A stretch of DNA of 64,000 nucleotides, from NCBI RefSeq assembly GCF_002005225.1, contig NZ_CP019724.1, positions 4,729,501 to 4,793,500 on the forward strand, in the 5' to 3' direction. This stretch comes from Streptomyces pactum. Lineage in GTDB: Bacteria > Actinomycetota > Actinomycetes > Streptomycetales > Streptomycetaceae. The position numbers and the translations under genes were made by a program. Below the pieces are notes generated by a model that saw nothing but the letters and a program-made list of their open reading frames with translations, was not told the origin of the DNA and searched no databases. How positions within the stretch are numbered: position 1 is the first letter of the stretch; the number at the start of each line of letters is the position of its first letter. Positions 1 through 64,000 of the stretch are shown piece by piece.

Positions 1-687
1 AACGTGTCCAAAGGGAGCCCCGCGACCGTCGCGCCCGACCTGCACGGCGCCCTCACCGGGCCCGCGGCGCCGCCGATGCCCACCACGGTCGCCCTCGCGC
101 CCCGGATCGCGGAGGCCTTCGCCGCCCCGCACGTCGAGATCGAGGCCCTGTGCCTGACCTCGGTCTCCCTCACCCTCGCCCTCGGCGAACCACTGCGCCA
201 GATCCACGCGGGGCGGCTGAAACCGGCCAAGATCGACGTACGGATCCTGCTGCCGAGCCGGAACATCGACCTGGCCTTCCCGGTGGCGGTGTCCGGCGGC
301 GGGGCCGGCGGCGGCCCGGTGCACGACCGGTGGCTGGCGATGCGCAACGCCCAGGGCCAGGTGCTCCGGCACAACCTGCTGGGCCTGCGGGCCACGCACG
401 GGATCGACGTGCGGGTCACCTTCCGCGCGCTGCCCTTCACGCCGCCGGTGAAGCTGTACGTGCTCAACGGCACGGAGGCCCTCTTCGCGTACTACACCCT
501 CAGCCTGCGTGAGCAGGAGATCGACCACGAGCCGATGCAGATGTACGACGCGGAGGGTATCCGTACCACGCTGTTCGCCTTCGGGCAGGGCGGTGGCCTG
601 CGCGACGGGGTGTTCGTGAAGCAGTCGCGGCTGTGGTTCGACGCGCTGTGGGAGACGATCAGTTCGGAGCTGCTGCTCACCACCTGA
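1..687 (+). CDS. DevA-type GntR regulator, C-terminal part (5' end outside window)
   Basis: The frame is already open at base 1 and its first residues (NVSKGSP) match the interdomain linker of the devA product at 1061, so the gene starts left of the window; the GTG at 4 is probably internal. What remains, about 227 residues, is the effector domain. It shares with the devA product blocks such as LxEPLRQIHxGR, RxLxPSRxIxLAFPV, MRNAQ, FRALPFTPPxKLY and WFDALWETI near the end. The DNA-binding wing is not visible. In S. coelicolor a devA paralogue lies just upstream of devA (from memory SCO4188), and this fits that position. It is followed by a convergent small membrane gene. The ligand is unknown. 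Confidence 0.85.
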   Translation, partial: NVSKGSPATVAPDLHGALTGPAAPPMPTTVALAPRIAEAFAAPHVEIEALCLTSVSLTLALGEPLRQIHAGRLKPAKIDVRILLPSRNIDLAFPVAVSGGGAGGGPVHDRWLAMRNAQGQVLRHNLLGLRATHGIDVRVTFRALPFTPPVKLYVLNGTEALFAYYTLSLREQEIDHEPMQMYDAEGIRTTLFAFGQGGGLRDGVFVKQSRLWFDALWETISSELLLTT

Positions 688-698
688 TCATCCCCCGG

Positions 699-887
699 TC
701 ACAGCGCCGGACCCGCGACCAGCAGGGCCAGCACCACCGCACCGGCGGAACTGACGGACGGACTCCTGGTCTTGACGCCTATGGTGAGCAGGAGCAGGCC
801 CACGATGCCGGAGGCGCCGTACTTCCACTGGACGATCTGCTCGAAGGCGATGACGAGGACCGCGGAGACGAGGGCCAGGACGGGCAT
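699..887 (-). CDS. small two-helix membrane protein
   Basis: Sixty-two residues starting MPVLALVSAVLVIAFEQ, with two hydrophobic helices and almost no soluble part. The ATG at 887 has a strong purine-rich ribosome site (GAAGGGGG) about 6 bases upstream, so I prefer it to the longer start at 929. It is convergent with the regulator at 1-687, and its promoter would lie back to back with that of devA. It resembles the small protein at 2655-2846: both share the pattern GAxGxVGxLLL, then a basic RSxS turn, then a second helix rich in A, V and L. The function is unknown. Its association with DevA-type regulators is the only clue. Confidence 0.65.
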   Translation of the reverse strand: MPVLALVSAVLVIAFEQIVQWKYGASGIVGLLLLTIGVKTRSPSVSSAGAVVLALLVAGPAL

Positions 888-934
888 GGTCTTTCCCCCT
901 TCGGAAGTCTGGGAAGGAACTTCCGCCAACTAGA

Positions 935-1017
935 CCAAGTTGGCAACCAACTTTACCTATGTTGTCCCCACTTGGCTGCTACCTATAAACAAGTTTCAAA
1001 CAACTCCCTGTAGGTAG
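935..1017. promoter_or_regulatory. AT-richer devA control region with inverted repeats
   Basis: This stretch is clearly richer in A and T than its surroundings. It holds the palindrome CCAAGTTGG at 935-943, further AACTT/CCACTTGG half-sites, and an inverted pair CTACCTA (979-985) and TAGGTAG (1011-1017). DevA is reported to repress its own gene, so these are candidate operators. Which repeat is bound cannot be told from sequence alone. Confidence 0.45.
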
Positions 1018-1060
1018 GTCGAAGTTGTAGCGTTTGGTCGTGACTCAGGAGAACGCGTCC

Positions 1061-1909
1061 GTGAACGGCAGCAGAAGGCTTTCGGCCCAGGAGATCGCCG
1101 ACATCCTGCGGGAGCGGATCCGCGGGGGAGACCTGAAGGCGGGCGACCGCCTGCCCACCCAGGCCGAGCTGGCCGACGAGTTCCAGGTGGAGCGCGGCAC
1201 CGTCCGCCAGGCCCTGCGGGCCCTCCAGGAGGACGGCCTGCTCACCAACGTCAGCAAGGGCAGCCCGCCCCGCATCGCCGAGCCCGCCACGCCCCGGGGC
1301 GAGCCGCAGCCCACCATGGTGGCGCTCGGGCCGCGGCTGTCGGAGGCGTTCTCGGCACCGCGGGTGCGGGTCGACGTCGTGTGCCACACCTCGGAGACGC
1401 TGATGCTGGCCCTCAGCGAGCCGCTCCGCCAGATCCACGAGGGCCGCATCCACCCGGAGTCCATCGACTTCCGCGTCCTGATGCCGTCCCGGGACATCGA
1501 GCTGGCCTTCCCCGTCCTGGTCGAGGACGAGGACGACGACCCGGTCCACCAGCGCTGGCTCCAGATGCGCAACGCCCAGGCCCGGGTGCTCCAGCACAAC
1601 CTGCACGCCGTGCGCTCCACCCACCGCGTCGACGTGCACATCGCCTTCCGCGCACTGCCCTTCACCCCGCCGATGAAGCTCTACCTGCTCAACGGCGACG
1701 AGGCGCTCCTCGGCTACTACCTGCTCACCCGGCGCGAGGAGGAGTACGAGAGCCGGACGCTGGAGATGTACGACGCCCTCGGCTCCCAGTCGCTGCTGTT
1801 CTCCTTCCTGAAGCGCGCGGGTCACCGGGACGCGGTGTTCGTGGAGGAATCACAGAAGTGGTTCGACGCCCTCTGGGAAACCATCACCTCGGACATGACA
1901 CTCTCCTAG
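1061..1909 (+). CDS. devA: GntR-family developmental regulator DevA
   Basis: A 282-residue protein. Residues 1-70 are a GntR winged helix-turn-helix (AQEIADILRERIRGG, then AELADEFQVERGTVRQALRAL). Residues 90-280 are the DevA-type effector domain that also occurs in three neighbours. The GTG at 1061 has AGGAG 9 bases upstream; in-frame GTG at 1040 and TTG at 1034 are less likely. DevA is required for normal aerial hyphae and septation in S. coelicolor, and I recognise this gene by the match of domain type, neighbours and order. It is followed with a one-base overlap (TAGTG) by devB, so the two should be cotranscribed and translationally coupled. The effector domain ends in WFDALWETI, a motif shared with the neighbouring paralogues. 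Confidence 0.8.
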   Translation: MNGSRRLSAQEIADILRERIRGGDLKAGDRLPTQAELADEFQVERGTVRQALRALQEDGLLTNVSKGSPPRIAEPATPRGEPQPTMVALGPRLSEAFSAPRVRVDVVCHTSETLMLALSEPLRQIHEGRIHPESIDFRVLMPSRDIELAFPVLVEDEDDDPVHQRWLQMRNAQARVLQHNLHAVRSTHRVDVHIAFRALPFTPPMKLYLLNGDEALLGYYLLTRREEEYESRTLEMYDALGSQSLLFSFLKRAGHRDAVFVEESQKWFDALWETITSDMTLS

Positions 1910-2664
1910 TGACTTCCGATACGGATCAGACGGAACCGGTGGCCGAGCGGGCCGACGGCCTCAGGGACCTGCTCGCGGGCGCCCGATTCGTCCTCTGGGA
2001 CTTCGACGGCCCCATCTGCAGGCTGTTCGCGGGCTACACCGCGGACCGGGTCGCGGGTGAACTGGTGGACTGGCTGGAACGGCTGGGCCTCAAGGAGCTG
2101 CTGACCGAGGAGGAGCAGGTCCACCCGGATCCGCACGTCCTGCTGGGAGCGGTCGACCGCAGGCGTCACCGCAGTGACCTCGTGGCGGAATTCGAGGAGC
2201 GGCTGACCCGCGAGGAACTGCGTGCCGTGCCCACCGCGCGGCCGACGGCGTACGCGGACCCCCTGATCCGCACCTGGAGCGCGCTGGGCGTCGGGCTGGC
2301 GATCACGACCAACAACTCGCCGCGCGTGGTGGACGAGTACCTCGGCACGCGGGGCCTGCTGGACTGCTTCGCCCCGCACGTCTACGGCCGCACCCGGGAC
2401 CTGCGCCTGCTCAAACCCGACCCGTACTGCCTGAACCGGGCCCTGAGCGCGCTGGGCGCCGCCCCCGGTCAGGCCCTGATGGTCGGTGACACCACCTCCG
2501 ACCTGACCGCCGCCCGGCGGGCCGGTGTGCCGTTCCTGGGGTACGCGCGCAACGAGGAGAAGGCGAAGCTGCTGAGGCGGGCCGGTGCGGAAACCGTCGT
2601 GCACTCACTGGAGCCGGTGCTGAGGCTGCTGTGGGAGGGCGGCGGGGGGCGCGGTCACGCCTGA
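1909..2664 (+). CDS. devB: HAD-superfamily hydrolase DevB
   Basis: A 251-residue haloacid-dehalogenase-type phosphatase. Motif I is FVLWDFDGPIC near residue 27, motif II is the threonine of AITTNNS, motif III is the lysine of LLKPDPYC, and motif IV is MVGDTTSDLTAARRAG near residue 195. The four motifs are intact, so it should be catalytically active on a small phosphorylated substrate, which is not known. The GTG start overlaps the devA stop by one base. In S. coelicolor devB is the gene cotranscribed with devA and also affects development. With the tandem kinase downstream it puts both a phosphatase and a kinase in one regulatory locus. Its 3' end overlaps the convergent small gene at 2655 by ten bases. 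Confidence 0.78.
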   Translation: MTSDTDQTEPVAERADGLRDLLAGARFVLWDFDGPICRLFAGYTADRVAGELVDWLERLGLKELLTEEEQVHPDPHVLLGAVDRRRHRSDLVAEFEERLTREELRAVPTARPTAYADPLIRTWSALGVGLAITTNNSPRVVDEYLGTRGLLDCFAPHVYGRTRDLRLLKPDPYCLNRALSALGAAPGQALMVGDTTSDLTAARRAGVPFLGYARNEEKAKLLRRAGAETVVHSLEPVLRLLWEGGGGRGHA

Positions 2665-2846
2665 GTCATCAGCAGGACGAAGAGGACCGCCGCCGGCCCC
2701 GCCAGCGACAGACTGCGGGCCCGCACCCCCGCCATGACCAGGACCAGGAGCAGGGTACCGACGGTACCGAAGGCTCCGAGCCGCGTGCGGACGACCTCGG
2801 CCACCGCCCATTGCACCGCGGCCGAGGTCAGTTGGTTGAACAGCAT
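2655..2846 (-). CDS. small two-helix membrane protein, relative of the one at 699-887
   Basis: Sixty-three residues, MLFNQLTSAAVQW then two hydrophobic stretches separated by GVRARSLS. The ATG at 2846 has GGGGGTGG upstream; a GTG nine bases earlier is possible. It shares the GAxGxVGxLLL and RSxSxxxA pattern with the protein at 699-887, so the two look like paralogues, each placed convergently behind a DevA-locus gene. The start lies next to the control region of the next GntR gene, so the two are divergent. No function is known. Confidence 0.6.
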   Translation of the reverse strand: MLFNQLTSAAVQWAVAEVVRTRLGAFGTVGTLLLVLVMAGVRARSLSLAGPAAVLFVLLMTQA

Positions 2847-2967
2847 GTGCGCCACCCCCGTCGTTCGGCGCAGACGGTCAACTCGCCTGCGGTGCCGCCC
2901 AATTGGACGGCGAAGCTCCCCCAGGTTGTCCCCTTGTTGGCTGATCGACTAACGGAACCGAACAGTC

Positions 2968-2995
2968 GGCCAGTCCAACTGGCCCATAACTGGCC
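2968..2995. promoter_or_regulatory. operator-like repeats before the third GntR gene
   Basis: GGCCAGT (2968-2974), a three-base spacer and ACTGGCC (2978-2984) form a perfect inverted repeat. A third ACTGGCC copy lies at 2989-2995, eleven bases from the second, about one helical turn. The position, about 100 bases before the gntR start and in the gap shared with the divergent small gene, suits an autoregulatory operator. It differs from the repeats before devA, so the two regulators probably read different sites. Confidence 0.45.
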
Positions 2996-3090
2996 GGTAC
3001 TTGACCGGCGGGTGGCCGGTAGTCGGTCGGTCGTTGTCCGATGTGACGGAAAGTGGTTTGCGCCCCGGCGACCGGCGGTACGGTCGCTGC

Positions 3091-3999
3091 ATGAGCGGGG
3101 AACGTGGTGAGGGGGGCGGCAAGGAGTTCGAGCGCGTTCTGGAGGCGCTGCGTGAGCAACTGGCCGACGGCACCTACGGATTGCACGCGTCCCTCCCGGC
3201 GCAGCGGGAGCTCGCCGCGGAGTTCGGGGTCTCGCGCGACACCGTCCAGCGGGTGCTGCACGAGCTGAAGTCGGAGGGCTGGGTCGAGTCCCGGCAGGGC
3301 AGCGGGACACGGGTGATCAAACTCCCCCTGCAGGCCGCCACCCGCCCCAGGACGGAGCCGGTGCCGGTGCGGGCCGCCCTGGGGCCCTTCATCGCCCGCG
3401 CCTTCGGGCAGTCGGACGTCCGGCTGGACGTGTTCACCTTGACCTCCGAGAGCCTGGACGCGCACATCCGGCTGCAGGCTGAGCGCATCCGGATGGGGGA
3501 GATCGCGCCCGCCGGTATCGAGATCCGGATGCTGCTGCCCTCCGAGGAGAGCGAGCTGCCGTATCCGCGGCCGGGCGGACGGGACACCGCGCGCCGCGAC
3601 GCGAAGGGGGACCCGGTGGGCGCGCAGTTGCAGGAGCGGCTGCGTGGCATCACCCGGCGGCACACGACCTCGCTGCGCACGGCCGTGCGTGATCTGCGGA
3701 CCGAGGGGCTCGTGCCGTCCGTGAGCGTGCAGGTGCGGCACGTGCCGTTGGTGCCGGCGTTCAAGCTGTATCTGCGGCCGGAGGCCGAGGCACTCTTCGG
3801 GCCGTACGAAGTGGTCGAGCGGACGATCCTGCTGGACGACGGCACGGAGGTCGAGGCGCTGGACGTGCTGGGGCTGGGCTCGACACTGACCCGGCACGTC
3901 AACGACGAGGGCGACCCCAGCTCGGCGGGCTCCGTCTTCGTGCAGAGCATGCAGGGCTGGTTCGACTCCTGCTGGGGGCTGCTGGCCGACCCCGGGTGA
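3091..3999 (+). CDS. GntR-family regulator with DevA-type effector domain
   Basis: A 302-residue protein. The N-terminal winged helix (about residues 10-75) contains LPAQRELAAEFGVSRDTVQRVLHEL. The C-terminal domain (about 95-300) keeps the landmarks of the DevA effector domain: FIARAFG, a TSESL motif, IxIRMLLPSEE, a region with FKLYLRPEAEALFGPYEV and a final WFDSCWGLL. It is more diverged from DevA than the gene at 1-687. No ribosome site is evident before the ATG at 3091, and TACGGT lies 8-13 bases upstream, so the transcript may be leaderless. The kinase-like gene downstream is about 190 bases away, so they may be separate units. The ligand is unknown. Confidence 0.75.
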   Translation: MSGERGEGGGKEFERVLEALREQLADGTYGLHASLPAQRELAAEFGVSRDTVQRVLHELKSEGWVESRQGSGTRVIKLPLQAATRPRTEPVPVRAALGPFIARAFGQSDVRLDVFTLTSESLDAHIRLQAERIRMGEIAPAGIEIRMLLPSEESELPYPRPGGRDTARRDAKGDPVGAQLQERLRGITRRHTTSLRTAVRDLRTEGLVPSVSVQVRHVPLVPAFKLYLRPEAEALFGPYEVVERTILLDDGTEVEALDVLGLGSTLTRHVNDEGDPSSAGSVFVQSMQGWFDSCWGLLADPG

Positions 4000-4186
4000 C
4001 CAGGGGCCGGCGGGGCGGCGGTATCGATTCGCCCGAACCGGTCACCCGAGTTGCTCCCGCGCCTTCCGGATACTGGAGTACTTCCAGCGGGCCACGGGCC
4101 GTGGCTGTACTGTGTGCCCACTTTCTTCGTCACAGCGGTCACAGCACGAAGAACTGGCGCGTCGCACGTCCCTTCTGGAGCACTCA

Positions 4187-6412
4187 GTGAGTCGTCCCTC
4201 CCCGCTTGGCAAACCCGCGCTGGAGCGGGCGGCGGACGAGGCGTTCGACCGGTTCCTGGCCTACGCGACGGCGCTGGGACAGTTCGGCCGGGGGCACCAC
4301 AACCTGAACTACATGGTGCGGCCCCTGTCCGCCGAGGACTCGAGGCTGGTCGCCGCCGAGTACGGCGCGCCGGTCACCGTCCGCAAGCGCATCCCCTCCG
4401 CGCTGCCGGTGGTCATCCGGACCTGGCAGGACGAGTCCGACCTGCTGAACCGGATCTGGGGCGTGCTGCACAACGTGCCGCGGTGCCTGGCCAAGCACCG
4501 CGACGTCGTCGTCCTCAGTTACGTCGAGGGCGTGCCCCTGTCGACCATCTGTCCCAACGACACGCCCGTCGACTACGACCTGATCGTCGCGCTCACGGGG
4601 CTGCTCGCCGACATGACCCAGGTGCGCCGGCACCACCTGCCCCCGCTGCCGGTTTCCTGGCCCCGGTCCAGCCGGGACGGCAGCGCGTTCCTCAGAGCGC
4701 TGGCCTTCGCGGCGGACGAACAGATCCGGCAGCGCAACCGGACGGAGTTCGGGGGCCTCTTCGCCATGCTGGGCATTCCGGAGAACGCCATGGTCCGGTT
4801 CGCCGAACGGGTGCCCACGCTCATCAGCCGCCCGTTCAGCCTGCTGCACACGGACCTGCACCGCGACAACGTCATCGTGTCCTACGGCGGGAGCCCCCCG
4901 CTGATCTGCGTCGACTGGGAACTGGCCAGTTACGGCGACCCGCTGCACGACCTCGCCACCCATCTGGTGCGCATGCGCTACCCCGACTACCAGTGGCCGG
5001 AGGTCATCGAGGCGTGGCGCAAGGTGATGGGGGAGCGGCGCAGCAAGGCCGTCAACGGCCTGGACCGCGACCTGAAGCACTACGTCGCCTTCGAGCGGGC
5101 ACAGTCGGTGTATCCGGACGTCATGCGGGCCGCGAAGTCGCTGGGCGACTCCTTCGAGCAGCGGGACCTGGACGCCGCGACCCGGGCGGTGCGCCGGGCG
5201 CTGGTGGCCGCCGAGGAACCGTTGCGGCTGAAGAGCGTGCCGGACGAGCCGGCCATCGAGCGGATCCTCTTCCGGTGGAACGAGTCGCACGGAGTCCGGC
5301 CCAGCCGGGAGCGGACCCTCTTCCAGATCGTGTGGGAGCGGGACCGCAGGGTCCGCATCCGAGGTGACTTCCCCGCCTGGGCGGTCAGCCGGGCCCTGCT
5401 GGAGGAGGGCGCGGCCGCCGCCGACCGGGTGTTCAAGGGGACCGCGCACTTGAACACGGCCGTGCACGTCGAGGGTGTCGGCTTCCCCGTCATGGTCCGC
5501 CGGAAGGTGGGCACCGCCGAGTCCCGGGAGCGACGGTTCCTCAGCGAGCACGCCGTGCTGACGGCGATCGAACGCTCCGGGGCACGCGTACGGGCCCCGC
5601 GGGTGCTGGCCCTGGGCACCAGCGGACTGCGCGAGCAGTTCACCATCCACTCCTACGAAGGGCCGGCCGACGGCTTCCGTCCCCCGGAACATCCCGAACA
5701 CGGGCTGCGCCCGCCCGAGGCGGACGACCTCGTGGACCAGTTGGGCGAACTGACCGAGGTCGAGTGCGGGGAGCTGGACCCGCTGAACGGGGCCGCCTTC
5801 TACCCCTGGCTGCGGGGCGAGCTGGTCCGCCTGGTGAGCGAGCTGCCCAAGGCCACGATGGCACTCGCCCGCGAACTGGGGTTGCCGGACAACGTGCGGC
5901 TGGCCGAGATCCTCACCCGGCACACGCTGAGCCGGCGCCGTCCCGTCCTGCTGCACGGCGATCTGAACCCGTGGAACCTGGTGCGCCGACCGGACGGAGG
6001 CCTGACACTGATCGACTGGGAGATGGCCATGGTGGGCGACCCCCTGTACGACCTGGTCCGGCACATGCACCTGACACCGACGCGGCCGGAGATCCGCGAC
6101 CGCATGTTCCGGCGGTGGGAGCGCCGGTTGCCGCCCGAGTGCACCCACGACTGGCGCGACGACTGGCGTGTGTACCGGTGGATCGAGACCGTCCGCTCCG
6201 CCTACGTCGACCTCGACCGCCTGGTGAGCGGCGCCGGCCTGGACGCACCCAACGTCAAGCGCGCCGTCCAGACCTACGCGATGACCCTGGCCGAGGCCAC
6301 GGCGGCGCTGGGGCTGCCGGACAAGTCCATGGCCAATCCCTACCTTGCCCGCGCGCTGCCGCAGGGGGACCATGGGGGGCCACGGGGGGCTCGGGCGGCG
6401 GCGGACGCCTGA
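4187..6412 (+). CDS. two-domain aminoglycoside/choline-kinase-like phosphotransferase
   Basis: A 741-residue protein with two successive kinase domains of the APH/choline kinase class. In the first (about residues 20-330) the catalytic loop is LLHTDLHRDN and the metal motif is CVDWE. In the second (about 400-700) the loop is LLHGDLNPWN and the motif is LIDWEMA, followed by GDPLYDL. Both keep the catalytic aspartate, asparagine and metal-binding aspartate, so both may be active. The GTG at 4187 has GGAG eight bases upstream. APH-fold kinases phosphorylate small alcohols, sugars or antibiotics; nothing here shows which. The tandem fusion is uncommon. Placed between DevA-type regulator genes and near the DevB phosphatase, it may make or remove the metabolite those regulators sense, which is inference. 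Confidence 0.72.
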   Translation: MSRPSPLGKPALERAADEAFDRFLAYATALGQFGRGHHNLNYMVRPLSAEDSRLVAAEYGAPVTVRKRIPSALPVVIRTWQDESDLLNRIWGVLHNVPRCLAKHRDVVVLSYVEGVPLSTICPNDTPVDYDLIVALTGLLADMTQVRRHHLPPLPVSWPRSSRDGSAFLRALAFAADEQIRQRNRTEFGGLFAMLGIPENAMVRFAERVPTLISRPFSLLHTDLHRDNVIVSYGGSPPLICVDWELASYGDPLHDLATHLVRMRYPDYQWPEVIEAWRKVMGERRSKAVNGLDRDLKHYVAFERAQSVYPDVMRAAKSLGDSFEQRDLDAATRAVRRALVAAEEPLRLKSVPDEPAIERILFRWNESHGVRPSRERTLFQIVWERDRRVRIRGDFPAWAVSRALLEEGAAAADRVFKGTAHLNTAVHVEGVGFPVMVRRKVGTAESRERRFLSEHAVLTAIERSGARVRAPRVLALGTSGLREQFTIHSYEGPADGFRPPEHPEHGLRPPEADDLVDQLGELTEVECGELDPLNGAAFYPWLRGELVRLVSELPKATMALARELGLPDNVRLAEILTRHTLSRRRPVLLHGDLNPWNLVRRPDGGLTLIDWEMAMVGDPLYDLVRHMHLTPTRPEIRDRMFRRWERRLPPECTHDWRDDWRVYRWIETVRSAYVDLDRLVSGAGLDAPNVKRAVQTYAMTLAEATAALGLPDKSMANPYLARALPQGDHGGPRGARAAADA

Positions 6413-6447
6413 GGCACCGCCGGGCGGCAGCGGGCGGGGGGCTGGGC

Positions 6448-7326
6448 ATGTCGGGTAGTCCGGGCAGCGATGGAATGGCGCAGCGTTTCCGGCGGCTGCA
6501 GGCCCGATACGAACCGGTGGTGACCCGCACCCTGCTCCTGGGCCTCTTCGTCGTCGGAGTCAGCGCCCAACTGGTGAAGCCGATCGGTGACGCCCTCGAG
6601 GACAAGGCGTTCCTCGGCGGCGCGCTGCTCAGCCTCGTGGGCTACGTACTGTACGAGTCGGTGAAGGACCTGGCGGCGTCGTTGCGTCTGCCCGCCCGGG
6701 CGCAGGTCGAGTCCAGGGAACTCGGGACGTTCGTGAGCGAGGCGTTCCGTGCCCGCACGGTGGAGATCAGTTTCCTCGGCTACACCGGCGAGACGCTGTA
6801 CAACGAACTGCACCACAGGCTGGAAGGCCTGCAGGAGGACCCCGGACCCACCCGTCACGTGAACGTGCGCTTCCTCATCCCCGACTTCGGCCGGCCCATG
6901 ACCGTGCCGTCGAGGGTGGGCGAGGACGGCAGGCCACAGGACGATCCCGACTTCCGCAAGCGGCTGGAGGAGAAGTGCCGGGAGTACGACCAGACGCTTT
7001 CCGGCCTCGCCGAGCGGCTGACCCGGCTCGGCAGGGTGACGGCCCGGTGCGAGTACCGCCTGTATCCCGGCATACCGACGGACAAGGTCTGCGTCTTCAA
7101 CCGTGAACTCGTCCTGCACGGGCTCTACGACGTCACCGCCCGCACCGTCCTGCGCAGCTCCGACCCGGAGTTCTACGACCCCAAGGGCTACCGCACCGAC
7201 CTCACGGTCTGGTCCCGGGAGGGGGACGACAGCGCCAAGGCCGTCCTGGCCACCTGGAACAGGCACTTCGACAGCTTGTGGGGGCTGGCGCCGACGCCTC
7301 CCTGGCGTACGGCGCCCGCCGCGTGA
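6448..7326 (+). CDS. membrane-anchored protein with DevA-like effector domain
   Basis: A 292-residue protein with two N-terminal hydrophobic helices (about residues 30-52 and 60-78: LLLGLFVVGVSAQL and FLGGALLSLVGYVLYESV), then a cytoplasmic domain. From about residue 95 the domain follows the DevA effector layout: FVSEAFRARTVEISFLGYTGETL, a VRFLIPD block, a CEYRLYPGIPTDKVCVFN block and a closing HFDSLWGL. It has no helix-turn-helix. The ATG at 6448 has a G-run ribosome site. It lies 35 bases behind the tandem kinase, so they are probably one operon. It looks like a membrane version of the ligand domain of the neighbouring regulators; what it senses is not known. Confidence 0.62.
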   Translation: MSGSPGSDGMAQRFRRLQARYEPVVTRTLLLGLFVVGVSAQLVKPIGDALEDKAFLGGALLSLVGYVLYESVKDLAASLRLPARAQVESRELGTFVSEAFRARTVEISFLGYTGETLYNELHHRLEGLQEDPGPTRHVNVRFLIPDFGRPMTVPSRVGEDGRPQDDPDFRKRLEEKCREYDQTLSGLAERLTRLGRVTARCEYRLYPGIPTDKVCVFNRELVLHGLYDVTARTVLRSSDPEFYDPKGYRTDLTVWSREGDDSAKAVLATWNRHFDSLWGLAPTPPWRTAPAA

Positions 7327-7349
7327 GCCGTCGGCCGGCGGACCCGGCG

Positions 7350-7355
7350 TAGGGT
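7350..7355 (+). promoter_or_regulatory. probable leaderless -10 box (TAGGGT)
   Basis: TAGGGT ends seven bases before the TetR ATG at 7362 and there is no ribosome site in between. This is the spacing expected when transcription starts at the A of the start codon. Confidence 0.4.
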
Positions 7356-7361
7356 CGTCGC

Positions 7362-7994
7362 ATGGTGGAGACCGGCCTGCGTGAGCGCAAGAAGCAGCGG
7401 ACGATCCAGTCGCTCTCGGACATCGCCATCGGGCTCTTCGTGGAGAAGGGGTTCGACGCGGTGTCCGTCGCGGAGGTGGCCGCCGCGGCCGAGGTGTCCA
7501 AGCCGACGCTCTTCCGGTACTTCCCGGCGAAGGAGGACCTCGTCCTGCACCGCATCGCCGACCACGAGGGCGAGGCGGCCCGGGTCGCGGGGGAGGGGCC
7601 GGCGCCGCTCGAGGCGCTGCGCCGGCACTTCCTGGCGGGGCTGGAGCGGTCCGACCCGGTGACCGGGCTCAACGACCGTCCCGAGGTACTGGCCTTCCAC
7701 GCGCTGCTCTACGGCACTCCCGCCCTCGTCGCCCGGCTGCACCGGCACCTGGAGCGGTCGGAGGCCGCGCTCGCCGAGGCCCTCGGCGGTGACCTCGAGG
7801 CCAGGCTGGCCGCCGGACAGATCATCGCCGTGCAGCGGATCCTCGCGCAGGAGAACTGGCGGCGGATCGCGGCCGGGGAGCGTTTGGCGGTCGTCCGGCG
7901 GGATGCCGTGGCGGCGGCGGAGCGGGCGTTCGCGGTGTTGGCACAGGGGCTGCCGGGGCCGGCCCGGCCGGAAACGGCTCTTGAGGCAAAGTAA
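7362..7994 (+). CDS. TetR-family regulator
   Basis: A 210-residue protein with an N-terminal TetR helix-turn-helix (IGLFVEKGFDAVSVAEVAAA, then AEVSKPTLFRYFPAKEDLV, about residues 20-65) and a helical ligand domain. It starts at the ATG at 7362 behind a leaderless-type promoter. The helicase gene follows in the same direction after 41 bases and has its own promoter-like box. A regulator next to a HelD-type gene could control it in response to an RNA polymerase inhibitor, but that is inference. TetR ligand domains are too diverse to predict the inducer. Confidence 0.8.
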   Translation: MVETGLRERKKQRTIQSLSDIAIGLFVEKGFDAVSVAEVAAAAEVSKPTLFRYFPAKEDLVLHRIADHEGEAARVAGEGPAPLEALRRHFLAGLERSDPVTGLNDRPEVLAFHALLYGTPALVARLHRHLERSEAALAEALGGDLEARLAAGQIIAVQRILAQENWRRIAAGERLAVVRRDAVAAAERAFAVLAQGLPGPARPETALEAK

Positions 7995-8022
7995 AAAATG
8001 TAACTCGGTAATGCTTTTCGGG

Positions 8023-8028
8023 TACGCT
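8023..8028 (+). promoter_or_regulatory. probable leaderless -10 box (TACGCT)
   Basis: TACGCT lies 8-13 bases before the helicase ATG at 8036 in a locally A/T-rich stretch with no ribosome site, as for other leaderless Streptomyces genes. Confidence 0.4.
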
Positions 8029-8035
8029 CGCTGGA

Positions 8036-10117
8036 ATGACGTCACCCGACTCCGCCCTGCAGCACGCCCTGGCCCGGGAACGGGCCCACCACGACCACTG
8101 CCGTACCGCCCTCGCCGCCATGGTCGACGGCGCCCGGGAACACGTCGGCACCGGCGAGGACGTCTCCGCCTCCGGTGCCGACGCCGAGGTGCTCGGACAC
8201 CGGCTGCGCAGCCGGGCCAAGGAACTGCGCGAACTGCCCGAGGGGCCGCTGTTCTTCGGGCGGCTGGACTTCGCCGGCCCGGACACCGCCGGTGACCGTC
8301 CGGGGCGGGGACCGCGCCCGGCGGCCGCCGGACAGGCACTGTGCATCGGGCGGCTGCGGATCACCGAGGACCCCGCCGCCCCGCCCCTCGTCGTCGACTG
8401 GCGCGCCCCCGTCTCCCGCGCCTTCTACCAGGCCACCGCCGCCGACCCGCGCGGCGTGGCCGTCCGCCGCCGCTTCGGGTGGGCGCCCGGCAGCCGCGGG
8501 GACTCGGCCGACCTCACCGGCCTGGAGGACGAGCACCTCGGCCGGGGCGAGTCCCGCACGAGCGACATCGTCGCCCGCGAGATCGAACGGCCCCGCGTCG
8601 GACCCATGCGGGACATCGCCGCCACCATCCAGCCCGAGCAGGACGACCTCGTGCGCGCCGGCCTCACCGCCACGGTCTGCGTCCAGGGCGCCCCGGGCAC
8701 CGGCAAGACCGCCGTCGGCCTGCACCGGGCCGCGTACCTCCTCTACACCCACCCGCAGCGCATCCGGCGCGGCGGACTGCTGATCCTCGGACCCAACCCC
8801 ACCTTCCTCTCCTACATCGCCGAAGTACTGCCCTCCCTCGGCGAGACCGGCGTACGGCAGTCCACGCTCCCCCAGGAGATCGCCCGGCACCCCGTCACCG
8901 GCGCCGACGACGAGCGGGCCGCCGCCGTCAAGCACGACGCCCGGATGGCCGAGGTGCTGCGCCGCGCCCTGTACGCGCGCGTGGCCGCCGACGCCGCGGA
9001 CTGCCTCGCCGTGCCGGACGGCTCCTACCGCTGGCGGGTCCCGGCCGACGAGCTGGCCCGGATCGTGGCGGACGTGCGGGACGAGGAGGCGCCGTACACC
9101 GTGGGGCGCGAGCGGGTACGGGCCCGGATCGTGCGGCACCTCCAGGACCAGGCCGAGCGACGGAGCGGGCCGCGGACGGGCGCCTGGGTGCGCCGGATGG
9201 AGCGGGCACGGCCGGTCGGCGCGTACCTCGACTCCGTCTGGCCCCGGGTGCGGCCCGAGGAGGTCCTCGCGCAACTGCTCGGCGACCCCGACGTGCTGGC
9301 GCGGGCGGCCGACGGGCTGCTGGACGACGACGAGCGGAAGGCGTTGCCGTGGACGGCCCGCACCCCGCGGTCGTGGAGGTCGGCTCGCTGGTCCGCCGCC
9401 GACCTGGTCCTCCTCGACGAGATCGCCGGGCTCCTCGAACACCCCCGGGGCTACGGGCACATCGTCGTCGACGAGGCGCAGGACCTCTCCCCGATGGAGT
9501 GCCGGGCCATCGCCCGCCGGGCCGCCTTCGGTTCGCTCACCGTCCTCGGCGACCTGGCCCAGGGGACCACCCCGTGGGCGGCGCGGTCGTGGCGGACGGC
9601 CCTCACGCACCTGGGCCGGCCGGACGCGGCCGTGACGTCGCTGACCACCGGGTTCCGGGTGCCGCGAGCGGTCGTCGGCCTCGCCAACCGGCTGCTGGAA
9701 CGGCTGGACGTGGACGTGCCGCCGGCCCGTTCCCTGCGCGGGGACGGCGAGTTGACGATGCGCCCCGCCGCTCCCGGGAAGGTCGGGGACGCGGTCGTCG
9801 ACGCCGTACGCGGCGCTCTCGCCGGGGAGGGCTCCGTCGCGGTGATCGCCGCCGACGCGGACGTGCCCCGGCTGCGGGGCGCCCTCGGCGCGGCCGGGAT
9901 CGAGGCGGCGGGGCCGCAGGTGCCGGGCGCCCGGGTGGCCGTGGTGCCCGCGAGCGTCGTCAAGGGGCTGGAGTACGACCACGTCGTCGCCGTCGAACCG
10001 GCGGCGATCGCGGAGGCGGAGGGCCCCGGGGGCCGGGGCCTGCACCGGCTGTACGTGGTGCTCACCCGCGCGGTGTCCCGGCTGGACGTGGTGCACGGGC
10101 GGCCCCTGCCGTTCTGA
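8036..10117 (+). CDS. helD: HelD-type superfamily 1 helicase-like ATPase
   Basis: A 693-residue protein of the HelD/HelR family, which bind RNA polymerase and release it from stalled complexes. The N-terminal arm is followed by the family block VVDWRAPVSRAFY (about residue 120). Walker A is GAPGTGKTAVGLH (about 219), Walker B is IVVDEAQDLSPMECRAI (about 478), and the C-terminal helicase motifs include GFRVPRAV and VVLTRAVSRL. The length suits actinobacterial HelD. Family members can protect against rifamycins by displacing drug-bound polymerase. The upstream TetR regulator may control it. The start is the ATG with a leaderless-type promoter. Confidence 0.8.
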   Translation: MTSPDSALQHALARERAHHDHCRTALAAMVDGAREHVGTGEDVSASGADAEVLGHRLRSRAKELRELPEGPLFFGRLDFAGPDTAGDRPGRGPRPAAAGQALCIGRLRITEDPAAPPLVVDWRAPVSRAFYQATAADPRGVAVRRRFGWAPGSRGDSADLTGLEDEHLGRGESRTSDIVAREIERPRVGPMRDIAATIQPEQDDLVRAGLTATVCVQGAPGTGKTAVGLHRAAYLLYTHPQRIRRGGLLILGPNPTFLSYIAEVLPSLGETGVRQSTLPQEIARHPVTGADDERAAAVKHDARMAEVLRRALYARVAADAADCLAVPDGSYRWRVPADELARIVADVRDEEAPYTVGRERVRARIVRHLQDQAERRSGPRTGAWVRRMERARPVGAYLDSVWPRVRPEEVLAQLLGDPDVLARAADGLLDDDERKALPWTARTPRSWRSARWSAADLVLLDEIAGLLEHPRGYGHIVVDEAQDLSPMECRAIARRAAFGSLTVLGDLAQGTTPWAARSWRTALTHLGRPDAAVTSLTTGFRVPRAVVGLANRLLERLDVDVPPARSLRGDGELTMRPAAPGKVGDAVVDAVRGALAGEGSVAVIAADADVPRLRGALGAAGIEAAGPQVPGARVAVVPASVVKGLEYDHVVAVEPAAIAEAEGPGGRGLHRLYVVLTRAVSRLDVVHGRPLPF

Positions 10118-10132
10118 CCCGCCCGGGCCGGG

Positions 10133-11026
10133 TCAGCGCACGGTGATCACCTCGGCGACGCGGGTGAACCCGTCGGTGCCGTGCCCGCGCGCGATGACCC
10201 GCCGGGCCTGCCCCTCGATCACGCGCATCACGCTCGCGTCGATGCCGTGCGCCTCGGAGGCGTGGACGACGTGGGCCATGGTCGAGGCGGCCGAGGTGAT
10301 CGGGTTCAGCTCGCCCGAGTACGTGCCGGCGTCGGTGTCGGCGGCGAACTCGGTGAACAGCGGCGGCAGGATCGCGGCGATGCCCTGGGCGAAGGGGGCC
10401 AGTTCCGCGCCGGTGACACCCTCCGCGCGGGCCACGGCCAGGGCGTGCGCGTAACCCGCCATCGACGTCCAGAAGATGTCGAGCAGCGCGATGTCGTAGG
10501 CCGCGGCCCGGCCGGCGTCCTCACCCAGGTGGGTGTGGCTGCCGCCGAGCGCCGCCAGCACGCCCTGGTGCTCCCGGTACAGCCCCCCGGGGCCGCTGTA
10601 CAGGAACACCGCGTCGTCCGTGCCGATGGTCGGGGTCGGGGTCATGATGGCGCCGTCCAGGTAGCGGACGCCGTGGCGCTCGGCCCACCCGGCGGTGTCC
10701 CGGGCGCGCGCGGGGGTGTCGGCGCTCAGGTTCACGACCGTACGGCCCTTGAGCGCGGCGGTGACGGCGTCCTGGCGCAGTACGGCGTCCGAGGCGTCGT
10801 AGTTCACGACGCAGACGACGGTCAGCGGCGCGGCGGCGACCGCCTCCTCGGCCGACGCCGCCGCGATGGCGCCCCGGGCGACGAGGTCGCCGTCCCGGCC
10901 CGGGGTGCGGTTCCAGACGGCGGTGCGCAGCCCGGCGTCCAGGAACGCGGTGGCCAGCGCCCGGCCCATGGGACCGAGCCCGAGGACGGTGACGGCGGCG
11001 GCAGACTGGTCGGTGTGCACGGACAT
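10133..11026 (-). CDS. NAD(P)-binding oxidoreductase, imine reductase / 3-hydroxyisobutyrate dehydrogenase-like
   Basis: A 297-residue protein. The N-terminal Rossmann domain has VTVLGLGPMGRALATAFLDAG (residues 12-32) and VWNRTPGR, which suggests NADPH binding. The C-terminal helical domain carries GRAAAYDIALLDIFWTSM at the place where beta-hydroxyacid dehydrogenases have the catalytic lysine. The lysine is replaced, as in imine reductases, so reduction of imines or a related substrate is the best guess. It is divergent from the HxlR regulator at 11088, the usual arrangement in which that regulator represses the enzyme. It converges on the helicase gene with only a short gap. Confidence 0.72.
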   Translation of the reverse strand: MSVHTDQSAAAVTVLGLGPMGRALATAFLDAGLRTAVWNRTPGRDGDLVARGAIAAASAEEAVAAAPLTVVCVVNYDASDAVLRQDAVTAALKGRTVVNLSADTPARARDTAGWAERHGVRYLDGAIMTPTPTIGTDDAVFLYSGPGGLYREHQGVLAALGGSHTHLGEDAGRAAAYDIALLDIFWTSMAGYAHALAVARAEGVTGAELAPFAQGIAAILPPLFTEFAADTDAGTYSGELNPITSAASTMAHVVHASEAHGIDASVMRVIEGQARRVIARGHGTDGFTRVAEVITVR

Positions 11027-11087
11027 GCTTCAACTCCCGTAACTTACTGAATGGTTGTGGGGCGATCGCTGATGAGAGGGGCACGGC

Positions 11088-11447
11088 ATGGCACACCGAC
11101 GCCAGGATCCGGACGTCTGTGGGGTGACCGCCGCGATCGCCGTGATCGAGGGCAAGTGGAAGACCACGCTGCTGTGGCTGCTGGAGTCCGGCCCGCACCG
11201 GCCGGCCGAACTGCGCCGGCGGGTGCCCGGCCTCACCGAGAAGGTGCTGACCCAGGCGTTGCGCGAGATGGAGGCAGACGGGCTGGTGGACCGGCGGGTG
11301 TACGACGTGCTTCCGCTGAAGACCGAGTACTCCCTGACCGCGTTCGGCCGCGACCTCGCCGAGGCCCTCTCCCCCCTCTCCGACTGGGGCCACCGCCGCC
11401 TGGACCGGCTGGCCGGTCCGAAGTCCGCCACCCGCGCGGCCTCCTGA
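11088..11447 (+). CDS. HxlR-family winged-helix regulator
   Basis: A 119-residue HxlR/MarR-like protein with the family signature: a conserved cysteine near the N-terminus (DVCGVTAAIAVIEGKWKTTLL), then LRRRVPGLTEKVLTQALREMEADGLV and a wing with YSLTAFGRDL. HxlR proteins bind as dimers between divergent genes and often react to electrophiles or aldehydes. The 61-base gap to the oxidoreductase gene would hold a shared operator. The cysteine near residue 8 could be the sensor, which is inference. Confidence 0.85.
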   Translation: MAHRRQDPDVCGVTAAIAVIEGKWKTTLLWLLESGPHRPAELRRRVPGLTEKVLTQALREMEADGLVDRRVYDVLPLKTEYSLTAFGRDLAEALSPLSDWGHRRLDRLAGPKSATRAAS

Positions 11448-11531
11448 CGCCCGCCTGCCCCTTCAGCTTCGGCCGGGGAGCGGGTGCTGCCAAGTACGCA
11501 CAAAAAAGTGGGTAGGTGACCGGACGGCGCA

Positions 11532-11557
11532 CTATTGCAAGCGGATGCTTGCAATAG
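11532..11557. promoter_or_regulatory. 26-bp perfect palindrome before the XRE gene
   Basis: CTATTGCAAGC (11532-11542) and GCTTGCAATAG (11547-11557) are exact inverted repeats separated by four bases. They end 26 bases before the ATG at 11584. This is the strongest operator-like sequence in the window and is well placed for autoregulation of the XRE repressor downstream. Confidence 0.65.
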
Positions 11558-11583
11558 TTAGCGCGGTGGGGCATCGTGGAGGC

Positions 11584-12105
11584 ATGGCATCGCTCAACGT
11601 CGGCAATCTCGGTGAGTACCTGCGCGAGCAGCGGCGCAGTGCGCAGCTTTCGCTGCGGCAGCTCGCCGACGCCGCGGGCGTGTCCAATCCGTACCTGAGC
11701 CAGATCGAGCGCGGGCTGCGCAAGCCGAGCGCGGAGGTGCTCCAGCAGGTCGCCAAGGCACTGCGGATCTCCGCCGAGACGTTGTACGTGCGCGCCGGGA
11801 TCCTCGACGCCGAGCGGGACCGGGACGACGTGGAGACGCGTGCGGTCGTCCTCGCCGATCCCTCGCTCAACGAGCGGCAGAAGCAGGTGCTGCTCCAGAT
11901 CTACGAGTCGTTCCGCAAGGAGAACGGGTTCGGGGCCGACGCGGCCGACGCGGACGGGGCGACGGCCCGGGACAGACCGGCGGACACCGTGCCGGACGAC
12001 GTGCTGCCGGACGACGTGCTGCCGGACGGCGGTGCCTCCATACCCGGGCACCGCCCCCGTACGACCGGCGGCAGTGACGCCGGCCCGCAGCAGACGGCCG
12101 GATGA
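11584..12105 (+). CDS. XRE-family helix-turn-helix regulator
   Basis: A 173-residue protein. Residues 8-66 are a classic XRE domain (LGEYLREQRRSAQLSLRQLA, then GVSNPYLSQIERGLRKPS). The middle contains NERQKQVLLQIYESF, typical of the actinobacterial relatives of Rv0474, and the tail is disordered and acidic. The ATG at 11584 matches the family N-terminus; an ATG at 11545 lies inside the palindrome and is less likely. The next gene is the HbhA-like gene and then the DUF2516 gene, the same trio as Rv0474-Rv0475-Rv0476 in M. tuberculosis. A perfect palindrome upstream suggests self-repression. Confidence 0.82.
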   Translation: MASLNVGNLGEYLREQRRSAQLSLRQLADAAGVSNPYLSQIERGLRKPSAEVLQQVAKALRISAETLYVRAGILDAERDRDDVETRAVVLADPSLNERQKQVLLQIYESFRKENGFGADAADADGATARDRPADTVPDDVLPDDVLPDGGASIPGHRPRTTGGSDAGPQQTAG

Positions 12106-12185
12106 GCGGGAACGACCGACCGGCCGACCGGGTGCGGGACCACCACGAAACCCTCAGCCGAACGCAATACCGGAGGACCATCACC

Positions 12186-12794
12186 ATGGCCATCACCGAC
12201 GACCTGCGCAAGACCCTCAGCGACCCCACCCCGCTCTACTTCGCCGCGGGCACCGCCGACCTGGCCTTCCAGCAGGCCAAGAAGGTGCCGGTGCTGGTGG
12301 AGCAGCTCCGCGCCGAGGCGCCCTCCCGCATCGAGGCCGTGCGCAACACCGACCCGAAGGCCGTCCAGGAGAAGGCGACGGCCCGCGTCAGGGAGACCCA
12401 GGGCACGCTCCAGGCCAGGGCCAACGAGCTCTTCGGCTCCCTCGACGCCGACTTCAAGAAGCTCGGCGAGACCGCCCAGGACCTCGCGCTGCGCTCGGTC
12501 GGCGTCGCCGCCGAGTACGCCGTCAAGGCCCGGGAGACCTACGAGAAGGTCGCCGAGCGCGGCGAGCAGGCGGTGCGCACCTGGCGCGGCGAGGCCGCCG
12601 ACGGCATCGAGGACATCGCCGAGGAGGTGGAGGAGCTCGCCGTGGCGGTCGAGCCGGGCAAGCCGGCCAAGTCCGAGCCGGTCGAGGTCACCGGCGAGAA
12701 GCCCGCGGCGAAGAAGGCCCCCGCCCCGCGCAAGGCCCCGGCCAGGAAGAGCACCAACGGCACCGCGAAGAAGACGACGCCGCCCGCCAAGTAA
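12186..12794 (+). CDS. HbhA-like coiled-coil protein with basic Lys/Ala-rich tail
   Basis: A 202-residue protein. The first 140 residues are amphipathic helix (LAFQQAKKVPVLVEQLRAEA and further heptads), and the last 40 are rich in K, A and P (KKAPAPRKAPARK), like the heparin-binding tail of mycobacterial HbhA and histone-like C-termini. The ATG at 12186 has GGAGGA seven bases upstream. Mycobacterial HbhA is a surface adhesin that also associates with lipid inclusions. In a soil organism an adhesin role is doubtful, and membrane, lipid or nucleic-acid association is more likely. A strong terminator follows. Confidence 0.72.
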   Translation: MAITDDLRKTLSDPTPLYFAAGTADLAFQQAKKVPVLVEQLRAEAPSRIEAVRNTDPKAVQEKATARVRETQGTLQARANELFGSLDADFKKLGETAQDLALRSVGVAAEYAVKARETYEKVAERGEQAVRTWRGEAADGIEDIAEEVEELAVAVEPGKPAKSEPVEVTGEKPAAKKAPAPRKAPARKSTNGTAKKTTPPAK

Positions 12795-12817
12795 CCGGCG
12801 ACGGGTACCGCGCGTAC

Positions 12818-12860
12818 GGAGAACGGGCCGGGCACCCTTGGGGTGTCCGGCCCGTTCTCC
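12818..12860 (+). terminator. strong hairpin terminator after the HbhA-like gene
   Basis: A 20-bp stem with one G-T mismatch (GGAGAACGGGCCGGGCACCC against 12841-12860) and a three-base loop. It has no T-run, as is common in Streptomyces. It separates the HbhA-like gene from the promoter box at 12864. Confidence 0.75.
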
Positions 12861-12863
12861 GGG

Positions 12864-12869
12864 TACGGT
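12864..12869 (+). promoter_or_regulatory. leaderless-type -10 box (TACGGT)
   Basis: TACGGT ends six bases before a GTG at 12876, the leaderless spacing. It would drive the short leader ORF at 12876 and the DUF2516 gene. Confidence 0.4.
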
Positions 12870-12875
12870 GACCGC

Positions 12876-12914
12876 GTGGAAACGATCCGAGTCTGGTGGT
12901 GGACGTTGTGCTGA
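12876..12914 (+). CDS. possible 12-codon leader peptide with WWW
   Basis: GTG at 12876 opens a 12-codon frame, METIRVWWWTLC, ending in TGA at 12912-12914. The final A is also the first base of the ATG of the DUF2516 gene (TGATG). A -10-like TACGGT is placed for a leaderless transcript starting at this GTG. Three consecutive Trp codons (12894-12902) recall the Streptomyces trp attenuator leader peptides, which also contain WWW. If translated, ribosome passage through it would couple to the next gene. It is also possible that the DUF2516 gene starts at a GTG at 12896 or 12908 and that this frame is chance. Confidence 0.4.
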   Translation: METIRVWWWTLC

Positions 12915-13249
12915 TGCAGGGGTTCGCAGGCTTCATGTGGCTGCTGAGCATCGCCCTGATCCTTTTCAGCGGCTTCGCTTTGATCGACGCCGCCACGCGC
13001 CGTGAGGACGCCTACCGCGCGGCGGACAAGAAGACCAAGCCGTTCTGGCTGGTCATCCTCGGGCTCGCCTTCGTGGTGAACCTGGTCTTCAACATCCTGT
13101 CGTTCCTGCCGATCATCGGGCTCATCGCGACGATCGTGTACATGGTCGACGTACGGCCCGCGCTGCGCGGCCTGCCGGGCGGCGGCCGCAGCACCCGCCG
13201 CGGCTCCAGCAGCGACGGCCCCTACGGCCCGTACAACGGCGGCCGCTGA
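12914..13249 (+). CDS. DUF2516 family membrane protein
   Basis: A 111-residue membrane protein starting MQGFAGFMWLLSIALILFSG. It has two to three hydrophobic helices: residues 3-23, FWLVILGLAFVVNLVFNILSF in the middle, and LPIIGLIATIVYMVDVRPAL. The tail is Gly/Ser/Arg-rich. DUF2516 proteins occur across actinobacteria next to an HbhA-like gene and an XRE regulator, as here. Their role is unknown. I chose the ATG at 12914 because it overlaps the upstream leader frame; GTG codons at 12896 and 12908 are alternatives. Confidence 0.75.
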   Translation: MQGFAGFMWLLSIALILFSGFALIDAATRREDAYRAADKKTKPFWLVILGLAFVVNLVFNILSFLPIIGLIATIVYMVDVRPALRGLPGGGRSTRRGSSSDGPYGPYNGGR

Positions 13250-13265
13250 GGTACGCACGGCTGTG

Positions 13266-13640
13266 CCTCTCGGGGGCGGGGCTCTGGCGTCTCGGGGGCC
13301 GGGGCTCCGGCCTCACGGGGCCGGGCCTCTGGCGTCCCGGTGGTTGCGGCGGTCGGGTGGTTGCGGCGTCCCGGTGGTTGCGGCGGTCGGGCCGCCCAGC
13401 GGTCCTGGCGGTCCGGCCGTCTTCCGGGGTCCTGAGGTTCGGCCGTCTTCCGGGGTCCTGAGGTCCCACCGTCTTCCGGGGCCTTGAGGGTCCGGCCGTC
13501 TTCCGAGGTCCTGGCGGTCCGGCTGTCTTCCGGCGGTCCTGGCGGTCCGGCTGTCTTCCGGCGGTCCTGGCGGTCCGGCCGTCTTCCGAGGTCCTGGCGG
13601 TCCGGTGGTCTCCCGGTGGTCCCGGCCATCCCGGGGGCCG
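13266..13640. repeat. GC-rich tandem repeats, about 30-36 bp units
   Basis: The gap between the DUF2516 gene and the convergent phosphatase gene is filled with imperfect direct repeats built on GTCCTGGCGGTCCGG and GTCTTCCG, at least five copies. All six frames contain long spurious open frames here, but none has protein-like composition or a ribosome site. I see no gene in this stretch. Confidence 0.75.
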
Positions 13641-13655
13641 CGGCGATAGGGCCGC

Positions 13656-15089
13656 TCAGGCCGTCCGGTCCAGCAGAACCACCGCCAGGTCGTCCGCCAG
13701 TTCGCCGCCGTTGAGCTCGCGGACCTCGTTGACGGTCGCCCGCAGCAACTGCTCGCCCTGCAGACCCTCGGCGAACTGGCGGCGGACCATCTCCACCATG
13801 CCGTCCTGGCCGAGCCGCTCCCGGCCCTCGCCGACGTGGCCCTCGATCAGGCCGTCGGTGTAGAGCATCAGGCTCCACTCGGCGCCCAGCTCCACCTGCG
13901 TCCGCGGCCAGCGGGCGCCCGGCAGCAGCCCCAGCGCCGGCCCGTTGTTGTCGTAGGGCAGCAGCCGTGCGGGCGTGCCCGGGCCGGCGACCAGGGGGGC
14001 CGGGTGCCCGGCCAGGCACAGGCCGGCGCGGCGGCCGTCCGGGGCTATGTCCACGGCGCACAGGGTCGCGAAGATCTCGTCGTCCGAGCGCTCGTGCTCC
14101 AGCACCTGCTGCAACGTGCCGAGCAGCTCGTCGCCGCAGAGACCGGCCAGGGTCAGTGCGCGCCAGGCGATCCGCAGCTCCACGCCGAGCGCCGCCTCGT
14201 CCGGACCGTGCCCGCAGACGTCGCCGATCATGGCGTGCACGGTGCCGTCCGGAGTGCGCACGACGTCGTAGAAGTCGCCGCCGAGCAGGGCACGCGAGCG
14301 CCCCGGCCGGTAGCGGGCGGCGAAGCGCAGCGGGGAGCCCTCCAGCAGCGGGGTCGGCAGCAGGCCGCGCTCCAGACGCGCGTTCTCCTGCGCTCGCAGC
14401 CGGCCCTCGGCCAGGCGCCGCTCCGCCGAGTCGGACCGCTTGCGCTCGACGGCGTAGCGGATCGCCCGGCTCAGCAGCCGGCCGTCGAGCTCGTCGCGGA
14501 ACAGGTAGTCCTGGGCGCCGACCGCCACGGCCTCCGCGCCGCGCTCGGCGTCGCTGGAGGACGTCAGCGCGAGTACGGCGTGCCGGGGCGCGAGCTCCAG
14601 CACGTGCCGGAGCACCGCCAGCTCGTCGTCCCCGCTCCCGTCGGATTCTCCGTTGCCGCCGTTGCCGCCGTAGCCGTCGGCGTTCGCGCGGGCCGGGGCG
14701 GGGGCCGACAGGGCGAGGTCCAGCAGGATGCAGTGGACGTCGTCGGTCAGCAGCCGCTCGGCCTCGGTGAGGTTGCGGGCCCTGCGCACGCGGACCGGCT
14801 TGCCGGACTGGTCGAGCAGGTCGGGCACGATCGGCGAGCCGCCCGGATCGTCCTCGATCAGCAGCAGCGTCAGGTTGGTGGGGGCGGCGCTCTCGCGCTG
14901 GTCCTCGGTCTCGTCCGTGGTCTTCTCGCGCTTCTCCGTGGGGTTCTCCCGCCGGGTGGCGGGGTTCTCGGCCGGGTTCGTCCCGGGCGGGGCCTGTTCC
15001 ATGGAAGGGCCGCCATCCGGGGACGCGGCGGGCGCCTGACCACACTCCGCGGCCGGGATCGCCCTCTGCCGCGGTACGGGTACGGGCAT
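13656..15089 (-). CDS. response-regulator receiver fused to PP2C (RsbU-type) phosphatase
   Basis: A 477-residue protein. Residues 1-70 are low-complexity, residues 72-200 are a CheY-like receiver (LLLIEDDPGG, phosphoacceptor region CILLDLALS, LTSSSDAE, AQDYLFRDEL), and residues 250-475 are a PP2C-type Ser/Thr phosphatase of the SpoIIE/RsbU class (LLGGDFYDVV, MIGDVCGHGPDEA, LMLYTDGLIE, DDLAVVLLD). The metal-binding aspartates are present. Such proteins dephosphorylate anti-anti-sigma factors in response to a partner kinase. The receiver contains a long Gly/Asn-rich insert. The ATG at 15089 has GGAAGG upstream. No sensor kinase lies next to it. Confidence 0.85.
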   Translation of the reverse strand: MPVPVPRQRAIPAAECGQAPAASPDGGPSMEQAPPGTNPAENPATRRENPTEKREKTTDETEDQRESAAPTNLTLLLIEDDPGGSPIVPDLLDQSGKPVRVRRARNLTEAERLLTDDVHCILLDLALSAPAPARANADGYGGNGGNGESDGSGDDELAVLRHVLELAPRHAVLALTSSSDAERGAEAVAVGAQDYLFRDELDGRLLSRAIRYAVERKRSDSAERRLAEGRLRAQENARLERGLLPTPLLEGSPLRFAARYRPGRSRALLGGDFYDVVRTPDGTVHAMIGDVCGHGPDEAALGVELRIAWRALTLAGLCGDELLGTLQQVLEHERSDDEIFATLCAVDIAPDGRRAGLCLAGHPAPLVAGPGTPARLLPYDNNGPALGLLPGARWPRTQVELGAEWSLMLYTDGLIEGHVGEGRERLGQDGMVEMVRRQFAEGLQGEQLLRATVNEVRELNGGELADDLAVVLLDRTA

Positions 15090-15359
15090 CGTCTTGGTTT
15101 CCTTCCCTCCCCCCGAGGGCATGGCGGGGCGAGGGACCTCGACCCACCGACGGGGACCATAGCGGGTGACGGCGCCGCTGCGGAATGGTCCAGAACACGC
15201 CGGGCGGCCATCGGCCACTGTCATATGCCGCGTTCCGTACCGCAGTTGGACACGTCGACCCGGGGTCGGGGATGACGAACGTCACGCGGGGCGGGACACC
15301 GGGCGTGGACTGGGTCACGTGGCCCGTTTCACGTCCCGGCCCGTGGCCCGTGGCCCGTG

Positions 15360-15505
15360 TCACTCGGCTACCCGGCGGCGGACACGCCCCGTGTCACTGC
15401 GGGGTGCCGTGCCCGTGTCACTGCGGGGGTGCCGTGCCCGAGTCACTCCGAGGACGCCGTGCCCGAGTCACTGTGACGGTGCCGTGCCCGTGTCCGGTCG
15501 TACCA
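15360..15505. repeat. tandem repeats around the 3' end of the NlpC/P60 gene
   Basis: Units of about 24-28 bases containing GCCGTGCCCGnGTCACTnnG occur about five times from 15360 to 15500, partly overlapping the end of the convergent gene at 15468. The rest of the gap, 15090-15359, holds the upstream region of the phosphatase gene and I see no coding sequence in it. Confidence 0.65.
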
Positions 15506-16574
15506 CCCCGAGGATCGGCATCGAGCCCGCGCCCGCGATCGTGATCGAGCGTCCCGGACGCGGGGCGTGCACGACGGAGCCGTCGCCGACGTACATGCCG
15601 ACGTGGCTGGCGTCGTCGAAGTAGATGATCAGGTCGCCGGGGCGCATGTCCTCGATGTCGACGCGCTCGAGCTGCTTCCACTGCTGCTGCGAGGTGCGCG
15701 GTATCGACTGCCCGGCCGACACCCAGGCCTGCGAGGTCAGACCGGAGCAGTCGTAGGCCTTCGGGCCCTCGGCGCCCCACTGGTACGGCTTGCCGATCTG
15801 CGCGGTGGCGTACTCGACGGCCTTCCTGCCCCGCTCGGTCGCCTCGGTGTCGAGGTCCTCGAGGATGCCGGAGTCGAGCCAGGCGGTCTGCGCCTTGGCC
15901 TGCGCCTCCCGCTCCAGCCGGGCGAGGCGCTCCTTCTCCTCCTGCTCCAGCTCGGACTCCAGCTTCTCGGCCGCCGCGACCTGCTTCTCGATCTTCTTCT
16001 GGGCGGTGGCCTTGGCCTTGCGGTTCGCCTCCAGCTTTTTCAACTGGGCGGAGGCGTCGGCCGCGTAGGTTTTCAGGTCCTCCTGGGTGCGCGTCAGCTC
16101 GCCGAGCAGGCCCTTGGTCGCGCGCCGGCCGCGGTCCACCCGGTCGGTGCCGTCGAGGAAGTCCTCGGGGTCGTCGCTCAGCATCAGCCTGGCCTCGTCG
16201 GGCAGGCCGCCGGTGCGGTACTGGGCGCGGGCGGCGGCGCCGGCGCGCTCCTTGAGCCCGTCCAGCTTCTCCTGGCCCTTGACGATCTTCTTGGCCAGTT
16301 CGACGAGCTCGGCGGACTGCTTGTCCGCCTTCTCCTCGGCGGCGTTGTACTCGTCCGTGGCGGAGGCCGCCGCGCGGTAGAGCTTGTCGAGCTTCTTGCG
16401 TACGGCTTCCAGGTCCTTGCCGGGAGTGGCGGACGGGGCGGGGGAGGCGCTGGGCGTGCCGGGTGAGGGTGTGGGCCCGGGATCCGCGAACGCCGTGCCC
16501 GGTGCCGCGAACACGGTGACCGCGCAGACCACGGTCACGGCAGCGGTCATCCAGCCATGCTTCCCCGTACGCAT
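15468..16574 (-). CDS. secreted NlpC/P60 peptidoglycan hydrolase with coiled coil
   Basis: A 368-residue exported protein. Residues 1-32 are a signal peptide (AVTVVCAVTVFAAPGTAFA), 60-240 a long charged coiled coil (repeated KK, EE, AAEK), and 250-365 an NlpC/P60 domain with catalytic Cys in AYDCSGL, His in ASHVGMYVG and a third residue in SVVHAPR. It should cleave gamma-D-Glu to diaminopimelate bonds in peptide stems, as RipA and CwlO-type enzymes do, and the coiled coil usually keeps it inactive until engaged by FtsEX-like partners. The C-terminus runs into the tandem repeats. No c-di-AMP riboswitch like those before some Streptomyces hydrolase genes was seen upstream. Confidence 0.85.
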   Translation of the reverse strand: MRTGKHGWMTAAVTVVCAVTVFAAPGTAFADPGPTPSPGTPSASPAPSATPGKDLEAVRKKLDKLYRAAASATDEYNAAEEKADKQSAELVELAKKIVKGQEKLDGLKERAGAAARAQYRTGGLPDEARLMLSDDPEDFLDGTDRVDRGRRATKGLLGELTRTQEDLKTYAADASAQLKKLEANRKAKATAQKKIEKQVAAAEKLESELEQEEKERLARLEREAQAKAQTAWLDSGILEDLDTEATERGRKAVEYATAQIGKPYQWGAEGPKAYDCSGLTSQAWVSAGQSIPRTSQQQWKQLERVDIEDMRPGDLIIYFDDASHVGMYVGDGSVVHAPRPGRSITIAGAGSMPILGVVRPDTGTAPSQ

Positions 16575-16789
16575 ACCTCGCCCCCCAACTGGTTAACCGT
16601 CAGTAACATAGGTCGCCTGGGGGATCGTGCCATGCCGGCGTGGAAAGCGACAGAGGTCGTGCTTTCCTTCCGCTTCCCCTCCCTTACCTGTCCCTTGCCC
16701 CTTCTGCCTCACATCCGCCTCCGGGTGCGAGGGGCCCCGCTGTGTGACGAACGCCGCACGGGGATCGTTCCCGCCCGCCGACCATGCGC

Positions 16790-16912
16790 GCCCTGCCCGC
16801 CGGTCACTCGTGCCGTGCCCGCTGGTCCGGGCGCGCACCTCGCCCGCCGGTCCAGGTGCGCTCCTCGCCCGCCAATCCAGGTGCGGTCCCGCCCGCCGGT
16901 TCAGGCGGCCGG
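16790..16912. repeat. imperfect repeats downstream of the methyltransferase gene
   Basis: Units containing CGCCCGCCGGTCCAGGTGCG recur three to four times between 16790 and 16912. Together with 16575-16789, which holds only the upstream region of the NlpC gene and a short GGAAAGC/GCTTTCC hairpin near 16638-16663, this gap shows no gene. Confidence 0.5.
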
Positions 16913-17728
16913 CGCCAACGCCTCCCACCGCACCGTCACTTCGCCCTGGCGCCACCGCACCGGCCCGTCCGTCACCGGCCAGTCGGCCGTCAGGTCCCGT
17001 ACGGCCCGCAACCAGCGCTGGCGGGCGCCGTAGGAGGCGTAGGGAGCGGCGGCGGCCCAGGCGCGGTCGAAGTCGCGCAGGAAGGCGTGCACGGGCTCGC
17101 CGGGGACGTTGCGGTGGATCAGCGCCTTGGGCAGCCGTTCGGCCAGGTCGGAGGGGCGGTCGAGGGAGCCCAGCCGGGTCGCGAAGGTGACCGTGCGCGG
17201 CCCCTCGGGTCCGAGCGCCACCCACACGTGCCGGCGCCCGATCTCGTCGCAGGTCCCCTCGACCAGGAGCCCGCCGCGTGAACGCCCCGACACCGGCGCG
17301 AGCCGCGCGCACAGCCGCTGCCAGACGGCGGCCACCTCGTCCTCCCCGTACTGGCGCAGCACGTTCGCCGCGCGGACGAGGAGGGGGCGGCGGGAGTGGG
17401 GCGAGAGGGGGATCTCGAAGCCGCCGTGCCGGAAGGTGAGCCCCTCGCGCGCGTACGGCTCGGCCGCCGCCACTCGCGCCGGGTCGATCTCGACGCCCAC
17501 CACGCGCGCGTGCGGCGCGACCGTGCGCAGGCGGTGCAGCAGCTCGACGGCCGTCCAGGGGGCCGCGCCGTAGCCGAGGTCGACGGCGACGGGATCGGTG
17601 GCGCGGCGCAGCTCGGCGCCGTGCGTGGCCGCGATCCAGCGGTCCATGCGGCGCAGCCGGTTCGGATTCGTCGTCCCGCGCGTGACCGCGCCCACGGGGG
17701 CGGTGCGGGCGGTGGCGCGGCTGGGCAT
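16901..17728 (-). CDS. class I SAM-dependent methyltransferase-like protein
   Basis: A 275-residue protein with a Rossmann methyltransferase core: VAVDLGYGAAPWTAVEL is motif I (about residues 48-64), VVGVEIDPARVAAAE motif II, and LTFRHGGFEIPL follows. The family stands divergent from mshA in Streptomyces. The substrate is not known. The ATG at 17728 is the natural start. The 215-base gap to mshA probably holds both promoters. Confidence 0.75.
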   Translation of the reverse strand: MPSRATARTAPVGAVTRGTTNPNRLRRMDRWIAATHGAELRRATDPVAVDLGYGAAPWTAVELLHRLRTVAPHARVVGVEIDPARVAAAEPYAREGLTFRHGGFEIPLSPHSRRPLLVRAANVLRQYGEDEVAAVWQRLCARLAPVSGRSRGGLLVEGTCDEIGRRHVWVALGPEGPRTVTFATRLGSLDRPSDLAERLPKALIHRNVPGEPVHAFLRDFDRAWAAAAPYASYGARQRWLRAVRDLTADWPVTDGPVRWRQGEVTVRWEALAPAA

Positions 17729-17942
17729 GCGTACGAGGGTATGCGGCCGGGCCCGCACGTCCGGCGCGTCCTCCCCGTGATGGCGTTGACGCAGCCACGC
17801 CTCGAACGGTTGAGCGAAAGGCGGTAATGATTCGGCAAAGGCCGGGAAACCGGAAATGGAGCACAGCCACCCGGTGTTCCCACCTCTTGGAGGGCGGTGC
17901 GTGTCCTCCGACCGGCATGCCCGCAGCGAGGAGGAACGGCTC

Positions 17943-19316
17943 GTGAGCCAGTACGTCAGCAGGCTCGGGCGTCGCTCACCGGCGGCCACCCCGCGGCTCC
18001 GGCTGCTGCGCAGGCCCCGTCGCGTCGCCATGCTCTCCGTGCACACCTCACCGCTCCACCAGCCCGGCACCGGCGACGCGGGCGGCATGAACGTCTACAT
18101 CGTCGAGCTCGCGCAGCGCCTCGCCGCGATCAACATCGAGGTCGAGATCTTCACGCGGGCGACGGCCGGGGGACTCCCGCCGTCCGTCCAGCTCGCCCCC
18201 GGCGTCCTCGTCCGCCACGTCGACGCCGGACCGTACGAGGGCCTGGCCAAGGAGGAGCTGCCGGCCCAGCTCTGCGCCTTCACGCACGGCGTCATGCAGG
18301 CCTGGGCCGGCCACCGCCCCGGCTACTACGACCTGGTCCACTCCCACTACTGGCTCTCCGGCCACGTCGGCTGGCTCGCCGCCCAGCGCTGGGGCTCCCC
18401 CCTGGTGCACGCCATGCACACCATGGCCAAGGTCAAGAACGCCAACCTGGCCGACGGCGACACCCCCGAGCCGGCCGCCCGGGTCATCGGCGAGACGCAG
18501 ATCGTCTCCGCCTCCGACCGCCTCATCGCCAACACCGCCGAGGAGGCCGACGAGCTGGTCCGGCACTACGCCGCCGACCCGGCCAAGGTCGCCGTCGTCC
18601 ACCCCGGCGTGAACCTCGACCGCTTCCGCCCCTTCCCCAAGGGCTCCGAGCCCGCCCCGGGGGAGACGGCGAACGCCCGCGCCGCCGCCCGTGCCCGCCT
18701 GGGCCTGCCGCAGGACGCGCTGATCCCGCTCTTCGCCGGCCGCATACAGCCCCTCAAGGCGCCGGACGTGCTGCTGCGCGCCGTGGCCGTACTGCTCGAC
18801 GAGCGCCCGGACCTGCGCTCCCGTATCGTCGTCCCGGTCGTCGGCGGCCCCAGCGGCAGCGGCCTCGCCAAACCGGAGGGCCTGCAGAAGCTCGCCGCGC
18901 GGCTCGGCATCGCCGACGTCGTATGGTTCCGCCCGCCGGTCGGGCAGGAGCAGCTCGCCGACTGGTTCCGGGCCGCGTCCGTGCTGGTGATGCCGTCCTA
19001 CAGCGAGTCCTTCGGCCTGGTCGCCATAGAGGCCCAGGCGGCCGGTACGCCGGTGCTCGCCGCCGCGGTCGGCGGCCTCCCGGTCGCCGTGCGCGACGGG
19101 CACACCGGCCGGCTCGTCGAGGGCCACGACCCCGCGGCGTACGCGCGCGTGCTGCGCGATTTCGCCGACCACCCCGAGCTGACGTCCCGGATGGGCGACG
19201 CCGCCGCCCGGCACGCCCAGTCCTTCGGCTGGGACAGCGCCGCCGCCGCGACGGCCGACGCCTACACGGCCGCGATCCACTCCCACCGCCGTCGCGTACG
19301 CTCCCACCATGGCTGA
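17943..19316 (+). CDS. mshA: D-inositol-3-phosphate glycosyltransferase (mycothiol biosynthesis)
   Basis: A 457-residue GT4/GT-B glycosyltransferase. It transfers GlcNAc from UDP-GlcNAc to 1L-inositol-1-phosphate, the first step of mycothiol synthesis. Visible features: [21 protein letters not shown] (residues 34-54; the Gly-rich acceptor loop), HSHYWLSG, the donor-site [12 protein letters not shown] and the E-x7-E-like [18 protein letters not shown]. The GTG at 17943 has AGGAGGA eight bases upstream and begins [10 protein letters not shown] as known MshA does; an upstream in-frame start at 17856 is rejected. A YbjN-like gene overlaps its end by eight bases, as in mycobacteria (Rv0486-Rv0487). 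Confidence 0.92.
19297..19302 (+). promoter_or_regulatory. leaderless-type -10 box inside the mshA 3' end
   Basis: TACGCT lies 7-12 bases before the ATG at 19309, inside the last codons of mshA. It suggests that the YbjN-like gene has a second, internal promoter. Confidence 0.35.
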
Positions 19317-19812
19317 GGCAGCACAGAAGACGGCACAGGTCGTCGAGGAAGCACTGCGGGACGCCGAGCTGGAGTGGGAGAGCCCCGAGCCCGGCAACTA
19401 CGTCGTCAAGCTCCCGGGCACCCGCAAACTGTCGACGACCGTCTCCCTCCTCCTGGGCCGGCATTCCCTCTCGCTCAACGCGTTCGTCATCCGCCACCCC
19501 GACGAGAACGAACCGGCCGTCCACCGCTGGCTGCTGGAGCGCAACCTCAAGCTGTACGGCGTCGGCTACGCCGTCGACCGCCTCGGCGACATCTACGTCA
19601 CCGCGAAGCTGCCCCTCGCCGCCGTCACCCCCGACGAGATCGACCGGCTCCTCGGCCAGGTCCTGGAGGCCGCCGACGGTGCCTTCAACACCCTGCTGGA
19701 GCTGGGCTTCGCGTCCGCCATCCGCAAGGAGCACGAGTGGCGCACCAAGCGCGGGGAGCCGACGCGGAACCTGGAGGCGTTCCGGCACCTGATCGAGCGC
19801 GGCGAGGACTGA
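19309..19812 (+). CDS. YbjN-domain protein
   Basis: A 167-residue protein of the YbjN / type III secretion chaperone-like fold. Its N-terminal helix ([17 protein letters not shown]) is followed by beta strands ([18 protein letters not shown]) and helical segments ending [10 protein letters not shown]. It overlaps mshA and keeps the position of Rv0487, so cotranscription is likely. YbjN proteins act as regulators or chaperones in enterobacteria; the actinobacterial role is unknown. An IS110-type element begins just after the stop. Confidence 0.78.
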
Positions 19813-19823
19813 CAGTGATGATT

Positions 19824-19916
19824 GCTGTGGCTCCGCCCGGGGGTCTGACTCAAGGACTGACTGGCGCTACGGCTGTCCTTCTCTCGATTTGTCGGCCGTC
19901 CGGGCGGGACCACAGC
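19824..19916 (+). ncRNA. candidate IS110 bridge RNA region
   Basis: GCTGTGGCTCCGCCCGG at 19824-19840 pairs with 19900-19916 with two mismatches in 17 positions, enclosing a 59-base loop, in the non-coding stretch before the transposase. IS110-group elements encode a structured bridge RNA in this position. I infer it from position and pairing only. The target- and donor-binding loops have not been identified, and the RNA may extend to 20045. Confidence 0.35.
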
Positions 19917-20045
19917 GCGCGTGGCCGGTCAGGCATCTGTGACTTCATAGGAGCCCGGCCAAAGGTCCCATCACTGTCTTGTCCGTCTGCCCGACCGGCA
20001 CGTGCCCTCGTGTACGCGTCGTACGGAAGGACACCAGGCTCCAGC

Positions 20046-21113
20046 ATGGCAGCAGACGAGATAGCGGTCATCGGCGGCATCGATACCCACACCGACGTCC
20101 ACCAGGCCGCAGTGATCGACACGGTCGGCCGGCACCTGGCCACCGAGGCGTTTCCCACCACCCCGGACGGCTACCAGCAGTTGCTGGACTGGCTGCGCCC
20201 GCATGGCGAACTGCTGGCGGTGGGCCTGGAGGGCACGGGCGCCTACGGCGCCGAGATCGCCCGTTTCCTGACCGCCAACGGCATCACCGTCGTGGAGGTC
20301 GACCGCCCTGACCGCAAGGTCCGTCGGGACAACGGCAAGTCCGACCCGGTCGACGCCTACGCCGCTGCGACCGCCGTGCTGTCCGGCCGGGCCTCGGGCA
20401 CGCCGAAGACCCGCAACGGGATCGTGGAGGCCATCCGTACCCTGCGCGTGGCCCGCAGCTCGGCGGTCAAGGCCCGCACCCAGACCATCAATCAGATCCG
20501 CAATCTCATCGTGACGGCACCCGCGGTGGTCCGGGAGAAGCTGCGGGCTCTGACCACCAGCGAGCTGATCGGCACTCTCGCCCGGTCCCGTCCCGTCGGT
20601 GACCTCTCCGATCCGGAGCACGCGGCCAGGGTCACACTGCGCAGGCTCGCCCGCCGCTACCAGCGGCTCTGCGAGGAGATCGCCGACGCCGACGCCGATT
20701 TGGGCCCGCTGGTCACCCGGGCCGCACCCCGGCTGGTCGCCCTGCCTGGCGTCGGCCCCGAGACTGCGGGCCAGTTGCTGACCACCGCGGGCGACAACCC
20801 CGACCGCCTCCGCTCGGAAGCCTCCTTCGCGCACCTATGCGCAGCCTCTCCAATCCCGGCATCATCGGGCCGGACACACCGGCACCGGCTCAACCGCGGA
20901 GGCGACCGGCAGGCCAACCGGGCTCTCCACACCATCGTGCTGGTCCGTATGCGCTACGACCAACGCACCCGCGACTACGTCGCCAGACGCACCACCGAAG
21001 GCATGACGAAGAAGGACATCGTCCGCTGCCTGAAACGGTTCGTCGCTCGCGAGGTCTACCGTCACCTGCCCCGTCCTCAGATCACCACTGAACAACTCGC
21101 CCAAGCCGCTTGA
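20046..21113 (+). CDS. IS110-family transposase
   Basis: A 355-residue protein. The N-terminal RuvC-like DEDD domain has GGIDTHTDVHQAAV (first Asp), GLEGTGAYG (Glu) and VRRDNGKSDPVDA (Asp pair near residues 100-107). The C-terminal Tnp domain has LPGVGPETAGQLL (helix-hairpin-helix), SFAHLCAASPIPASSG with the catalytic serine region, and RANRALHTIVL-type helices. The catalytic residues look intact, so it could be active. The start is the ATG at 20046. There is no frameshift or internal stop. It lies between the YbjN-like gene and the AraC gene and probably interrupted their original junction. Confidence 0.9.
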   Translation: MAADEIAVIGGIDTHTDVHQAAVIDTVGRHLATEAFPTTPDGYQQLLDWLRPHGELLAVGLEGTGAYGAEIARFLTANGITVVEVDRPDRKVRRDNGKSDPVDAYAAATAVLSGRASGTPKTRNGIVEAIRTLRVARSSAVKARTQTINQIRNLIVTAPAVVREKLRALTTSELIGTLARSRPVGDLSDPEHAARVTLRRLARRYQRLCEEIADADADLGPLVTRAAPRLVALPGVGPETAGQLLTTAGDNPDRLRSEASFAHLCAASPIPASSGRTHRHRLNRGGDRQANRALHTIVLVRMRYDQRTRDYVARRTTEGMTKKDIVRCLKRFVAREVYRHLPRPQITTEQLAQAA

Positions 21114-21141
21114 CGATCTATAGGAGCTTCGGGGCCGGGCC

Positions 21142-21966
21142 TCAGGACCCACCTCCGCCCCCGTCCCGGCCGCTGGTGCGGTAGCGGCCGGGCGTGACCC
21201 CCACGAGCCGCTTGAAGTGCCGGGTCAGATGGGCCTGGTCGTAGAAACCGGTCAGGGCGGCCACGTCGGCCGGGGCCCGCCCCGCGAGCAGCAGCCGCCG
21301 GGCCCGGTCGACCCGCCGGGACATCAGGTACTGGTGCGGCGCGATGCCGTACGCGCCGCTGAACGCCCGTACGAGATGGGCCGGATGGGCGGCCACGAGT
21401 GCGGCCGCCTCCTCCAGCCCGATCCCCAGGACGACCCGCTCGTCGAGCAGTTCGCGCAGGTGGCGGGCGAGGACCGGATCCCGGCGCTCCGGGCTCTCCC
21501 GGTGGCGGAGCCGCAGATGCTCGTGCAGCCGCTCGCCGATCAGGGTCAGCCGGCTCTCCGCCTCCAGTTCGTCGCCGGGCAGGGTGAGCACGGAGTGCAG
21601 TTGCCCGACCCGTCGCCGCAGTACCGGGTCACGCAGGTCGGGGCCGTCCACGGCCGGCCCGATCAGGTCGTCGCACAGCCGGGAGGCGTCCAGGTACAGG
21701 ACGCGCTTGCGGAAGCCGTCCGGGGTGGCGGGGGAGCCGTTGTGCGGCACGTGCGGCGGCAGCAGCGACACCGTGTCGTGCGGGGTGCCGTGCTCGTGCC
21801 GGTCCAGGTCGTACCGTACGGCCCCGTCGTCGACGATGAGCAGCGTCCACGCGTCGTGGACGTGCATCGGATAGGCGTACTCGGTGTAGTGGGCGTGGAA
21901 GACCTCCACGACACCCGGGACGCGGGGTCGCCAGGCGGAGACGTTCCGCTGGTCCTGGTCGGCCAT
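21142..21966 (-). CDS. AraC-family regulator
   Basis: A 274-residue protein. The N-terminal AraC cupin-like domain (about residues 10-155) begins RPRVPGVVEVFHAHYTEYAYPMHVHDAW. The C-terminal pair of helix-turn-helices (about 185-265) has the family elements LEEAAALVAAHPAHLVRAFSGAYGIAPHQYLMSRRVD and VAALTGFYDQAHLTRHFKRLVGVTPGRY (given here only as landmarks). The ATG at 21966 is preferred over a start at 21996. It is divergent from the DUF2000 gene at 22016 with a 49-base gap, a usual regulator and target layout. The 3' end abuts the IS110 element. Confidence 0.82.
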   Translation of the reverse strand: MADQDQRNVSAWRPRVPGVVEVFHAHYTEYAYPMHVHDAWTLLIVDDGAVRYDLDRHEHGTPHDTVSLLPPHVPHNGSPATPDGFRKRVLYLDASRLCDDLIGPAVDGPDLRDPVLRRRVGQLHSVLTLPGDELEAESRLTLIGERLHEHLRLRHRESPERRDPVLARHLRELLDERVVLGIGLEEAAALVAAHPAHLVRAFSGAYGIAPHQYLMSRRVDRARRLLLAGRAPADVAALTGFYDQAHLTRHFKRLVGVTPGRYRTSGRDGGGGGS

Positions 21967-22015
21967 GCAAAAAACGTACAAGACCCGGCCGTACACCGAC
22001 CGGCAGTCTCACCCC

Positions 22016-22453
22016 ATGAGCACGCACGCCGCAGACGACCCCATCCGCTTCGACACCAAGATCGCCGTCCTGCTCCGCGAGGACCTGGAGACCTGGCAGC
22101 GCCTCAACGTCACCGCCTTCCTGGTCAGCGGGCTGGGCAGCCAGTTCCCCGAGGTGATCGGGGAGCCGTACGAGGACGCCGACGCGGTCGGCTACCTGCC
22201 GATGTTCCGCCAGCCGGTCCTGGTGTTCGAGGGCACCAAGGAGACGCTGACGAACGCCCACGCGCGCGTGCTGTCCCGCGCCCTGCCCCGCGCGCTGTTC
22301 ACGTCCGACCTCTTCGGCACGGGCAACGACCGCGACAACCGGGCGGCGGTGCGGGCCGTGCCCACGGCGGAGCTGGACCTGGTGGGCCTCGCGGTGTACG
22401 GGCCGAAGAACGCGGTGGACAAGGTGCTGAAGGGGGCACGGATGCACCCGTGA
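22016..22453 (+). CDS. DUF2000 family protein
   Basis: A 145-residue protein, MSTHAADDPIRFDTKIAVLL, then ETWQRLNVTAFLVSGLGSQFPEVIGEPYEDADG-like segments, typical of DUF2000, a small peptidyl-tRNA-hydrolase-like fold. It is divergent from the AraC regulator, which often controls such genes. The molecular function of the family is unknown. The start at 22016 follows the short intergenic space. Confidence 0.78.
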   Translation: MSTHAADDPIRFDTKIAVLLREDLETWQRLNVTAFLVSGLGSQFPEVIGEPYEDADAVGYLPMFRQPVLVFEGTKETLTNAHARVLSRALPRALFTSDLFGTGNDRDNRAAVRAVPTAELDLVGLAVYGPKNAVDKVLKGARMHP

Positions 22454-22478
22454 GGACGCGGGCGTGCGCAGGCTGCCG

Positions 22479-23804
22479 TCAGGCCGCACCGACCTCGGTC
22501 TTGGCGGGCGCGGGGGCACCGGTGGGCCCGGCATCGGTGGGCCCGGCACCGGTGGGCCCGGTGGCTTCCGGAACCTCGGAGGCGAACGTCTCCTCCTCCG
22601 GCAGCCCCCGCATGAGCGCCCAGTACCCCACCGCCGCCACCGTGCCGACGACCGCGCAGACGCCCCACAGCCACTCGGCGCCCCAGCGGTCGATGACGAA
22701 ACCGGACATCAGCGGGGCGACGAGGGCGGCGACCGCCCAGGACATGGTGTACATCCCCTGGTAGCGCCCGCGCCCGTGCACGGGGGAGAGACGGACGACG
22801 AGCCCGGTCTGGGTCGGCGCGTTGACGATCTCGGCCAGCGTCCACACGCACACGGTGAGCGCGAAGACGCCGACCGACCCGGCGAAGGCGGTGAGCCCGA
22901 ACCCGTACCCGGCCAGCAGGGACGAGGCGACGAGCAGCAGCCGCGGATCCCGGTGCTCGATGAACCGGGTGACGGGAATCTGAAGTACGACGATCAGGAC
23001 ACCGTTGACGGCGATCGCCATGCCGAAGTCGGCCGGCGTGAACCCTGCCTCGCCCATGGCCACCGGCAGCCCCACGTAGGCCTGCTGGAAGATCAGGGCG
23101 ATGAGGAAGGACAGCCCGACGACGCTCATGTAGCGCCCGTCGCGCAGGACGGTCACGAGGGAGACGGGCGTGCTCTCGGCAGCGGCCCGTTCCTCCTCGG
23201 TGCCCTTCCGCGGCCGGGACTCGGGCAGCTTCACGAAGATCAGGACGGCGCAGGCCATGGTCATGCCCGCCTCGATCAGGAACCCGGCGAGGTAACTGAC
23301 CTCGGCGATGAACCCGGCCGCCATGGAGGAGACCGCGAAGCCGAGGTTGATGGCCCAGTAGTTGAGCGAGAAGGCCCGGATACGGTCCTCGGGCCGCACG
23401 ATGTCCGCCATCATCGCCTGCACGGCGGGCCGGGAGGCGTTGCTCGCCATGCCGACCAGGAAGGCGACGGCCGCGATGGCGACCGGGTCCCGCATGAAGC
23501 CGAGCAGGGCGACGGACAGCGCGGTGGAGGCCTGCGCGACCAGCAGCGTGGGCCGCCGCCCGAGCCGGTCGGTCATCACCCCGGCGCCCAGCGAGGACAC
23601 GACCCCGCCCAGCCCGTGCAGAGCCGCCACCAGTCCGGCGTACGAGGCGGAGTACCCGCGGTCGATGGTCAGGTACAGCGCCATGAAGGTGGCGACGAAG
23701 GCCCCGAGCCGGTTGACCAGGGTGCTGGTCCACAGCCACCAGAACTCGCGGGGGAGCCCGGAGACGGACTCCCGCGCGGCACGTCTCACTCCGGCGACTG
23801 TCAT
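22479..23804 (-). CDS. MFS transporter
   Basis: A 441-residue permease with about twelve hydrophobic helices. It starts MTVAGVRRAARESVSGLPRE, then FWWLWTSTLVNRLGAF and the MFS motif A-like GVMTDRLGRRPTLL (about residue 75), which marks the 2-3 loop. Its class is that of general drug or solute exporters; the substrate is not known. The ATG at 23804 is chosen because upstream frame codons lack membrane character. Its end is close to that of the DUF2000 gene. It faces away from gpmA with 160 bases between. Confidence 0.82.
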   Translation of the reverse strand: MTVAGVRRAARESVSGLPREFWWLWTSTLVNRLGAFVATFMALYLTIDRGYSASYAGLVAALHGLGGVVSSLGAGVMTDRLGRRPTLLVAQASTALSVALLGFMRDPVAIAAVAFLVGMASNASRPAVQAMMADIVRPEDRIRAFSLNYWAINLGFAVSSMAAGFIAEVSYLAGFLIEAGMTMACAVLIFVKLPESRPRKGTEEERAAAESTPVSLVTVLRDGRYMSVVGLSFLIALIFQQAYVGLPVAMGEAGFTPADFGMAIAVNGVLIVVLQIPVTRFIEHRDPRLLLVASSLLAGYGFGLTAFAGSVGVFALTVCVWTLAEIVNAPTQTGLVVRLSPVHGRGRYQGMYTMSWAVAALVAPLMSGFVIDRWGAEWLWGVCAVVGTVAAVGYWALMRGLPEEETFASEVPEATGPTGAGPTDAGPTGAPAPAKTEVGAA

Positions 23805-23952
23805 GGGACCCCCGTGGACGAAATGCGGCTGTAAGTGGCTCTGGCGGTGAGCACAACTTACGAGCAGAGAGCTGCGGGAGGCCACTCGATTAACACTTCT
23901 CGTCAACTGTCCGACCGGCGGGCGCGGCGCGCGGGCGGTCGGGCGGTTCGAT

Positions 23953-23958
23953 TACGCT
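23953..23958 (+). promoter_or_regulatory. leaderless-type -10 box (TACGCT) before gpmA
   Basis: TACGCT lies 8-13 bases before the gpmA ATG at 23966, with no ribosome site between. It fits a leaderless transcript. Confidence 0.45.
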
Positions 23959-23965
23959 CGGAGCC

Positions 23966-24727
23966 ATGGCCGACGCACCGTACAAGCTGATCCTCCTCCG
24001 CCACGGCGAGAGCGAGTGGAACGAGAAGAACCTGTTCACCGGCTGGGTGGACGTCAACCTCACCCCGAAGGGCGAGAAGGAGGCGACGCGCGGCGGCGAG
24101 CTGCTCAAGGACGCCGGCCTGCTGCCCGACGTGGTCCACACGTCCGTCCAGAAGCGCGCGATCCGCACGGCCCAGCTCGCGCTGGAGGCCGCCGACCGCC
24201 ACTGGATCCCCGTCCACCGCCACTGGCGGCTGAACGAGCGCCACTACGGCGCCCTCCAGGGCAAGGACAAGGCCCAGACCCTCGCCGAGTTCGGCGAGGA
24301 GCAGTTCATGCTGTGGCGCCGCTCCTACGACACCCCGCCCCCCGCGCTGGACCGCGACGCCGAGTACTCCCAGTTCTCCGACCCGCGTTACGCGATGCTC
24401 CCGCCGGAGCTGCGCCCCCAGACGGAGTGCCTCAAGGACGTCGTCGTCCGGATGCTCCCGTACTGGTTCGACGCGATCGTCCCCGACCTCCTCACCGGCC
24501 GCACGGTCCTGGTCGCGGCGCACGGCAACTCGCTCCGCGCCCTGGTCAAGCACCTCGACGGCGTCTCCGACGCCGACATCGCGGGCCTGAACATCCCGAC
24601 CGGCATCCCGCTCTCCTACGAACTGGACGCCGAGTTCAAGCCGCAGAACCCGGGCGGAACCTACCTGGACCCGGACGCGGCCGCGGCGGCGATCGAGGCC
24701 GTGAAAAACCAGGGCAAGAAGAAGTAG
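23966..24727 (+). CDS. gpmA: 2,3-bisphosphoglycerate-dependent phosphoglycerate mutase
   Basis: A 253-residue glycolytic enzyme. It interconverts 2- and 3-phosphoglycerate in the cytoplasm. The catalytic phosphohistidine is in [12 protein letters not shown] (His near residue 13) and the second histidine in [16 protein letters not shown] (about 186), with the [11 protein letters not shown] loop between. The length matches the dPGM family. In mycobacteria the same gene (gpm1) lies between mshA and senX3-regX3, and that block is visible here as mshA, gpmA and phoR-phoP, but with 13 kb between gpmA and phoU. The last codons (QGKKK) form one half of an 18-base repeat. Confidence 0.95.
24709..24726. 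repeat. left copy of 18-bp direct repeat (gpmA 3' end), possible att site
   Basis: CCAGGGCAAGAAGAAGTA covers the last gpmA codons including most of the stop codon. An exact second copy is at 28320-28337. Integration into the 3' end of a housekeeping gene produces such repeats. Confidence 0.5.
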
Positions 24728-24740
24728 GCGTCCACGAATG

Positions 24741-24780
24741 AGCCCCCTACCTGCGGTTTCTCCGCCGGGAGGGGGCTTTT
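24741..24780 (+). terminator. gpmA terminator
   Basis: AGCCCCCT (24741-24748) pairs with AGGGGGCT (24770-24777), followed by TTTT. It is a rho-independent terminator just after the gpmA stop. Confidence 0.75.
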
Positions 24781-24862
24781 CGGTGCACCGGGGCCGTCGT
24801 GGGGCCGTCGATGGTACGTCCGCTCGCTAAACAGCAGGCTGACGCCTTGGTGCCCTCCTATG

Positions 24863-25012
24863 TCACCTCCTTGATTGATGACCGACGGAAACCTGATCTG
24901 GACCGCTGGAGTGGTCGACGCTGGCTACCTGCTTTGCTCGGATCGGCCGCATGATCCAGGCGGCCATGACGGCCCCCACTGCGCCGATCACAGCCGCGAC
25001 TACCTCAGACAC
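24863..25012 (-). CDS. possible small membrane peptide
   Basis: GTG at 25012 opens a 49-residue frame starting SEVVAAVIGAVGAVMAAW after the initiator, a single hydrophobic helix followed by a basic end (MRPIRAKQ). A G-run (GGGGGG) lies 5 to 10 bases before the GTG. A longer frame from 25132 adds a Cys-containing part of doubtful reality. Short single-helix peptides of this kind are frequent in actinobacterial islands. No function is known and it may not be a gene. Confidence 0.35.
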   Translation of the reverse strand: MSEVVAAVIGAVGAVMAAWIMRPIRAKQVASVDHSSGPDQVSVGHQSRR

Positions 25013-25249
25013 GGAACCCCCCTGTGGAGTGGTATGCGGTATTGCGCCCGGAAAGCAGCGTGCCTCCTCCGTCATACAGTCCGCAACTATGGCAAATCCC
25101 AAGGTTCCGCAGCCCAGAGCCACTTCATTCAAGTCGCTACGGAAGGACGCTTCCGTACGGGCTCAACCAGACTTTCCGCTTACCTCTGGTCGACGGAACC
25201 GGCAGCGTGGTGAAGGCCGGTGGGGGTCCAGCGAGGCACACGCTCGCCT

Positions 25250-25880
25250 GGTCGGTCGGCACCCGCCGTCGGTGGTGGCCGAGGGCCGCCGGGTCATCGG
25301 CAACATCACCCGGGTCGCGACCCTGTTCCTGGTGAAGACCGTGTACTCGGTGCTGCTGGCGATCCTGGTGGTCTGCTCGCAGGTCGAGTACCCGTTCCTG
25401 CCCCGGCACCTCACGCTGCTCTCCACGCTCACCATCGGCGTCCCGGCCTTCTTCCTCGCCCTCGCCCCGAACAAGGAGCGGGCCAAGCCGCACTTCGTAC
25501 GGCGCGTGATGCGGTACGCGGTCCCGGGCGGGGCGGTGGCCGGGGTGGCGACCTTCGCGACGTACCTCCTCGCCCGGCAGCACTACGTGGGTCCGGGGGC
25601 GCTGGACGCGGAGACGAGCGCGGCGACGCTGACGCTGTTCCTGATCTCGATGTGGGTGCTGGCGATCGTCGCCCGCCCCTACACCTGGTGGCGGGTGGTG
25701 CTGGTGGCGGCGATGGGCGCGGCCTTCCTGGTGGTGCTGGTGGTGCCGTGGCTCCAGGACTTCTTCGCGCTGAAGCTGGTGGGCGTGACGATGCCGTGGA
25801 CCGCCGTCGGCATCGCGGCGGTGGCGGCGACCGTGCTGGAACTTCTGTGGAGGTGGGTCGACCGCCGCGTACCGGCCTAG
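25250..25880 (+). pseudogene. C-terminal remnant of a cation-transporting P-type ATPase
   Basis: About 205 residues remain, starting near PPSVVAEGRRVIGNITRV and ending in six hydrophobic helices (for example VKTVYSVLLAILVVCSQ, LTLLSTLTIGVPAFFLALAP, TLTLFLISMWVLAIV). This corresponds to the membrane end of a CtpE-like ATPase of about 800 residues. The phosphorylation (DKTGT) and ATP-binding parts are missing. The sequence before 25250 in the same frame has no ATPase similarity, so the 5' end has been lost by insertion or deletion. It lies inside the stretch bounded by the 18-bp repeats. Confidence 0.72.
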
Positions 25881-25948
25881 CCGGAGGGCCGGGCGGTTCC
25901 GGCGCGGGGAGGACACCCGGTCCGAAAAGCGTGAGCATTCCGGCGCCA

Positions 25949-25988
25949 AGTGTCCTCGCGGCGCTCATCTGAGCGTACGGAGGACACT
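25949..25988. other. nested hairpin downstream of the ATPase remnant
   Basis: AGTGTCCTC (25949-25957) pairs with GAGGACACT (25980-25988), and inside it CGCTCA (25962-25967) pairs with TGAGCG (25970-25975). It could be a terminator for the remnant or a recombination-related structure. There is no T-run. Confidence 0.4.
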
Positions 25989-26104
25989 CGGCCGCCAAGT
26001 GCTCACGTCCGCGACGAAGGCCCTAGTACTCCAGTCGCAGTTCGCTATCGCCGCTGGTCAGAGCCGATTTTCTGAGTGTACTCGGCTGATGCTCCGTCAG
26101 CTTG

Positions 26105-26735
26105 CGGGAGCTCGTGACCTCGGGTGCGGCGGCGGTAGTGGCAGCGTCTGGCGATGGCCTGGTGGCGCCTGCGCCAGTGGGACCAGCTCATCGCGTGGCC
26201 GGTGCGCCAGCAGTGTGTCGGCGATGAGCGGCCAACTGCCAGGAGTCGCCGGATTTCTGCCACGGTGAGCGGTTCGAGAACGCCGGAACCGTTTCTGCCG
26301 CCCCGTTACCGTTTTCGTGGCCTCGCAAGGAGGCTCCCGGCCTTCGGCCTCGGTATGACTTGAGCCCCCCTTTTCGGCCGCCGCTGACGCTATGGCGGCG
26401 AGAAAGGCGTGAGCGAGCATGGCCAGGGTGATGTGCCGGTACCACCCCGGATACCGGCGGACCTCGTACTGGTCGAGGCCGCACTCGTTCTTCGCGGCCT
26501 GGAAGGCTTCCTCGATCGCCCAGCGAGTCCCGGCGACGCGCACGAGTTCGGCAACGGCGGTGCCGTTGGGCGCGTAGGCGAGGTAGTAGGCGATCTCTCC
26601 CGGGCGGGCCAGGCTGCGGCGGGCCAGGACCCAGCGCTGATGGGTGGGCTGATCGCCGTCGAAGTCGTCGATGGCGGGCAGTTGGGCCGCGGCCCAGTCG
26701 TAGACGCGCGGGCCTTTCGCGCCGTTGCCAAGGAT
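26105..26735 (-). pseudogene. decayed IS701-type transposase (C-terminal part)
   Basis: Reading leftward from about 26735, one frame gives GAKGPRVYDWAAAQLPAIDD, then IAYYLAYAPNGTA and VAGTRWAIEEAFQAAKNECG, all typical of the C-terminal half of IS701-family DDE transposases, with the catalytic Glu in WAIEEAFQ. Near 26300 the reading frame shifts, and the conserved end (TVAEIRRLL, then HWRRRHQAIARRCHYRR) lies in another frame, so the gene is broken. The N-terminal half is absent. Sequences around 26025 (CTAGTACTCCAG) and 26742-26750 are of a type often seen at Streptomyces IS ends, but I could not define termini. Confidence 0.7.
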
Positions 26736-27369
26736 CAGTCCAGGTACTCAGGCGCATTACGAGTGAACCAACGGCCGAGTAGGCATGGCTCACGCCGGCA
26801 GCGGTTTCCCGGCCGTGAGTCAGGTGGCGTTGGCGGAGGCGGGTGAAGGCGGTGGGTCTGGGGCGGTGCGGGAGAAACCTTTTGATCCGCTGCGCACATT
26901 CACGTGGGCTAGCCGTGTTGGTGTCGCACTCCAGGTCGTAGTCACCGTGACCGTGGACCAGGTCGTACTGGTGCGCCGCAAGGCCCGGCGGGCGATCGCC
27001 TCGGGCCAGTTCGCGGCGGGCCAGCTCGTCCAACGGGCAGTGAACACCGACGAATAGCACGTCCTCGGGCCGCAGCACGGCCAGGCAGTCGAGCAGCCGC
27101 CACGGCTCGCTCAGCACATGGTCAACCACGATGTCGTTGCCCGACTCCGCCATGGCCGCGATCGAGCTGTGGAAACCCAGCCTGGTCCGCCGCAGCGCGG
27201 CATCGAGCTCCTCCGCCCCGAGCTCCCGCTTGCTGCGCATCGCGTTGAAGCCGTCGACCGCCATGTGGAAGAAGACACCATCGTCCAGGATGCCCAGAAG
27301 CTCACTGGCGATGCTCGACTTCCCTGAACTGGAGGTGCCGTTGAGGAAGATGATCCGACCAAATGCCAT
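26188..27369 (-). CDS. chloramphenicol-phosphotransferase-like kinase, 3' end altered by IS remnant
   Basis: ATG at 27369 opens a frame whose first 185 residues are a P-loop kinase close to the chloramphenicol 3-O-phosphotransferase family: Walker A in IIFLNGTSSSGKSS (about residues 5-18), the catalytic Asp in FFHMAVDGFN, DIVVDHVLSE, and FVGVHCPLDELARRELARGD. That family is normally about 180 residues. Here the frame has no stop and runs on for about 200 more residues through the IS701 remnant in a frame that is not the transposase's own, so the tail is read-through, probably after an insertion removed the natural stop. The kinase core may still work. The substrate is unknown; these enzymes act on small hydroxylated compounds. 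Confidence 0.6.
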   Translation of the reverse strand: MAFGRIIFLNGTSSSGKSSIASELLGILDDGVFFHMAVDGFNAMRSKRELGAEELDAALRRTRLGFHSSIAAMAESGNDIVVDHVLSEPWRLLDCLAVLRPEDVLFVGVHCPLDELARRELARGDRPPGLAAHQYDLVHGHGDYDLECDTNTASPRECAQRIKRFLPHRPRPTAFTRLRQRHLTHGRETAAGVSHAYSAVGSLVMRLSTWTDPWQRRERPARLRLGRGPTARHRRLRRRSAHPSALGPGPPQPGPPGRDRLLPRLRAQRHRRCRTRARRRDSLGDRGSLPGREERVRPRPVRGPPVSGVVPAHHPGHARSRLSRRHSVSGGRKGGLKSYRGRRPGASLRGHENGNGAAETVPAFSNRSPWQKSGDSWQLAAHRRHTAGAPATR

Positions 27370-27618
27370 ATCGGCATGATCACACGTTGCCGCCGCCGCG
27401 CTCAGGAGATTGCCAGCAAATCTCGGCGACCAGCGGGGTTCGCAAGAGACCCGGTCCGAACACGGATTGTGATCGAGTGGGTGGGACCTGGTGCGGAGAC
27501 GGCTGCGGCCACCGGTGATCACCGTGAGGTGTGTGGACTGACGATGAAGCGGTGGGCGCAGGCGTAGCGCGGCGACCAGTAGCCTGCGACGATCAGCCGT
27601 CGCGCGCCTGGAGGTGCC

Positions 27619-28164
27619 GTGGAAGCTACTGCTCTCGTCAGTCCCGACCACTTGTGGTCGGCGCAGGAGGTCCTGGTTCGTTCGAGCCCTGTCCCGGCGG
27701 CGGCAGGGGTCTACGGGTGGCACTTCGAGCAGCCGCCCCACCCCGACCTGAAGGCCGGGCGCCTGCTGTACGTCGGTATAGCTCCGCGGTACATGGCGAA
27801 CCGGACCAGCACCCAGAACCTGCGCAAGCGGGTGCGCTACCACTACCGGGGCAACGCGGCCGGCTCGACCTTGCGGCTCACCCTCGGCTGTCTGCTCGGA
27901 CTTGAGTTGCGCCGCGTGGGCAGCGGCAAGCGGATGACCTTCGGCAAGGCTGGTGAAGCCACCCTGAGTCAGTGGATGGCGGACAATGCGCGGGCGTGCT
28001 GGATCGAGCAGAGCGAACCGTGGGACCTGGAGTCACAGCTCATCTCCCAACTCGACCTTCCGCTGAACCTCGACCAGAACCGCCACAATGCGTTCCACAG
28101 TCGCCTGAAGGAGTTACGGGCCCAAGCGCGCCAACGGGCGCGGGAGTTGCCTATCAGCTCGTAG
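27619..28164 (+). CDS. GIY-YIG nuclease-like protein with TTA codon
   Basis: A 181-residue protein. VYGWHFEQ and LLYVGIAPRYMA match the GVYxWxF and YVGxA strands of the GIY-YIG fold (about residues 36-58), followed by NLRKRVRYHYRG with the Arg expected on the second helix. DLESQLISQLDLPLNLDQNRH contains the Glu at the metal site. The GTG at 27619 has GGAGGT three to eight bases upstream. It contains the rare codon TTA at 28114-28116, so full translation should depend on the bldA tRNA. It stands alone near the right end of the island. It may be a nuclease or DNA-modifying defence-type protein; the function is not known. Confidence 0.62.
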   Translation: MEATALVSPDHLWSAQEVLVRSSPVPAAAGVYGWHFEQPPHPDLKAGRLLYVGIAPRYMANRTSTQNLRKRVRYHYRGNAAGSTLRLTLGCLLGLELRRVGSGKRMTFGKAGEATLSQWMADNARACWIEQSEPWDLESQLISQLDLPLNLDQNRHNAFHSRLKELRAQARQRARELPISS

Positions 28165-28319
28165 GTCACCGAACGAGTCGTCGGGCCATTGCCTGGGCCG
28201 TCCCTGGGTCGTCCGAGGTCACTCAGCAGTGGCCGACAACGACCAATGCGACCGCTGGGCCGCCCACGAGCACCGTCCTGACCAGCGAGAACCCAGCTCC
28301 CCAAGATCCCCGACAACAC

Positions 28320-28337
28320 CCAGGGCAAGAAGAAGTA
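28320..28337. repeat. right copy of 18-bp direct repeat, possible att site
   Basis: Exact copy of 24709-24726. The in-frame reading just before it ends in QGKKK-stop as gpmA does, but the residues before that differ. It is followed by its own terminator, in the same order as after gpmA. Confidence 0.5.
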
Positions 28338-28351
28338 AGCCCACAGCATCG

Positions 28352-28388
28352 AGCCCCCGCGCCGTGGCTACCTCGCAGCGCGGGGGCT
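28352..28388 (+). terminator. hairpin terminator after the right repeat
   Basis: AGCCCCCGCGC (28352-28362) pairs perfectly with GCGCGGGGGCT (28378-28388), followed by TTA. It resembles the gpmA terminator at 24741 in position and core and may be a displaced native gpmA terminator. Confidence 0.6.
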
Positions 28389-28442
28389 TACTGGTGGGCC
28401 CGGGCAGCCTCCTGGGCCGGTGGCTGGACGATCAGGCCGTGC

Positions 28443-28937
28443 TCAGGACGGCCAGGCATCGGCCATTTCGAAGGAGACGGCCGTTCCTCCGAGGTGGCTG
28501 GGCCCGGCGTGCCACGAGTGAGCGATGGAATCGACCAGGAGCAGCCCGCGCCCGTGCGCGTCGTCGGCGTCGGGGTGCCTCAGCCGGACGCTCCCCGGGA
28601 GCCCCGGGTTGTGCACTTCGACCCGGAGGGAAGTCCCCTCGCGGAACCACTCCACCCGGACGACCCAGGGCTCGTCCGACTTGCCATGGACGACGGCGTT
28701 CGTGATCAACTCCGAGAGCATCAGGAGGCAGTCGTCGACCGAGCAGGCCGGATAGTAGGGAGTGATGAGCTTCCGGAACCAGCGCCGTGCCCGAGGAACG
28801 GACTCCGCGACAGGGTGCAAGGTCATCGCGCCGAGGCGCGGTGCGTCCTCGCAGGGGTAGCGGTCGATGGTGTAGGCCACCCTGAACTCACTCCCCGCCG
28901 CTGTCGTCGCAGTGGAGACAACGCCGCATTCGACCAC
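28443..28937 (-). CDS. HATPase_c ATP-binding protein, anti-sigma (RsbW-like)
   Basis: A 164-residue protein of the GHKL ATPase class found in large numbers in Streptomyces. The N box is LMLSELITNAVVHG (about residues 85-98), followed by WVVRVEW and HNPGLPG, then the G box region DADDAHGRGLLLVDSIAHSW. The regulatory domains and histidine of true histidine kinases are missing. Such proteins bind sigma or anti-anti-sigma factors or are orphan. The start is the GTG at 28937. It lies divergent from the GntR gene, separated by a region with the TCTAGA sites. Confidence 0.75.
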   Translation of the reverse strand: MVECGVVSTATTAAGSEFRVAYTIDRYPCEDAPRLGAMTLHPVAESVPRARRWFRKLITPYYPACSVDDCLLMLSELITNAVVHGKSDEPWVVRVEWFREGTSLRVEVHNPGLPGSVRLRHPDADDAHGRGLLLVDSIAHSWHAGPSHLGGTAVSFEMADAWPS

Positions 28938-29073
28938 GGCACTTGCCTTTGTCTGCGCTGACCAGCGCCGGCCTCGACGGTCTCACCACGGAAACCACAG
29001 CAGGAGAAGGCCCCATCCCGGACGACGCCATACAGCACCCCTCACCCTCAGGCCGAAGGCCACGACTCAGCCT

Positions 29074-29193
29074 CTCTAGACATCTAGGTTCCCGGGTTGT
29101 CTCTAGAGATGTCAAGGTGGGTGAGCGGACCCCCGGCATCGCGACTACATGCAGCGAGCGAACACCCGACCTGTGGCCTAAGGTGTCTAGAGA
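29074..29193. promoter_or_regulatory. three TCTAGA-centred operator-like sites
   Basis: CTCTAGACATC (29074-29084), GTCTCTAGAGATGTC (29099-29113; TCTCTAGAGA is a perfect palindrome) and GTGTCTAGAGA (29183-29193). The last lies just upstream of the GntR ribosome site (AAGGGGAG). They are candidate binding sites for the GntR protein in the control region shared with the ATPase gene. Confidence 0.55.
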
Positions 29194-29211
29194 AGGAAGG
29201 GGAGCTACGGG

Positions 29212-29970
29212 ATGGCCCACACCGAAGACGACCGTCGGCCCAAGTACCAGCGGATCGCGGAAGCCCTGCGCGAGGCGATCCAGTCGGGCGAGTACGGTCC
29301 TGGTGATCGGCTGCCGGGGGAGAACGACCTCATGGCCACGTACGGCGTGGCCCGCATGACGGCACGCCAGGCCTTGAGCGTCCTGCGGGACGAAGGTGTC
29401 GTCGAAGCACGCAAGGGCGCCGGCGTGTTCGTCCGGGAGTTCCGTCCGCTACGGCGCCGAGGCATCCAGCGCCTGGCCCGACAGCAGTGGGGTAACGGCC
29501 GTTCCGTCTGGGCGGCGGACGTCGAGGACCGCTCACTCGAGGTGGACCACGTCACGGTGTCCGAGGAAGCCGCGTCCGACCACGTCAGCGGGGTTCTGGA
29601 GCTGGCCGGCGAGGAGACGGTGTGCGTGCGGCGCCGACGCTTCGTACTGGACGGCAAGCCAGTCCTGCTCGCGACGAGTTACCTGCCCGTGTCACTGGTC
29701 GCCGGGTCCCCGATCGTCCGGGAGGACACCGGACCGGGTGGCACGTACGCCAGGCTCGCCGAACTCGGCTGCAAACCGGTGCACTTCCGCGAAGAGATCC
29801 GCTCACGTATGCCGTCGAAGGACGAGGCCACACAGTTGAGCATCTCCGCGGGCACCCCGGTCATCCTCATCTGCCGCACCGCGTTTACGGACGAAGGCCG
29901 CCCCGTCGAGTTCAACGAGATGACGCTGGACGCCGCCTCGTACATCCTGGAGTACGACTTCGACGCGTGA
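29212..29970 (+). CDS. GntR/HutC-family regulator with UTRA domain
   Basis: A 252-residue protein. Residues 8-75 are a GntR winged helix (YQRIAEALREAIQSGEYGPG, then LMATYGVARMTARQALSVL). The rest is a UTRA ligand domain with FVLDGKPVLLATSYLP, GPGGTYARLAELG and a closing FNEMTLDAASYILEYDF. This subtype is frequent in Streptomyces integrative elements and their relatives, where it represses transfer genes, and it is also found alone. Its own upstream region contains three TCTAGA sites. The ATG at 29212 has a good ribosome site. No transfer genes are nearby, so the target is unclear. Confidence 0.82.
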   Translation: MAHTEDDRRPKYQRIAEALREAIQSGEYGPGDRLPGENDLMATYGVARMTARQALSVLRDEGVVEARKGAGVFVREFRPLRRRGIQRLARQQWGNGRSVWAADVEDRSLEVDHVTVSEEAASDHVSGVLELAGEETVCVRRRRFVLDGKPVLLATSYLPVSLVAGSPIVREDTGPGGTYARLAELGCKPVHFREEIRSRMPSKDEATQLSISAGTPVILICRTAFTDEGRPVEFNEMTLDAASYILEYDFDA

Positions 29971-30173
29971 GTCCAGAACACGTGGGGGGCGATGGGCTCC
30001 ACGGGCGGTTCATGCGGTTCACTTCGGAGCGAATCTGTATGACCATGGCCGCCAGGGTCGTGCTTCGACGGGCAGGTCCACAGACTGCCCCCGGCCCGCC
30101 GGATGGTTGCGGGCCGTGATCACTCGCCCCGGAGCGGCTCCGGCCCGAAGCCGCTCCACTGGACGCGGGTGTG

Positions 30174-30776
30174 TCAGAGGAGGTCTCGCCAGAAAGGGGC
30201 CGTCGCTCGCGGCTTCCAGTGGGCGTCGACCTCGCCCCGCACCTCGTCGAACTCCTTGTGCAGGTAGTCGACCAGGTCCAGCCCGTAATAGATGATGTCG
30301 GTCTGCCACATCGAGAGCACCGGATGCCCGAAGTGTCCCCGGCCGGCGGGCAGGTACCGGTGGGCATACACGGGGACGAGTACCGGTGCCTCCGCAAGGT
30401 GATGCCGTGCCGTGCCCAGCGCGGTCGCCGCGTCGGCCGGACGCTCGCCCCAGCCCTCGTACCAGAACCCGTTGTGCTCGACGTCGAGCAGGACGCCCTC
30501 GACCGGCCAGTCGAGCTGTCGCCGCCAACTGTCCCGGTCACCGTCGCGCCACTCCGGCCACGGCCTCGACCAGGTCTGGCCGTCCTCGGGAGGGGTGTTG
30601 ACCGGTAGGCCGGCCGCGAGGAACGCCCGGTGATCGTCCGCGAACTCGAAGCCGTACTCGCGCTCGATGCGCGTGAACTCGGCGTCCGTCAGCCCCGGTT
30701 CGAACTCGTACAGACCTGACCGCGCCAGGCGACGCGCGGCCTCCGTACCCAGGCGGGTTCCCTCACTGTTGATCAC
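30174..30776 (-). CDS. SMI1/KNR4 (SUKH)-like protein
   Basis: A 200-residue protein. LTDAEFTRIEREYGFEFADDHRAFLAAGLP (residues 28-57, as landmark) is the typical start of the SUKH fold, followed by Trp-rich segments (WPEWRD, WPVEGVLLDVEHNGFWYEGW) and a C-terminal end with SMWQTDIIYYG. SUKH proteins include toxin immunity proteins, but many are lone housekeeping or phage-related genes. There is no toxin gene beside it in the window. The GTG at 30776 is the start. It is divergent from the large ATPase-glycosyltransferase gene, with a 250-base gap between the two starts. Confidence 0.65.
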   Translation of the reverse strand: MINSEGTRLGTEAARRLARSGLYEFEPGLTDAEFTRIEREYGFEFADDHRAFLAAGLPVNTPPEDGQTWSRPWPEWRDGDRDSWRRQLDWPVEGVLLDVEHNGFWYEGWGERPADAATALGTARHHLAEAPVLVPVYAHRYLPAGRGHFGHPVLSMWQTDIIYYGLDLVDYLHKEFDEVRGEVDAHWKPRATAPFWRDLL

Positions 30777-31028
30777 AGCCGCACGCTAGCGCCGATCTGA
30801 GGTCTCCGTCATCCGAGTTGTGCGCGGCCTCCTTCGCGAGGTCCGTGCCGTGCAGCGCGGCGCACGGCCGCCGCCTCCTGCCGCTCCACCGGTCCCGCGT
30901 GTGTGCGGCGCATGCGTGCGGTGGGCGCGGCGGGCTGCCCCGGCCGGTCCCGCGGTGCCTGGAAAATGCCGCGGACAGGCCCTGGCGCACGCCGGAGATC
31001 GTACGATTGTCACGAGGTGAGGGGGCCC

Positions 31029-34000
31029 GTGGACATCTCGCAGGTACGCAATCCGTACGACTATCGGCACCCAGTACGCGATGCCGCACTCTTCGCCGGA
31101 CGGGGCGGAGAAGCGAAGGTCATCGAGGGCGAGCTGGACCAGGCGGCCGTCGGTGAGCCATCGGTCTGTGTCGTGCTGCACGGCCAGCGGGCCAGCGGGA
31201 AGACGAGCCTGCTCTACGCCGCCGAGCGGATGGCCGCCGAACGCGGACTGACCACGGTCCGAGTAGAACTGATCAAGGGTGAGGGCGAGCCGATCGCCTT
31301 CTTTCGCAAGGTTTACGACGAGTTGGTACCGGCGGTCCTGAAGGCAGTCGCCCAGAGCGGCAGGGACATCGCCTTCGACGCGGCGGCCGTGCGCCGCGTG
31401 ATGGCCGGAGCCGCTGAGGCCTCGACCGTGGCCCCACTGCAGTTCCCGGAGGCGCTGGCCCTCACCGGAGCCGATTCCCGCGTGCCGGAAGCCGCCCTTC
31501 GTGAGGATCTGTCCTTCTTCGTGCGGCTCCTCGGACATCCCATCGCGCTGTTCGTCGACGAGGCTCAGTTGATCGCAGACGACGAGCGCGCACTGGCGAT
31601 CCTCCGTTTCCTCACCACCCGTGTCGACGGGCTCGTGCTGGTGTTCGCCGGCACCTCTGAGCTGATCGAGCGGATCAAGGACGTGCAGGCGCCGATCCTC
31701 CGGCAGTTCAGGGAGATCGAGGTCAGGAGTTTCGTCGAGGACGTCGACATCGAAGACTGCGTGACGCGTCCGCTGGGCAGCGCCGGGATCTACGGCGGCT
31801 TGATCTCCGAGAACCTGGTGCCCTCCCTGAGACGGATCACTGACGGCAACCCCTACGCGATCCAGCTCTACTGCCACGAGATGTTCGCCCGCGTGAAGAA
31901 CGGTCTCGCGGACTACATGGACCTCAGTCCCGAGGTGCTCGAAGGCATCAGGTCACGCATGGAGATGGGCGACCGCAATGTCCTCGACCGGCCACTGATC
32001 CGTGCCGTACGTGCGATGAACCGGAGTGAGCTCATCGCCTTCAACGTCCTGACCTCGGCACTTGACCACGCGACGCCGGATGAGACCTGGTTCGCCTACT
32101 GCATGGGCGGGCAGCCGGAGATCACACGCGAGCAGTACGACCGGTGCAGGGAATCGCTCGTAGCGGATGGCCTCCTCGCCGACGACGTGCCCGTGCGTCT
32201 GGCCGGCGACGCGGACCTCTTCGACGAGGTCTACTGCCGGCTGTGGTCTGCGCGCACCCTCGGGTCGATGCCCCACGCGCAAGCCATCAGCCGGACCAGT
32301 GTCCGGGCCATGCTGATCAACCGGCTCTTCTGTGTGCTGCACGAGTTCGCGGATGGGCCGCTGCGGATCTATCCGACGTGTTGCCACCACATGGACGCGA
32401 AGCATTTGGAATCCAGCTTCGACGCTATGGACAAGCTGCCCGAGGCCGGCCCGGCCGCCGCTCTGCATGTTGACTACCTCCACTACGCGGTCCTCAACGC
32501 GGGCGAACCCCGAGCGCTCGATATCACCACTGTCACCTGCGCATACCGCGATCACGAAGTCGAGCGGTGGTTGTTCGCGGCGGACACGGACGACGTGCGC
32601 CTGTCCGACTCCGCGGACTTCAGGGCGGCCGCCGGGCGCATCGAGGCCCTCGGCGGTCGGCTCACCGCCGAGCGGGTGCGCGTACCACTGCGGACCTGGC
32701 CGGCCGAGAACTGGTTTTCGAAGGCCACAGGACGACTGCGCAGCAAACTCGCGGCCAACCATCGAACGGCCGCGTTCGCCGCGTACGTGGCCGGCGACAT
32801 GGCCCGCGCACGTGCCCGCTTCCAGTCGTCCTTCGAGCTGGACCCGGACTGGTCGGCAGCGAATTGTCTCATGTACCTGAACCTGGCCACGGGCCGTGAG
32901 GATGACGCGCTCGCCTGGTCGCGACGCGCGCTCGGGCTCACCGAGGATCCGTATGGTCGCGCGCTGTGCCACTACAACGCCGCCATGGCCCACTTCATCG
33001 GCGGCGACCGAGAGCAGGCCGCCGAGGAACTCTCGGTGGCCAGGGACGAGTTGGCTTCCATATCGCTGCAGAACGACCTGATCGACTTCTTGCTGCTTCC
33101 CGACCCCGACGGTGCGGTGATCCTGCATGAGGAGACTCAGGTCGACCTGGTCGACGCGGTGGCGCGGGCGAGCGCCGTACTTCGCATCCCTGCTCAGGCG
33201 TCGTCGAGCCGACAGGACGGCGCGGCCGACACGGGCGAGGACGGCCGGGGGAAGGCCGGGCCGGAGGAGGAGGTCGCACAGAAGCGTGCCGATCGTGACG
33301 GGGCGGAGCACTCGGAGGAAGGCCCGGTCGTCCTCTCCGTGGCCACCGAATGGGCGTCTTCGCAGGGCGGTCTGAGTACGTTCAACCGTGACCTGTGCCA
33401 GGCGCTGGCCGCGGCCGGCGCCCGGGTCTTCTGCGTCGTACTGGAGGCGAGCACCGCGGAGGCGGAAGCCGCCGGAGCGAACGGCGTTTCGCTGCTTCCG
33501 GCGCCTGACCGGCCCGGGGCTTCCGAGGACATGCGACTGACCAGTCGGCCTGAGCTACCCGACGGTGTGGCGCCCGACCTGGTCCTGGGGCACGGCCGGA
33601 TCACCGGTCCCGCGGCACAGAAACTGGCCGAGGACTTCTTCCCCGAAGCCCGGCGCCTGCACTTCCTCCACATGTCTCCGGACGAGATCGAGTGGTACAA
33701 GCTCGACCGGTCTCACGACGCCGGGCTTCGGGCCGAGAACCGCACGGCAATCGAGCGGACCCTGGGCAGGACCGCTCATCGCGTGGTGGCGGTGGGCCCT
33801 CGGCTGCACCAGGAGTTCCTCAGCGACTTCAGGACCGCGCACGGGCTGCCACCACTGCGGCTGGATCCCGGGTTCGACAGCGCGGTGCCCGATGGCGACC
33901 GTGTGCCGCCTGAGGGAGGCCCTGCTCGGGTACTGCTGCTGGGCCGGGTCGAAGACGCCCAGCTCAAGGGTCTCGACCTCGCCGCCGTGGCCTGTGGCAA

Positions 34001-34523
34001 GGTCGAGGCGCGGTTGCGTGACGCCGGCATCCGGCGCGGTGTACGGCTACTGGTGCGCGGTGCGCCCGTGACCGACGTGAACGCGGCCCGCGACGAGCTG
34101 GTGAAGCAGGCCGCGAATCCGCGACTTGACGTCGTGGTACGGGTCTACACCTCAGAGCGAGATCGCATCGAGGACGACCTGAACACCGCGTGGCTGGTGA
34201 TCATGCCGTCCCGCAGGGAGGGATTCGGGCTGACCGGCCTCGAAGCGATCATCCGCGGGATCCCAGTGCTGGTCAGCTCTACGAGCGGGTTGGGCGAGTT
34301 GCTGCGTGAGGAGCTGGGGGACGAACAGGCCAGTTCGTTCGTCGTCGAGGTGTCGGGTGACACCGAGACGGATGCGGAGACCTGGGCCCGTGACATCGAA
34401 CGCAAGCTGCGCGACCGGATCGGTGCGTTCCAGCAGGCGGCCCAGCTCCGCGACGATCTCGCCCGGCGGGTGCGCTGGGAGCACGCCGCTGCCGCGGTCC
34501 TCGGCGAGATCTCGCCGCAGTAG
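31029..34523 (+). CDS. AAA/STAND ATPase - TPR - glycosyltransferase fusion
   Basis: A 1164-residue protein. Residues 1-330 are an ORC/STAND-like ATPase with Walker A GQRASGKTS (52-60), Walker B IALFVDEAQLI (about 172-182) and a sensor segment LVLVFAGTSELIERI. Residues 330-570 have no recognised match. Residues 578-690 are TPR-like (FAAYVAGDMARARARFQSSF). After an acidic low-complexity linker (715-765), residues 767-1164 form a GT-B/GT4 glycosyltransferase: GGLSTFNRDLCQAL, LLLGRVED and the E-x7-E region MPSRREGFGLTGLEAIIRG (about 1060). The GTG at 31029 follows GAGGTGAGG. A nucleotide switch joined to a sugar-transfer domain suggests a conditional effector, for example in host-phage conflict. 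This is inference from architecture; no function is established. Its stop lies 6 bases from the end of a convergent membrane gene. Confidence 0.6.
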   Translation: MDISQVRNPYDYRHPVRDAALFAGRGGEAKVIEGELDQAAVGEPSVCVVLHGQRASGKTSLLYAAERMAAERGLTTVRVELIKGEGEPIAFFRKVYDELVPAVLKAVAQSGRDIAFDAAAVRRVMAGAAEASTVAPLQFPEALALTGADSRVPEAALREDLSFFVRLLGHPIALFVDEAQLIADDERALAILRFLTTRVDGLVLVFAGTSELIERIKDVQAPILRQFREIEVRSFVEDVDIEDCVTRPLGSAGIYGGLISENLVPSLRRITDGNPYAIQLYCHEMFARVKNGLADYMDLSPEVLEGIRSRMEMGDRNVLDRPLIRAVRAMNRSELIAFNVLTSALDHATPDETWFAYCMGGQPEITREQYDRCRESLVADGLLADDVPVRLAGDADLFDEVYCRLWSARTLGSMPHAQAISRTSVRAMLINRLFCVLHEFADGPLRIYPTCCHHMDAKHLESSFDAMDKLPEAGPAAALHVDYLHYAVLNAGEPRALDITTVTCAYRDHEVERWLFAADTDDVRLSDSADFRAAAGRIEALGGRLTAERVRVPLRTWPAENWFSKATGRLRSKLAANHRTAAFAAYVAGDMARARARFQSSFELDPDWSAANCLMYLNLATGREDDALAWSRRALGLTEDPYGRALCHYNAAMAHFIGGDREQAAEELSVARDELASISLQNDLIDFLLLPDPDGAVILHEETQVDLVDAVARASAVLRIPAQASSSRQDGAADTGEDGRGKAGPEEEVAQKRADRDGAEHSEEGPVVLSVATEWASSQGGLSTFNRDLCQALAAAGARVFCVVLEASTAEAEAAGANGVSLLPAPDRPGASEDMRLTSRPELPDGVAPDLVLGHGRITGPAAQKLAEDFFPEARRLHFLHMSPDEIEWYKLDRSHDAGLRAENRTAIERTLGRTAHRVVAVGPRLHQEFLSDFRTAHGLPPLRLDPGFDSAVPDGDRVPPEGGPARVLLLGRVEDAQLKGLDLAAVACGKVEARLRDAGIRRGVRLLVRGAPVTDVNAARDELVKQAANPRLDVVVRVYTSERDRIEDDLNTAWLVIMPSRREGFGLTGLEAIIRGIPVLVSSTSGLGELLREELGDEQASSFVVEVSGDTETDAETWARDIERKLRDRIGAFQQAAQLRDDLARRVRWEHAAAAVLGEISPQ

Positions 34524-34529
34524 GTCGCC

Positions 34530-35234
34530 TCACTGCGCGAACGCGGCGGCGGACACGTCCCGTTCCAGTGCCGCGCGATGGTGGTCGTAGGTGCCGATGC
34601 CGGAGACCTTGATGAGTATGCAGAACCGTTGGACGGAGGATATCTGTTCGGCCACCCGCGTGAACTCACGCCGTAGGAAGTGGATGGCGGCGAGATTCGC
34701 CGTGGAGCTCTGCCCGCAGACGAGGAACACCGGATTGCCCGACTCCTCAGGGACGAACTTCGCGACGAGCACGTACTCCTGGTTACCCCGGTCGAACAGG
34801 TACTTCTCGCCCCCGACTTCGATGGCGACCGAGTACGGGTTCGTGGCGTCGTACGGATGAACCGTGACACCGGGAAGATGAGCGGCCAGGTGCCCGCCTG
34901 TGCGTAGGTTGGAGCCTCCCGCCGGGCCGCCCACGCAGAACTCGGTGCGATCGCCGTTGCTGCCACGGAAGTCCCCTGACTCGATGAGGACATCACAGCC
35001 GAGCTCGCCCGCGAGCAGGGCCAGGCCCATCGCGGCCCGGATGTCCCGATAGGTCGCGGTCCCGGGGGAGTTGTACTTGTTTCCCAGCACCACCAGGCAC
35101 GTCTGCCCAGGCCGAACACCGAAGAACCCCGCCCTCTTGTTCACCTCCCGGGTTCGCTTGGCCCGCTCCCACAGCCACACGAGCCCGCCACCGAGCAGGC
35201 TTGTCACCAGGCCGATGGCGATGTTCTCAAGCAC
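34530..35234 (-). CDS. membrane-anchored protein of unknown family
   Basis: A 234-residue protein from a GTG at 35234, which has GGGAGGGGAGGA upstream; longer starts (GTG at 35270 or 35381) are possible. One N-terminal helix, ENIAIGLVTSLLGGGLVWLW, is followed by a soluble domain with a strand-turn CLVVLGNKYNSPG, helices RDIRAAMGLALLAGELGCDVLIESGDF (landmark) and GGPAGGSNLRTGGHLA, and later VFLVCGQSSTANLAAIHFLRREF. The alternation looks like a nucleotide-binding alpha/beta fold but I cannot name it. It converges on the ATPase-glycosyltransferase gene, ends 6 bases away, and may belong to the same accessory unit. Confidence 0.55.
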   Translation of the reverse strand: MLENIAIGLVTSLLGGGLVWLWERAKRTREVNKRAGFFGVRPGQTCLVVLGNKYNSPGTATYRDIRAAMGLALLAGELGCDVLIESGDFRGSNGDRTEFCVGGPAGGSNLRTGGHLAAHLPGVTVHPYDATNPYSVAIEVGGEKYLFDRGNQEYVLVAKFVPEESGNPVFLVCGQSSTANLAAIHFLRREFTRVAEQISSVQRFCILIKVSGIGTYDHHRAALERDVSAAAFAQ

Positions 35235-35401
35235 CGATTGAATCGGGTCCTCCCCTCCCGCAGTGTCTACGCCCCACCATTGTCGTGGGTGGGCGGCGGC
35301 GAAGCGGACTGCTTTACCCGAAGTAAGCGGACCGGCCCCTCCGGAAGCGGACGCGGCTGTCAGTCGCCCGTGCCAGAACACCAGCGTGACCTTGAGGTCC
35401 T

Positions 35402-36127
35402 TCAGCGTTCTCGAAGCTCAGCGGTCTTCCGCGGATCGTCCGCCAGAATGCTGGCCGCAAGCTGCTGTACCTGCTCCTCCAGGGGCTGATCGCTGGTGAT
35501 GAACAATTCGTACGCGTAGGAACATGCACGCTCTCCCGGTGCCTGGACGTGGTGGAACTCGACATCGACCCCCTCGGGACTGGTGAGTTCTTTGGGGACG
35601 TCGGGCTCTTCGCGTCGTGGCCAGACGCCCGTGAGAACGCAGCCCCACCGCTCGAACCAGCCGCTGTCCGCAAGGGTCTGTCCGAGTAGCCGGGCAACGG
35701 TGTCTACCGGCTCTTCCCAGCCGCGGTCCGCCGCAGCCCGCGCGAGTTCGGCTTCGTACTGGTCGGCGTCGAAGGTGATGTCCGCGGGCAGGGCGGTGAT
35801 GTCGCTGGTGTTCTCCCAGGCGTCCCAGATCACCCGGTCGCCCTCGCGGCGCATGGTGACATACAGGGCGCCGCAGCAGCCGGCGGTGCAGGTCGGTTCG
35901 GTGATCATGATCCTGCGCGGTTCCCGCGTGACCGCCAGCGGCCAGTTTTCGGCCGGGCCTGTCCAGTGCCGGCAGCTGGGTGCCAGCCCTTCCGGGTGGA
36001 CTTCTCCCAGGGCGTCCACGCCGTCGATCAGAGGCCGCACCTCGGCCCAGGGGTCCGCCGCCCAGTCGTCCGGGATCCTGTGCCGCAAAGTCAACGTGCT
36101 GATCGTCAGCTGATCGGTCATGCTCAC
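35402..36127 (-). CDS. conserved hypothetical protein
   Basis: A 241-residue protein starting MSMTDQLTISTLTLRH; the second in-frame ATG at 36121 is an equally good start. Features: PTCTAGCCGALYVTM with clustered cysteines near residue 80, WDAWENTSDI, FDADQYEAELARAA, and a Pro/Glu-rich C-terminal part. Small proteins with a GCCGALY element and a following DAxxYEAEL helix occur in Streptomyces with no known role. The Cys cluster may bind metal. It is read toward the membrane gene at 34530, with 167 bases between. Confidence 0.55.
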   Translation of the reverse strand: MSMTDQLTISTLTLRHRIPDDWAADPWAEVRPLIDGVDALGEVHPEGLAPSCRHWTGPAENWPLAVTREPRRIMITEPTCTAGCCGALYVTMRREGDRVIWDAWENTSDITALPADITFDADQYEAELARAAADRGWEEPVDTVARLLGQTLADSGWFERWGCVLTGVWPRREEPDVPKELTSPEGVDVEFHHVQAPGERACSYAYELFITSDQPLEEQVQQLAASILADDPRKTAELRER

Positions 36128-36464
36128 ATGATCGGCTGATGCCGCGCAGCCGCATACTCATTTCCTGGGCGTGATCAGCCTCGGCTGGTCGTGCCAGGGC
36201 AGCCATCGTTCGTGATCGAGAAGCTTACCGAGCTCACCACGTGAGACATCCTCTAAGGGCCGCGCGGCCGGCGCTGACAGGTCTCTCCCTGGTCATCGAC
36301 TGAGCCCGACCGTCGGTTGGGTCCCGGACGGGATCTCCGGGCCGCCCCCGGACAGGACGGGGATGCAACCATTCCCTGCGGAGCTGGAACCCCCGGAAGC
36401 CGGCCGCGCGTTCGAGACTCTAACCGCGGGCACCGACAACCGGCCTGCCCGGGCCGGCGTCGTC
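36128..36464. other. intergenic stretch without detected gene
   Basis: I see no open frame with Streptomyces codon usage, no ribosome site and no RNA gene here. It marks the right margin of the accessory region, before the conserved genes around phoU. Confidence 0.6.
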
Positions 36465-36824
36465 TCAGCTCGCCGTCGTCAGACGCCCCCGGCGCTCCCG
36501 GTGGCCCCGCAGGGTTCGCCAGGCCGTGCCCAGGGCCAGTGACTGGACCAGGGCCGACAGCACGATGCCGCCGATGAGGAACCATGCCGGGGCGTCGCCG
36601 CCCCAGACCGACTCGCCGAGCCAGGCCACGAAGCCGAAGGCCGGGAAGGTGAACAGGGCAGGCCAGACCCAGATGAGGGACGCGTCCGGAGCGGTCGTGA
36701 AGAGGGGCTCCAGCGAGGCGACCGCCATCGCGCCGCCCACCAGGGCGAGGTACGCCGCCGAGGCGCGGTTGGCGAGGGTCAGGCGGGCGAGGGTGCGTAT
36801 CGGGCTGGTCCGGCCGGTGTTCAT
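36465..36824 (-). CDS. SCO4225-type small membrane protein
   Basis: A 119-residue membrane protein with three hydrophobic segments: AYLALVGGAMAVASL, LIWVWPALFTFPAFGFVAWLG and FLIGGIVLSALVQSLALG, with a basic end. It matches the type and place of the actinobacterial family named after SCO4225 (recognised from memory, not searched). The function is unknown. The ATG at 36824 is a natural start. The gene lies on the same strand as the Cys-rich peptide gene and phoU but is separated from them by 231 bases, so it is probably not in one operon. Confidence 0.65.
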   Translation of the reverse strand: MNTGRTSPIRTLARLTLANRASAAYLALVGGAMAVASLEPLFTTAPDASLIWVWPALFTFPAFGFVAWLGESVWGGDAPAWFLIGGIVLSALVQSLALGTAWRTLRGHRERRGRLTTAS

Positions 36825-37055
36825 CGGGTGGCGTCTCCCCTTGGTCGTCGTCCTGTGTCTCAGGGTCGGCCGGGGGCGGTGTCCCGGGCTTGAGTACCCG
36901 TACTCAGGTCGGACGACGCGGTACCCAGGGAAGGGCGGGGGAGGGCGGCCGTACGGTCAGCGAGACCCCGTGCCCGTACGGCGGCCGGGACCAACCGGCC
37001 GCCGTACTGCTGGCTACTGGTACTTCCACTGCTACCGCGCGCTGCCGGTGCCGCG

Positions 37056-37208
37056 TCAGCCGCACTGGCAGGGGTTGCCCGACTGGCAGCCGCAGCCGCA
37101 GCCCGATCCGCAGCCGCACGCGGCGATCAGGGGCAGGCTGCGGATCTCGGGGGGCTGCTCGGTGCGGTGTTCCCGGGTGGGGTCGGGGCTGGTGGGGGAA
37201 TCGGCCAT
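37056..37208 (-). CDS. 50-residue Cys-rich peptide (metallothionein-like)
   Basis: ATG at 37208 with AGGAGG 5-10 bases upstream opens a 50-residue frame. Residues 1-30 are polar (MADSPTSPDPTREHRTE), and the end is CGCGSGCGCGCQSGNPCQCG, seven cysteines in 20 residues. Repeated CxC pairs are typical of metal-thiolate proteins such as metallothioneins, but the peptide has no known family in my memory. A peptide this short with a near-perfect ribosome site and codon choice suggests a real gene. It ends 134 bases before phoU would be read, on the same strand, so it is downstream of phoU. Confidence 0.6.
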   Translation of the reverse strand: MADSPTSPDPTREHRTEQPPEIRSLPLIAACGCGSGCGCGCQSGNPCQCG

Positions 37209-37342
37209 GGTTCCTCCTAGAGGCTGGTGCCTGGGCCCATTGCACGCCCTCGGTGGCCGTCGCAGCAACGGCGCATTGAGGTGACCGCGCGCGCCCCCGG
37301 CCCGCTCCCGTCCCCGGCCGCCCCTGGCCGCCCAGGTCCGCG

Positions 37343-38032
37343 TCAGGCCCCCTCGACCTGCGTCGCCGGCTGGATGTCCGCCTGGAGGTCGCCCACGTGC
37401 TCGCCGGTGACCAGGTAGACCACGCGCTTGGCGACCGAGACGGCGTGGTCGGCGTAGCGCTCGTAGTAGCGGCCGAGGAGGGTGACGTCGACGGCCGTCT
37501 CGATGCCGTGCTTCCAGCGGTCGTCCATCAGGTGCTGGAAGAGGGTGCGGTGGAGCAGGTCCATCGCGTCGTCGTCCTGCTCGAGCTGGAGGGCCAGGTC
37601 GACGTCCTTGGTGATGATCACCTCGGCGGCCTTCGCCATCAGGCGCTGGGCGAGCTGGCCCATCTCCAGGATGGTCGCGTGCAGGTCGTGCGGCACCGCG
37701 CGCTCCGGGTAGCGCAGCCGGGCCAGTTTGGCCACGTGCTGGGCCAGGTCTCCCGAGCGCTCCAGGTCGGCCGACATCCGCAGCGAGGTGACGACGATGC
37801 GCAGGTCCGTCGCCACCGGCTGCTGCCGGGCCAGCAGGGCTATGGCCCGGGCCTCCAGCGCGTGGTGCAGCTCGTCGACCTTCTGGTCGCCCTCGATCAC
37901 GTTCTCGGCCAGCTTCAGGTCGGAGTCGAGGATCGCGGTCGTGGCGCGTCCGATCGCCGACCCGACCAGCCGGGCCATCTCCACCAGACCGTCGCCGATC
38001 GAATCCAGTTCCTCGTGGTACGCGTCCCGCAT
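37343..38032 (-). CDS. phoU: phosphate transport/regulatory protein PhoU
   Basis: A 229-residue protein of the PhoU family, two copies of a three-helix bundle with metal-binding E/D motifs (SAIGRATTAILDSDLK, then the second repeat with LAQRLMAKAAEVIITKD). PhoU dampens PhoR signalling and mediates phosphate control. It lies divergent from phoR-phoP, with a PHO box between them. That arrangement, not present in many other bacteria, is the Streptomyces pattern. Starts at the ATG at 38032. Confidence 0.92.
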   Translation of the reverse strand: MRDAYHEELDSIGDGLVEMARLVGSAIGRATTAILDSDLKLAENVIEGDQKVDELHHALEARAIALLARQQPVATDLRIVVTSLRMSADLERSGDLAQHVAKLARLRYPERAVPHDLHATILEMGQLAQRLMAKAAEVIITKDVDLALQLEQDDDAMDLLHRTLFQHLMDDRWKHGIETAVDVTLLGRYYERYADHAVSVAKRVVYLVTGEHVGDLQADIQPATQVEGA

Positions 38033-38148
38033 CAGGGTTCCCTCTCGTACGTCCGTTTAGGGGGCTCGCACCTGCTTGCACCGGCTCGCGCCCCTTGCCG
38101 TGCCCCCACGCTTACACGTTCCGGCCTGTACGCGTCCGTTTCCGGCAC

Positions 38149-38181
38149 CACAAATGAACCATCCCTGGCTCCAAGGTGAAC
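38149..38181 (-). promoter_or_regulatory. PHO box between phoU and phoR-phoP
   Basis: On the minus strand three 11-bp units follow one another: GTTCACCTTGG (38181-38171), AGCCAGGGATG (38170-38160) and GTTCATTTGTG (38159-38149). The first and third start GTTCA, matching the PhoP recognition unit. It lies 117 bases before the phoU start and 74 bases before phoR. PhoP-P should activate phoU here and affect phoRP. Confidence 0.85.
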
Positions 38182-38242
38182 TCTGGGCGACGAGTGTTCG
38201 AGGTCGCAGTCCGATGGCTGGGGCGGGGCGGTTCGCCATGCC

Positions 38243-38248
38243 TAACCT
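38243..38248 (+). promoter_or_regulatory. leaderless-type -10 box (TAACCT) before phoR
   Basis: TAACCT lies 7-12 bases before the phoR ATG at 38255 with no ribosome site. It suggests a leaderless phoRP transcript. Confidence 0.45.
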
Positions 38249-38254
38249 GGACGC

Positions 38255-39526
38255 ATGGACGTGAACGCGGCGGTCGCCGCAGCGGCAGCGATCGCCGGAG
38301 TACTCACCGGCGTCATCGCCATGCTGGCGTTCCGCTGGAGCGAGCGCGAGCAGAAGCGCCCCACGCGCACCTCGCTCCACATGGACCCCGTCCTTCCACC
38401 CGGCGTGGACACCGTCCTGTCGGTGCTCCGGTCCTCCGCGGTCGTCCTCGACGAGGCGGACGCGGTCGTCAAGGCCAGCTCGGCGGCGTACGCCCTCGGC
38501 CTGGTCCGGGGCGGCAAGCTCGCCGTGGAGCCGATGCTCCAGATGGCCCGGGACACCAGGAGGGACGGGGAGATACGGCAGGTCGAGCTGGATCTGCCCA
38601 GGCGCGGCAACGGGCGGGGTGAGGCGCTCGCCGTCTCCGCCCGGGTCGCGCCGCTCGGGTCACGGCTGGTGCTGCTGCTGGTCGAGGACCTCACCGAGGC
38701 CCGCCGCATCGAGGCCGTACGGCGCGACTTCGTCGCCAACGTGAGTCATGAGCTGAAGACGCCGGTGGGCGCGCTCTCGCTGCTGTCCGAGGCCGTGATG
38801 GACGCCTCGGACGATCCGGAGGCCGTGGAGCGGTTCGCCGGGCGGATGCAGATCGAGGCGACCCGGCTGACCAACCTGGTGCAGGAGCTCATCGACCTGT
38901 CCCGGGTCCAGAACGACGACCCCCTAGACGACGCCGAGCCCGTCCGGGTGGACGAGCTGGTCGCCGAGGCGATCGACCGCTGCCGGCACGCGGCCGGCAC
39001 CAAGCAGATCACCATGGCCGCCGGAGGAACGGCGGATCTGCACGTACGCGGCAACCGCGGCCAGCTCGCCGCCGCCCTCGGCAACCTCGTCGAGAACGCG
39101 GTCAACTACTCGCCCGCCCGCACCCGCGTCGGCATAGCCGCCCGCCGCGTGAGCGCCCCCGGCGGCGACCTGATCGAGATCGCCGTGACCGACCAGGGCA
39201 TCGGCATCTCCGAGAAGGACAAGGAGCGCGTGTTCGAGCGCTTCTACCGCGTCGACCCGGCCCGTTCCCGGGCCACCGGAGGCACCGGTCTGGGTCTCGC
39301 GATCGTCAAGCACGTGGTCGCCTCGCACGGCGGGGAGGTCACGGTGTGGAGTGCCGAAGGCCAGGGCTCCACCTTTACGCTGCGACTGCCGGAGTCGGGC
39401 CAGTCCCGCGGCCGCGCACAGCAGCGGTCCGACCGCGCCGGACTCAGCGCCGAGACCGAGCGGTCCCCCTCATCCCCCCATACTTCCCCGTACGAAACGC
39501 TTCCCGCCCCGGAGGTCCTTCCGTGA
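38255..39526 (+). CDS. phoR: PhoR/SenX3-type sensor histidine kinase
   Basis: A 423-residue kinase. One N-terminal membrane helix (VAAAAAIAGVLTGVIAMLAF) is followed by a PAS-like segment (about 50-150). The dimerisation and H box is NVSHELKTPVGALSLL (His near residue 165), the N box NLVENAVNYSP (about 277), and the G boxes include DQGIGIS and GTGLGLAIV. The single membrane segment suggests sensing near or inside the membrane, with phosphate status relayed through PstSCAB and PhoU. It overlaps phoP by 4 bases (GTGA). The C-terminal part after the kinase is Ser/Pro-rich and may be disordered. Confidence 0.93.
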   Translation: MDVNAAVAAAAAIAGVLTGVIAMLAFRWSEREQKRPTRTSLHMDPVLPPGVDTVLSVLRSSAVVLDEADAVVKASSAAYALGLVRGGKLAVEPMLQMARDTRRDGEIRQVELDLPRRGNGRGEALAVSARVAPLGSRLVLLLVEDLTEARRIEAVRRDFVANVSHELKTPVGALSLLSEAVMDASDDPEAVERFAGRMQIEATRLTNLVQELIDLSRVQNDDPLDDAEPVRVDELVAEAIDRCRHAAGTKQITMAAGGTADLHVRGNRGQLAAALGNLVENAVNYSPARTRVGIAARRVSAPGGDLIEIAVTDQGIGISEKDKERVFERFYRVDPARSRATGGTGLGLAIVKHVVASHGGEVTVWSAEGQGSTFTLRLPESGQSRGRAQQRSDRAGLSAETERSPSSPHTSPYETLPAPEVLP

Positions 39527-40203
39527 CCCGTGTGCTCGTCGTCGAGGACGAGGAGTCCTTCTCCGACGTCCTGTCGTACATGCTCCGCAAGGAGGGTTTC
39601 GAGGTCGCCGTGGCGACCACCGGCCCCGACGGACTCGACGAGTTCGAGCGCAACGGCGCCGACCTCGTTCTCCTCGACCTGATGCTGCCCGGCCTGCCGG
39701 GCACCGAGGTCTGCCGCCAGTTGCGCGGCCGCTCCAACGTTCCCGTGATCATGGTCACCGCCAAGGACAGCGAGATCGACAAGGTCGTCGGACTGGAGAT
39801 AGGGGCCGACGACTACGTCACCAAGCCCTTCTCCTCCCGCGAGCTGGTCGCCCGCATCCGTGCCGTACTGCGCCGCCGCGGCGAGCCGGAGGAGGTCGCC
39901 CCGGCAGCGCTGGAGGCCGGCCCCGTCCGGATGGACGTCGACCGGCACGTCGTGACCGTGGGCGGCACCAAGGTCGACCTGCCGCTGAAGGAGTTCGACC
40001 TGCTGGAGATGCTGCTGCGCAACGCCGGCCGCGTGCTGACCCGCATGCAGCTCATCGACCGGGTCTGGGGCGCCGACTACGTCGGTGACACCAAGACCCT
40101 CGACGTCCACGTCAAGCGGCTGCGCGCCAAGATCGAGCCCGACCCGGGCGCGCCGCGGTACCTGGTGACGGTTCGAGGGCTCGGGTACAAGTTCGAGCCG
40201 TAG
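39523..40203 (+). CDS. phoP: phosphate response regulator PhoP
   Basis: A 226-residue OmpR-type regulator. The receiver has VLVVEDEESFSD, LVLLDLMLPG (phosphoacceptor Asp about 51), VPVIMVTAKDS and DDYVTKPFSSREL. The winged helix ends DYVGDTKTLDVHVKRLRAKI. It binds PHO boxes such as the one at 38149-38181 and controls phosphate scavenging, cell-wall and antibiotic genes. The GTG start overlaps the phoR stop. In mycobacteria the same pair is SenX3-RegX3. Confidence 0.94.
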   Translation: MTRVLVVEDEESFSDVLSYMLRKEGFEVAVATTGPDGLDEFERNGADLVLLDLMLPGLPGTEVCRQLRGRSNVPVIMVTAKDSEIDKVVGLEIGADDYVTKPFSSRELVARIRAVLRRRGEPEEVAPAALEAGPVRMDVDRHVVTVGGTKVDLPLKEFDLLEMLLRNAGRVLTRMQLIDRVWGADYVGDTKTLDVHVKRLRAKIEPDPGAPRYLVTVRGLGYKFEP

Positions 40204-40265
40204 AGCGACCGGGCGCGCCAGGCACAGCGGCCGCGCCCCGACCGCAGGCGGTACGGCGGTACGGC

Positions 40266-40300
40266 GAAGGGCGGGACCTCACGGAGAGGTCCCGCCCTTC
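40266..40300 (+). terminator. terminator after phoP, shared with the lipoprotein gene
   Basis: GAAGGGCGGGACCTC (40266-40280) pairs perfectly with GAGGTCCCGCCCTTC (40286-40300), 15 bp with a 5-base loop. It lies between the convergent phoP and lipoprotein genes and should act in both directions. Confidence 0.8.
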
Positions 40301-40349
40301 GTCATGACCGTCGTACCGTCATACGGCTCGTCGTGCCGTCATACGGCGC

Positions 40350-41105
40350 TCAGTGGCCGGTGCCGGTGCCGGTGCCGGTCTCCTGCGAGGTGCCGTCCGT
40401 CGCCGTACCGGTGGCGCTCCCGTCCTCGGTCCCGTTCTCGGCCTCGGTTCCGGCCTGCGAGGACTCGTCGGCACCGGGGGCCGACGCGCCGTCGGCCGGG
40501 GTGCCGGAGGTCTGGCCGTCGGACGGCTCGCCGGAGGCCTCCTCGGACGGCTTGGCCGACGCGCCGGGGGCCGCCGGAACGTCGCTCGGGCCCCACTTGG
40601 AGAAGTAGCTCTCGGCGGGGACGACGAAGGCGCGCAGGCTCACCTCACCGGTCTTGCTGAAGGTGAAGGTGATCTTCTGCGCGTTGCCGTCCTGGATGGC
40701 CTCGCGGCTGCTGGGCAGGACGGCGGAGGCGTTGCCCTCGCCGCCGAGGACCAGGGAACCGCCGGCCGGGACGGTCAGGCCGCCGTTGCCGCCCTCCTCG
40801 CCCTCGGCGGGCTTCAGCTCGGCGGACTTGCCGGTGCCGGCCACGGTGATGGACTCCAGGGTCTGGTCCGTCCTGCCGTTGTTGAACACGGTGGCGGAGA
40901 CCACGGCCGGGCCGGTCGACTCCAGATCGGGCTGCGTGATGACGATCGCGTTCTGGATCTGCAGGTCACCGACGGTCGTCGCGGCGTTGTCCGGCTTGAT
41001 GTCCAGAGTCTGGGCGTTGTGACCGGCACCGCACGCGGCGAGCGAGGCGATCGAGAACGCGATGGCGGCGGCGGCGAGGGCACCGCGTCGAAGGCTGCTG
41101 CTCAC
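40350..41105 (-). CDS. lipoprotein, PCuAC-like domain
   Basis: A 251-residue lipoprotein. Signal peptide with the lipobox SLAACGAGHN (Cys near residue 25). The middle resembles the PCu(A)C / DUF461 copper-chaperone beta barrel (IQNAIVITQPDLESTGPAVVSATVFNNG as landmark), but no clear HxnM metal motif is visible. The last 80 residues are Ser/Gly/Thr/Glu-rich and should be extended outside the membrane. It lies behind phoP and is convergent with it. A role in metal or phosphate is possible but not shown. Confidence 0.65.
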   Translation of the reverse strand: MSSSLRRGALAAAAIAFSIASLAACGAGHNAQTLDIKPDNAATTVGDLQIQNAIVITQPDLESTGPAVVSATVFNNGRTDQTLESITVAGTGKSAELKPAEGEEGGNGGLTVPAGGSLVLGGEGNASAVLPSSREAIQDGNAQKITFTFSKTGEVSLRAFVVPAESYFSKWGPSDVPAAPGASAKPSEEASGEPSDGQTSGTPADGASAPGADESSQAGTEAENGTEDGSATGTATDGTSQETGTGTGTGH

Positions 41106-41772
41106 GGCGGCGGCAACTCCTTGGACTCGAGCGAGGTGGCGGCAACGGATAAAGCCGCCCTAAGTGTCTGTCAGCGGCTTCAGGCTACCGAGCCGTTCAC
41201 GGGCCGCCGCACCCGACCCTCCCCAAGACGCCAGGCTTCGCCCGGCAGGCGGCAGGACCGGCGCGCGGACGGGGGGTGCGGGGCGCGCGTTCCCGGCCCG
41301 CTCGCGGGACCGCCCCGGGGCGTCGCATTGTGGCTTGTACTCGTCCGTCATTCCCATAAGAAGCCGGTTGTCATACCGGCCGTCGGCCGGTGCGCGAAAT
41401 GTGGGTGAAGGAATGCGCGGACGGCCAGGAAATGGATCATCGGTGGGTCGGTCGGGGCACCGGGTGATCAATTCCGGAATCGTCCGGAAGCCTGCCCCGG
41501 TCACCGAACGGAGTAGCGGAAGTCGCACTCCTGGAAGCGGACATACAGGGCTATTCGGGCAGGTCGACGGGCTTCCGGATGTGTGCGACGTGCCTGTTTG
41601 GACCTGCCTGGAGAACTGCTCCGACCTGCGAATACTTTCTTCCGCTCGCCCGGCGCAGCACGTTCCTGTTGCTGTTGTCAAGCCCCGAGATATGCCCTGA
41701 CCTGCGAAAACGCCATTCAGAAGACGCCGTATCCGTGTTACCCTGGATAGCCACGGAAGGGGTACCTGTCAC
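41106..41772. other. long carD upstream region
   Basis: About 670 bases between the lipoprotein and carD. The longest plus-strand frame (41164-41700) has no ribosome site and odd composition and is not convincing as a gene. A TACCCT box at 41739-41744 with GGAAGGGG at 41755 fits a carD promoter and ribosome site. I see no RNA gene with clear structure here. Confidence 0.55.
41739..41744 (+). promoter_or_regulatory. carD -10 box (TACCCT)
   Basis: TACCCT lies about 29 bases before the carD start, preceding the ribosome site GGAAGGGG. The transcript would have a short leader. Confidence 0.35.
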
Positions 41773-42255
41773 ATGACGTTCAAGGTTGGCGACACCGTGG
41801 TCTATCCCCATCACGGGGCCGCGCTGATCGAGGCTATCGAAACTCGCCAGATCAAAGGCGTGGACAAGACCTACTTGGTGCTGAAGGTCGCCCAGGGCGA
41901 CCTGACGGTGCGTGTGCCAGCGGACAATGCGGAGTTCGTCGGCGTGCGTGATGTGGTCGGTCAGGACGGACTGGACCGGGTCTTCGAGGTGCTGCGCGCG
42001 CCGTACGCCGAGGAGCCCACGAACTGGTCGCGTCGTTACAAGGCAAACCTGGAGAAGCTCGCCTCCGGCGACGTCATCAAGGTCGCGGAAGTCGTACGCG
42101 ATCTGTGGCGGCGTGAGCGCGAGCGCGGACTCTCCGCCGGTGAGAAGCGCATGCTCGCCAAGGCTCGCCAGATCCTGGTGAGCGAGCTCGCTCTCGCGGA
42201 GAACACCAACGAGGACAAGGCGGAGGCCCTGCTCGACGAGGTGCTCGCCTCCTGA
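41773..42255 (+). CDS. carD: CarD-family RNA polymerase-binding regulator
   Basis: A 160-residue protein. The N-terminal Tudor-like RID (about 1-60: [20 protein letters not shown]) binds RNA polymerase beta; the C-terminal helical part has [20 protein letters not shown] and the Trp region. CarD stabilises open complexes, notably at rRNA promoters, and is essential in mycobacteria. The length and motifs are typical. The ATG at 41773 is the start. ispD follows after 284 bases in the same direction. Confidence 0.93.
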
Positions 42256-42539
42256 GGCGAGGCGCAGACCCGCTGCCCGCTCGGTTCAGCGCACTGAAAT
42301 GCCGCGGTGCCCGATGACATCCTTGCTGTCGCCGGGCGCTGCGGCATGTTCGTACCCGGGCCGGGTCGTCACGGACCGGGTCCTCGTACGATCATCCGGG
42401 AGACTCTCCCCCGGTCCTGGCGTGCCGGGCCCGGGCTGCTGGCTCGACCAGGGTCACGGAAGGGTCCGGTCAAGGCGTCGCGCCCGGCACGGTGAGGCCA
42501 TACCCAACTAGGTCGAGCACACAAACCTGACAGGAACCG

Positions 42540-43316
42540 ATGTCTGACGAATCGCGTCCCTCGCCCGCCGAGATGCCCCCCGGCACCCGTGTGAACACCC
42601 GGACCGCCGCCGTGATTCCGGCCGCCGGCCGGGGCGTACGGCTCGGACCGGGCGCCCCGAAGGCCCTCCGTGCGCTGGGCGGCACACCCATGCTCATCCA
42701 CGCGGTCCGGGCGATGGCCGCCTCCCGGGGGGTCTCGCTCGTCGTGGTCGTCGCGCCGCCCGACGGGGCCGCCGAGGTCAAGAGCCTGCTCGACGCGCAC
42801 GCGCTGCCGGAGCGGACGGACTTCCTCGTCGTGCCGGGCGGCGAGTCGCGGCAGGAGTCCGTACGGCTCGGTCTGGAGGCCCTGCCGCCCGAGTACGACA
42901 TCGTCCTCGTGCACGACGCGGCCCGGCCGCTGGTGCCGGTCGACACGGTGGACGCCGTGATCGAGGCCGTACGGGACGGCGCCTCCGCCGTGGTGCCGGC
43001 GCTGCCGCTCGCCGACACGGTCAAGCAGGTCGAGCCCGCCGGCGTGCCGGGTGAGCCGGAGCCGGTGGTGGCCACGCCGGAGCGGGCGCGGCTGCGCGCG
43101 GTGCAGACGCCGCAGGGTTTCGACCGGGGAACGCTGGTGCGCGCCCACGAGACGGTGACCGGCGACGTCACCGACGACGCGAGCATGGTCGAGCAGCTCG
43201 GGCTGACGGTGGTGGCCGTGCCGGGGCACGCGGAGGCGTTCAAGGTGACGCGGCCGCTCGACCTGGTGCTGGCGGAGGCCGTGCTGGCGCGCAGGAGGCT
43301 GAACGATGGCTTCTGA
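42540..43316 (+). CDS. ispD: 2-C-methyl-D-erythritol 4-phosphate cytidylyltransferase
   Basis: A 258-residue cytidylyltransferase of the MEP isoprenoid pathway. The nucleotide-binding loop is [20 protein letters not shown] (about residues 24-43), and [10 protein letters not shown] (about 122) is the metal-binding segment; [15 protein letters not shown] and [10 protein letters not shown] follow. The last eleven bases overlap the ispF start, so the two are coupled. Cytidyl transfer to MEP gives CDP-ME. The N-terminal 22 residues are extra and Ser/Pro-rich. Confidence 0.93.
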
Positions 43317-43809
43317 GCCGGAGGGGCTGCCGGCGCTGCCGCAGGTCGGGATCGGTACGGACGTCCACGCCTTCGAGGACGGGCGGGAGCTGTGGTGTGC
43401 CGGGCTGAAGTGGGAGGGCGAGGGTGCCGGGCTGGCCGGGCACTCCGACGCGGATGTCGTCGCGCACGCCGCGTGCAACGCGTTGTTCTCCGCGGCGGGG
43501 GTCGGGGACCTCGGGCAGCACTTCGGCACCGGGCGCCCGGAGTGGTCCGGGGCGTCCGGGGTGACGCTGCTGACGGAGGCGGCGCGGATCGTGCGGGCGG
43601 CGGGGTTCCGGATCGGGAACGTCGCGGTGCAGGTGGTCGGGCCGAGGCCGAAGATCGGCAAGCGGCGGGACGAGGCGCAGAAGGTGCTGTCACAGGCGGT
43701 GGGGGCGCCGGTGTCGGTGTCCGGGGCGACGACGGACGGGCTGGGGTTCCCCGGGCGGGGGGAAGGGCTGATGGCGGTGGCCACGGCGTTGGTGGTGCGG
43801 GTGGGGTGA
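43306..43809 (+). CDS. ispF: 2-C-methyl-D-erythritol 2,4-cyclodiphosphate synthase
   Basis: A 167-residue protein. Metal and substrate motifs [12 protein letters not shown] (about 11-22), [13 protein letters not shown] (about 41-53, zinc His) and [14 protein letters not shown] at the end, all typical. It cyclises CDP-ME 2-phosphate in the MEP pathway. The ATG at 43306 overlaps ispD. The trimeric enzyme is usually about 160 residues, as here. Confidence 0.93.
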
Positions 43810-43879
43810 GCGGGGTGCGCTGAGAACGACGGGGCGGGTGTGTCCTGGACCGGGGGTGTGGTGGCGCCGGCGCGACGCC

Positions 43880-44170
43880 GGTCGTGCCGCGCGGGTCTCC
43901 GCCCAGCACCCCCGCCACGGGCTTCGCTCCGTGCCCGCGCTACGGGCTCCGCCAGCACCCCCGCTACGGGCTTCGCTCCGTGCCCGCGCTACGGGCTCCG
44001 CCAGCACCCCCGCTACGGGCTTCGCTCCGTGCCCGCGCTACGGGCTTCGCTCCGTGCCCGCGCTACGGGCTTCGCTCCGTGCCTGCGCTACGGGCTCCGC
44101 CCGCACCCCCGCTACGGGCTTCGCTCCGTGCCCGCGCTGCGGGCTTCGCCCCGCACCCCCGCCACGGCCT
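43880..44170. repeat. tandem GC-rich repeats between ispF and cysS
   Basis: A composite repeat of about 25 and 43 bases recurs at least eight times (CGCTACGGGCTTCGCTCCGTGC as the core, alternating with GGCTCCGCCAGCACCCC). Long spurious open frames occur on both strands but lack a ribosome site. The rest of the gap, 43810-43879 and 44171-44339, shows no gene. Confidence 0.85.
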
Positions 44171-44339
44171 CCGCCTTGGACCCCGGCGTATGCCCACCCA
44201 CCGGCCGGCTCGGTCGGACAAGAGGCCGGCCCCACCCCACAGCCTCGGCCGGGCGACAGGCCGGCCTCGTCTCGTGGTCCGGGCGAGTGGCGGGCGGCGA
44301 CAAGCGGGCCGTGGGCCCGTGGCACTCTCCGTCGCCTAC

Positions 44340-44345
44340 TACCCT
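44340..44345 (+). promoter_or_regulatory. leaderless-type -10 box (TACCCT) before cysS
   Basis: TACCCT lies 7-12 bases before the cysS GTG at 44352 with no ribosome site. Confidence 0.4.
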
Positions 44346-44351
44346 GGAGTC

Positions 44352-45752
44352 GTGACTATTCGCCTGTACGACACCAGCGCCCGGCAGATCCGTGACTTCG
44401 CCCCCCTCACGCCGGGCTGCGTCTCGATCTACCTGTGCGGTGCCACCGTGCAGGCCGCCCCGCACATCGGGCACATCCGGTCGGGGCTGAACTTCGACAT
44501 CATGCGCCGCTGGTTCGCGTACCGCGGCTACGACGTCACGTTCATCCGCAACGTCACCGACATCGACGACAAGATCATCAAAAAGGCGGCGGACCAGAAC
44601 CGCCCCTGGTGGTCCATCGGGTACGAGAACGAGCGGGCGTTCAACGACGCCTACGACGCCCTCGGCTGCCTGCCGCCCACCTACGAGCCCCGCGCCACCG
44701 GCCACATCACCGAGATGGTCGAGATGATGCGCGGCCTCATCGAGCGCGGGCACGCCTACGAGGCGGACGGCAACGTCTACTTCGACGTGCGGTCCCTGCC
44801 CGGGTACCTGTCGCTGTCCAACCAGGACCTCGACGAGCTGCGCCAGCCCGCGGGCGAGGGCGAGAGCGGCAAGCGGGACCCGCGGGACTTCGCCATGTGG
44901 AAGGCGGCCAAGCCCGGCGAGCCGAGCTGGGAGACGCCGTGGGGACGGGGGCGGCCCGGCTGGCACCTGGAGTGCTCGGCCATGGCGCACAAGTACCTGG
45001 GCGAGGAGTTCGACGTCCACGGGGGCGGGATCGACCTGATCTTCCCCCACCACGAGAACGAGATCGCCCAGGCCAAGGGGTTCGGCGACGCCTTCGCGCG
45101 GTACTGGGTGCACAACGCCTGGGTCACCATGAGCGGCGAGAAGATGTCGAAGTCGCTCGGCAACAGCGTGCTCGTGAGCGAGATGGTCAAGCAGTGGCGG
45201 CCGGTCGTGCTCCGGTACTACCTGGGCACCCCGCACTACCGCTCGACCATCGAGTACAGCGAGGAGTCCCTGCGCGAGGCCGAGTCGGCCTTCGGGCGGA
45301 TCGAGGGCTTCGTGCAGCGCGTCACCGAGCTGGCCGGGCAGAGCGTCGAGCCCGCCGCCGAGGTGCCGCCCGCCTTCGCCGAGGCGATGGACGACGACCT
45401 GGGCGTGCCGCAGGCGCTGGCCATCGTGCACACCACCGTCCGGCAGGGCAACAGCGCGCTGGCCGCCGGCGACAAGGACGCGGCCGTCGGGCGGCTCGCC
45501 GAGGTGCGGGCCATGCTCGGGGTGCTCGGCCTCGACCCGCTGGCCCCGCACTGGGCCGGGGAGCAGGAGCAGGGCGAGGACCTCAGGCACGTCGTCGACA
45601 GCCTCGTACGCCTCGTCCTCGACCAGCGCGAGGCCGCGCGGGCCCGTAAGGACTGGTCCACCGCGGACGCCATCCGCGACCAGCTCGGACAGTCCGGTCT
45701 GGTCATCGAGGACGGCCCGCAGGGGCCCCGCTGGAGCCTCGGCTCCCGCTGA
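44352..45752 (+). CDS. cysS: cysteinyl-tRNA synthetase
   Basis: A 466-residue class Ia synthetase. YLCGATVQAAPHIGHIRSGL contains the zinc Cys and the HIGH-like motif (residues 29-48), HVDCSAMAHK-like segment WHLECSAMAHKYLGEEFDVHGGG carries further zinc ligands (as landmarks only), and KMSKSLGN (about residue 269) is the KMSKS loop. The GTG at 44352 is chosen because it sits after a leaderless-type box and matches the family N-terminus; longer in-frame starts run into the repeats. Mycothiol biosynthesis also uses a CysS paralogue (MshC); the HIGH and KMSKS spacing and length here suit true CysRS. Confidence 0.93.
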   Translation: MTIRLYDTSARQIRDFAPLTPGCVSIYLCGATVQAAPHIGHIRSGLNFDIMRRWFAYRGYDVTFIRNVTDIDDKIIKKAADQNRPWWSIGYENERAFNDAYDALGCLPPTYEPRATGHITEMVEMMRGLIERGHAYEADGNVYFDVRSLPGYLSLSNQDLDELRQPAGEGESGKRDPRDFAMWKAAKPGEPSWETPWGRGRPGWHLECSAMAHKYLGEEFDVHGGGIDLIFPHHENEIAQAKGFGDAFARYWVHNAWVTMSGEKMSKSLGNSVLVSEMVKQWRPVVLRYYLGTPHYRSTIEYSEESLREAESAFGRIEGFVQRVTELAGQSVEPAAEVPPAFAEAMDDDLGVPQALAIVHTTVRQGNSALAAGDKDAAVGRLAEVRAMLGVLGLDPLAPHWAGEQEQGEDLRHVVDSLVRLVLDQREAARARKDWSTADAIRDQLGQSGLVIEDGPQGPRWSLGSR

Positions 45753-45872
45753 TCCGCCCGGCAGCGGAGTCCGGTCCCGTAGATCGATTGTGCCGCCCGG
45801 CCCTCCGGGCGGCACACTGCATGAGACGCAAGCATCACGCACATTCCCGTAGAGAGCGGAGACAGGTAACTC

Positions 45873-46814
45873 ATGGCCGCGAACAACCGCCGCATGTCCG
45901 GCAAGAAGGGCGCGCAGGTCGGCAGCGGCGGCAAGCGACGCCGGGGCCTGGAAGGCAAGGGGCCGACGCCTCCCGCCGAGATGCGCAAGGGGCACGCCAA
46001 GCAGCGTGTCGCCAACGCGAAGGCACGCCGATCCACGGGACGCACCCAGCAGCGGCGCGGCGGCGGACGGTCGACGTCCGAGCTCGTCGTGGGCCGCAAC
46101 CCCGTCTACGAGGCGCTGCGCGAGGGCGTGCCCGCCTCGACGCTCTACGTCCAGCAGTTCATCGACAACGACGAGCGGGTGCGCGAGGCGCTCCAGCTCG
46201 CGGCCGAGCGCGGCGGCATCAACCTGATGGAGGCGCCGCGTCCCGAGCTGGACCGGATGACCAACGGGCTGAACCACCAGGGGCTCGTCCTCCAGGTGCC
46301 GCCCTACGAGTACGCGCACCCCGAGGACCTGGTCGCCGCCGCCCACGACGAGGGCGCGGACCCGCTGATCGTCGCCCTCGACGGCGTGACCGACCCGCGC
46401 AACCTCGGTGCCGTCGTGCGCTCCGTCTCCGCGTTCGGCGGCCACGGCGTCGTCGTGCCCGAGCGGCGCGCGGCCGGCATGACGGCGGGCGCGTGGAAGA
46501 CGTCCGCCGGTACGGCCGCCCGCACGCCGGTGGCCCGCGCCACCAACCTCACGCGGGCGCTGGAGTCGTACCAGAAGGCCGGGATCGCGGTCGTGGGCCT
46601 CGCCGCCGACGGCGAGGTCGAACTCGGCGACCTGGAGGCCCTCGACGGCCCGGTGGTCGTCGTGGTCGGCAGCGAGGGCAAGGGCCTGTCGCGGCTGGTC
46701 GGCGAGACGTGCGACTTCCGGGTACGGATTCCGATGCCCGGCGGTGCGGAGTCCCTGAACGCCGGCGTGGCCGCGGGAATCGTGCTGTACGAGGCGGCGC
46801 GCCGGAGGAGCTGA
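45873..46814 (+). CDS. rlmB: 23S rRNA (guanosine-2'-O-)-methyltransferase RlmB-type (SpoU)
   Basis: A 313-residue protein of the SpoU / TrmH family. The N-terminal 60 residues are basic and rich in Gly and Lys. A substrate-binding domain is followed by the knotted methyltransferase domain: [16 protein letters not shown] (about 170-186), [14 protein letters not shown] (about 265) and [22 protein letters not shown] (about 288). It should methylate G2251 of 23S rRNA (E. coli numbering). In many actinobacteria the gene follows cysS, as here. The basic N-terminal extension is typical of Streptomyces members. Confidence 0.9.
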
Positions 46815-47088
46815 CGCGGGCGCGGGGCGCGGTTCCCGCCGGCCGGAGGCCGGCGCGGCCGCGCGAAGCCGCGCGGCGTGCGAGTGCGGCAGAGAGACGG
46901 GGCCGCCGGTGCGGCGGCGGGGGTCGTGCTGTACGAGGTGGCGCGTCGGCGGGTGTGAGGGCGAAGGGGAGCGAGTGTTCGGCACGGTCCCCCACACGGG
47001 GTGTTCCGGGCGGTCCGGACAAGCTTGACGCGGTCCGGACAGATCCGGGCGGTCAAGGCAGTGTCCTAACGACACGTCACTCGGTTAG

Positions 47089-48795
47089 ATGAGTGTGGAC
47101 ACCAGAACACCCCGCACACCCACGGAGGACCGCTCGTCGGGCATCGACGACGCTCCCGCGCTGAGCATGGTGAAGGTGCCGAGCGATCCGGCCCAGGTCA
47201 TCGTCAATCACGCGAGCTTCCGCGTGCAGTTCGGTGCCTCCGCGCGGCGGACCCAGTCCCCGCGGATCGCGCGGCACTTGAGCGCCCCCCAGGACACCGC
47301 CCGCATGCCCGTCGCAGGCGCCCAGGGCCCCGCCGTCCCGGCCGCCGCCCGCCGCCGCGCCCTCGTGTGGAGCGGGCGGTCCGACCCGGACGACACCGGC
47401 GCGCACCGGCTGCTCCAGGCGGTGCGGGCCGGAGCCGGCCGCCACGCCGAGGACCCGGCCGCGGACGCCCTCGCCGACGCCGGAGCCACCCAGGTCATCC
47501 CCCGCGTCGGCTTCGACGGGGGTGCCCCGGGCTACGACGGCTACGACGACGGGCCCGCCACCCAGACCCTCGAGACCCCGCTCGTCGGCGCGCAGCGCGG
47601 CCCCGTCCCCGACGGCGCCCGGCTGCTGCCCGCCATGCGCACCGTCGGCAGCGCCTACGACGAACCGGCCCACGCCGGTGAGGACTTCGGCGCCGGCCCC
47701 TACGGCTACGACGACGACACGGAGCCGGCCGAGCCGCGCACCAGGCGCCACGCCGACGACCCGGCGCGGCACGCCTACTTCCCCGGCCGCCGCATGAACC
47801 TCGGCGTCGTGCTGCTCCCGCTGCGCGTCTTCCTCGGTTCCATCTCCGTCTACGCCGGCATGGGCAAGCTCTGCGACCCCGTCTACTTCGACGGCGGCGA
47901 ACGCGGTTCCATGGTCAAGTGGCTCAACACCCTGCACCCGTGGGACATCGCCGAGCCGCTGCGTCAGTTCGCCCTCGCCCACCCCGTCGGCTCCGGGCTC
48001 GTCATCGCCTTCCTCCAGGTGATCGTGGGCGTGCTGACCGTCCTGGGCTGCTGGCAGCGGGTCGGTGCCGTCATCGGGGCGGGTCTGTCCGCCGCGCTCC
48101 TCGTCACCGTGAGCTGGAAGAGCGTCCCCGTCTACGACGCGCCCGACATCATCTACCTCGCCGCCTGGTCCCCGCTGATCATCGCCGGCGCCCCCGTCTA
48201 CTCCGTGGACGGCAGGCTCGCCGGCAGTGCCTGGCGGCGGCTCGGCCCCCGCGCCGACATCTGGGACCTGCGCCGCTACGTCCTGCGCCGCGGCGCCCTC
48301 GTCACCTTCCTCGTCGCCGGCATCACCCTGCTCGTCGGCTCGCTGCTCGGCGGCGCCGTCCGGGACGCCGACCGCGTGGTCGTCCCCGGGCCCGGCGAGG
48401 CTCCGCGCAACGAACTGCCCGGCTCCCCGCTCCCGCAGGAGCCCGGCAGCTCGAAGCCGAACACCCCCTCGGCCTCCCCGTCGCCCACCCAGGGCGCCAC
48501 CAGCGGCGCGGCCAGCCCCTCCGAGGACGCCGCGACCACCCCGGGCGCGACCCGCGACAGCGGCACCGCCACCGGCGGCGCCCCCAGCCAGACCCAGGGC
48601 ACCACGGGCCAGGCCCCGCCGCAGCGGTCCTCCCCGGCCGGCCAGGCACCGAGCACCACGGCGGGACCCACCTCCGGCGGCACCGCGACCGGCGGCAACG
48701 GCTCGACCGGCGGCACCGGGAGCGGCGACGACGGCGGCGGCTCCTCCTCGACCGGAGAGCCGGGCGGCCGCCTCGTGGGCGGGCTGCTCGGCTAG
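47089..48795 (+). CDS. DoxX-family membrane protein with long termini
   Basis: A 568-residue protein. The first 235 residues are cytoplasmic and rich in Asp, Gly and Ala. Four DoxX-type helices follow: VVLLPLRVFLGSISVYAGMGK (about 240-260), GLVIAFLQVIVGVLTVLG, VIGAGLSAALLVTVSW, and DIIYLAAWSPLIIAG. A further helix is LVTFLVAGITLLVGSLLGG. The C-terminal 140 residues are Thr/Ser/Gly/Pro-rich and outside. DoxX proteins take part in redox balance, in mycobacteria together with SodA and SseA. The flanking low-complexity parts are unusual for DoxX and their role is not known. Confidence 0.72.
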   Translation: MSVDTRTPRTPTEDRSSGIDDAPALSMVKVPSDPAQVIVNHASFRVQFGASARRTQSPRIARHLSAPQDTARMPVAGAQGPAVPAAARRRALVWSGRSDPDDTGAHRLLQAVRAGAGRHAEDPAADALADAGATQVIPRVGFDGGAPGYDGYDDGPATQTLETPLVGAQRGPVPDGARLLPAMRTVGSAYDEPAHAGEDFGAGPYGYDDDTEPAEPRTRRHADDPARHAYFPGRRMNLGVVLLPLRVFLGSISVYAGMGKLCDPVYFDGGERGSMVKWLNTLHPWDIAEPLRQFALAHPVGSGLVIAFLQVIVGVLTVLGCWQRVGAVIGAGLSAALLVTVSWKSVPVYDAPDIIYLAAWSPLIIAGAPVYSVDGRLAGSAWRRLGPRADIWDLRRYVLRRGALVTFLVAGITLLVGSLLGGAVRDADRVVVPGPGEAPRNELPGSPLPQEPGSSKPNTPSASPSPTQGATSGAASPSEDAATTPGATRDSGTATGGAPSQTQGTTGQAPPQRSSPAGQAPSTTAGPTSGGTATGGNGSTGGTGSGDDGGGSSSTGEPGGRLVGGLLG

Positions 48796-48828
48796 CCGCC
48801 ACCCGGCGGCCACGCGGCCGTAGGTACG

Positions 48829-48862
48829 CCGAAGGGGCCCCGCATGGGTGGGGCCCCTTCGG
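48829..48862. terminator. bidirectional terminator hairpin
   Basis: CCGAAGGGGCCCC (48829-48841) pairs perfectly with GGGGCCCCTTCGG (48850-48862), 13 bp with an 8-base loop, between the convergent DoxX and nucleotidyltransferase genes. Confidence 0.8.
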
Positions 48863-48883
48863 CATATTGGCGTGCCAGGGGGC

Positions 48884-49621
48884 TCAGCGGCCGCCCAGGG
48901 CCGCCAGTTCCCGTGCCGCCTCCGTCAGGTCCTTCGCGGTGTCGATCGCACGCCAGTAGGAGCCCTGCGGGATCGGGAAACCGGCCAGCCGGCGCTCACG
49001 GGCCAGCCTCGGGAACGTCGTCCGCTCGTGGTCGCCGCGCTCCGGGAGCATCGCGGCGAAGGCGGGCGAGAAGACGTACACACCGGCGTTGATCTCGAAG
49101 GTCGACGGCGGTGCCTCGATGAAGTCGGTGATGTGGCCGAAGCCGTCCGTCTGCACGGCGCCCCACGGCAGCCGCGGGCGGGCCAGGGCGAGGGTCGCGA
49201 CGGCGTCCCGCTCGGCGTGGAAGTCGGCCATGTCGCGCAGCGAGAAGCGGGTCCAGATGTCGCCGTTGGTGGCGTACCAGGGCCGGTCCGGGTGCGGGAG
49301 GTGGGCGGCGGCGTACTTGAGGCCGCCGCCGCGGCCGAGGGGCTCCGTCTCGACGACGGTGGTGACGGAGAGCGGCAGGTCGGCGGTCTCCAGCCACTTC
49401 TGCAGCACCTCGGCCAGATGACCGCAGGAGACCACGACGTCCGTCACGCCCTCCTCGGCGAGCCAGGCGAGCTGATGGCCGATGATCGGAGTTCCCGTGC
49501 CCGGGATCTCGACCATCGGCTTGGGCCGGTCGTCGGTGTAGGGACGCAGCCGGGAACCCTGTCCGCCGGCCAGGACGACGGCTTGAACGGGGCGGCGGGA
49601 CGCGGCGTTCGGATCGGTCAT
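48884..49621 (-). CDS. sugar-phosphate nucleotidyltransferase
   Basis: A 245-residue protein of the NTP-transferase class (glucose-1-phosphate thymidylyltransferase / mannose-1-phosphate guanylyltransferase-like). The signature AVVLAGGQGSRLRPYTDDRPKPM (residues 14-36, as landmark) carries the Lys and Arg for phosphate binding. VETEPLGRGGGLKYA and ATNGDIWT (metal Asp) follow. It lacks a lipid-binding or acyltransferase C-terminal part, so it is a single-domain form. The sugar is not defined. The ATG at 49621 is the start. Confidence 0.85.
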   Translation of the reverse strand: MTDPNAASRRPVQAVVLAGGQGSRLRPYTDDRPKPMVEIPGTGTPIIGHQLAWLAEEGVTDVVVSCGHLAEVLQKWLETADLPLSVTTVVETEPLGRGGGLKYAAAHLPHPDRPWYATNGDIWTRFSLRDMADFHAERDAVATLALARPRLPWGAVQTDGFGHITDFIEAPPSTFEINAGVYVFSPAFAAMLPERGDHERTTFPRLARERRLAGFPIPQGSYWRAIDTAKDLTEAARELAALGGR

Positions 49622-49663
49622 GCCCGAACTGTACGCGGCGGCCCACCGGCCTGAGCAGGATCC

Positions 49664-50131
49664 TCAGCCGTGCGCGGCCAGCACGCCCGAGGCGAAGGCG
49701 GTGTCGCAGACGGGGCGCGCGTACGACTGGGCGCGGGTCGGGCCGTACACCTTGACCGCGGCGCGGCCGAGTGCGCGGGCGATGGACGCGCAGTGCCCGG
49801 CCAGCGACGGGCGCTCGTTCACGGCCTGTTGGAGGTGGGTCAGGGCCACCCCCGGGTCCTCCTCCTGCAACTCGGTCAGCAGTTGGTCGCGCAGCACCTC
49901 GTGCGGCGCGCGGGCGGCGGCCTTGGAGGATGCCGTGGAGGAGGATGCCTCCGACGCGGCGAGCACCGAGTCCGCCGGATCGCCCGACCAGTTGACCCGG
50001 GTGACGGCGAGTGTCCCGGAGAGCACCAGGACGACGGGCAGGACGAAGGCGAGAGAGCGGCCGATCCGGCGGGCGGGGCCCCGGCCGCGTCGCGTCTGTC
50101 GGGTGGTGGAGTGCTTCACGGAGTGCTTCAC
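49664..50131 (-). CDS. exported or membrane-anchored hypothetical protein
   Basis: A 155-residue protein with a basic start (KHSVKHSTTRQTRRGRG), one hydrophobic segment SLAFVLPVVLVLSGTLAV (about residues 27-44) and a soluble C-terminal part with two cysteines (HCASIARALG, PVCDTAFASG) that could form a disulfide. The segment is uncleavable-looking, so an anchored protein is likely. It is read in the same direction as the nucleotidyltransferase with a 42-base gap, so they may form an operon. The function is unknown. Confidence 0.6.
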   Translation of the reverse strand: MKHSVKHSTTRQTRRGRGPARRIGRSLAFVLPVVLVLSGTLAVTRVNWSGDPADSVLAASEASSSTASSKAAARAPHEVLRDQLLTELQEEDPGVALTHLQQAVNERPSLAGHCASIARALGRAAVKVYGPTRAQSYARPVCDTAFASGVLAAHG

Positions 50132-50270
50132 GCGAGTGAGGGTAGCGCCCGGTAATGATGTGGCGACATTGAGTCACCCGTTCGGGGGATGAAGAAGGGG
50201 TGGGAAATGGGTAGAGCATTGACGCGCACTGCTCGAAACGTCCGTTGTGTCGGGGTATTCGTCGACAACG

Positions 50271-50304
50271 AAAAGAGCCCCGCAGCAGGCCGCGGGGCTC
50301 TTTT
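50271..50304 (-). terminator. msiK terminator
   Basis: AAAAGAGCCCCGC (50271-50283) pairs perfectly with GCGGGGCTCTTTT (50292-50304), an 8-base loop. Both ends are A/T rich, so it can act in both directions. Confidence 0.85.
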
Positions 50305-50371
50305 CGTCAACGCGGGTGAATTCACCCGGGCGCGTGGTTTCCCGGCGCCCGGTTTCCCGGCGCCCGGGTGC

Positions 50372-51508
<1,137 letters not shown>

Positions 51509-51730
51509 GGTGAATGGGCCCCCTTCTACCGGCAGGAACGTGCCGGACGATCCGTTGTAGGAAGGTGGTGTGGTGTAGTCCACACAGGTGAAGCTGGGCA
51601 GGACGGTACCCGGCGTTCACCTGGTCTGTCAGTACCTGGGGGACTGTGAACTTCGCCGAAATTTTCGAATCCCATCGTTCACCGGCTCTGTGTACAGTGG
51701 AGCAGCCTCCGCGCGTGACGCCGCGCGAGT

Positions 51731-51804
51731 GCCTCCTTAGCTCAGTTGGTCAGAGCGCCGCTCTTGTAAAGCGAAGGTCGTCGGTTCGAATCCGACAGGG
51801 GGCT
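51731..51804 (+). tRNA. tRNA-Thr (anticodon TGT)
   Basis: The acceptor stem GCCTCCT pairs with AGGGGGC (51797-51803), with a G-T pair at one place. The anticodon loop CTCTTGTAAAGC gives TGT, which reads threonine codons. The T arm has GGTTCGAATCC, and the D arm follows TTAGCTCAGTTGG. The CCA end is not encoded. It lies between msiK and the peptidase gene. Confidence 0.95.
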
Positions 51805-51816
51805 CGGAAGCGAGAT

Positions 51817-51849
51817 GAAGCCCTGCCGTCCACCGGACGGCAGGGCTTC
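51817..51849. terminator. hairpin terminator for tRNA-Thr and the peptidase gene
   Basis: GAAGCCCTGCCGTCC (51817-51831) pairs perfectly with GGACGGCAGGGCTTC (51835-51849), a 3-base loop. It follows the tRNA and precedes the stop of the gene at 51867. Confidence 0.85.
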
Positions 51850-51866
51850 ACGCGGTTGCGCGGGTG

Positions 51867-53513
51867 CTACTTGCCTTCCGGCATCGGCTCCGCCTCGCAC
51901 ACCGTGCCGCTCGTCGGGAGCTTTCCGTCGATCAGGTACGAGGTGACGGCGCGCCGCACGCAGGGGTTCCCGCTGTCGAAGGCGCCGTGGCCCTCACCGT
52001 CGTAGGTGAGCTCGAAGCCCACGCCCTCGCCGAGCCGCTCCGCCATACGGGCGGCGCCCGCGTAGGGGGTGGCGGGGTCGCCGGTGTTGCCGACCAGCAG
52101 GATCGGGGGTGCGTCCGGCGCACTCACCTCGGGGTGCTCGGCCTCTCCCGGCACCGGCCAGCCGGTGCAGGCGAGCGTGCCCCACGCCAGGCTCGGCCCG
52201 AACAGGGGGGACGCCGCCACGAACTCGGGCAGCCGCTCCGCCACGTCCGCCAGGGTGTAGCGGTCGCTCGAGTCGTCGCAGGTGATGGCCCGGAACGCGT
52301 CGTTCTCATTGCTTTCGTCGGTGTCGTCGTCCGTACCGCCGTCGTCGGTGTCGCCGCCGGCGCCGCGCTGTGCCAGTTCCTGCGCCAGATCCAGCATGAC
52401 GTCGCCGTCGCCGCGCGCCGCCGCTTCCAGGCCGACGAGGAGCGCGGGCCAGTAGTCCCGCTTGTAGAGCGCGCCGGTGATGGCGTCGGTGAACTCGTCG
52501 CCGTCCAGTTCGCCGCCGCCCGAGGTGGTCAGCGGAGCGTCGTCCAGGTCGGCCCCGAGCTCCACGGCGGTGTCCACGATCGCCTGGACGTCGTCCCCCA
52601 GCGTGCAGCGTTGCCGGGTGCACCAGGCGGCGAAGTGCTCGAAGGCGAGCTGGAACCCTTCGGCCTGCCCGAGGGCCTTCTCCATCATGTCGTGGGTGGG
52701 GTCGACGACGCCGTCCAGTACGGCCCGGCCGACCCTCTCGGGGAACAGGTGGGCGTACACGCCGCCGAGTTGGGTGCCGTACGAGATCCCGAAGTAGTGG
52801 AGCTTCTCGTCGCCGAGGAGGTGCCGCATCAGGTCCATGTCCCGGGCGGCCTCGGTGGTGCCGACGAACGGCAGGACGTCGCCGGAGTTGCGCTCGCACG
52901 CCGCGGCGATCTCCCGGAGGAAGTCGGTCAGCGCCTCGGTCTCGGCCCGCCCGTCGTCGGGCGTGGTGTCCCCCTCGGCCTCCTCGGCGGCGTCGGGGTC
53001 CATGCACCGCACGCCTTGGCTGTCGCCGACGCCGCGCGGGTCGAAGCTCACCAGGTCGTACCGGGAGCGGAGCTTGTCGTAGTCGGGGGCGAGACCGGGC
53101 AGGGCGGTGACTCCGGAGCCTCCGGGGCCGCCGAAGTTGAAGAGCAGGGAGCCGATCCGGTCGTCCGCGTCGCCGCTGGAGCGGGCCCGGATCAGCTCGA
53201 TGCCGATCGACTTCCCGGCGGGCTCCTTCCAGTCCAGCGGCGCCCGCATGGTGGCGCACTGCCACCGGGTGCCGTCGGGGAGGGGCGCGGGGGCCTCGCC
53301 GCCGCCCTGGACGGGGGAGGGGGCGGGGCAGTCCCGCCAGTCCAGGGACTGCTCCCGGAGCCGGTCTTCGTCCTGTGCGTCGGTTGCCGTGCCGCCGCCG
53401 TCACCGCCCCGGCCGCCGTCCTGAGCCGCCGGCGCGCAGGCCGTCAGGGAACAGGAGAGCAGGGTGGCGGTGGACAGCAGGACAGCGGTGGATATCGCTC
53501 GTGCTGAGGGCAT
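51867..53513 (-). CDS. secreted alpha/beta-hydrolase lipoprotein peptidase
   Basis: A 548-residue protein of the SlpD/SlpE (tripeptidyl aminopeptidase-like) class. The signal peptide has the lipobox SLTAC (about residue 25). The alpha/beta hydrolase has LFNFGGPGGSGVTALPG (oxyanion loop, about 123), YFGISYGTQLGG with the nucleophile Ser (about 246), and a C-terminal TAP-type part with NTGDPATPY and EGHGAFDSGNPC, where the Asp and His probably complete the triad. Such enzymes cut short peptides from extracellular proteins. The ATG at 53513 is the start. A highly acidic insert (DTDDGGTDDDTDESNEN) near residue 405 is unusual. Confidence 0.87.
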   Translation of the reverse strand: MPSARAISTAVLLSTATLLSCSLTACAPAAQDGGRGGDGGGTATDAQDEDRLREQSLDWRDCPAPSPVQGGGEAPAPLPDGTRWQCATMRAPLDWKEPAGKSIGIELIRARSSGDADDRIGSLLFNFGGPGGSGVTALPGLAPDYDKLRSRYDLVSFDPRGVGDSQGVRCMDPDAAEEAEGDTTPDDGRAETEALTDFLREIAAACERNSGDVLPFVGTTEAARDMDLMRHLLGDEKLHYFGISYGTQLGGVYAHLFPERVGRAVLDGVVDPTHDMMEKALGQAEGFQLAFEHFAAWCTRQRCTLGDDVQAIVDTAVELGADLDDAPLTTSGGGELDGDEFTDAITGALYKRDYWPALLVGLEAAARGDGDVMLDLAQELAQRGAGGDTDDGGTDDDTDESNENDAFRAITCDDSSDRYTLADVAERLPEFVAASPLFGPSLAWGTLACTGWPVPGEAEHPEVSAPDAPPILLVGNTGDPATPYAGAARMAERLGEGVGFELTYDGEGHGAFDSGNPCVRRAVTSYLIDGKLPTSGTVCEAEPMPEGK

Positions 53514-53626
53514 GGCCTCAGCCTCCGGCGGGCCGTCCGGGTACGCGCGGTGTGGCGTCCATACGGTGGAAAAGGCCTCCGCCGGTGCGGGGCGGAGGCC
53601 GTTGCCAGGTGGTCCCGGGGCGTGGG

Positions 53627-55396
53627 TCAGGTGCGGTTGGCGCTGGACGGGCCGAAGAACTCGATCTCCGCGATGGCCACCTGCTTGTTCTCGGCGGCCG
53701 CGTGGGCCGACTCGATGGTGAAGCGGACCTTGGTGACCTCGCCGACGCGGAAGGGGCGCCGCTGGCCGCCGGCGCCCTGGTCCAGGGTGAGGTCGCGGAT
53801 CTCGGTCTTGCCGTCCTTCGTCGTGATGGTCGCCTGCACCCGGTGCGGCAGGGCCGACTTGCTGAGCTGGTCGGCCTTGGTGGAGGTGCCCGGGGTGATG
53901 ATCAGGTCCAGCAGACGGGTCGGCTCGGTGAAGCTGACCTCGATCCACTGGCCCTGGCCGGACTGCGAGATGCCCGGGCCCCACCAGGTGTTGCTGCGCT
54001 TGTCGATGAGCAGCTCCGGCTTGTGACCGGTGAAGGAGCGCGAGGCCGTGATCCGGTCCGGAGAGACCGGGGCGCGCTTGGCGAAGTGGTCGCGGGTGGC
54101 CTGGATCCCGTCGGGGATGTAGACGAAGCCGAGGACCACCAGGGTGATGACCACGACGACGGTGATCCAGGTGCCGATGCGGTCGAAGACACGGCGCAGG
54201 CGCGGGCGGTCGCCGGCCCACGGGGTCTCGCGGCGCCGGCCGCCGAAGAGCCGGCGCCACCAGGGGGCGGGCGCGGTGTCGGCGTCGCCGGTGCGGGTGA
54301 GGGGCATCGCACAGCGCGCGCAGTAGTGCCGGTCGGGACGGTTGGGGGTGGAACACCACGGGCAGGGCGGGCCGTTGGCGATGTCCGGCTGGTGGCCGGG
54401 GGCGCGCACCTGCGGCCGGTCGGCGTCGGGGCGGCCGGGCAGGACCGGGGCGACGGTGGGGGGCGGGGCCGGAGCGGGGGCCTCCGGTTCGGCGACGGGG
54501 ACGAGGAGGGAGCGGGCCCGGTCGGACATCGTGTCGGAGAGGGCGTTCGGGGCCGGGGCGGACGCCATCGGGGTGGTGGGGGCGGTCTCGTCCACGCCGG
54601 GGGTACGGGAGGCTCGGGCGGTGCCCGCGTTCGCGTGGGTGCCCGGGCTTCCGGTGGTGCCCGTCGGCCCGGTGCTTCCGGTGCCGCTGGGAGAACCGGT
54701 GGGACCCGTGGGACCGGCGGGGCCTGCGGAAGCGGCGTGGCCCGCGGCTCCCGTGCCGCCCGCGGTGCCGCCCGCGCCCGCGGAGCCTGCCGCGCCCGCG
54801 GCTCCGGCGGCTCCTGCGGCGGCCCCCGCTCCGGCGGTTCCGGCGGTACGCGCGGCAGCCGCGGTTCCGGGTGCGCTCGAGGCACCGGAGGAACCGGAGG
54901 CACCAGCAGCGCCCGCCGCGTTCCCGGCACCGGCTGCACCGGCTGCACCGGCTGCACCGGCTGCACCGGCTGCACCGGCTGCACCGGCTACACCGGCCGC
55001 GCCGGCCGCGCCCTGTGCCCCGTAGTCACCGCGACGCGTGGCGTCGTTCGTCTCCGGGGTGCCGGTCCCGTCCGTTCCGGTTCCGTCGGCGCCGGTCCTG
55101 TCCGTCCCCGTGGGGCCGGTCGCGTCCGCCGGGTGGCGCGGGTGGGGCACGGCCGGGGTCTCCTCGGTGTCGTCGTCCGGTCCGCCGGCGGCGGGCGCCG
55201 TGCGGTCGTGCCGGGCGGGGGGCACGCCCGCACCGCCGAAGGCGTCCCAGCCGGGGCCCTGGTCGGGCGGGGCGGCCGCGGGTCGCGTCGTGCGGGCGCC
55301 GGCCTGTTCCCAGCGGAGTACGGCGCCGCACGCGTCGCAGAAGGACTGGCCCGGTTCCGCGCGGGTTCCGCACTCGGCGCAATTCTGCGTGGTCAT
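53627..55396 (-). CDS. membrane protein of the contractile injection cluster with zinc ribbons and discoidin-like domain
   Basis: A 589-residue protein. N-terminal zinc ribbon CAECGTRAEPGQSFCDACG (residues 6-24), then about 300 residues of low complexity, much of it collagen-like (GAAGAAG and GPTGPTG repeats). A second zinc ribbon is CPWCSTPNRPDRHYCARC, followed by one membrane helix (WITVVVVITLVVLGFVYI, about 425) and a C-terminal F5/8 type C (discoidin)-like jelly-roll domain (VSPDRITASRSFTGHKPELL start). The ATG overlaps the stop of the previous gene (ATGA). Streptomyces injection clusters encode a conserved membrane protein, called CisA in recent reports if I remember correctly, and this is the likely equivalent. 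It may tie the particle to the cytoplasmic membrane. Confidence 0.72.
   Translation of the reverse strand: MTTQNCAECGTRAEPGQSFCDACGAVLRWEQAGARTTRPAAAPPDQGPGWDAFGGAGVPPARHDRTAPAAGGPDDDTEETPAVPHPRHPADATGPTGTDRTGADGTGTDGTGTPETNDATRRGDYGAQGAAGAAGVAGAAGAAGAAGAAGAAGAAGAGNAAGAAGASGSSGASSAPGTAAAARTAGTAGAGAAAGAAGAAGAAGSAGAGGTAGGTGAAGHAASAGPAGPTGPTGSPSGTGSTGPTGTTGSPGTHANAGTARASRTPGVDETAPTTPMASAPAPNALSDTMSDRARSLLVPVAEPEAPAPAPPPTVAPVLPGRPDADRPQVRAPGHQPDIANGPPCPWCSTPNRPDRHYCARCAMPLTRTGDADTAPAPWWRRLFGGRRRETPWAGDRPRLRRVFDRIGTWITVVVVITLVVLGFVYIPDGIQATRDHFAKRAPVSPDRITASRSFTGHKPELLIDKRSNTWWGPGISQSGQGQWIEVSFTEPTRLLDLIITPGTSTKADQLSKSALPHRVQATITTKDGKTEIRDLTLDQGAGGQRRPFRVGEVTKVRFTIESAHAAAENKQVAIAEIEFFGPSSANRT
54929..54995. 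repeat. 9-bp minisatellite coding for GAA repeats
   Basis: CACCGGCTG repeats about seven times, coding on the minus strand for a repeated Gly-Ala-Ala unit in the collagen-like linker of the gene at 53627-55396. The number of units may vary between strains. Confidence 0.8.
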
Positions 55397-55965
55397 CTCT
55401 CCGGGGTCCTTTCGGAGGCGGTCACTTCGACCGTGTAGGGCATGTGGGCGGGGCGGGCGGCGGCGACGAGGCCGTCCAGGCGATGGGTGTCGGCCGGGGA
55501 CGGGTCGGGCAGCCGGAGGGCGACGTGGAGGCGGGGGCGCGGGGTGCCGGGGAACGGGCCCAGCGGGCGGGCGTTCCACGCGGCGCCGCCGCTCTCGGTG
55601 ATCTCGGGCTCGACGCCGAACGCGAGCCGTACCGCCTCGGCCAGGCCGCGCCGGGTGCCGCGTACGCGGTGCAGGCGGGCCGCGGCGGCGACGGCGTCGC
55701 GCAGCCGGTCCTCGGGCTCGGTGCCGTCGGTCTCGGCGCCGACCCAGGTGCCGAGCCACCGGGCGAAGTCGGCCGGGGTGAGGGCCGGGTCGAAGTAGGT
55801 GTCCAGGCAGTCCAGGACGTTCAGGATCGGGGCCAGGACGTCGTCGAGGCCGCCGACGAAGCGCTGCGCGAGGTCGTCGTCGGCGAAGACGGCCGGGAGC
55901 ATCGAGCCGATGGGCAGCGAGGAGCCGAGGCCGTCGACGGAACCCCGGTGGGAGGTGGCCGTCAC
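55393..55965 (-). CDS. gpI-like tail/baseplate protein of the contractile injection system
   Basis: A 190-residue protein. VTATSHRGSVDGLGSSLPIG start, then LDDVLAPILNVLDCLDTYFDP, FARWLGTWVGAE and RLHRVRGTRRGLAEAVRLAFGVEPEI, all typical of the P2 gpI / T4 gp7-like tail proteins that build the baseplate wedge. The GTG at 55965 overlaps the baseplate J stop by 4 bases and its own stop overlaps the next gene, so the genes are translationally coupled. Usual length is about 190-200. Confidence 0.82.
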   Translation of the reverse strand: MTATSHRGSVDGLGSSLPIGSMLPAVFADDDLAQRFVGGLDDVLAPILNVLDCLDTYFDPALTPADFARWLGTWVGAETDGTEPEDRLRDAVAAAARLHRVRGTRRGLAEAVRLAFGVEPEITESGGAAWNARPLGPFPGTPRPRLHVALRLPDPSPADTHRLDGLVAAARPAHMPYTVEVTASERTPER

Positions 55966-57920
55966 GCGTTGTCCCCGATCACTCGGACGCGGTGGTCGAA
56001 GGAGAAGACCAGCGCGGGCGCCTCGAGGTCGATGCGGTCGGTGGGGTCGCCGCGCTTGCCGGTGAGGGGGTCGGCGGGGTGCAGCACGACCTCGTCGACG
56101 AGTTCGACGCCGGGCACGCGCTGGAGCACGGCGAAGACCTCGCCGGCCTGCACGGGACGCCCGAAGGGCCAGCCCTTGCCGTCCGTGCCGCCGGTGAGCG
56201 GGTCGAGGTGCCGGTAGAGGGCGTCGTGGGCCTGGCGGCGCACGCGGTCGGTGTCGACGCCGCGGAAGGCGTGCACGGTCGCGACGACGGTGACGCCCTG
56301 GTAGTACGGCGGGCCGACGGCGAGGCGGGTGCCGATCAGGCGGCGCTCGTCGAGGTGTCGGGTGATGCGGTCCAGCAGGGCGTCGCCGGGGACGAGTTGC
56401 TCGAAGCGGAGCCGTCCGCCGGGGTCGGGCACGGCCTGCGGGACGACCAGGACCCGGACCGCGTAGGCCCCGTGGTCGCCCTCCTCGCCCTCCAGGCAGG
56501 TGATCCGGGCGGTCTCGGGGGCGGCCCGGCGGGCGAGCTCCTCGTAGTCGCGCAGGGTCACGGCGCGCTCCTGGGCGCGCAGGGTGATCGGCGCCCGGAG
56601 CTTCGCCTCCTCGACGGTCTCGCCGTCGACGCCGCCACGCGCGGCCTCGCGGTTGACGACCTCCGAGACGTACGGGATGGAGGTGCGCAGCACCTGTACG
56701 GCGCCGCGGGCCACGTTGCCGGACCTGCCGCCGCCGGTGCGGTAGCGGCGGGCGCGGATGACGGCGCCCTTGGGGGCGACGGTGCCGTACTGGCGCAGGG
56801 TGCCGTCGGCCTCGCGGACGGCGGGGCCGAAGGCGATCGCACCGGTCGCGGCGTCCAGCGTGATGTGGTGGTCGCCGGGTCCGGAGCCCGCGAAGTGCGG
56901 GACGACCTGCCAGTCCTGCCAGCCGTCGTCGGCGGCGGTCTGGAGGAGGACGGGCGGGTCGTCGGCGACGACGGGGGCGTGCTCGAGCCGAAGCCGCTGG
57001 CCGGGCAGGCCGGTGGACTCGCCGAGGACCTCGTCGTACACGGTCTCGGCGTGGACGGCGCCGGTGGTGCCGCCGATGGTGTACGCCTCGGCGGAGTGGA
57101 TGGTCGGCGAGGTCGTGTAGAAGGGCTGGCCGGGCAGGGGGTCGGTGACCCGGCAGCGTATCCAGCCGGCCTCGTGGCCGCCGTTGCGGGACAGCACGTG
57201 CCCGCCGGGCACGTGGAGCACGATGTCGCCGGGGCGGTTGAGGCCGCCGGTGCCGTCCCGGTCGACCTCGCAGGGCTGCCAGCCGTCCTCGGTCCAGGCC
57301 TCCCAGACCAGGGGCGGCTGCCGGGGGTCGACGCCGACACCGTCGACGCGGCTGTCGAGTTCCAGGGCGAGCGCGCAGTGCGGGGTGGCGGCGGTGAGGC
57401 CGATGAGCATGCAGTCGCCGGGGGCCGGGGCCTCGGAGAAGCACATCAGGTGCTCGCCCTCGGCGAGGTCCGTGGTCCGGTCGGTGACGGCCTCGCCACG
57501 GTGCTGCACCATCAGGTGGCCGAGCGAGCACGGTACGACGGTCAGGTCGCCGACGGTGGAGAAGACGACGGCCTCGTCCCGCTCGGTGCGCAGGGTGGCG
57601 ACCTCGGTGCCGACCGGGACCAGGACCGCGTCCTCCTGCGGCGCGGACAGCCAGAAGGTGACGTCCGTGCGCGCGGCGGACGGCGGGAAGAGCGTGATGC
57701 CGACCAGGTCGAGGAAGGCGAGGTGGTTCTTCTCCGGTACCCGGTTGAGCCGGTAGACGATCTGGTCGGCCATGTGGGCGACCGTCTCGACGAGGGTGAC
57801 GCCGGGGTCGGAGACGTTGTGGTCGGTCCACTCCGGGGCGCGCTGCTGGATGTAGCGCTTGGCGTCGTCGACGAACTGCTGGAACCGGCGGTCGTCGAGG
57901 TTGGGGGAGGGCAGGGACAT
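55962..57920 (-). CDS. baseplate J-like protein (gp6 class)
   Basis: A 652-residue protein. The N-terminal part begins LPSPNLDDRRFQQFVDDAKRYIQ and includes DHNVSDPGVTLVETVAHMADQIVYRLNRV, the hallmark of baseplate J / T4 gp6-like wedge proteins of contractile injection systems. The central domain is beta-rich (VSEVVNREAARGG, LRAQERAVTLRDYEELARR). The wedge attaches to gp25 and gpI-like partners encoded next to it. ATG at 57920; the previous stop overlaps by one base. The length is normal for CIS. Confidence 0.85.
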   Translation of the reverse strand: MSLPSPNLDDRRFQQFVDDAKRYIQQRAPEWTDHNVSDPGVTLVETVAHMADQIVYRLNRVPEKNHLAFLDLVGITLFPPSAARTDVTFWLSAPQEDAVLVPVGTEVATLRTERDEAVVFSTVGDLTVVPCSLGHLMVQHRGEAVTDRTTDLAEGEHLMCFSEAPAPGDCMLIGLTAATPHCALALELDSRVDGVGVDPRQPPLVWEAWTEDGWQPCEVDRDGTGGLNRPGDIVLHVPGGHVLSRNGGHEAGWIRCRVTDPLPGQPFYTTSPTIHSAEAYTIGGTTGAVHAETVYDEVLGESTGLPGQRLRLEHAPVVADDPPVLLQTAADDGWQDWQVVPHFAGSGPGDHHITLDAATGAIAFGPAVREADGTLRQYGTVAPKGAVIRARRYRTGGGRSGNVARGAVQVLRTSIPYVSEVVNREAARGGVDGETVEEAKLRAPITLRAQERAVTLRDYEELARRAAPETARITCLEGEEGDHGAYAVRVLVVPQAVPDPGGRLRFEQLVPGDALLDRITRHLDERRLIGTRLAVGPPYYQGVTVVATVHAFRGVDTDRVRRQAHDALYRHLDPLTGGTDGKGWPFGRPVQAGEVFAVLQRVPGVELVDEVVLHPADPLTGKRGDPTDRIDLEAPALVFSFDHRVRVIGDNA

Positions 57921-58369
57921 CAGCGGTCGCTTTCGAAGGAGCCCGGGAGGCCGGCGCGGCCGTCGAGGTCCGGCTCGTCGTGGGAGGGGATGACGTAGAA
58001 CGGGAAGACCAGGCTGCGCGGGTTGTTGGTGCCGCGGATCGAGTAGCGCACGTCGATGTAGAGGACGCTCTGGTCGTCACCGGCGGTGACCTCGACCTCC
58101 TGGACCTCGATGCGCGGCTCCCAGCGGTCGAGGCTCACGTGCACCTCGTGCTGGATGCGGCCGGCGGTCTGCTCGTTGACCGGGGCGAAGACGAGGTCGT
58201 GGATGGCGCAGCCGAACTCGGGGCGCATCGGCCGCTCGCCGGGGGCGGTGGCCAGGACCAACTGCATGGCCTCCTCGATCTCCCGCTCGCCGCTGACCAG
58301 GGCGATGCCGCCGGTGGGCCCGATGCGCAGGGGGAACGACCAGCCGGATCCGACGAACTGTTCGGCCAT
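57920..58369 (-). CDS. gp25-like baseplate wedge protein
   Basis: A 149-residue protein. GWSFPLRIGPTGGIALVSGEREIEEAMQLVLATAPGERPMRPEFG (landmark only) is the gp25 / GPW family core, which nucleates sheath assembly at the baseplate. ATG at 58369; an upstream in-frame start at 58411 is rejected as it lies in the spacer after the spike gene. Stop overlaps the next ATG by one base. Confidence 0.87.
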   Translation of the reverse strand: MAEQFVGSGWSFPLRIGPTGGIALVSGEREIEEAMQLVLATAPGERPMRPEFGCAIHDLVFAPVNEQTAGRIQHEVHVSLDRWEPRIEVQEVEVTAGDDQSVLYIDVRYSIRGTNNPRSLVFPFYVIPSHDEPDLDGRAGLPGSFESDR

Positions 58370-58436
58370 CAGAGGGCCACCTGCCTTTCCCGTTGCCTTC
58401 TGCCGACGCACCCGGGGCGTCGGCGCGGTCGTCCGG

Positions 58437-60350
58437 TCATCCGAACGGGTACTTGATCTCGTTGACGAAGAAGCCGCCGTACAGGTCGAGCTTGGCGCCG
58501 GTGATCTTCGTGTTGGCGGCCGTGATCGTCGCCAGACCCGTGGCGGTGAGGGTCGCGGCGCCGGTCGACGTCATGTTCAGGGCGCCGCCCAGCGCGTTCA
58601 CCGCGACCACGCCGCCCAGCGACTTGAGGTTGACGATGCCCTTGCCCTCGAGGGTGAGCGGTCCGCCACTCCTGATCGTCACCGACCGGCGTCCTTCCAG
58701 GGTGAGGTTCATGCCCGCCTCCACCGACACCGAGCGGCTGCCGGTGATGCTGACCGAGCCGGCGCTGTCGATGGTGATCTCGGTCTTGGTGCGGTCGAGG
58801 TTGATGGTCAGCCTGTCGTTGCCGCTGGCGATCCGGACGCCCTGCTTGCGCATGCCGGTCCGCTGGCTGAGCAGGTCGACGCGGTTGCCCTGGCGGTCGG
58901 ACAGGGTGTGCCGGGCGGCCTTCTTCTTCAGGCCGTCGTGCAGCGGGACGTCGACCTTGGTCGGCAGGTCCCGGCCGTTGTAGAGCCCGCCGATCACGAA
59001 CGGGTGGTCCAGCGCCCCCCGGTCGAAGGCCACCAGCACCTCGTCGCCGACGTCCATGGGGAAGACGCCGCCGCCGCCCACGCCGCCCATCTGCACGCTG
59101 CGCGCCCAGTCGCTGACGTAGGCGTCGTCCAGCCACGGGAACTGGAGCTTGACCCTGCCCTGCTTCAGCGGGTCCTGTACGTCGGTGACGATGGCGTTGG
59201 CGACGCTGGGCAGCCGGGCCGCGCTCGCGGGGTCCGTGCCACCGCCGCCGCCCGAGGCCAGCCCGTACAGGGAACGCCACTGGCGTCCGCTGACCGTGAT
59301 CCAGGACTGGTAGGGCTCGCTGTCGCCGAAGTGGTGGCGTACCGAGGTGACGGTGTACTTGCCCTCGAAGGGCTTGCCGACGTCGCTGAGCGCCACGGGC
59401 ACACCGGGCCGCAGGTCGGGGCTGCCCTTGACCGCGATCTCCAGTTCGGCGAAGGAGGACGTGACGTCGGCGGCGAGGGACTTCGCCGCGTGCCGGACCT
59501 CGTCCTGCCGGTCGTAGGGGTTGGCGGTCTCGACGAGTTTGGCGGCCTTGAACTTGCCGGCCGCCTCGCCCGGTGTGGAGCCGATGGCGATGCCCGGGTC
59601 GGTCCTGGCGGGCGCGATCTCGGTGATCTTCTTCTTGGTGGTGACGTTCCAGCCGCGCGACTCGACCTTGCCGACCTGGTCGGCGGCGGTCACCGCGGCC
59701 CGCAGCCGCATGATGTCGTGGCGGGCCTGGAGGACGAAGGCGCTCTGGTCGCCGTCCGTGTTCGGGGAGGGCGCACCGGCCGACGGGTTCGGCTTGACGA
59801 ACCGGAACTTCCCCTTGGCGTCGACGTACATCACCATGTTGTTCTCGTCGGCGAGCCGGGCGAGGAAGTCCCAGTCGGTGACGTTCGACTGGCTGATGAA
59901 CCCGTACGCGCCCTTCGTCGGCACGATCCGCCCGATGGACACGCCGTCCATGGCGGCGAGTTTGCGGGCGATGTCGGAGGCCTTCTGGTTGCGGTACGCG
60001 GCCACGCGGCGCTGGCGCATCATGCGGTGCCCGAAGTCGTAGCCGCGGATCACGGTGTAGCTGCCGGTGCCGTCGTAGTCGGCCTCCATGGCGGTGACCT
60101 CGCCGGTCAGCAGGGGTTTGCCGACGCCCTGGCCGTCGGCCACCGGGGTGATGACCACCCTGGTGCCGAACTGCACGTTCAGTTTGCCGAGGACCAGGTG
60201 GTCGGGGTCGCGGAAGGTGATGCGGAAGGCCGCGGGCACGCCGATGCCCTGGTCGACCCAGCCGTCGACGAGCATCAGGGCGATGTCGTCGGGCAGCTTC
60301 GCGGCGCCGATCCGGACCTGGACGATGCTGGAGAACGCGGGACGCACCAT
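58437..60350 (-). CDS. spike-hub protein (VgrG / gp27-gp5-like)
   Basis: A 637-residue protein. The N-terminal hub part (about 1-350) follows the phage late control D / gp27 fold (IGAAKLPDDIALMLVDGWVD, ITFRDPDHLVLGKLNVQFGTRV); the OB and beta-helix spike part (about 370-630) contains GRVKLQFPWLDDAYVSDWARSVQMG, GDEVLVAFDRGALDHPFVIG and repeating beta strands (SVSITGSRSVSVEAGMNLTLEG). The spike trimer tips the tube. ATG at 60350 overlaps the previous stop (TGATG). It lacks an added enzymatic C-terminal domain. Confidence 0.85.
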   Translation of the reverse strand: MVRPAFSSIVQVRIGAAKLPDDIALMLVDGWVDQGIGVPAAFRITFRDPDHLVLGKLNVQFGTRVVITPVADGQGVGKPLLTGEVTAMEADYDGTGSYTVIRGYDFGHRMMRQRRVAAYRNQKASDIARKLAAMDGVSIGRIVPTKGAYGFISQSNVTDWDFLARLADENNMVMYVDAKGKFRFVKPNPSAGAPSPNTDGDQSAFVLQARHDIMRLRAAVTAADQVGKVESRGWNVTTKKKITEIAPARTDPGIAIGSTPGEAAGKFKAAKLVETANPYDRQDEVRHAAKSLAADVTSSFAELEIAVKGSPDLRPGVPVALSDVGKPFEGKYTVTSVRHHFGDSEPYQSWITVSGRQWRSLYGLASGGGGGTDPASAARLPSVANAIVTDVQDPLKQGRVKLQFPWLDDAYVSDWARSVQMGGVGGGGVFPMDVGDEVLVAFDRGALDHPFVIGGLYNGRDLPTKVDVPLHDGLKKKAARHTLSDRQGNRVDLLSQRTGMRKQGVRIASGNDRLTINLDRTKTEITIDSAGSVSITGSRSVSVEAGMNLTLEGRRSVTIRSGGPLTLEGKGIVNLKSLGGVVAVNALGGALNMTSTGAATLTATGLATITAANTKITGAKLDLYGGFFVNEIKYPFG

Positions 60351-61072
60351 CAGTGAGGCACCTCCTCGGAGGCGGGCAGCATGAGTTCGGTGCCGGTCGG
60401 CAGGCGGGACGGGTCGTCGATGCCGTTGGCCTCGGCGATCGCCCGCCACGCGCCCGCGCTGCCGTACTCCCGCCAGGCCAGCGACTGCAGCGAGTCCCCG
60501 GCGACGACCCGGTGCACGCGCTGGGCGGTGAGCGCGCCGGAGGTCGGGTTCTGACCCCGGGTCGGTCCGGGGATCTCGACCAGGTGCACCTGGCAGGTGG
60601 CGCGGATGGGCACGCCGGTGGTGCCGAAGAGGGTGTACGACGCCTCGACGGACGCGACGTACGCGGTGAACCGTGCCGTGGAGAACGACCCCCACTCGAA
60701 GACCACCCAGGGCGGCGACGGCTGGTCGGCGGCGAGGCTCTCGGCGGTCACCTCGCAGCAGCTCAGCAGCGACTCGACCTTCTTCAGCACCGTGTTGCCG
60801 CCCGGCTTGGTGGAGGAGTCCAGAAAGACCTCCAGGGTCATCTCCCGCGGCTCGGCGCCCATGAACTGGGGCTTCGCGGCCTTGCGCACGGCCGCCGTCG
60901 GGGTGGCGTTCCACTGGGTCCGCTGGGTGAGGGACAACTGGGCCGGGTTGAACTCGAAGCCGAACCTGCGCATCAGCGCGCCGGGGGTGGTGGTCGTGCC
61001 GGTGGGGGGCTGGTGGATGGCGAGGTTGGCGCGTACGAGGCTCTTGCCGGCGCCCTTGCCGCTCTTTGCCAT
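60350..61072 (-). CDS. CIS hub adaptor with LysM domain (gp53-like)
   Basis: A 240-residue protein. The N-terminal part (FGFEFNPAQLSLTQRTQWNATP, about 32-53) is a contractile-injection tube-adaptor domain, and the C-terminus is LysM (VHRVVAGDSLQSLAWREYGSAGAWRAIAEANGIDDP, landmark, about 185-225). The same order occurs in other extracellular and cytoplasmic CIS as the adaptor between tube and hub. ATG at 61072 with GAGAGGAAG upstream. Its stop overlaps the spike start. Confidence 0.85.
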   Translation of the reverse strand: MAKSGKGAGKSLVRANLAIHQPPTGTTTTPGALMRRFGFEFNPAQLSLTQRTQWNATPTAAVRKAAKPQFMGAEPREMTLEVFLDSSTKPGGNTVLKKVESLLSCCEVTAESLAADQPSPPWVVFEWGSFSTARFTAYVASVEASYTLFGTTGVPIRATCQVHLVEIPGPTRGQNPTSGALTAQRVHRVVAGDSLQSLAWREYGSAGAWRAIAEANGIDDPSRLPTGTELMLPASEEVPH

Positions 61073-61100
61073 GGGTCTTCCTCTCTGCTCCGCGGCGCCG

Positions 61101-61523
61101 TCAGTCGGTGAAGCCGTGGTGGGTGATTTCCAGGACCTCGTTGGCCACGGCCGGATTGCCGGGGTCGAGGCTGGGGCCCTGCCAACTGACGGGCAGTACG
61201 TCGATGAGCCCCCAGCGGGCGACCAGTGACCCGTCCGCGCGCAGGGCGGAGATCTGCGCGGTCGGCCGCTTGATGCCCGTCTGGACGGAGGAGATCCACT
61301 TGGCGACCTTGGCCGTGTCCGGGGTGAGGGGGCGGGTCAGCCGGATGTTGGAGAAGGACACGCGGGTGGGCAGTTGCCACACGAACCCGTTGTTGCCGCC
61401 CTCCTGGCGCTGCTCGATCTCCACCTGGGACGACAGGCCTTCGCACCCGTTCCAGTAGCCGAGGCTCTCGCCGTCGATGGTGAGGGTGAACCAGATCGTG
61501 GAGCCCGGGTCCTGGCGGGGCAT
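61101..61523 (-). CDS. CIS inner-tube protein (gp19-like)
   Basis: A 140-residue tube protein. FTLTIDGESLGYWNGCEGLSSQVEIEQRQEGGNNGFVWQLPTRVSFSNIRLTRPL contains the antiparallel strands of the Hcp/gp19 fold (landmark only), and SWQGPSLDPGNPAVANEVLEITHHGF ends it. It is one of the short tube-type proteins found in eCIS clusters; a second tube protein and the sheath are expected to the right of the window. ATG at 61523. Confidence 0.87.
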   Translation of the reverse strand: MPRQDPGSTIWFTLTIDGESLGYWNGCEGLSSQVEIEQRQEGGNNGFVWQLPTRVSFSNIRLTRPLTPDTAKVAKWISSVQTGIKRPTAQISALRADGSLVARWGLIDVLPVSWQGPSLDPGNPAVANEVLEITHHGFTD

Positions 61524-61557
61524 CGAGGGTGGGCCTTTCTGTCGGGTGCGTCAGGTG

Positions 61558-61632
61558 GGGATCAGGCGGGTCAGAGGGTCATAGGGTCAGAGGGTCAGAT
61601 GGATCAGGTGGATCAGATGGATCAGGTGGGTT
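61558..61632. repeat. 9-10-bp tandem repeats between tube and VQR-protein genes
   Basis: Short units such as GGTCAGAGG and ATGGATCAG recur about eight times in the 170-base gap between the two genes. No promoter or terminator is obvious. Confidence 0.6.
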
Positions 61633-61694
61633 GTGTGCGCGGTGGGCGGGTGGGCGGGTGGGCGGACCGGGGGGGCCGGTGGGCGGAGGGCCGG

Positions 61695-64000
61695 TCAGTG
61701 GCGGGGATCGCGGAGTCTGCCGACCCGTTCGCGGTCCATGCGCAGTTCGGTGCGGACGTGGCGGGTGACGCGGCCGATGATCCGGTGCACCAGTTCGTCC
61801 AACTGGAAGTCGGTGAGCTCGCGCGGGTCGAACCCGCCGGCCGGGACCGCCGTGTACGCGGGGGGCGGGTCCCCCTCCGCCGCGGCGGCCGGACTCGCCG
61901 AGTACGGGGGCGGGTTGCCGGGCGGCGACGCGCTCTGGGACTGCGGCGGGCTGTAGGGCGGCGGCGGGTCGGCCGGGGCTTGCTGGGGCGCCGGGGGCAG
62001 CAAGCGGTTCAGGGCCGTGGAGACGGAGGCCGCCGCGTGCGCGGCGAGGGCGCCGGTGGCGGAGTGGCGCCCGGAGTGTCGCCCGAAGAGGCGCTGGACG
62101 GTGGGCGCGGACGTGGTGTCGGCGTCCGCCGCCGGCGGCGCCGCCGGTGCGCTGACGGGGTGCGGCGGGCCGGGCGGTGTCGGCGTGGGCGGCGTGAGGG
62201 GGGACACGGGGAGCGGGGCCCCGGCGGCGGTGGCGCCCGGGGACGCGGGCCGGCGCAGCGGTACGGCCTTGGCGGGCGTGGTCCGCCTCGAGCGCTGGAC
62301 GGGGGGAGCGGGCTGGAGCGGGGCGGGCGCGGGGCCGGTCGGGGCGGACGCGGGACCGGTCGGGGCGGACGCGGGACCGGGCGGGGCCGCGGGCACGCCC
62401 ATCGCGTCCCGCCCCGCCGTACCGGTGGCCGTGGTGCGGTGCGGGGGCGGCGGGGGTGACACCGGTACCGCCTCGGTGGGGGGCACGGGTGTCGCGGAGG
62501 CGGTGCCCGGGGCGATGGCCCGCTGGACCGGTGGGAGCGTACGGCCGAGGGCGCGGGGGGCGGCGGAGGCCGGTGCGGTGAGCGACGTGGTGTCGGCCGG
62601 CGGTGTGCGGAAGGGAGCGCCGAGGGGAGAGCGGCGCGGGGCCGGCGCGGGTGCGGACGGTGCCGGGCCGGGGGCCGGGCGCGCGTGCGGGGCGGCGGCG
62701 GGTTCCGTGTGCGGGCGTACGACGGTGGCGGGCCTGGACGCCATGGGGGCGCCGAGACCCGGACGCGGCGCCCTGGCGGTGCGCTGCACCGGGTGTGCGT
62801 GCGCGGGGTCGGCCGACTTCTCGGTCCCCGGGCGGGCGAGGGGCACGGCGGCCGGCCCGGTGTTCCCCGGAAGCGACCGCTGGACGGGGGGCGGCGCGGA
62901 GCCGGCGGGGGCGTCGCGGTGGGCGGCGTCGGTCGGTTCGGCGGCGGGTGCGACCGGTGCCGGGGCGGGCCGTTCCGTTGCGCGCTGGACCGGGGGCGGC
63001 GCCGTGCGCGGGCTCGCGGCGGAGGTGCCGGTGGGCGAGTGGGGGGCGCTGCCGGGGGGCGCGGGGGCGTGGTGAGCGCCGCGGGTCGGGGCGGCCCGCG
63101 GAGGCGGTGCGGCCTGCGATGTCTGAGTGGTTCGGGGTGTTTTCGAGGGGCCGGGGTTTGCCGCTCGCCGTTGGACGGAGGGCTGTACGCCGGTCGGACC
63201 GGCGGGACGGCTGGGGGCGACGGGAGGGGACGAGGGCCGCTGCGCCGCCTCCGCGCCGCCGGCTCCGGGGGCGCTGGTGACTCCGGGGGCGCCCGCGCCG
63301 CTTCCCCCGCCCGCAGGGCCGCCTGATGCCGGGTCGGTTCCGGCCGGCCGGGACGCGGTGGGTGTGCCTGCGCCGCTGCCGGGGGCGGGCCGGGCCGCGG
63401 CTCGCTGTACCGGTGGGGGCGTGGAGGCGGACTGGGCCGGCGGGCTGGTCCGGGGGGCGTTGCCGTGGGGCGCCCGGGCGTCGCCGCCGGGTGCCGTGTC
63501 GCCGCGACCGGCGTCGCGCTTCCCGGGGCCCGCGGCGGAGCGGTCGGGCGAAGGGACCGCTCGCTGGACCGGGGTGGCGGCGGTGCGGCCGGGGGCGGCC
63601 GGTGTGCCGGCGGCGGTGGCGGAGGGGCGGTTGAGCGGCGGCATGGTCCGCTGCGGCGGGGCGCCGGCCGTCGCGCCACCCCCGGTCGATGGCGTCGGCC
63701 GGTCGGTGGGCGGGGTGGCTCCTGACGGAGACGGAGGCGCGGATGGCGGCGCCGATGCCGATGCCGACGCCGATGCCGACGATGGCCGTGACGATGCCGC
63801 AGGTGTACGGCCGGTGTGCGAGGCGCCGGTGCCGGTGGCGGGCGTGCCGGTGGTGGGACGAGCCGCCGCTCGCTGGACCGGGAGGCCGCTGGACGCGCCG
63901 TCGGCTGCGGTGGACGACCGGCCGGTGGTGGGGGTGGTGCCGGGTGCGGGGGTGTTGCGGGGGGTGTTGGTGGTGGTGCCGGTTGTCGCTCGTTGTACGG
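61695..64000 (-). CDS. long Pro/Ala-rich VQR-repeat protein of the CIS cluster (5' end outside window)
   Basis: The frame stays open to base 64000, so the start is right of the window. At least 768 residues are visible. Most is Pro, Ala, Thr and Gly rich and disordered, broken every 40-80 residues by PVQRA-like motifs (eleven seen: for example PPVQRA, PSVQRR, PPVQRS, PTVQRL). The conserved end, ELTDFQLDELVHRIIGRVTRHVRTELRMDRER (landmark), is a helical module. Similar repeat-rich proteins sit in actinobacterial injection clusters, and VQR motifs also precede DUF4157-type domains. It could be a scaffold, tape-measure-like or cargo-linked factor. The function is not established. The repeats may make length vary. 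Confidence 0.62.
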   Translation of the reverse strand, partial: VQRATTGTTTNTPRNTPAPGTTPTTGRSSTAADGASSGLPVQRAAARPTTGTPATGTGASHTGRTPAASSRPSSASASASASAPPSAPPSPSGATPPTDRPTPSTGGGATAGAPPQRTMPPLNRPSATAAGTPAAPGRTAATPVQRAVPSPDRSAAGPGKRDAGRGDTAPGGDARAPHGNAPRTSPPAQSASTPPPVQRAAARPAPGSGAGTPTASRPAGTDPASGGPAGGGSGAGAPGVTSAPGAGGAEAAQRPSSPPVAPSRPAGPTGVQPSVQRRAANPGPSKTPRTTQTSQAAPPPRAAPTRGAHHAPAPPGSAPHSPTGTSAASPRTAPPPVQRATERPAPAPVAPAAEPTDAAHRDAPAGSAPPPVQRSLPGNTGPAAVPLARPGTEKSADPAHAHPVQRTARAPRPGLGAPMASRPATVVRPHTEPAAAPHARPAPGPAPSAPAPAPRRSPLGAPFRTPPADTTSLTAPASAAPRALGRTLPPVQRAIAPGTASATPVPPTEAVPVSPPPPPHRTTATGTAGRDAMGVPAAPPGPASAPTGPASAPTGPAPAPLQPAPPVQRSRRTTPAKAVPLRRPASPGATAAGAPLPVSPLTPPTPTPPGPPHPVSAPAAPPAADADTTSAPTVQRLFGRHSGRHSATGALAAHAAASVSTALNRLLPPAPQQAPADPPPPYSPPQSQSASPPGNPPPYSASPAAAAEGDPPPAYTAVPAGGFDPRELTDFQLDELVHRIIGRVTRHVRTELRMDRERVGRLRDPRH

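Follow-up and report, generated by a model that had tools for sequence, protein, structure and literature searches.

An ATPase-TPR-GT4 fusion protein in a variable island of Streptomyces pactum: a predicted glycosyltransferase conflict effector

What might a bacterial protein do that carries an ATPase of ORC/STAND type, a TPR segment and a glycosyltransferase in one chain? The question is raised by a gene within a stretch of 64,000 nucleotides of Streptomyces pactum (contig NZ_CP019724.1, positions 4,729,501 to 4,793,500), which is referred to as the window. The first-pass annotation of its sequence proposed an NTP-switched effector of conflict systems with sugar transfer as a novel output. 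Here we compare the protein, its genomic setting and its neighbours with related loci, and we weigh this proposal against other explanations.

Domain architecture and conservation

The frame of 1164 codons is uninterrupted and its GTG start is backed by six other proteins that align from the identical first residue. All three parts announced for the single chain are indeed there, namely the ATPase of ORC/STAND type, the TPR segment and a full GT4 domain (Table 1).

Table 1. Features of the locus in window coordinates (residue numbers refer to the fusion protein)
Feature	Position	Strand	Remarks
Variable island, 12.6 kb	24728..37342		between histidine-phosphatase-superfamily gene (23966-24727) and phoU (37343-38032)
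ATPase-TPR-GT4 gene	31029..34523	+	1164 aa, single intact frame
ORC/STAND-like ATPase core, AAA_16, residues 1-215	31029..31673	+	Pfam AAA_16 E 1.3e-9; dN/dS 0.22
Walker A, residues 52-60	31182..31208	+	invariant G52, R54, G57, K58, T59, S60 (both alignments)
Walker B, residues 176-180 (VDEAQ)	31554..31568	+	invariant, both alignments
GNP motif, residues 273-275, after ATPase	31845..31853	+	invariant, both alignments
TPR region, about residues 571-685	32739..33083	+	profile matches; model helices; identity 0.54
Variable linker, residues 723-765	33195..33323	+	20% mean identity, dN/dS 1.08; pLDDT <50 at 723-763
GT4-conflict glycosyltransferase domain, residues 766-1164	33324..34520	+	PF20706 E 3.6e-146; invariant active-site residues
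Companion gene, 234 aa	34530..35234	-	long N-terminal helix and one alpha/beta domain; start uncertain, frame up to 35381

The Walker A (G52-x-R-x-x-G-K-T-S60) and Walker B (V176-D-E-A-Q180) motifs, both named in the first-pass annotation, are invariant in an alignment of seven proteins and in a second set of eight that adds one GT4-less protein. STAND NTPases combine these two motifs with a helical or winged-helix extension that carries a GxP motif, and the GNP triplet downstream of the ATPase core may be its equivalent. In Pfam the ATPase part exceeds the cut-off with the general models AAA_16 and AAA_22 alone, and its assignment to a STAND clade is tentative. The full-length structure model is poor (pTM 0.33) and weak beyond about residue 215. 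The TPR-like part, which had also been proposed, is faint in the single sequence (TPR_2, E 0.018) and emerges more clearly as a profile. Compared with a designed TPR protein, the profile reaches a whole-sequence E of 2.7e-10, with no single stretch significant alone; the TPR chains match it at positions 573-672, and the corresponding helices are modelled with high confidence. Its sequence identity is the lowest among the folded parts. According to simple Nei-Gojobori means (36 pairs from nine proteins), constraint is strongest in the ATPase and GT4 parts (dN/dS 0.22-0.28), with the ATPase core lowest in the chain, and weaker in the middle and TPR regions (0.41-0.44); this comparison showed no positive selection among the nine proteins.

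The C-terminal GT4 domain is complete, as the first-pass annotation had stated: it covers positions 1-384 of the 385 of PF20706 (“GT4-conflict”) with 487.5 bits (cut-off 26), and this family outscores other glycosyltransferase models by more than 400 bits. The expected GT4 signature of a Gly-rich loop, a histidine, an R/K pair and an E-x7-E motif was found in full. The respective residues, G780/G781, H881, R973, K980, E1064 and E1072, are invariant in 12 diverse GT4 domains, align with the solved GT4 enzymes 3c48 (MshA) and 6kih (Tll1590), and presumably have the corresponding catalytic roles. Judged by these motifs, the domain is predicted to be a competent retaining glycosyltransferase. Elsewhere this GT4 domain comes after caspase-ATPase, PNP-caspase-NACHT, TIR or CATRA parts, and some of these loci have CHAT, CATASP or GTPase genes close by. 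Conversely, the ATPase-TPR module occurs without GT4 at 8 of 24 loci, usually tail-to-tail with a gene for a membrane pentapeptide-repeat protein, and the glycosyltransferase is thus dispensable for the role of the module at these loci. Such natural GT4-less relatives separate the switch from the effector.

Distribution and genomic setting

The gene is located in an island whose two flanks are present in all 11 relatives fetched and lie 0.5-4.5 kb apart in the nine that keep the order, with none of the island genes and ORFs tested at the corresponding place in any of the 11. This bears out the earlier description as a variable region. The full architecture was found in 8 of the 294 other genomes of the genus, which documents a patchy spread, and two of the eight homologues are damaged by a stop (G191) or a truncation (G090). 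The wider distribution was assessed by searching genomes and contigs. A search with the full chain had produced “matches” in 263 of 295 genomes, mostly ordinary glycosyltransferases (23-36 bits among the matches listed); it was replaced by a search with PF20706, which detected the domain in 27 of 295 genomes. Genes were called by codon usage, a procedure that missed a CPT-domain frame in the window, the N-module gene of L175 and several core paralogues of the companion described below; where counts depended on them, these gaps were filled by further searches.

Signs of mobile carriage were few. We detected no tRNA at positions 20000-42000, and none of the repeat pairs clearly delimits the island. 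Phage records contained no match, and none of the eight matching plasmid records covered more than 80% of the query. Viral contigs provided one distant relative of the ATPase (28% identity, residues 3-413), 29 mostly short and weak loci with the GT4 profile, and no relative of the companion.

The genes around GT4-conflict loci are diverse. No polysaccharide operon, conserved or otherwise, appeared among the neighbours scanned: with ten neighbours at other loci and the MsrA-type gene of L036, the sole sugar-handling gene was a GH43-ricin lectin at L157, and the remainder varied by locus (GNAT, M48, M4, RNA polymerase alpha). A block of flanking genes, which was partly scanned, is common only to L036 and L038 and looks like one chromosomal place. 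Within the island, the supposed SUKH-like gene (30174-30776) could not be substantiated, with no Pfam match up to E 0.1, and the gene at 35402-36127 lacks a Pfam match as well. The PADLOC models (library of 2023) returned no family at E 0.01 for the GT4 protein and the companion, and the stand-alone ATPase-TPR module was likewise without a match.

The companion membrane protein

The membrane protein that had been noticed beside the gene represents an unnamed family; its gene and the GT4 gene converge, with their stops 6 nt apart. Its N-terminal segment falls just below the hydropathy cut-off, which four relatives reach. Of the 21 close members, defined as those above 250 bits among the matches listed, 12 have a GT4-conflict domain, in one of several architectures, no more than 10 kb away. 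If genomes were independent and spacing were even, about 0.005 would be expected by chance; some of the 12 are near-copies, which reduces the number of independent pairings. At ten fused loci the two genes are arranged tail-to-tail with gaps of 3-136 nt, and in three CATRA-GT4 islands (L043, L044, L048) the companion and the GT4 domain are about 5 kb apart. A strict specificity of the companion for GT4 was considered and fails, since 9 of the 21 lack a GT4 domain at a distance of up to 10 kb. The neighbours of these nine have nothing obvious in common, and no convincing remnant of a GT4 gene was found in the 11-16 kb around each (best E 0.43). Reciprocally, 10 of 20 distinct fused loci lack a companion in the 16-20 kb examined; five further loci (L156, L161, L164, L168, L171) appear to belong to genomes already counted and were left out. 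In G204 the companion contains an in-frame stop next to an intact GT4 gene.

The companion profile finds some match in 261 of 295 genomes, mostly just a lower-scoring paralogue, and at the loci looked at this core paralogue adjoins genes of the gamma-glutamyltranspeptidase type. The companion tree, from which short pieces and five duplicate loci were left out, carries a long-branch warning. In Foldseek searches the fold resembles BcsB and the N-terminal domains of glycosidases, with a best E of only 4.9e-3 and 8-14% identity. The resembling domain of BcsB is, we assume, of the flavodoxin type. A Pfam search for the BcsB family gave no match up to E 0.1, so that the similarity is one of fold alone.

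A predicted effector and its relation to known systems

We regard it as probable that the ATPase-TPR-GT4 protein is a one-chain, NTP-switched glycosyltransferase conflict effector. This reading fits best because the GT4 domain belongs to a family named after conflict, because the gene is patchily distributed and lies in a variable island, because no biosynthetic operon was present among the scanned neighbours, and because the same GT4 is also attached to caspase, TIR, CATRA and NACHT-like modules. The mechanism that follows is inferred, which applies to the switch and its trigger, to the enzyme activity and its target, to the contribution of the companion and to any role in defence. The ATPase module would keep the protein off until the TPR or middle region meets a trigger; ATP binding could then cause a change of shape or an assembly that frees the C-terminal enzyme, which would transfer the sugar of a nucleotide-sugar to a protein or some other constituent of the cell and might block an invader or halt the cell. 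At loci that have it, the membrane-anchored companion probably positions, supplies or modulates the GT4 activity at the membrane.

A wider reading, rather unlikely as a whole, holds that the GT4-conflict enzymes of the genus often have a dedicated membrane-anchored partner and that both are exchanged as a cassette. The partner would be a diverged relative of a protein carried by most members of the genus and would act as acceptor, docking site or decoy, with the triggered GT4 working at the membrane. Effector and partner would be swapped together as one cassette at the 3' end while the ATPase-TPR switch stays constant, namely GT4 plus companion in Streptomyces and a two-helix pentapeptide-repeat membrane protein without GT4 in Saccharopolyspora, Kutzneria and Saccharothrix.

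The chain also recalls O-GlcNAc transferases (OGT, GT41), which share the TPR repeats in front of a GT-B domain and top the Foldseek search with the full-length model (5djs, E 1.0e-10). The protein might accordingly be an O-glycosyltransferase of ordinary cell regulation, in which TPRs pick the targets, the GT-B domain adds the sugar and the ATPase tunes the process during stress or development; defence against invaders would not be among its functions. We consider this unlikely: the match concerns two common parts at an rmsd near 25 A in a low-confidence model, a patchy gene in a variable island is ill-suited to housekeeping, the glycosyltransferase families differ, and GT4 enzymes are retaining whereas OGT is inverting. 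To our knowledge, OGT has no ATPase. A biosynthetic enzyme with a fused ATPase regulator, making a polysaccharide, glycolipid or metabolite, is suggested by the nearest solved GT4 enzymes, which include the metabolic MshA, GlgM, WaaG and PimA, and by the GH43-ricin lectin gene at one locus. Apart from that gene, however, the changing neighbours that were scanned handle no sugar, and the wide lead of PF20706 over other glycosyltransferase models makes this explanation improbable.

Another possibility concerns the companion, which could be an antidote that neutralises the glycosyltransferase in the manner of a toxin-antitoxin pair. The tight tail-to-tail pairing would agree with this, and the companions without a GT4 neighbour could be left-over antidotes. 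However, half of the distinct fused loci do without a companion in the 16-20 kb examined, the GT4 gene of G204 is intact beside an interrupted one, and the lone companions show no convincing GT4 remnant in the 11-16 kb around them. Moreover, the two genes of the window are convergent and therefore not part of one transcript, and we judge an antidote to be very improbable.

As a conflict effector, the protein has published counterparts. Fusions of STAND NTPases with a C-terminal GT4 were predicted as counter-invader effectors by Kaur, Iyer, Burroughs and Aravind (2021, eLife 10:e70394). The conflict-effector proposal of the first-pass annotation is the best fit as a functional prediction, but the novelty of its output does not hold; glycosylation as the output of an NTP-switched, immune-like bacterial protein is a published prediction. 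The window protein agrees with these fusions in the NTPase module, the C-terminal GT4 and the Pfam family, and it corresponds to their definition as far as the tentative STAND assignment allows. The intervening TPR or middle region, the GT4-less module and the companion gene are not described for STAND-GT4 proteins in the GT4 section of that paper, to which our data make two additions, the GT4-less module with its pentapeptide-repeat gene and the companion family. The two-gene nSTAND2 operons with GT4 or HEPN in the same paper likewise combine a STAND-type module with GT4, but there the GT4-bearing module is eroded, whereas the window protein has intact motifs and no second STAND gene in an operon; its neighbours at 30174 and 34530 lie on the opposite strand and lack an ATPase match. 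The CATRA and caspase ternary systems use the same GT4 domain and, in the three islands mentioned, have a companion nearby, whereas CATRA, CATASP, CHAT/caspase and MoxR-vWA had no Pfam match among the window proteins scanned (10 + 6). The companion itself differs from the GH84, GH67 and GH115 proteins, whose N-terminal domains it resembles as it does BcsB, in being without a glycosidase domain, and the common fold does not reveal a function. Among these systems the window locus is a compact example, confined to one gene whose motifs are intact, and its companion is a candidate pointer to the destination of the sugar.

Architecture and distribution of the fusion protein

The gene for the ATPase-TPR-GT4 fusion protein is an uninterrupted frame, whose start is well supported because six other proteins share the same first residue in the alignment. 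The protein carries an AAA_16 domain near its N-terminus (Pfam, E 1.3e-9), and its C-terminus is the Pfam domain PF20706 ("GT4-conflict"), matched over profile positions 1–384 of 385 (E 3.6e-146; 487.5 bits at a cut-off of 26 bits); the best of the other glycosyltransferase models reach 44.3 bits (Pfam) and 40.2 bits (NCBIfam). The TPR repeats give a weak signal in the single sequence, which a profile makes clearer (E 2.7e-10 for the whole sequence, with no individual stretch significant by itself). The domain order and motifs read in the first-pass annotation are borne out. Walker A, Walker B and the GNP motif are invariant across seven aligned proteins, and also across eight including a GT4-less one. 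All 12 GT4-conflict domains compared share an invariant Gly-Gly loop, H881, R973, K980 and the E1064-x7-E1072 pair (window numbering), which we take to be the catalytic residues. The GT4 profile aligns over nearly the whole domain with two enzymes of solved structure, Tll1590 (6kih, E 2.1e-16) and MshA (3c48, E 3.9e-16). The ATPase part (mean dN/dS 0.22–0.26 over 36 pairs of nine proteins) and GT4 (0.25–0.28) are more constrained than the middle (0.41) and the TPR region (0.44), and the linker is unconstrained (1.08). Judged from these rates, both enzymatic parts are preserved, and the probable recognition part drifts faster.

Profile searches located PF20706 in 27 of the 295 genus genomes (a set that counts the window's own) and in four of 346 sampled over the phylum, three of these four from the same genus. 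The full chain occurs in eight of the 294 other genus genomes (G126, G204, G069, G191, G147, G188, G046, G090), two of which hold damaged homologues, with an in-frame stop (G191) or just the beginning of GT4 (G090). The same GT4-conflict domain is attached to other N-terminal parts, namely a caspase-ATPase (locus L039), PNP-caspase-NACHT (L040), a short AAA part (L041), TIR (L042, L045) and CATRA (L043, L044, L048). Its surroundings include GTPase genes (beside L042), CHAT and CATASP (near L043) and CHAT (near L046). In L043, L044 and L048 an island recurs that brings together CATRA-GT4, CATASP, CHAT and an NB-ARC/TPR protein bearing a helix-turn-helix, along with unnamed small genes and the companion, the small membrane-protein-like gene that lies tail-to-tail with the fusion gene in the window.

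The variable island

The segment between the histidine-phosphatase-superfamily gene and phoU (24728–37342) is indeed a variable region, as had been proposed. Both flank genes were found in all 11 relatives fetched, spaced by 0.5–4.5 kb in the nine with conserved order versus 12.6 kb in the window; the segment holding the histidine-phosphatase-superfamily gene is inverted in the other two (L143, L145). None of the genes called within the island, nor any of five additional frames (that of the CPT domain among them), had a match in the regions fetched from the 11 relatives, L152 being just 7.5 kb long. Island GC is 0.665–0.69 versus about 0.70–0.77 for most of the flanks. The SUKH label given earlier to 30174–30776 found no Pfam support. 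Lying on opposite strands, the GIY-YIG frame and the 5' end of the CPT frame overlap. GntR-type genes of the same cluster as the island's also lie near the homologues in L032 and L033; in the latter (genome G069), an RNA polymerase alpha-subunit-like gene (12744–13775, 343 aa) stands close on the 5' side of the GT4 homologue.

Features of the island and its flanks (window positions)
Feature	Position	Strand	Evidence or remark
Histidine-phosphatase-superfamily gene	23966-24727		island flank
Chloramphenicol phosphotransferase-like (CPT) domain protein, 551 aa	26188-27843	-	Pfam E 2.2e-49
GIY-YIG catalytic-domain protein	27652-28164	+	GIY_YIG_2 E 5.1e-33
Small HATPase_c_2 protein	28443-28937	-	E 4.9e-11
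GntR/UTRA regulator	29212-29970	+	Pfam
ATPase-TPR-GT4 fusion protein, 1164 residues	31029-34523	+	
Companion	34530-35234	-	
Small DUF7942 protein with hydrophobic segment	36465-36824	-	phoU edge of island
phoU	37343-38032		island flank

The companion family and the module without GT4

The companion has no Pfam match over the cut-off (just EPSP_synthase, E 0.039, and PEPCK_GTP, E 0.094) and none at E 0.01 in NCBIfam, PADLOC or PHROGs. With a profile built from 11 members, matches turned up in 261 of the 295 genus genomes; across 396 phylum genomes 10 matched, every one from the same genus. Most genus matches are a lower-scoring paralogue (about 160–195 bits among the matches listed), which adjoins the same gene family in nine of the 10 paralogue loci fetched; the one scanned member of that family is a gamma-glutamyltranspeptidase. 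The window's genome holds the GT4-linked copy alone, with no second match up to E 10. Of the 21 matches listed above 250 bits, 12 have a GT4-conflict domain no more than 10 kb away; counted from the domains, 12 of 31 have a companion match within that distance. Evenly random placement would give about 0.005 such pairs. The pairings involve STAND-TPR-GT4 (five), CATRA-GT4 (three, about 5 kb off), a CHAT gene or relative (two), TIR-GT4 and a stand-alone GT4 (one each). In the companion tree (31 rows) the paralogues form one clade (100/100), and the GT4 label requires six changes versus 10.6 in shuffles (as low in 4 of 500). Lone copies are intermixed with GT4-linked ones, one being the sister of the window's.

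A pattern-based scan of species genomes yielded 23 loci with the ATPase-TPR module. Sixteen are fused to GT4 (Streptomyces, Kitasatospora; L161 as two broken pieces), six stop at the module end after 730–765 residues (three Saccharopolyspora, one Kutzneria, two Streptomyces), and Lentzea L175 has an open frame matching residues 1–714 only. With a further stand-alone copy on a Saccharothrix plasmid, eight of 24 loci are devoid of GT4. At five of these eight (L169, L172, L173, L176, L153) a convergent next gene overlaps the module's stop by 9–12 nt, and all five neighbours are pentapeptide-repeat proteins with two hydrophobic stretches each. The companion is present at 10 of 20 distinct fused loci, with convergent gaps of 3–136 nt (10 loci, one with a broken companion). 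The fused and the GT4-less form thus both repeatedly have a membrane-type protein, in convergent orientation, at the 3' end, and between them its kind and the GT4 domain both change. A related ATPase (26% identity, residues 8–408) with many TPR repeats is found in an archaeal (Halobaculum) plasmid protein (L155, 4968–7517).

Predicted function and relation to known systems

The most likely role of the fusion protein, in our view, is that of a glycosyltransferase effector gated by NTP: the TPR/middle region would sense, the ATPase would switch or assemble, and GT4 would modify a target. A regulatory role like that of OGT is suggested by a structural match of the protein model to OGT, but the match comes from two widespread components in a model that is itself weak, and we regard this role as unlikely. 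A biosynthetic role is more doubtful still, as the scanned neighbours include no biosynthetic genes except one GH43 gene. Least probable, by a small step, is a constitutive toxin–antidote pair of GT4 protein and companion, given the companion's absence from the other 10 fused loci and one genome with an intact GT4 gene next to a companion bearing an in-frame stop.

For the favored effector reading, the first-pass annotation had regarded sugar transfer as a novel output. In the passages concerned, Kaur et al. 2021 (eLife 70394) predict GT4 as an effector, frequently at the C-terminus and also in fusions to STAND NTPases, and propose that invader molecules are modified; the output was therefore already in print as a prediction. 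The fusion protein is real, its domains are correctly read and its kind was already predicted; its function is likewise a prediction. Beyond those passages, our analysis adds the GT4-less form with its different membrane neighbor and the unnamed companion family. At G112:C610:9323-16942, a 5698-codon frame bears three GT4-conflict domains and resembles the giant secreted actinobacterial toxins named in the same passages.
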